Below, in pieces: positions 1 to 18,747 of a stretch of 18,747 bases of DNA. The stretch comes from Clostridia bacterium (GTDB lineage: Bacteria > Bacillota_A > Clostridia > Oscillospirales > CAG-272), in assembly GCA_017452945.1 (NCBI GenBank), contig JAFTLD010000065.1, positions 1-18,747 on the forward strand, in the 5' to 3' direction. The position numbers were made by a program, and so were the translations under genes. The notes under the pieces were generated by a model. It saw nothing but the letters and a program-made list of their open reading frames with translations. It made no database searches and was not told the DNA's origin. Positions within the stretch are counted from its first letter, which is position 1. Each line of letters starts with the position of its first letter.

Positions 1-255
1 CAAGCCGTTCTCGTTGACAATTTCAATTTTTCCGCAAACGCGACACGAATAAAACGAATAACCGCCTTTTTCCGCGTTCGGTTGATCGGGATAGTCATGC
101 GGCCCTTGCTCTGCAAGCTGTTCACCGCACTCGGCACAATACTGCACGTGTTGGCAGTCTGCACCGTCAGGCACATGCTCATGCACCTGCTCATTATCAT
201 TACAAGCTGCCAGCATACATGCCAAAAGCATGCATGTTAACACTATTTTTTTCAT
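1..255 (-). CDS. Cys-module lipoprotein (partial, 3' end off the left edge)
   Basis: The reading frame opens with ATG at 255 and is still open at base 1, giving 85 visible residues. The N-terminus is a lipoprotein signal: two lysines, a hydrophobic stretch, then lipobox LAAC with the lipidated cysteine at residue 18. The likely location is the outer face of the membrane. The exposed part has C34, C40-x2-C43 and C71-x2-C74. It shares DYPDxPxxEKGxYSxYxC with the C-terminus of the neighbouring pilin at 258-944, so the two domains are clearly related. Only 2 nt separate its ATG from the upstream stop, and I see no good Shine-Dalgarno, which suggests translational coupling. The function is unknown. 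A surface partner or anchor for the pilin and giant protein is an inference from the shared module. Confidence 0.75.
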   Translation of the reverse strand, partial: MKKIVLTCMLLACMLAACNDNEQVHEHVPDGADCQHVQYCAECGEQLAEQGPHDYPDQPNAEKGGYSFYSCRVCGKIEIVNENGL

Positions 256-257
256 AG

Positions 258-944
258 TTAGTCAATAGGTACGATGACAGAGCCGTCAGAGCTCATAATT
301 TTGATTTGGCTGCATCCGTCAGTTTCGCAAACATAATAACTATATTTGCCTTTTTCATACGTGGGGGTGTCAGGATAGTCATGATCAGCAAGCGGCTGTT
401 CCTGAATGTTCTCTTTGCCACACTTGGAGCACTTATACTTGATATATCCAGCGCGCTTACAAGTTGAATCTACTTTTGTTATTTCTGAATACTCATGGTC
501 TGTTTCTTGTGTACAGCTATTATCACCATTATTGGACTCATCCAGGTCTTCTTTGTTCTCAGGCATAGACTCAATTTCATCCTTGAATCCCTCCCCCTTG
601 AACTCCCAATCGCCGACAGCATCATAGATCTCCTTGATGCTCTCATGCGTGGGATAAGAATACAGAACCTTTTCTCCGGTGGAGGGATCTATCACCCACA
701 AACCGATATCCTCCGGACCTTTGACACCATGTTCAGAAACAACGACGGAATCCAATCCAAGCTGATTTTCAATGGCATAAAGCTCTGCAAAGTATGTCAA
801 ATTCGACAGATACTCAAAATCCGCTGCATCGTTTGCGCGATCAATATAAATAGCAAAGCTTGTCACAGCGACCGCAGCAAGGATCGCCATAATCGCTATT
901 ACGACAATCAGTTCGACCAGCGAAAAACCTTTATTATTCTTCAT
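258..944 (-). CDS. Type IV pilin-like protein with C-terminal Cys-repeat module
   Basis: This 228-aa protein starts with a class III prepilin leader, MKNNKG, followed by FSLVELIVVIAIMAILAAVA. By family knowledge, prepilin peptidase cuts after G6, F7 becomes the N-methylated N-terminus, and E11 is the conserved Glu5 of the mature pilin. Residues 7-30 form the hydrophobic helix. Residues 40-120 are a modest globular region, and 120-143 are an acidic linker rich in Asp, Glu and Asn. From residue 144 there is a Cys module (C144, C162, C172-x2-C175, C206, C211) that resembles units of the 2429-aa protein encoded upstream and the lipoprotein just downstream. A pilin head carrying this module is the odd feature of the gene. 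GAGAGG lies 5 nt before the ATG. The pilin call is firm; the partner role is inferred. Confidence 0.9.
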   Translation of the reverse strand: MKNNKGFSLVELIVVIAIMAILAAVAVTSFAIYIDRANDAADFEYLSNLTYFAELYAIENQLGLDSVVVSEHGVKGPEDIGLWVIDPSTGEKVLYSYPTHESIKEIYDAVGDWEFKGEGFKDEIESMPENKEDLDESNNGDNSCTQETDHEYSEITKVDSTCKRAGYIKYKCSKCGKENIQEQPLADHDYPDTPTYEKGKYSYYVCETDGCSQIKIMSSDGSVIVPID

Positions 945-1053
945 ATAAACCTCTCATACTCCAATCGGGGCTGTTGCTCGGCAACAGCCCCTTTTTGCCT
1001 ATATAGGCTGTTTTGGATCATTGGAATGGGTTTTCCCATTCATCATTCGCCAA
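945..1053 (-). other. Intergenic gap with three palindromes (967-991, 997-1008, 1024-1041)
   Basis: The gap between the giant protein and the Cys-module pilin holds a perfect 11-bp stem with a 3-nt loop at 967-991, a 12-bp perfect palindrome GCCTATATAGGC at 997-1008, and a 7-bp stem with a TTTT loop at 1024-1041. The large hairpin has a T5 tail only on the plus strand (992-996). In the minus-strand mRNA it is preceded by A5 and followed by GATTGGAG. It is therefore an intrinsic terminator only for antisense transcripts; for the operon it is more likely a processing or stability hairpin. Confidence 0.6.
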
Positions 1054-4000
1054 TCATTGCTGATTAGACGTCATTTCTTCAATTTGGTTGACAGCTTCGC
1101 CAAGTTTGAGCAAGCTCACCAGCATTTGGACATACTGTTTTGTCTTTACACGAGTTTCTGTATTGGTTTCACCGCTGACAGTGTAAACTTTACCCGTCTC
1201 CGGATTTATTTCTTCAGTAAAGTGATAGATAGAATAAGTCAGATATGCGTGCATACCATACTTGAACTCAGGCGTTTCGATGACTGTTGTACCATCAGAC
1301 AGGGTAATCACCATTTTCACGATGGTGTCTGCCTTGGCAATATCGCTTGCGGGAACCGGATACATTGCATAGTAGCGATTTTCTTTATCTCCCCTGACAT
1401 CAATACCCGAGTCAGTATATTCGCCAAGCGAATCACCGTTCTTGTCTGTTACAATAATTTTTGCCGACTTCGGAGTAACACCTGTAGGAAGACCGGTCAT
1501 TTCAAATTCATAACGCAAACTATACTCTTCCTTGAACTGAACGTTAGCGCCTACCCAAGTAAATTCGATATTGCCATACTGTTCCGATTTACGATCCGGA
1601 ATATTGGAGCTTGCGAAGCTCTTGATCACCTGATCCGTATAGTTTTGGAAATCCCAATCACTCGGATCTTCATTCTCGAAGTAAACCTGTACAGTCTTAC
1701 CATAGTTCAGCATTGCAGTAATTGCCTCTTCCTGCGCCTCACCGTCATAATCACCAACGTTTTCCTCAAGATAATTCTCAAGTGCTTGTTCATAAGCAAT
1801 CAGCACACTGTCAATGGTCTTCACGGGTACTCCGTTGTAACTCACCGTAATCTTAACGTTGTCGCCACCCTGCGTGATCTGTGCTGCAGAGAGATCAATG
1901 CTTACAAACCACATCATAAGCGAATCGTCAATCTTTTCCAGCGTCTTCTCTTCACCGCCAAATGTAACGGTAGGCTTATGAGCATCATCAAGAGCATCCA
2001 CGTAAAGGAACAGGTCAACCGTCATGGTCTTTTCAGAGTTGGCCTGATCGTAACTCACAGACATCATGATCGCACCGTATTTCACGCTGTTTACTTTTGA
2101 AACCTCATAAACGGTAAACTCGGTCGTAGTCTCGTCAATCGGAGCCTTGGTCCAAACCTCGTATGCGGGAATGGCTTCGCCATTCTCGGTAAAGCTCCAT
2201 CCGACGTATTCCAGATCAAGTACGTTAGAAGTAGAGTAGTTCAGCCAGAGGTACTGACCGTAAGTGTAGCCCTTTCTGACAGTCTCATTGCCCCAGCGGT
2301 CAACGATGGTCACGTCGTAGGTACGAGCCACAACGTCGTACTTTTCGTCGCATCCGGTGCACTGCTTCCAAGATTCTCTTCTGTCGTAGTATCTTTGCTC
2401 GGAGTAGACGTGCTCCCCTGTTGCATCAACGTAGGCATCAACGTAGCTGTGGCCGCATTCCTCGCGCTGACAGGTATGCGTCGTGTAACCCTGCGTCGAG
2501 CAGGTCGGATCGGTTACAACAACCTTGTAGTTATGACCGGGAGAAGAAACCACGATCTCAGTTACCTCGGTATTGCCGTTTTCGTCAGAAAAGCTCTTCT
2601 GGCATGCAGTACAATACCAATACTCGATGTTTCCGTCCGTGGTACATGTCGGAGAAACAGCCTCAACATGCGTCAGCGTGCCGGCATGGTTAGTAGTGGG
2701 GATCTCCACTTCAACTTCAATCTCCACATACTCGTCGCCATCATCCGAGAGCAACCAGCTGTCATAAAATTTAGCCGTATGAACCGCTAATCCGTTTTCG
2801 TAACATGTTACAGGCGTAACCGTCTCTTTTGTAACAGTAAAGTTTTTCTCACTGGCCTCTGCTCTCTTATCATGCTTGCCACAGGAGCTTGTGCCAATAA
2901 CAGTACAAGTTAGGAAATCCTCAGACCACTCAACCTCGACTGTCCACGTGTGCTCACAGATAGTTTCCTTACAAGTATCAATATCACAGATGTTGTCATT
3001 ATTTTCATCTCTGTGATTGATCGCAGGTTGATTGGGATCCGTTATAGTAACAACATCACCACAACCGCAAGTATAAGTGATATATCCGTTATCATGACAT
3101 GTGGGAGGCGTGGGCACACCATCATCATAATCATGTCCGGGCGCGGTAAGAGTTGTGGTTTTTTCATCACCGCAAACATCACACGTTTCAACCTTGTAAC
3201 CATCCTCGGTACAAGTAGCATTTTTACTATCAGTCACTACATAGCTGTGATTGCCTGTTGCAGGATCAACAACACTTTCGCGGCTGAGCTCTGCCCCACA
3301 TTCCTCAACAGAACAGTAAACTACGCTCTCGTAAGAACCGTCTGCACCACAGGTCGGCGCTACCGGATTCTCACGAATTGCTCCACCGGGAGTGTGCTTT
3401 TTCTTTTCAATGGTCTTTGTCTCTCTGCTGATTTCTGTCTGACCACCCTCAGCATCCACACAGCCTGTAACAGTACAGTAATGCACCTCTTCATAAGAGC
3501 CTTCTGCATAGCAGGTAGAATCGCGCTTGTTCTCAACTTGCATCGGGCCTTTGGTATGCTCTAACTTCGGAATGGCCTTCTCAACTCTGCTTGTTTCGGC
3601 TTTACAAACTGTGCAATAAGTCACTTCATCACGGGAACCCATTTTGAAACAAGTAGCATCCTGAATATTTTCATAAACAGTTTCACCCGGCTCGTGATCA
3701 AGTTTCTTAATCTCATTTCGAGTACTGCTAAGCTCTGTTTCACATTCGGTGCAATAAACTACCAAATCATAGTAACCTTCTGCACTACAAGAGGCTTCCA
3801 CTCTGTTTGCTTCGACAGGCGCGGCAGGATTATGCTCCAGTTTATCATTCTCTTTATAGGTGGAATAATCACAACGAGAACAAGTCACATATGCATCCCA
3901 ACCAATTGCGGTACAGGTAGCTTCCTTAGCACTATGAGCAACCTCATCATGCCCAAGAGCCCCGATAACCGTATATGTGGTATAGTCGCAACGAGAACAA

Positions 4001-7000
4001 GTCTGATATGTTTCCCAACCGGATTCGGTGCATGTTGCCGCCTTGCCGTCATGACTGATCGCATCATGCCCCAAAGCACCAATGGCCTTATAGGTGGTAT
4101 AATTACAACGAGTGCATGTCGCATATGCTTCCCAACCGCCTTCCGTACAGGTTGCTGCCTTGCCTTCATGCTCTACGCGATCGTGCGCATTAGCATCAAT
4201 GTCCAGCGTTTCATCCTCCACAGTCGTCTCGGTTTGTCCCTGCTCATCCTTGTAATACGTATCGCATCTCTCGCAATACCAGTATTCGTTGTTGCCTTGC
4301 GTTGTACATGTTGATTCCACAGCTTCGATATGCTTCATATCATGCCCCAGCGCAGGCTGTAATACCGCCTCTTTTATAGGAACACGACAGTCTGAGCACC
4401 ATGTACCTCCCACATATCCCTCTGCGGTACACGTGGGGCCTGTATGCTCCATCGGAACCTCAGTATGGGTAGGTGTAGGTCCGGTCAACGCTTGCAAGGT
4501 AGTCGGAACCTTTTCAGGCGTAAAAGTAAAATAGTTCTCGCAAACTTTACAGTAATAATGTGCCGCAACGCTCGGTTTCAGTTCTGTTGCAGTATGAACC
4601 GCATCCTGAGCAGCAAACGCTTCGTACTCGTGATCCAATGCTTCTGTAATCACATGTCCGCATTTGGTGCAAGTTTGGGGCGTCATACAAGTGGCAGGAT
4701 CACCGGGAATGTGCTCAGTACAGCCGTAACCGCACGCACACTCACCGTCTGCATTCCAATTGCCATGGTCTGCCGTGGTACCATCTTGCACTGCACCGCA
4801 CGCGCATTTTTTCCAATGCTGCGTTTCATCATACCCATAAGACGTATACGCATGTGCAGCTTCACTGCCCTTTTCTCCGCAGCCATTGTTACATACATAC
4901 CAGTGCGTGGTTTCACCCTTTGTCAGAGTAGTGCTCCATGCATGCTCAAGAGCAGAAATCGCTCCACCGCCCGTGGTGTGTCCGCACCCGTTTGCGCAAG
5001 TGTATACAGCCTCCTTACCGGGCACCTCACACTGTGCTTCAACCTTTTCGGAGGTCATCTGCATATCATGCCCCAACGCAGAAATCTCTTCATAGGTTGT
5101 GTAATCGCATTCCGAGCAATACTCATAAGCATCCCAACCAAATTGGGTACAAGTTGCAGCCTCCGCATCAACCTGTGTCAGGGAGTGCGCTTTCTTATCA
5201 ACTTCCTCGGTGTAGGTGTGACTATTGTCGTTTTGACAAACGTAAGTCTTTTCTCCCTTTTCGGTACAAGTGGGCGGTGTGGTTACCGTACCAACATAGT
5301 TATGCTTCAACGCAGGGATTTCCGTGTAGGTGGTGTAATCACACTTGGTGCAATACTTATAAGCATCCCAACCAACCTCGGTACAAGTGGCAGCCTGAGC
5401 ACCGACCTGTTCTAAAGCATGCTGTACAGGAAGCGTCTGCGCGTTTTGGGTAGTAGATTGCGTGCAAGCTTGATCTGCAAAGAACTCTCCGCACACCTCA
5501 CAAGTCCAGTATTCATTATTACCGGTCTCTGTGCAGGTGGGCGCCTTTGCTTCAATCTTACTCGGCTTGTGATTGCCAAACGTACCGACAACCTTCTTGG
5601 TATCACTGTACGCACATGTTTCAAACTCACCGCTTGCGGTATAAATCGTATAACTGTTGGTTCGGCAATCGCCTTCCGTGTAAGACGGATCGCTTTCTAA
5701 GTCCCCGGATGTCTTTGTGTCCTTACACCGGTTACAATAAATGGTTACCGTGTACTTGGTGCCGTCATCATTGAATTTAACAGTAGCCGTGTAATTGTGT
5801 CCGAGAGCATCAACCGTAATGTTTTGTTTGCTGAGTTCAGTTCCGCAAGCAGTACAGTTTACAACTGAATCATAAGAGCCCGGAGCAGTACATGAAGCGG
5901 CATTATAATTCTTTTCTGTTGCTGTACCCGAGGTATGCCCCGGTGCGGTAAGTGTCTCGGTATTGGAGTAACCGCAAGCACAGGTAACGGTCTTCCAGCC
6001 GTCAACAGTACAAGAAGGAGCTTGACTGTCTGTCTGGGTTTCCGTATGATCGCCTAATACCCATCTGCCATGATCGGCATTGTACGTATAGGTGCCGGTA
6101 GTACCAGCAGTGAGATACGATCCGTCAGCATTTCTCAACTTTGCAGTCGAAACTGTAACTGCAGTGTAAGTATCATTATTTTTATATTGATATGTAGTTG
6201 CATCTCCGCACGCTTGCAAAAGAATCTTACCACCGTTTAAGCCGCTTATATTAGCATATCTTCCACCTGTGGATTGATAACCGCACACGCTACACGTAAG
6301 ATTTCCATCTTCATCATTTGCGTAAATACCATCACAAGCAACATACACAACCTTATTCGACGAGTCAAGGGTTCTTCTGTATTTAGTACAATTTTGATCT
6401 GCCGAGATAGAGGCCTCTGTCTTACTGGTATACAAATATCCAGCACTTATATCAAATGTTCCCTCAACAATAATTGTGGCATCTGTAAGCTGGCGTACAA
6501 TCGGTGCAGCCAAATTTCCTTCATGGTTTGAGGCAACATAGTGCAGCGGATTTGTATCACCTTTTCTATTCACGACATTCAAAGTGTCTCCGCTACCGTT
6601 TTTTTCTTCCGAGTCATCAAACACATAATATTCTCCGGCCCATTGATCCAGGTCGTATACGTAAATATTTACTCCTGACGACACATTAACAATCGCATCT
6701 TTTGCTATCACAAATTCCGAACCGGGGAGAAACACCATGTCTTGAGAAATCGTAGTGGTTCCACTATTTACACTAACCAAAAGATGATTAGAAATAGGTA
6801 ATACATAATCTCCGGAATTTATCGAAATTCCAGTGGTCGCAGGAATATTCAATGCTGACATAGCCAAATCGCCATTGATATCGATCCGCAGACGATTTTC
6901 TTCCTCAATATAGTCTTTAATAATAGTGCCGTTTTTCAGATTAAACATACCGTTTGATCCTATAAAGGCAATTTCGGTTGTTACGACACCATAGAGACTC

Positions 7001-8343
7001 GTCAAATCCATCGAGGTAACAGCATTTATCGTAGCACCGGCTTCAATGGTCATGGGAACTTCTACGTTTTGAACATAATACTGACTAACGGGGAATACTT
7101 TTTGACTGTTTTTCAGCATTCCTAATGATGCCTTACCACCACGCCAATCACGAATTATAAAATCTTCATAAACGGTACTACCATTTTTCGCAAAAACACT
7201 ACCGGAACCGGTAATATATCCCCACACATAAAGACATCCACCGCTATTAACGGTAATATTACTACCCTCATTCATTTTTACGCAGCCTAACGGCCCAACC
7301 GGTCTACCATTATAATACTGTTGTTGACTATGAGAACCGGAAATGCTCATCACACCGTCCACAACAATATTCGAACCTTCCGACAACGTTAATGTTTGAT
7401 AAAACGAAGGCTTTGTACCACCAGAAATAATTGTGGGACGAGTAGTACATAACGTATTTGCCGAATCATATGGAATCAGAAACGTTACGCCGTCGGGAAT
7501 CGTATATGTTCCCGAGGGTAGTGTGCCACTACTGATAAGCACAATTGTTTTTATTTTTGCAGACTGATCTGCTGTTGTTATCGCACTGTTCAAATTATCA
7601 AAGAGTTCGGAGCCTACCATAAAGTGAGGTGCAGTTGAGTATACAGCCTTGATTGTAGCAGTTACCTTACTAGGCACATAGGCAAATTCAGGATCCCTTG
7701 ATAAAATTGAATTGTCAGAAGTATCAATCCAAGCAACAAAGTTGTTTTTTGAAGCCGTAAATGTCGCGCCATCACCTGTCATCGAAATAACATCACCGGA
7801 CGCAACGGCATTTCCACCGGAAGTCACACTCCCCATTGTTGAGTCATACTGTACGGTAATATCAGCAGCATCTATTACCGGTGTATATGAAAAGTCTTTC
7901 AATACCAGTTTGTTTTCAGTTGCGTTCTTAGCGGTTGTAATAGTAATGGTTATAGAGTCACCTGCATTCATGGTCTTTCTAAAAGGAGAATCCCAGTTGC
8001 TGCTGACACCGTCAATAACTAATTGATTGACAGTTGTCTTCTCCCAAGAAAACTGAATTATTGCTTTTGTATCACCACTGTTCGTCACAGTGATTGTTGC
8101 AGTTTTAGCAGAGGCGCCAATGCCAAAAATACCGGCGGAACCTTTTGCGGTAGTTGTAATGACGCCATCTGTCATAGAGGTATTCGTAGCTCCTGCAACA
8201 CCAACATTAACCCCTTCTACCGGAGTATAATTCCCAGATGTTGCTGCATAAACTTGCAAAGTGGGGAAAACAAGCAAAAGTATCCCCGTCATCAGCACGA
8301 GGAAAAGCATGCCTATTTTCTTGCGCATTTTTTTAGTTTGCAT
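1054..8343 (-). CDS. Giant secreted Cys-repeat surface protein (2429 aa)
   Basis: The ATG at 8343 is preceded by AAGGAGG with 7 nt spacing. Residues 1-33 are a Sec signal peptide (basic start, long hydrophobic core, VYA before the cut). Residues 34-160 are beta-rich. Residues 161-236 resemble a divergent InlB-type B-repeat. Residues 238 to about 700 are Gly/Ser/Thr/Asn-rich with short beta-like repeats, suggesting a beta-helix. Residues 765-2005 hold about 25 units of 30-60 residues built on A-T-C-T...G(W/Y)...Y..C..C...(A)LGH(D/N). Each complete unit offers three Cys and often a His, which could bind a metal or form disulfides. Residues 2006-2429 are a non-repetitive C-terminal region. I see no LPxTG motif, C-terminal membrane helix, SLH or cell-wall-binding repeat, so the anchoring mode is unclear. 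It lies in an operon with pilin-like genes. An adhesin or matrix role is inferred; no enzyme motif was seen. Confidence 0.88.
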   Translation of the reverse strand: MQTKKMRKKIGMLFLVLMTGILLLVFPTLQVYAATSGNYTPVEGVNVGVAGATNTSMTDGVITTTAKGSAGIFGIGASAKTATITVTNSGDTKAIIQFSWEKTTVNQLVIDGVSSNWDSPFRKTMNAGDSITITITTAKNATENKLVLKDFSYTPVIDAADITVQYDSTMGSVTSGGNAVASGDVISMTGDGATFTASKNNFVAWIDTSDNSILSRDPEFAYVPSKVTATIKAVYSTAPHFMVGSELFDNLNSAITTADQSAKIKTIVLISSGTLPSGTYTIPDGVTFLIPYDSANTLCTTRPTIISGGTKPSFYQTLTLSEGSNIVVDGVMSISGSHSQQQYYNGRPVGPLGCVKMNEGSNITVNSGGCLYVWGYITGSGSVFAKNGSTVYEDFIIRDWRGGKASLGMLKNSQKVFPVSQYYVQNVEVPMTIEAGATINAVTSMDLTSLYGVVTTEIAFIGSNGMFNLKNGTIIKDYIEEENRLRIDINGDLAMSALNIPATTGISINSGDYVLPISNHLLVSVNSGTTTISQDMVFLPGSEFVIAKDAIVNVSSGVNIYVYDLDQWAGEYYVFDDSEEKNGSGDTLNVVNRKGDTNPLHYVASNHEGNLAAPIVRQLTDATIIVEGTFDISAGYLYTSKTEASISADQNCTKYRRTLDSSNKVVYVACDGIYANDEDGNLTCSVCGYQSTGGRYANISGLNGGKILLQACGDATTYQYKNNDTYTAVTVSTAKLRNADGSYLTAGTTGTYTYNADHGRWVLGDHTETQTDSQAPSCTVDGWKTVTCACGYSNTETLTAPGHTSGTATEKNYNAASCTAPGSYDSVVNCTACGTELSKQNITVDALGHNYTATVKFNDDGTKYTVTIYCNRCKDTKTSGDLESDPSYTEGDCRTNSYTIYTASGEFETCAYSDTKKVVGTFGNHKPSKIEAKAPTCTETGNNEYWTCEVCGEFFADQACTQSTTQNAQTLPVQHALEQVGAQAATCTEVGWDAYKYCTKCDYTTYTEIPALKHNYVGTVTTPPTCTEKGEKTYVCQNDNSHTYTEEVDKKAHSLTQVDAEAATCTQFGWDAYEYCSECDYTTYEEISALGHDMQMTSEKVEAQCEVPGKEAVYTCANGCGHTTGGGAISALEHAWSTTLTKGETTHWYVCNNGCGEKGSEAAHAYTSYGYDETQHWKKCACGAVQDGTTADHGNWNADGECACGYGCTEHIPGDPATCMTPQTCTKCGHVITEALDHEYEAFAAQDAVHTATELKPSVAAHYYCKVCENYFTFTPEKVPTTLQALTGPTPTHTEVPMEHTGPTCTAEGYVGGTWCSDCRVPIKEAVLQPALGHDMKHIEAVESTCTTQGNNEYWYCERCDTYYKDEQGQTETTVEDETLDIDANAHDRVEHEGKAATCTEGGWEAYATCTRCNYTTYKAIGALGHDAISHDGKAATCTESGWETYQTCSRCDYTTYTVIGALGHDEVAHSAKEATCTAIGWDAYVTCSRCDYSTYKENDKLEHNPAAPVEANRVEASCSAEGYYDLVVYCTECETELSSTRNEIKKLDHEPGETVYENIQDATCFKMGSRDEVTYCTVCKAETSRVEKAIPKLEHTKGPMQVENKRDSTCYAEGSYEEVHYCTVTGCVDAEGGQTEISRETKTIEKKKHTPGGAIRENPVAPTCGADGSYESVVYCSVEECGAELSRESVVDPATGNHSYVVTDSKNATCTEDGYKVETCDVCGDEKTTTLTAPGHDYDDGVPTPPTCHDNGYITYTCGCGDVVTITDPNQPAINHRDENNDNICDIDTCKETICEHTWTVEVEWSEDFLTCTVIGTSSCGKHDKRAEASEKNFTVTKETVTPVTCYENGLAVHTAKFYDSWLLSDDGDEYVEIEVEVEIPTTNHAGTLTHVEAVSPTCTTDGNIEYWYCTACQKSFSDENGNTEVTEIVVSSPGHNYKVVVTDPTCSTQGYTTHTCQREECGHSYVDAYVDATGEHVYSEQRYYDRRESWKQCTGCDEKYDVVARTYDVTIVDRWGNETVRKGYTYGQYLWLNYSTSNVLDLEYVGWSFTENGEAIPAYEVWTKAPIDETTTEFTVYEVSKVNSVKYGAIMMSVSYDQANSEKTMTVDLFLYVDALDDAHKPTVTFGGEEKTLEKIDDSLMMWFVSIDLSAAQITQGGDNVKITVSYNGVPVKTIDSVLIAYEQALENYLEENVGDYDGEAQEEAITAMLNYGKTVQVYFENEDPSDWDFQNYTDQVIKSFASSNIPDRKSEQYGNIEFTWVGANVQFKEEYSLRYEFEMTGLPTGVTPKSAKIIVTDKNGDSLGEYTDSGIDVRGDKENRYYAMYPVPASDIAKADTIVKMVITLSDGTTVIETPEFKYGMHAYLTYSIYHFTEEINPETGKVYTVSGETNTETRVKTKQYVQMLVSLLKLGEAVNQIEEMTSNQQ
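2329..6051 (-). repeat. Array of about 25 Cys/His protein repeats
   Basis: This is the part of the giant gene encoding residues 765-2005. By eye I count about 25 units, most with C-x(8-12)-C-x2-C followed 10-20 residues later by a Gly-His, Glu-His or similar step. Some units are degenerate; one near residue 1000 lacks the tidy spacing. The flanking N- and C-terminal regions contain few Cys. No Pfam name is assigned because I cannot be sure of one from sequence alone. Confidence 0.8.
3829..4179 (-). repeat. Three tandem 117-bp (39-aa) repeat units
   Basis: Units at 4063-4179, 3946-4062 and 3829-3945 are exactly 39 codons each and start at homologous codons. The first two share 28 of 39 residues, including the pattern KAATCTE.GW, TC.RC.YTTY and IGALGHD. 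The third has diverged more (KLEHN end). They are the most regular stretch of the Cys array and look like a recent in-frame duplication. Confidence 0.85.
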
Positions 8344-8387
8344 GATTTTACCTCCTTAACTCAAATAAAATCATTTTATATCCGTTT

Positions 8388-8417
8388 CCCGGTGTTGGAG
8401 TTCCCCCCAACACCGGG
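8388..8417 (-). other. Perfect 11-bp hairpin between the second pilin and the giant gene
   Basis: CCCGGTGTTGG at 8388-8398 pairs fully with CCAACACCGGG at 8407-8417 around an 8-nt loop. Neither strand has a U-tract directly after the stem: the minus strand continues AAACGGATAT. It is therefore not a standard intrinsic terminator. It lies within the 95-nt gap before the ribosome binding site of the giant gene and may protect or mark a processing point in the operon mRNA. Confidence 0.65.
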
Positions 8418-8438
8418 TACTATTAGGGTCAAAGAGAA

Positions 8439-9653
8439 TTAGTTACCGGTTGCCTGGCCAAGCATGCCAACAAGGTCATCGTTTGCAAATCCGTTTACAA
8501 GAATATCAGATACAGCACCTTCGTTGCTAGTAACATTATTGTTGATCATGCCCATGGAAGCAAGATAGCCATCCAAATCAGCCTGCGCCTCTCCCTTGCC
8601 ATTATCATTCTTAATGTAGGCCTTAAATCCTGCATCGTTGTCGATGGCGACCAATACATCCGCGGGATCAGAGGGAACAGTTAAACCGTTTCTCTCTGCA
8701 TAAGCAGTGTACAATGCATATGCCATAGAAGCCTGTGCCAAACCATTGTTCGAATTGTCCTTAACAGTATCAACAATCTGTGACTTGGAATCGTCTGCAC
8801 CAAGAACAGTCAAAATATTATCGGATACATTATTCGAATTCTGAGCTGCATTAAGAACCGCATTGTTAGAAATAATTTGGTTGTATGCGTCATTATAGAG
8901 CGCAGAACCCTCGGATCTATCTTCGTCAGCCGAATACTTACCCTGAGCTATCAAAAGATCCATTTTTTGGTTAACCATTCCACGAACAGTATTGGCAAAC
9001 TCTGTCTTCCCTTCAGCAGTGCTTATATCAATACCGAGATTAGCTGCAAGCGCAGCAGCAGCACCGTCGCCATTTAACATTTGATAGAGAGAACTGTCAG
9101 TATCAACTTCTGTCAACAAAGAAGATGCCAAGTTACTGACATAGTCAACTTTACCCAGCAAATCTTCAGGCTCCATTTCACCAAAAGCACTTCCCTTCAG
9201 TGCCTCAAGTTGTTCACGAGTCACAGTAATCGTACCCTTATCGCCATAGTTCAAGGTGATTTCAGAAGCAGTCGCAAGGTCAACAAATTCGTGCTTGCCA
9301 GCGTCAAAAATAAGAGAGGTAATATTGATAAACTTTTCATTCTTCATATCACCGAAGTGCAGAATGAAAGATTCTACAATCTTAGCGTTATCATCACCGT
9401 TTACCTTTACATTCTTAACGGTCATGTTTTCCATATCCCACTCAGCAGCTGTAATGTCGCTGATATCAACACCGTTTTCGAGGCAAGCAGCGTTGAGGAT
9501 ATAGTTAATGTTGTTCAGCAGCTCTGCATCCGAAGCTTCGTTTGCCTTCGTAATGAAGTGCGCAAAGGTCGGAATTGCGATAGCCGCGAGGATCGCCATG
9601 ATCGCGATCACGACGATCAGTTCGACCAGCGAAAAGCCTTTATTGTTTTTCAT
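8439..9653 (-). CDS. Type IV pilin-like protein, long form (404 aa)
   Basis: The N-terminus is the same class III prepilin signal as in the other two pilins: MKNNKG, then FSLVELIVVIAIMAILAAIA, with a predicted cut after G6 and the conserved Glu at residue 11. Mature pilins are usually 100-200 aa, so the C-terminal part of about 360 residues is unusually large. It looks mostly helical and polar, with many Asn, Asp and Ala, one Cys near residue 57, and no Cys module. I do not recognise the C-terminal domain. AAGGAG lies 11 nt before the ATG. A minor pilin or tip protein that carries a separate domain on a pilin stem is plausible but inferred. Confidence 0.88.
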   Translation of the reverse strand: MKNNKGFSLVELIVVIAIMAILAAIAIPTFAHFITKANEASDAELLNNINYILNAACLENGVDISDITAAEWDMENMTVKNVKVNGDDNAKIVESFILHFGDMKNEKFINITSLIFDAGKHEFVDLATASEITLNYGDKGTITVTREQLEALKGSAFGEMEPEDLLGKVDYVSNLASSLLTEVDTDSSLYQMLNGDGAAAALAANLGIDISTAEGKTEFANTVRGMVNQKMDLLIAQGKYSADEDRSEGSALYNDAYNQIISNNAVLNAAQNSNNVSDNILTVLGADDSKSQIVDTVKDNSNNGLAQASMAYALYTAYAERNGLTVPSDPADVLVAIDNDAGFKAYIKNDNGKGEAQADLDGYLASMGMINNNVTSNEGAVSDILVNGFANDDLVGMLGQATGN

Positions 9654-9741
9654 AATAATCGTTTCTCCTTAAAAATTTGTGTGTATATTTTCGGAACTTG
9701 TCCTAAAATATCAAAATTTGTGTTTCTGTTTTACGCAAAAC

Positions 9742-9784
9742 ACAGCGAAAACCGCAACGGTCTCCCCCGTTGGGCCTTCGCTGT
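9742..9784 (-). terminator. Nested hairpin after the first pilin: possible attenuator
   Basis: On the minus strand ACAGCGAA pairs with TTCGCTGT (outer 8 bp) and CAACGG with CCGTTG (inner 6 bp), followed by GTTTTGC. The short U-run makes it at best a partial terminator. It sits in the 185-nt gap between the 134-aa and 404-aa pilin genes. There it could lower expression of the downstream genes relative to the small pilin, as is common after a major structural subunit gene. Confidence 0.5.
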
Positions 9785-9792
9785 ATCCGTGG

Positions 9793-9824
9793 GAATCCGT
9801 CTATCTACGAATCAGATAGGATTC
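9793..9824 (-). other. Second hairpin just after the first pilin stop
   Basis: GAATC at 9793-9797 pairs with GATTC at 9820-9824, and CTATCT at 9801-9806 with AGATAG at 9814-9819, with a small bulge between them. On the minus strand it lies 15 nt after the stop codon of the 134-aa pilin, directly ahead of the hairpin at 9742-9784. It has no U-tract of its own. A role in 3' end stability is possible. Confidence 0.45.
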
Positions 9825-9838
9825 TCGGGGTATGTAAT

Positions 9839-10243
9839 TTAATTAGGTATGGGGGTGGCAGTGATTGCACCATCAGTTGCAATGGTGATGCTATGTGCCT
9901 CATACTTCTTGAAGCTGTAGTCGAAATCAATAACACTGTCAAGAGAATACGTATCAACTGCCTTTTCATCAACTGTTCCGTAAATCACAGTAGTGCCCAG
10001 CTTAACTTCTGTAACCGCGCCATCAACGGTGGTGATAGTAATAGCTTCGTTCAGTTCCTTGCCATCTTCGATCAGAGCGAGCTCAAGTGCATACTCAAGA
10101 TCATTTACAAAGCTCTCATCAGAAGCCTTGTTAGCCTTATCGATAAAGGTTGCGAAAGTGGGAATCGCGACTGCTGCCAGGATCGCCATGATGGCGATCA
10201 CAACGATGAGTTCTACGAGCGAAAAGCCCTTGTTGTTTTTCAT
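9839..10243 (-). CDS. Type IV pilin-like protein, short form (134 aa), probable major subunit
   Basis: This is the first gene downstream of the invertible promoter. It has the class III prepilin leader MKNNKG and the helix FSLVELIVVIAIMAILAAVA, with Glu at residue 11 (Glu5 of the mature form). The cleaved product would be 128 aa, typical for a pilin. The head (about residues 45-134) has beta-strand-like stretches and no Cys, so it lacks the disulfide loop of many Gram-negative pilins. AAAGGAG lies 10 nt before the ATG. It is first in the operon, has a classical pilin size, and is followed by two hairpins, all of which suit a major subunit; that ranking is inferred. No assembly ATPase, platform protein or prepilin peptidase is in the window, so it would depend on machinery encoded elsewhere. 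Confidence 0.9.
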   Translation of the reverse strand: MKNNKGFSLVELIVVIAIMAILAAVAIPTFATFIDKANKASDESFVNDLEYALELALIEDGKELNEAITITTVDGAVTEVKLGTTVIYGTVDEKAVDTYSLDSVIDFDYSFKKYEAHSITIATDGAITATPIPN

Positions 10244-10311
10244 TTTTGAAAATCTCCTTTAAAATAAAATTGTTGTTTTTTCACGGTGACATAATGGGAG
10301 TTATGTTGCAT
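10240..10311 (-). CDS. Possible 23-aa upstream ORF in the pilin leader
   Basis: An ATG at 10309-10311 opens a 23-codon frame that reads through the left inverted repeat and the pilin Shine-Dalgarno. It ends in a TGA that overlaps the pilin ATG as ATGA. The A of the ATG is the first base inside the invertible segment; after inversion the same codon would become TTG. A weak GCGGGA lies about 5 nt upstream. It would be translated only from the ON promoter. The peptide is basic and unremarkable, so if real it probably acts by translational coupling. It could also be chance. Confidence 0.3.
   Translation of the reverse strand: MQHNSHYVTVKKQQFYFKGDFQK
10284..10310 (+). repeat. Left inverted repeat of the switch
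   Basis: It matches the reverse complement of 10545-10571 at 26 of 27 positions; the one mismatch is at 10288. It contains the 18-bp core ACATAATGGGAGTTATGT. The arms ACATAA and TTATGT are inverted copies of each other around TGGGAG. This resembles the two recombinase-binding arms and crossover spacer of a tyrosine-recombinase site, and the asymmetric spacer would force inversion between opposed sites. Confidence 0.92.
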
Positions 10312-10342
10312 AACTATCCCGCTCTGCCTGTGAATACGCCTC

Positions 10343-10371
10343 ATTGTATCATCCGGATTTGAAAAATGCAA
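10343..10371 (-). promoter_or_regulatory. Extended -10 promoter inside the invertible segment
   Basis: On the minus strand TTGCAT (10366-10371) and TACAAT (10343-10348) are separated by exactly 17 bp, and the -10 is preceded by TGA, giving an extended -10 (TGATACAAT). Transcription would start near 10336 and run left through the left repeat into the 134-aa pilin gene, with a leader of about 93 nt. It is the best sigma-A promoter I found in the segment. No comparable one faces right, so the orientation shown is ON. Confidence 0.75.
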
Positions 10372-10420
10372 TAGGCTTTGCACAAAATGCACTTTTTATT
10401 ACATGAAAAGACAAGATTAG

Positions 10421-10493
10421 AGCACGACAAAACAACCTTTCGGAACAGCTTTTTTTGTAGCTGCGACGAAAGGCTTTTTGCCGTGCTTTTTTT
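10421..10493 (+). terminator. Rightward terminator inside the invertible segment
   Basis: Three nested stems on the plus strand are AGCACG/CGTGCT, CCTTTCG/CGAAAGG and CAGCT/AGCTG, ending in seven Ts (10487-10493). A compact GGC-TTTTT-GCC alternative is also possible. In this orientation it faces away from the pilin operon. After inversion it would face the operon and stop read-through from the recombinase gene, making OFF tight. Confidence 0.65.
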
Positions 10494-10544
10494 ACTCACA
10501 TGACAGTATTTCATACACATGACACGCATGCCCGGTTCAAACTT

Positions 10545-10571
10545 TGCAACATAACTCCCATTATGTGACCG
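10545..10571 (-). repeat. Right inverted repeat of the switch
   Basis: Read on the minus strand it carries the same 18-bp core as the left repeat with no change. The only difference (position 10567) lies outside the core. It is 47 bp from the recombinase stop codon. Confidence 0.92.
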
Positions 10572-10574
10572 ACT

Positions 10575-10599
10575 CCGATGCGCAGGCATCGGTTTTTTT
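10575..10599 (+). terminator. Rightward terminator outside the right repeat
   Basis: CCGATGC and GCATCGG form a 7-bp stem with a GCAG loop, followed by seven Ts on the plus strand. Nothing on the plus strand to the left needs terminating in the present orientation. When the segment is inverted, its promoter would fire directly into this site, so it would protect the recombinase gene from antisense transcription. Confidence 0.85.
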
Positions 10600-10618
10600 G
10601 TTGCGATTTTGTATTCTG

Positions 10619-11461
10619 TTATAGGATCAAGTGCATTTTTTGCATCTTTTTCAGGTGCTCCGTGCCTGTTGTGATGATATAGATGCGCGTGGTGTCGATG
10701 CTTGCGTGGCCGAGAATGTCCGCAAGCTTGGCAATGTCCTTTTCCATATTATAAAAGATGCGCGCGAACAGATGCCGCAGATTGTGCGGAAACACCTTGC
10801 TTGGCAACACGTCGGCTTGCTTGCAAAGGGATTTCATCTGCCTCCATACTTGATTTCGGCTGACAGGCTTACCGCTGCCCGTGACAAAAATGCTCCCCGC
10901 ATGGATTTTTTGCGTTTTGGCATACCGCACTAACTTTTTCCTGAGTGCCGATACGATCAGAATGCGGCGATTTTTGCCCTTACAGTTCACGGTCGCCTCT
11001 CCCCTTTGCACTGCCTCGACTGTGATATACTGCAGCTCGCTGACGCGAATCCCCGTGCCGCAGATGGTCTGCAAAATCAGGCTCAACCGCTCGTTTTTTC
11101 GCTGATTTGCCGCAGCGATCAATTGGTAGTATTCATCGCGCGTCAGCTCCTTTTGTTCCTCGCAAAAAATTTGCCTTTGCAAGGCAAACCGCTTTATGAC
11201 AAGCTCCCCCGCACCGCAAAAACGCAAAAACGCATTGAGCGCGGCAATCATGGAATTGGCGCTTGCCACCGCATAATGCTTGCCAAGGTAGGCTTTGTAG
11301 TCAAGGACGGCTTGCTTATCGATCTCGCGATCCCCCACATACGCATAAAACGCACGCACGTCGCGCAAATATTTCTCCACGGTTGCCGCGCTTTTTTCGT
11401 TTTCTTTGAGATAGGACGCAAACGCCTGTATCTGATCTCGATCCGTTATCATTCGCTCCAT
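10619..11461 (-). CDS. Tyrosine recombinase, probable invertase of the adjacent switch
   Basis: This 280-aa protein is a complete XerC/D-type recombinase. Residues 8-85 are the helical core-binding (SAM-like) domain. The catalytic domain from about 105 carries R139 (GTGIRVSEL), a beta-hairpin lysine (K161 or K163), H226-x2-R229, H252 (LGH) and the nucleophile Y261. All the usual catalytic residues are therefore present. AAGGAG lies upstream at a normal distance and a promoter is seen at 11488-11516. It is a single gene with no excisionase, relaxase or phage gene beside it, and its stop is 47 bp from one of a pair of inverted repeats with Xer-like cores. A local DNA invertase fits this better than an element integrase. 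Whether it, or a recombinase elsewhere, acts on these repeats is inferred. Confidence 0.92.
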   Translation of the reverse strand: MERMITDRDQIQAFASYLKENEKSAATVEKYLRDVRAFYAYVGDREIDKQAVLDYKAYLGKHYAVASANSMIAALNAFLRFCGAGELVIKRFALQRQIFCEEQKELTRDEYYQLIAAANQRKNERLSLILQTICGTGIRVSELQYITVEAVQRGEATVNCKGKNRRILIVSALRKKLVRYAKTQKIHAGSIFVTGSGKPVSRNQVWRQMKSLCKQADVLPSKVFPHNLRHLFARIFYNMEKDIAKLADILGHASIDTTRIYIITTGTEHLKKMQKMHLIL

Positions 11462-11487
11462 TTTGTCTTCTCCTTTTTTGGTTTTTA

Positions 11488-11516
11488 CTTATATTTTACC
11501 AAAAATCCGAATACAA
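11488..11516 (-). promoter_or_regulatory. Probable promoter of the recombinase gene
   Basis: TTGTAT (11511-11516) and TATAAG (11488-11493) are separated by 17 bp on the minus strand. Transcription would start about 20 nt before the ATG at 11461, leaving room for the AAGGAG ribosome binding site. The -35 is weak, the -10 good. Confidence 0.55.
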
Positions 11517-11533
11517 TTCATGCAATAACGCAT
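11489..11533 (-). CDS. Possible 14-aa leader ORF
   Basis: GAAGGAG stands 4 nt before an ATG that opens a 14-codon frame, MRYCMNCIRIFGKI, ending in TAA. It overlaps the putative recombinase promoter, so both can be used only if transcription starts further upstream. The C-x2-C start resembles that of zinc-ribbon proteins, so it may be a gene remnant. Low confidence. Confidence 0.2.
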   Translation of the reverse strand: MRYCMNCIRIFGKI

Positions 11534-11552
11534 ATAGCTCCTTCGCTAATTC

Positions 11553-11565
11553 ACACGTCACGTGT
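11553..11565. promoter_or_regulatory. 13-bp palindrome upstream of the recombinase
   Basis: ACACGT-C-ACGTGT is a perfect inverted repeat with a single central base. It lies about 37 bp upstream of the recombinase -35 and could be an operator or a small protein-binding site. No regulator gene is adjacent. Confidence 0.35.
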
Positions 11566-11573
11566 TATATACC

Positions 11574-11616
11574 AAAAACACCGTCATGGCTAAGATTTAC
11601 TTGCCTTGACGGTGTT
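11574..11616 (-). terminator. Terminator upstream of the recombinase
   Basis: AACACCGTCA (11577-11586) pairs fully with TGACGGTGTT (11607-11616), with an inner GGC/GCC pair in the loop. On the minus strand the stem runs into TTTTT (11574-11578). It would end a minus-strand transcript from 11617-11770, where no protein gene is seen. Confidence 0.65.
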
Positions 11617-11770
11617 GGTCTTTGTGTTGGTAAGGATCATCATAGGTCGATTATTTTAGTAGGTTTTGATAAGTTTCGACTTGCCAAGAGCTGTGCGCAC
11701 CCGTTATATCAATGAAAGCCTAAAATCGGGCTTTTTTATGAAAAATTGCACAAAAATACAACAAAATAAT
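11617..11770 (-). other. Gene-free stretch between two terminators; possible small RNA
   Basis: The gap from 11462 to 11846 has no protein gene beyond the doubtful 14-codon ORF. In this part the minus strand has TGATATAAC (-10 at 11703-11708, extended type, no good -35). It then has a GTGCGCAC palindrome and a GTCGA/TCGAC pair, and leads into the terminator at 11574-11616. A transcript of about 120 nt starting near 11696 could be a small RNA. It could equally be a remnant of something larger. Confidence 0.25.
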
Positions 11771-11814
11771 AGAGAGGAAACAGGCGGCAGCGAAGTGCCG
11801 CTTGTTTCCTCTCT
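11771..11814 (-). terminator. Terminator of the hydrogenase operon
   Basis: A 19-bp stem with one G-U pair (11771-11789 with 11796-11814) and a 6-nt loop lies 32 nt after the stop of the last hydrogenase gene. The minus strand continues TATTATTTTGTTG and the plus strand TTTTACT, so it may act in both directions. Confidence 0.88.
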
Positions 11815-11846
11815 TTTACTAAAAAGCAATTATGACAAATATAGTA

Positions 11847-13277
11847 TTACTTCAGCAGTGAAACCGCGTCGCCGATGGTCTTCTCAAGAGCCTCTCGGCC
11901 GTATTTATCGACTTCTGCCTTGTTCTTTTCTCCATGGGTCAGGCAACCTGCACCACCAATACAGCCACCGATACAAGCCATACCCTCAATAAAGTTGCCG
12001 TCCAGCACGCCCTTATTGAGCTTGAGCAATGCCATGCGACAGGCTTCAATGCCGTCGCATACTACGGGCTTGATCTCAAAATCGATATTCTGCTCCTTCA
12101 TTGCCTGGACTGCCGCATCGGTCAAGCCGCCGCTTCTTGCAAAGATACGACCGAAATAGGACGCGTTATCCAGCACGCCCTCCTCAAAGGTAGAAAGATC
12201 GAAATCGCGGCTGTCAAAGAGCGCCTGAAGCTCCTCGAAGGTCAGCACGGTATCCACCCAAGGCTTAACCTCCTCAAGCTGTGCCTCCGCTTTTTTTGCA
12301 GTACACGGGCCAATGAAGATGACCTTGGCATTGGGTGTCGTTTCCTTGATATATTTTGCAAGTACCGCCATGGGTGACATATTATGTGAAATATGCTCCA
12401 CAAGGTTCGGGAATTGCGACTTGATGTACTGTACGAAGGCGGGACAGCAGGAGCTGGTCAGAAGTCCCTTTTCGGAAAGCTCCTTTGCTTCTGCCATTGC
12501 GACCATATCTGCACCCAGTGCTGCTTCGATAACGTCATGGAATCCCAGCTTTTTCAAGCCCGTGATGACCTGACCGAGTTTCGCGTAAGAGAATTGACTC
12601 GAAATGGAGGGGGCAACAACGGCATAAACCTTATAGTTTCCGCCGCGCGTATTGCGCTCGCTCTTCTTGAGAATATCAATGGCGTTGACCATAAAGGACT
12701 TGTCCATGATCGCACCGAAGGGACACTGATATACGCAAGCTCCGCATTGAATGCACTTGGAGTTATCGATCTTGGCCGCTTTATGCTCGTTCATTGAAAT
12801 AGCCTTGACCTTGCAGGCGTTCTGGCAAGGGCGCTTACGGCCAACAATGGCGGTAAAGGGACAGACCTTTGCGCACGCACCGCACTCGCGGCACTTGGAT
12901 TTATCAATATGTGCGACGTGGTTGGAATCAAAGGAGATCGCGCCGAATTTACATACGTCCTCGCAACGGTGCGCCAAGCATCCGCGGCAAGCATTGGTGA
13001 CCTCGTATCCTCCAACGGGACACTCATCACAGGCAATGTCAATGACCTCAATGATATTGGGGTTGTTCTTATCACCGCCCATGGCGATCTTGACTCGCTC
13101 ACCCAGTATTGCTCTTTCTTTGTAGACACAGCAGCGCATGGTCGGTTCGTTGCCCGGTACGATCTGCTTCGGAATATCCATGATGTTCTCAAGCAGCGTA
13201 TCGTTCCATGCAAGTCTTGCGACCTCTCGCAAAACCTTATATTTCAAATGCTGTACCTTTGTATCAAATTTACGCAT
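11847..13277 (-). CDS. [FeFe] hydrogenase, group-B-like (476 aa)
   Basis: The H-cluster domain has all three signature loops: TSSCCPAF (C277, C278), FIGPCTAKKAE (C325) and GMACIGGCIGGAG (C435, C439). The second loop has GPC where catalytic group A enzymes have MPC. The N-terminal half is an array of iron-sulfur ligands: C97-x2-C100-x4-C105-x3-C109, C129-x2-C132-x2-C135-x3-C139, an extra C151/C155 pair, and C175-x2-C178-x2-C181-x3-C185. C49-C50 and C83-x2-C86 add further Cys. Loop sequences and domain order fit the group B family, whose physiological role is poorly known. H2 evolution, uptake or signalling are all possible. It is last in an operon with a sensory hydrogenase and phosphatase. 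Its AAGGAG overlaps the upstream stop codon and spacing is 11 nt. Confidence 0.92.
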   Translation of the reverse strand: MRKFDTKVQHLKYKVLREVARLAWNDTLLENIMDIPKQIVPGNEPTMRCCVYKERAILGERVKIAMGGDKNNPNIIEVIDIACDECPVGGYEVTNACRGCLAHRCEDVCKFGAISFDSNHVAHIDKSKCRECGACAKVCPFTAIVGRKRPCQNACKVKAISMNEHKAAKIDNSKCIQCGACVYQCPFGAIMDKSFMVNAIDILKKSERNTRGGNYKVYAVVAPSISSQFSYAKLGQVITGLKKLGFHDVIEAALGADMVAMAEAKELSEKGLLTSSCCPAFVQYIKSQFPNLVEHISHNMSPMAVLAKYIKETTPNAKVIFIGPCTAKKAEAQLEEVKPWVDTVLTFEELQALFDSRDFDLSTFEEGVLDNASYFGRIFARSGGLTDAAVQAMKEQNIDFEIKPVVCDGIEACRMALLKLNKGVLDGNFIEGMACIGGCIGGAGCLTHGEKNKAEVDKYGREALEKTIGDAVSLLK

Positions 13278-13288
13278 ATGACGTCTCC

Positions 13289-14461
13289 TTAAAAATAACT
13301 TACCTTAATGCGCTTGCCCATTTTCTTTAAGCAAGCAGATAACTCCTCTACCAAATTCATTTTGATATTGAAGTTGATGGGAAGGTCGGGATTCTGATGG
13401 GCGGGGTTTACCGCTCTGCCCACGTAGAAATTGATGTCCGTCGCTTCCTCAAACAAAAGTCGGCTGATCATCGATGCGCCGTCCTTTTGGAAATTCCATT
13501 GCTCATACAGCGCATTGTCACCAAGATAATCCTTGGCATACTCGATGACTCTGTTCATGGTGATAACACCCTCGGTGACGAGATCCACTCCCTCAATGGT
13601 TGCAATGGGAGGCACGTCGCTGCGCTCAAAGCTCAGCGTTGCCCTGACCGGCTTTCCAAGATATTTGGACGCGATCGACGACGTGGTACCGCCGCAGATA
13701 ATGTGCTTCCCTTCCTTGGAGAAGAACAGCGACATCATGCGGTTGGCGTCATCACGATTGGAGGGCGGGCCAAACAAAATGTTCATCGGCTCTCTCTTGC
13801 GGATCTTGACCACGCAAGCGGTGGTATCGTCACCCGGTTTGTGACCGTAGAGCTTATCGCACTCGTCCACAAGCATGGTAGAAAGGTTCTTGGCCGTATA
13901 TCCGCCTGCAACCAGTGCTTGCATATATTCGGCAATATCCTCTCTCTTCCAGCCAAAATTGTATTTTCCGCCCATACCTGCGTGGGGACAGCCGTCGCTC
14001 ATTGCGACAAAGACGTCATCCTCCTGCAGCTTGATGGTGGATTTATAAATTTTCTTACCGCCGATATTCATCTCGGTCTTGGGATAATCGTAAACATGAT
14101 AATCTCTTATCAGAATGACATGAGGATTATCGTACTGAATGATCTCGGCTATTTGGTTGTGGAGCAAGTGAATAATCGTAAACGTGGAATATGCCACGCC
14201 TCGCACCGAGCACACGGGCAAGGTTGCGGCTATGGTAGACACACATTCCTCAATTGGAAGCCCTGCCGCCATCATGGTTGAGATGATCTTGGCGGTCAGA
14301 GTAGACAGGATACTCGCCTTGACACCCGAACCAAGACCGTCCGCAAGTACGATCACAGTAGAATTTTCATTTTCCTCTATGACGTCTACATGGTCGCCGC
14401 AAAGCTCTTCGCCGACGTGATTGATGCTTTTATATCCGATATCTGCACACAAATCATTCAT
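13289..14461 (-). CDS. SpoIIE-family PP2C serine phosphatase (390 aa)
   Basis: Residues 1 to about 220 form a PP2C/SpoIIE phosphatase domain with the metal-binding motifs ADG (D41-G42), SDG (D156-G157) and GDD-T (D211-D212). D23 is a further candidate. These proteins dephosphorylate regulatory partners, often anti-sigma-factor antagonists, using Mn or Mg. Residues 225-390 are a conserved-looking extension I do not recognise, with a Gly-rich CGGTTSS stretch near 257. No transmembrane or sensor domain is present. Its ATG lies inside the end of the sensory hydrogenase gene (8-nt overlap, ATGAATGA), so the two are translationally coupled and probably work as sensor and output. No STAS or RsbW-like partner is in the window. 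Group C3 sensory hydrogenases are known to be phosphatase-linked, which fits this pair. Confidence 0.88.
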   Translation of the reverse strand: MNDLCADIGYKSINHVGEELCGDHVDVIEENENSTVIVLADGLGSGVKASILSTLTAKIISTMMAAGLPIEECVSTIAATLPVCSVRGVAYSTFTIIHLLHNQIAEIIQYDNPHVILIRDYHVYDYPKTEMNIGGKKIYKSTIKLQEDDVFVAMSDGCPHAGMGGKYNFGWKREDIAEYMQALVAGGYTAKNLSTMLVDECDKLYGHKPGDDTTACVVKIRKREPMNILFGPPSNRDDANRMMSLFFSKEGKHIICGGTTSSIASKYLGKPVRATLSFERSDVPPIATIEGVDLVTEGVITMNRVIEYAKDYLGDNALYEQWNFQKDGASMISRLLFEEATDINFYVGRAVNPAHQNPDLPINFNIKMNLVEELSACLKKMGKRIKVSYF

Positions 14462-16145
14462 CGCCGATAGACTCCTTCAATTTTGTCAGAGCAATCTTGG
14501 TCTCGGCAGCCGTTTCACCAAGCAGTGATGCGATTTCCTGAACGATTCTCATCTGCTTTTCAACAACGCTGTCCGCTACCTCGACCGTTTGCTTGTTGAT
14601 CCTTGCCTTCTTTTCCCTGTCTTCTTCCTCATCCGTGATGTCGCGCATAATGCTGATCAGCATACGGGAATCGGGGGCGTAAACAACTGTTTGCTTGATA
14701 TATCTCTTGTATTCGGGCAGGTAGGTGCGCTGATCGCGAACCATTCTGCCACTGTTCTTGACCTGCATGAATACGGTGGGATCAAGAATACGCACGACGG
14801 GCTCACCAAGCACGTCGCTCTCGGAGCGGATATTCATGATCTTGCGGGCGGCAGCGTTGATCTGCTGTACCTCAAGATTTTCATTGAGCACGATCAAGCC
14901 GTTGGGCGTATTTTTGACGATGGTGTCCGAGAAGCTCTCCGCCTTGTCCTTGAGGAAAGGCAGGCACATCGAGATTTCTGCCTTACCCTGAATAATGGCG
15001 ATCGCCTTTTCACGGCAGGAATTATAGCCGCAAGAGCCGCAGTTCAGCTCATCCGCGGGTTTGAACTTGCCCATCTGACGAAGCACCGACATGATCTCGG
15101 TCTCTGAGGGAGTCTGCAGCTCATGCGCAATCATGGTAAAGTTCTTTTTCAGCGACATAGGTGCGGGCTGTGCGACCTCAAAATCGCGCTCGCCTGCATA
15201 CTCTGCAACCGTGATGTAGTCCTTAATGGGAGAAGAGCTGTGGTACTTTTCCATGACGGGGCCACCGATACAGCTGCCCACGCACGCGGACATCTCGATA
15301 AAGCACTTGTGAACCTTTCCACTCTCAATATCTTTGAGGGCTGCAATGCAGTTCTCTACCCCATCCAATGCGACGTACGTATAGCCGGGCGCATTCTGTG
15401 CCATGGTCTTGAGCACGCCTCCCGTAGTCGGGAAGAAACGGGCGCGGCTTTCGGGAGTGGTATCCATCTCCTGCTCAAGCGAAATACCCTCTGCCCCCAG
15501 CCATTTAGTCAGCTCCTCAAAGGTCAGCACCGCGTCAACCAAGCCCTCGTAATACTCTGCCTCGTCCTTTTTAGCTACGCAAGGACCGATAAACACGGTC
15601 TTTGCACCGGGATATCTCTTTTTGATATCCGCGCAGTGTGCCTGCATGGGCGACATGACGTCTGCAAGATACTCAAGAGAGGACGGAAAATACTTTTGAA
15701 TCAGCAAGTTGACCGAGTGGCAGCAGGAGGTAATAATGATATCTCTCTGCTCCTCGCGCAGCATACGCTCATATTCGGTCTTGACGATGGTTGCACCGAT
15801 CGCGGTCTCTTCAACGTCAAAAAAGCCCAGCTTCTTCAAAGCCTTGCGCATGGATTCTATCCCAACGCCTTCATAGTTTGCTATGAAAGAAGGCGCCAGG
15901 CTGACAATAACGGGCGAACCGCTCTGCAAAAGCACTCTTGCCTTTTCCGTGCCATCCACGATCTCCTTTGCGTTCTGCGGACATACGACAAAGCAATGAC
16001 CGCACAGAATGCACTCATTGCCAATAATATGTGCTTGATTTGCAGAAAAACGAATCGCCTTGACAGGACAGTGACGGATGCATTTATAGCAATTCTTACA
16101 GTTTGATTTTTTTAGTGTCAAGCAATTTGCCAGCATAGTTCTCAC
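14454..16145 (-). CDS. Sensory [FeFe] hydrogenase with PAS domain (group C, probably C3)
   Basis: Domains in order are as follows. Residues 16-56 are two [4Fe-4S] ferredoxin motifs (C16, C19, C22, C26 and C45, C48, C51, C55). Residues 75-315 are the H-cluster domain with TSCCHS (C141, C142), FIGPCVAKKDE (C189) and MSACVGSCIGG (C288, C292). Residues 365-396 are a four-Cys [4Fe-4S] domain (C369, C372, C377, C394). Residues 405-510 are a PAS domain, and 510-563 a helical, coiled-coil-like tail. The H-cluster ligands are kept, but TSCC is followed by His-Ser instead of Pro and the Met of MPC is Gly, both signs of a non-group-A enzyme. PAS plus a coupled phosphatase gene points to H2 or redox sensing. 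The start drawn is GTG at 16145, overlapping the upstream TGA as GTGA. ATG at 16136 is as plausible, with SD-like AAGGGA 10 nt upstream. Confidence 0.92.
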   Translation of the reverse strand: MRTMLANCLTLKKSNCKNCYKCIRHCPVKAIRFSANQAHIIGNECILCGHCFVVCPQNAKEIVDGTEKARVLLQSGSPVIVSLAPSFIANYEGVGIESMRKALKKLGFFDVEETAIGATIVKTEYERMLREEQRDIIITSCCHSVNLLIQKYFPSSLEYLADVMSPMQAHCADIKKRYPGAKTVFIGPCVAKKDEAEYYEGLVDAVLTFEELTKWLGAEGISLEQEMDTTPESRARFFPTTGGVLKTMAQNAPGYTYVALDGVENCIAALKDIESGKVHKCFIEMSACVGSCIGGPVMEKYHSSSPIKDYITVAEYAGERDFEVAQPAPMSLKKNFTMIAHELQTPSETEIMSVLRQMGKFKPADELNCGSCGYNSCREKAIAIIQGKAEISMCLPFLKDKAESFSDTIVKNTPNGLIVLNENLEVQQINAAARKIMNIRSESDVLGEPVVRILDPTVFMQVKNSGRMVRDQRTYLPEYKRYIKQTVVYAPDSRMLISIMRDITDEEEDREKKARINKQTVEVADSVVEKQMRIVQEIASLLGETAAETKIALTKLKESIGDE

Positions 16146-16405
16146 ATCCCTTCGTTTTTGACGGCTTCAAGAATATACTTTCTGAAAAATTCTCTGAAGT
16201 TTTCGCGCGTGATACCAACGTGTACGTCGTCGTTGACTTGAACGGTTACGCCGACACGGTTGCACTTCCCGATGCAGAAGCTGCCGGAAAGTACGACGTC
16301 ATCTTCAATATGATGCTCCTTGATCGCACTCTCAAGCAGCTCTACGATATCCTGTGAACCCTTGAGGTGGCAAGAGGAGCCAACACAGATCTGAACAAAC
16401 AGCAT
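16142..16405 (-). CDS. Thioredoxin-like [2Fe-2S] ferredoxin, second copy (87 aa)
   Basis: This small NuoE-like protein has C7-x4-C12 and C44-x3-C48 (CVGSSC and FCIGKC), the ligand pattern of thioredoxin-like [2Fe-2S] ferredoxins. The family passes electrons to or from hydrogenase and NADH-dehydrogenase-type partners in the cytoplasm. It starts 3 nt after the upstream paralogue's stop with AAAGG as ribosome binding site, and its TGA overlaps the GTG of the sensory hydrogenase. No NuoF-like flavoprotein gene is present, so it is likely a dedicated electron carrier or redox relay for the hydrogenases encoded downstream. Confidence 0.88.
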   Translation of the reverse strand: MLFVQICVGSSCHLKGSQDIVELLESAIKEHHIEDDVVLSGSFCIGKCNRVGVTVQVNDDVHVGITRENFREFFRKYILEAVKNEGM

Positions 16406-16408
16406 ACT

Positions 16409-16651
16409 TTATACCTTTGCGAGAATTTCTTTTGCAAAGAAATCGCCCACGTTTTCGGGAGAGACCGAGTGGAAGGAATCGTTTACCGATACGCAAACGC
16501 CCTGCTGGCACTTGCCCATGCAGAAGGTGCCGCCAAGCTCCACCTTATCTCCGATTTTATGTTCTGCAATCAGATACTGCAGCTGTTCAACAACCTGACG
16601 GGATCCCTTGATATGGCAGGAGCTACCGATACAAACCGTAATTTTAAGCAT
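16409..16651 (-). CDS. Thioredoxin-like [2Fe-2S] ferredoxin, first copy (80 aa)
   Basis: It has the same fold and ligand pattern as its neighbour: C7-x4-C12 (CIGSSC) and C44-x3-C48 (FCMGKC), with SSCHxKGS conserved after the first pair. The two are diverged paralogues from an old tandem duplication and keep identical Cys positions. AGAGG stands 8 nt before the ATG. It appears to be the first gene of the redox-sensing operon, although no convincing promoter is visible in the 85-nt gap upstream, so read-through from adhE and the kinase gene is possible. Confidence 0.88.
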   Translation of the reverse strand: MLKITVCIGSSCHIKGSRQVVEQLQYLIAEHKIGDKVELGGTFCMGKCQQGVCVSVNDSFHSVSPENVGDFFAKEILAKV

Positions 16652-16693
16652 ATTATTTTACCTCTTATTCTCTTATTCAATGTATTTTTAAGG

Positions 16694-16723
16694 GTAGCGG
16701 CGGGAGCCATGCTCCCGCCCTAC
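16694..16723. repeat. Bulged 13-bp palindrome between kinase and ferredoxin genes
   Basis: GGCGGGAGC (16699-16707) pairs fully with GCTCCCGCC (16711-16719) around a 3-nt loop. GTAG and CTAC extend the stem past one bulged C. No U-tract follows on either strand. The GC-rich, isolated palindrome in an AT-richer gap looks like a dispersed intergenic repeat or an mRNA-stabilising hairpin more than a plain terminator. Confidence 0.6.
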
Positions 16724-16736
16724 GTTCATTGGGAAA

Positions 16737-17486
16737 TTATTGATAGTCGACGACGCCGACCCAGCTCAACAGGAACTCGCGCTCCTTTTCGTTGCCCTTG
16801 ACCGACTGAGAAGCGGCTACGATGGGCATCCACTTCTGTACGTACTGCTTGGCAGTATCGCTCTTCTTGCAGAAGGTGTTCAGGTAAAGCTCTGCACCCT
16901 CAATGTCACCGTTGAGCCAGAACAACAGGTATGTGCGCGCTACGTCAGCAGATGCGTTGCCCTGTGTTGCGTGCGACCAGTCAAGGATGTAAGCAGTTCC
17001 GTCCTCGGTCACGATCACGTTGGAAGGATGGAAGTCACCGTGGCACACCTTAGCGTGCTTGGGCATGCTCTCCAGACGGGTGTGCAGGTCGTAGCGGGTG
17101 GTTGCATCCAGATCGGTCTGCGCGATCTTTCTGCTCATCTTGTCCTTAAGCTTGGTCAGCAGCGGGCAGGTCTTGCTGTGTACAGTCATCTGCAGATCCA
17201 CCAGCTTTTCAATATAAGCAGCCTTGTTATCGGGATCTTCCTTGATCAGCTGTGTCAGAGTCTTGCCCTTGATATACTCGGAAACGATTGCCCACTTGCC
17301 ATCGATCATGGTGACCTCGAGGATCTTGGGGATGTTGAGTCCGGTTTCCTCAATTCTCGCCTGGTTGAGTGCCTCGTTGAGTACGTCTGCCTTGGAATAT
17401 GCTTCATGAAAGACCTTGATGCAACGATCGCCGTCGCGGTAAATGGTCTTGTTATTTCTTACTGCAATTACTCTATCCAGATTCAT
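16737..17486 (-). CDS. Aminoglycoside/choline phosphotransferase-fold kinase (249 aa)
   Basis: Motifs are those of the APH/choline kinase family. There is a candidate ATP lysine in CIKVF, hinge-like SEYIKGKTL, the catalytic loop HGDFHPSN (Asp base and metal Asn) and the metal-binding ILDWS. The family phosphorylates small molecules such as choline, sugars, aminoglycosides or amino-alcohols; the substrate here cannot be told. The start at 17486 is chosen because AGGAGG (17495-17500) is 8 nt away. Another in-frame ATG at 17492 is only 2 nt from it and would make 251 aa. It lies 12-18 nt downstream of adhE and is probably co-transcribed. Calling it an antibiotic-resistance gene would be unjustified. 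Confidence 0.85.
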   Translation of the reverse strand: MNLDRVIAVRNNKTIYRDGDRCIKVFHEAYSKADVLNEALNQARIEETGLNIPKILEVTMIDGKWAIVSEYIKGKTLTQLIKEDPDNKAAYIEKLVDLQMTVHSKTCPLLTKLKDKMSRKIAQTDLDATTRYDLHTRLESMPKHAKVCHGDFHPSNVIVTEDGTAYILDWSHATQGNASADVARTYLLFWLNGDIEGAELYLNTFCKKSDTAKQYVQKWMPIVAASQSVKGNEKEREFLLSWVGVVDYQ

Positions 17487-17504
17487 TATCATTACCTCCT
17501 TTAA

Positions 17505-18747
17505 TTAAGCCTTCTTACCCTTGCGGTAAGGTGCCTTGATGGCATCGGGTGCAGTCACGCTCAGATCGGTTGCGGGCATGGGCTGCTCTACGAAGTGGTT
17601 ACCGTAATATGCGTTGAGATACATCTGCTTGATCTCGCTCATCAGAGGATAACGGGGGTTAGCACCGGTGCACTGGTCGTCAAATGCCTGCTCTACCATC
17701 TCGTCAAGGCTTGCAAGGAATACCTGCTCGTCGATACCGTAATCCTTGATGGTTTCCTTGATGCCCACGCGAGCCTTGAGCTGATTGATCGCAGCAATCA
17801 GGTTCTCAAGCTTTTCCTCGTTGGTCTTGCCGCCAAGTCCAAGCGCATCAGCAATCTCTGCATAACGAGCAAGGGTGTGAGGATGATCGTACTGGGAGAA
17901 GGTACCCATCTTGGCAGGTGCCTCGCTTGCATTGAAGCGAATGACCTCCTCGATCATCAGCGCGTTTGCAACACCGTGAGGCAGGTGGTGGAATGCACCC
18001 AGCTTGTGTGCCATGGAGTGACATACGCCCAGGAATGCGTTTGCAAATGCCATACCTGCAATGGTTGCGGCGTTCGCCATCTTCTCTCTTGCCTCAACGT
18101 CGGTTTGACCGTTCTCATAAGCGCGAGGCAGATATCTGAAGATATTCTTGAGAGCCTGGAGCGCCAGACCGTCGGTGTAGTCGGTAGCCAGCATTGCTAC
18201 GTACGCTTCCACTGCGTGAGTGACTGCGTCGATACCCGAAGCAGCGGTCAGGCCACGGGGTGCGGACATGTGATAATCGGTGTCCACGATCGCCATGTTG
18301 GGCAGCAGCTCATAGTCTGCAAGAGGATACTTGACACCGGTCTTTTCGTCGGTGATAACCGCGAAAGGAGTGACCTCGGAGCCCGTACCTGCGGAGGTGG
18401 GGATTGCAATGAAGTATGCCTTTTCACCCATCTTGGGGAAGGTGTAAATTCTCTTACGGATATCAATGAATCTCATTGCCATATCCATAAAGTCTGCCTC
18501 GGGATGCTCGTAGAGTACCCACATGATCTTAGCAGCGTCCATAGCGGAGCCACCGCCCAGCGCGATAATGGTATCAGGCTTGAAGGAGCGCATCTGCTCT
18601 GCACCCTCGGTTGCGTTTGCAAGCGTGGGATCGGGCTGCACGTTCCAGAAGCAGGTGTGCTGAATGCCCATCTCGTCCAGCTTATCGGTAATGGGCTTGG
18701 TATAGCCGTTTTCATACAGGAAGGTGTCGGTTACGATAAACGCCTTC
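17505..18747 (-). CDS. adhE: Bifunctional aldehyde-alcohol dehydrogenase, C-terminal ADH part (partial)
   Basis: The frame is open at the right edge, so the 5' end is missing; 413 residues are visible. They match the iron-dependent alcohol dehydrogenase domain of AdhE: KAFIVTD at the beginning, IALGGGSAMDAAK (nucleotide binding), GTGSEVTPFAVITD, GIDAVTHAVEAY (Fe ligands Asp and His), CHSMAHKLG and HLPHGVANA (Fe ligands His), and FDDQCTGANPRYPL near the end. AdhE converts acetyl-CoA to ethanol with two NADH and forms spirosomes in the cytoplasm. The close match in phrases such as MDIRKRIYTFPKMG favours AdhE over a stand-alone Fe-ADH, but the aldehyde dehydrogenase half is outside the window. 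The ATG at 18671 is internal. The position next to the hydrogenase operon fits a shared role in disposing of reducing power. Confidence 0.9.
   Translation of the reverse strand, partial: KAFIVTDTFLYENGYTKPITDKLDEMGIQHTCFWNVQPDPTLANATEGAEQMRSFKPDTIIALGGGSAMDAAKIMWVLYEHPEADFMDMAMRFIDIRKRIYTFPKMGEKAYFIAIPTSAGTGSEVTPFAVITDEKTGVKYPLADYELLPNMAIVDTDYHMSAPRGLTAASGIDAVTHAVEAYVAMLATDYTDGLALQALKNIFRYLPRAYENGQTDVEAREKMANAATIAGMAFANAFLGVCHSMAHKLGAFHHLPHGVANALMIEEVIRFNASEAPAKMGTFSQYDHPHTLARYAEIADALGLGGKTNEEKLENLIAAINQLKARVGIKETIKDYGIDEQVFLASLDEMVEQAFDDQCTGANPRYPLMSEIKQMYLNAYYGNHFVEQPMPATDLSVTAPDAIKAPYRKGKKA

Follow-up and report, generated by a model that had tools for sequence, protein, structure and literature searches.

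A recombinase-linked promoter element, almost certainly an inversion switch, upstream of a pilin/giant-protein operon in a Clostridia bacterium

Introduction

Pilus genes under an invertible segment are known from the fim switch of Escherichia coli, in which the segment controls chaperone-usher pilus genes, and from Moraxella, in which the pilin coding DNA itself reportedly inverts. The locus described here, located in a DNA stretch of 18,747 nucleotides that was analyzed as a whole (hereafter, the window), resembles both in this arrangement; fim, however, belongs to the chaperone-usher type, and in Moraxella it is coding DNA that changes orientation.

Recombinase-linked invertons have already been published for Clostridia. 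In the passages compared, inverton group 139 and invertase group 35 (PMC11892184) account for 33 invertons, 32 of them in Clostridia, near tyrosine-type recombinases; the inner lengths of the two examples printed are 205 and 227 bp, and orientation shifts were measured in culture. The main text of that report contains no mention of spacers, Xer, pilins, TasA or signal peptidases, and refers to terminators only as future work. Group 139, from gut Clostridia, shares its hosts and its recombinase linkage with the window family, in a comparison based on the main text, and may well include the window switch family. In a further report, as far as the passages compared extend, 14 of 15 inversion-positive Firmicutes samples were Clostridia (PMC5903667). 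The pilin cargo, the spacer rule and the insulation described below are absent from the passages compared. In the open-access literature, screened by title and abstract opening, neither a phase-variable pilin/giant Cys-repeat operon nor this spacer rule was found. The window switch belongs to a known class of device, with a new cargo and a well-resolved design.

Three other systems serve for comparison, each from passages of the cited report. In Clostridioides difficile, several switches depend on RecV, and flagella are turned OFF via Rho acting on the leader RNA (PMC7446863). Like the window, the RecV switches combine a tyrosine recombinase and inverted repeats with surface and motility genes; in contrast to the flagellar switch, the promoter and terminators of the window lie in the element. 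The parallel with C. difficile that was drawn in a first-pass annotation of this DNA is therefore a loose one, which holds for the recombinase and the inverted repeats but not for the several switches served by RecV or the Rho-based OFF state. The E. coli dif site contains GCATAA-TGTATA-TTATGT (PMC3025954); its arms match the site of the window family at 11 of 12 positions, and both have a 6-bp centre. The dif site of XerC/XerD is, however, a single site for chromosome dimer resolution, whereas the window family has two symmetric sites around a promoter. Finally, Xer1 of Mycoplasma agalactiae adjoins its locus, and disruption of xer1 locks the phase (PMC2268961); its inversions join silent genes to one promoter, whereas the window device would flip the promoter itself.

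Repeats, promoter and recombinase of the window

The features of the locus are as follows.

1..255, minus strand: beginning of a Cys-rich, lipoprotein-like protein, truncated at the window edge
258..944, minus strand: pilin C (228 aa, one Cys-repeat unit)
1054..8343, minus strand: giant secreted-type protein (2429 aa, 92 Cys, 14 C-x(6-14)-CxxC units)
8439..9653, minus strand: pilin B (404 aa)
9739..9787, minus strand: strong hairpin in the gap from pilin A to pilin B, its T tail weak (ends read by eye)
9839..10243, minus strand: pilin A (134 aa), with N-terminal methylation motif GFSLVEL and an AGGAGA ribosome site at 10253-10258
10284..10310, no strand: left inverted repeat, core ACATAATGGGAGTTATGT at 10289-10306
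10311..10544, no strand: predicted invertible segment, 234 bp between repeats and 242 bp between cores, inverted relative to L001 (a locus of the related genome G001)
10343..10371, minus strand: promoter TTGCAT-17-TGATACAAT, facing the pilin operon (ON)
10421..10493, plus strand: internal long hairpin with T7, opposed to the promoter (z -5.9); flipped, it would face the operon
10545..10571, no strand: right inverted repeat, dif-like core ACATAACTCCCATTATGT at 10549-10566
10575..10602, plus strand: terminator-like hairpin with T run just outside the right arm, aimed at the recombinase; it would stop the flipped promoter
10619..11461, minus strand: gene of a Xer-like tyrosine recombinase, the presumed invertase (280 aa; Phage_integrase, E 2.3e-26)

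The two arms, of 27 nt each, are complementary at 26 of 27 positions (96%) and have 234 nt between them. Each contains a dif-like, symmetric 18-bp core, ACATAA-N6-TTATGT; both cores are exact, their spacers match, and the single arm mismatch falls outside the core. A chance origin of the repeats was rejected, since a 25-base part of the repeat had no match at up to three mismatches in 200 dinucleotide-preserving shuffles of the window, and a reversed-pattern control in a 98-genome scan (see below) was likewise empty. The exact window repeat was not found in viral contigs, and an Rfam scan of positions 9600-12000 gave no match.

The promoter reads on the minus strand, with a -35 element TTGCAT at 10366-10371, a 17-nt spacer and an extended element TGA-TACAAT whose -10 lies at 10343-10348, and is directed at the pilin gene that starts at 10243. 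Its -35 is weak, matching the consensus at 3 of 6 positions, which accounts for its absence from a generic promoter scan.

The recombinase gene has an intact frame and ends 47 bp from the right arm. Its product carries both integrase fold domains (PF00589 and PF02899), and R139, K163, H226, R229, H252 and Y261, which we take to be the tyrosine recombinase catalytic set, are invariant in an alignment of 18 rows. The NCBIfam models of XerA, XerD and XerC were among its best matches, with scores for the curated XerA, XerC and XerD models of 141, 114 and 121 bits, all below cut-off; the protein is Xer-like and is not filed as XerA, XerC or XerD. Among solved structures, the nearest chains belong to XerC-like, XerA and XerD proteins. 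Of 295 genomes in the family of G001, 81 contain the recombinase at E <= 1e-70. The first-pass annotation had described 27-bp repeats (26/27) around 234 bp, an extended -10 promoter aimed at the pilin operon in an ON state and a complete tyrosine recombinase 47 bp from one repeat. The repeat computation and shuffles, the position of the promoter and its orientation toward pilin A, and the frame, Phage_integrase domain and invariant residues of the recombinase bear out these points in turn. The symmetric cores, the internal hairpin, the terminator-like site beyond the right arm and the presence of the device in relatives are additions to that annotation.

Paired sites and spacers in related loci

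An alignment query of species genomes yielded at least 561 recombinase relatives among 592 candidate stretches, of which the best 80 were kept; these are the closest part of a larger family, among the matches listed. A single-protein query of genome contigs confirmed no relative, whereas the alignment query succeeded. With the window, the set comprised 81 loci, of which 65 (64 relatives and the window) had more than 340 bp of DNA 3' of the recombinase gene. The shared core, ACATAA-N6-TTATGT, was first suggested by an inverted-repeat scan of these loci.

Most (61 out of 65) of the loci with sufficient downstream DNA contain the two-site device; the site pair was absent in L038, L044, L048 and L072. 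In all 61, the 6-bp spacers of the paired sites are exact reverse complements of each other, and the figure stays at 61 when the pair is chosen by its arms alone, blind to the spacer. Site pairs with exact arms and a distance of at least 150 bp number 60, and every one of them has matching spacers in inverted order. The spacers themselves vary widely, with 42 different sequences in the 61 loci, none of them palindromic. In background terms, strand exchange by a tyrosine recombinase requires matching spacers between the conserved arms. A pattern scan with free spacer in 98 genomes of the family of G001 returned 13 places in 12 genomes, at least three of them already within the first locus set, and the spacers matched in all 13; the reversed pattern gave no match in the same 98 genomes. 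Of 36 recombinase loci collected later, 16 were new and long enough, 16 duplicated the first set and four were too short; site pairs and matching spacers occurred in 16 of the 16 new loci. Since the loci share ancestry, all of these counts describe related sequences and not independent trials.

All 122 half-sites that point into the element are exact, while those facing outward vary slightly. The inward half-sites also show a stronger extension (T, G/A, T, A) than the outward ones in the 61 loci. Judged from this pattern, the two arms of the site may not be equivalent.

Additional copies of the site, in direct repeat and 30-62 bp from the main site, were observed on the recombinase side in L002, L003 and L004 and on the cargo side in L007, L025, L026, L031, L039 and L051; in L004 and L007, inversion seemingly took place via the outermost copies. 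Certain genomes hold the same spacer at several switches or sites, namely TGCGAA in G001 (L084, L085) and TTGTCA in G010 (L089-L092), so that cross-talk or larger inversions are possible there. The idea of a private spacer for every switch was dropped on account of these two genomes. In L032 the spacer is TGTATA, the centre of E. coli dif, a coincidence that was seen in one of 61 loci and is possibly due to chance. The Firmicutes-type dif pattern had no match at up to three mismatches in ten genomes, and the chromosomal dif was thus not located. A longer segment occurs at L001:10910-11427, with 515 bp between the cores; it carries a 48-bp inverted repeat on the promoter-distal side, perhaps a small inserted element.

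Orientation of the segment

The best promoter was located 20-75 bp from one segment end in all 61 loci (median 41), pointing toward the cargo in 23 (including the window) and toward the recombinase in 38. When the best promoter was scored without restriction, none of the 61 loci changed orientation; one margin was below 1. Among the 16 new loci, the promoter faced the cargo in three and the recombinase in 13. The promoter call agreed with the orientation of the whole segment in all 49 alignable pairs, 23 of them mutually inverted; these pairs were kept from 1830 on the basis of a length difference of at most 40, an identity of at least 0.62 and a difference of at least 0.08 between orientations.

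Two comparisons illustrate the inversion. L013, set against a 4-kb stretch of L012, is collinear over 2,892 bp (93.0%), inverted over 295 bp (98.3%) and again collinear over 217 bp (99.5%), and the breaks fall at the sites. For the window and L001, which carry the same pilin operon, the alignment runs collinear at 79% through the recombinase and the beginning of pilin A, but inverted, at 71%, over about 210 bp of the segment. Related genomes therefore hold both orientations. One fixed orientation among relatives had been named in the first-pass annotation as refuting its reading, and the outcome was the opposite, with the reservation that the differences are between species or metagenome-assembled genomes, which can mix strains.

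Terminators around the promoter

In the gap that separates the stop codon of the recombinase gene from the first site, a short terminator-like hairpin directed at the recombinase was detected in 50 of 61 loci, as against 79 of 1220 in the shuffle control, by criteria of our own that were set after the window had been seen. The opposite direction was represented in none of the 61, and in the remaining 11 no gap terminator was seen. The new loci gave a similar picture (10 of 16 toward the recombinase, none of 16 opposite and six in which it was not seen). A promoter in the flipped orientation should therefore be stopped before it produces antisense RNA, whereas transcripts of the recombinase itself meet no such stop ahead of the element.

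Within the segment, 31 of 61 loci have, by the strict screen, a terminator that points against the promoter, and 10 of 61 have a co-directional one (shuffles, 16/610); in 30 of 61 no strict opposed terminator was seen. A lax screen, with 58 of 61 opposed and 45 of 61 co-directional and no shuffle control, did not discriminate and was replaced by the strict one. From their sequence the cassettes look self-insulated, provided that termination works as drawn.

Proposed mechanism and alternative explanations

Given the matching site pairs and the occurrence of both orientations (L012/L013, window/L001), the window element is almost certainly a working inversion switch, displayed in its ON state. 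We consider it very probable that the locus is a phase-variation cassette in which the adjacent recombinase flips a promoter segment of approximately 240 bp at spacer-matched dif-like sites, with the window ON. The Xer-like recombinase would act on two mutually facing sites and invert the DNA between them, the exchange depending on the same 6-bp spacer in both. When ON, the single outward promoter would drive transcription across the left site and into pilin A, extending at least partly to the remainder of the operon. When OFF, it would face the recombinase gene and give a short transcript that ends at the terminator flanking the element; the internal hairpin, by then facing the operon, would block read-through from the recombinase gene. 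What the sequences establish is the pairing of the sites, the agreement of their spacers, the natural occurrence of either orientation and the way the terminators point. Flipping within one strain, with expression following the orientation, would be the expected outcome.

The role of the neighbouring recombinase as the catalyst is the part of this proposal most open to an alternative. The segment may invert through an enzyme acting in trans, either the host XerC/XerD or the recombinase of another cassette, such that the neighbour is not the only or main catalyst. The resemblance of the site to E. coli dif, in 11 of the 12 arm positions and in the 6-bp length of the centre, would fit such an enzyme, as would the presence in G001 and G010 of at least two switches or sites with the same spacer, and RecV provides a precedent in serving several C. 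difficile switches (PMC7446863, in the passages compared). Against this, the sites directly follow the recombinase in 61 of 65 loci, so that linkage is tight, with the qualification that the loci were located via the recombinase in the first place. On balance we regard a trans-acting enzyme as unlikely, and the adjacent recombinase as the probable catalyst.

The two remaining alternatives concern the segment itself, and both were rejected. If it were a fixed remnant, old inversions would explain the differences between species, and flipping would have ceased in the window strain. The mismatch outside the core in one arm is compatible with such decay, yet the window cores are exact with matching spacers, the recombinase retains its frame and key residues, and close relatives differ in orientation; this explanation is quite improbable. 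Still less probable, to the point of being barely credible, is that the repeats are the ends or attachment sites of an excising or integrating mobile element, with inversion as a by-product. The cassettes do precede unrelated cargo, and the extra direct-repeat sites at some loci could allow deletion, but the exact-arm pairs noted above carry their spacers in inverted order in 60 of 60 cases, the natural difference that was found (L012/L013) is an inversion, and the outward-facing promoter occupies a near-constant place.

As the site, the spacer rule, the place of the promoter and the terminators can all be read from a comparison of loci, specificity and leak-tightness are directly testable. 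The spacer rule predicts which switches within a genome can cross-talk, and the layout offers a sequence-based ON/OFF test for metagenomes. If the spacer does serve as an address, several switches would run independently in one cell, and those with equal spacers would be wired together.

The pilin/giant-protein operon and other cargo

The prepilin motif PF07963 is present in pilins A, B and C. The single Cys-repeat unit of pilin C is of the kind repeated in the giant protein, and the signal sequence of the product of 1..255 suggests a lipoprotein. The giant protein had no Pfam or NCBIfam match. It was nevertheless rejected as a new family, as 147 matches at E <= 0.001 were obtained among 7983 scored; some of the 120 matches listed carry dockerin, SLH or enzyme domains.

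The eight window genes scanned include no assembly ATPase, platform protein or prepilin peptidase. In the relative G001, pilus assembly genes are located on another contig, apart from its pilin operons; the operon therefore probably supplies alternative subunits to a shared pilus machine. The hairpin that follows pilin A (-35.5 kcal/mol for 9715-9805, z -4.3) may cut short some transcripts, and owing to this strong hairpin, control of the whole operon by the switch is uncertain. For the window, the prediction is a mixed population, in which some cells make a pilus-like structure with a giant Cys-repeat protein and others do not.

Of the three pilin/giant-protein operons in G001, L001 has the switch, and two others (L093, L094) have none nearby. 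The latter two have the order pilin-pilin-giant-pilin, as in the window, and both recombinase and site are absent from the 14 and 13 kb around them, respectively. Pilin cargo was found in the window, in L001 (L096 being the same locus) and in L097/L126, in a scan that omitted L087 and L093-L095. In a third species, L126 combines the recombinase and a switch in the ON state with pilin B, a giant Cys-repeat protein at least 1555 aa long and an Lgt-like protein. The Lgt-like protein (prolipoprotein diacylglyceryl transferase) is encoded at L126:3567-4235 (E 3e-24); a similar one in the L001 operon, at 13508-14248, has an E of 7e-4, below cut-off.

Cargo was surveyed more generally in 97 mechanical ORFs, the first one or two after the switch at 52 loci, with those below 100 or above 1500 aa excluded and some spurious frames among them. 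These included 13 SipW-type signal peptidases, five camelysin-type proteins, four with BspA repeats, three with dockerins and two with the pilin motif, in addition to restriction-type, helicase, DegT and zinc-ribbon proteins. With such varied cargo behind the switch, the cassette is modular. The device described in the first-pass annotation is not confined to the pilin operon, since relatives carry it in front of many cargoes. Likely phase-variable systems in gut and rumen Clostridia would comprise SipW/camelysin-like, BspA-like, dockerin, restriction-like and pilin systems.

We advance, as a tentative generalization that may well prove too broad, that self-insulated Xer-type promoter switches are widespread in gut Clostridia, having common arms and a free 6-bp spacer as the address that sets independence or wiring, and that such a switch makes one of several paralogous pilin/giant-protein operons phase-variable, the others being otherwise controlled.

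Among the relatives of the recombinase and of the giant protein, P0017 and P0122 have longest contigs of equal length (31164), as do P0029 and P0127 (95560), a hint that the members of each pair share contigs. In the window, positions 11847-16651 are occupied by neighbouring genes of the iron hydrogenase type, with PAS and ferredoxin domains, that seem to have no connection with the switch.
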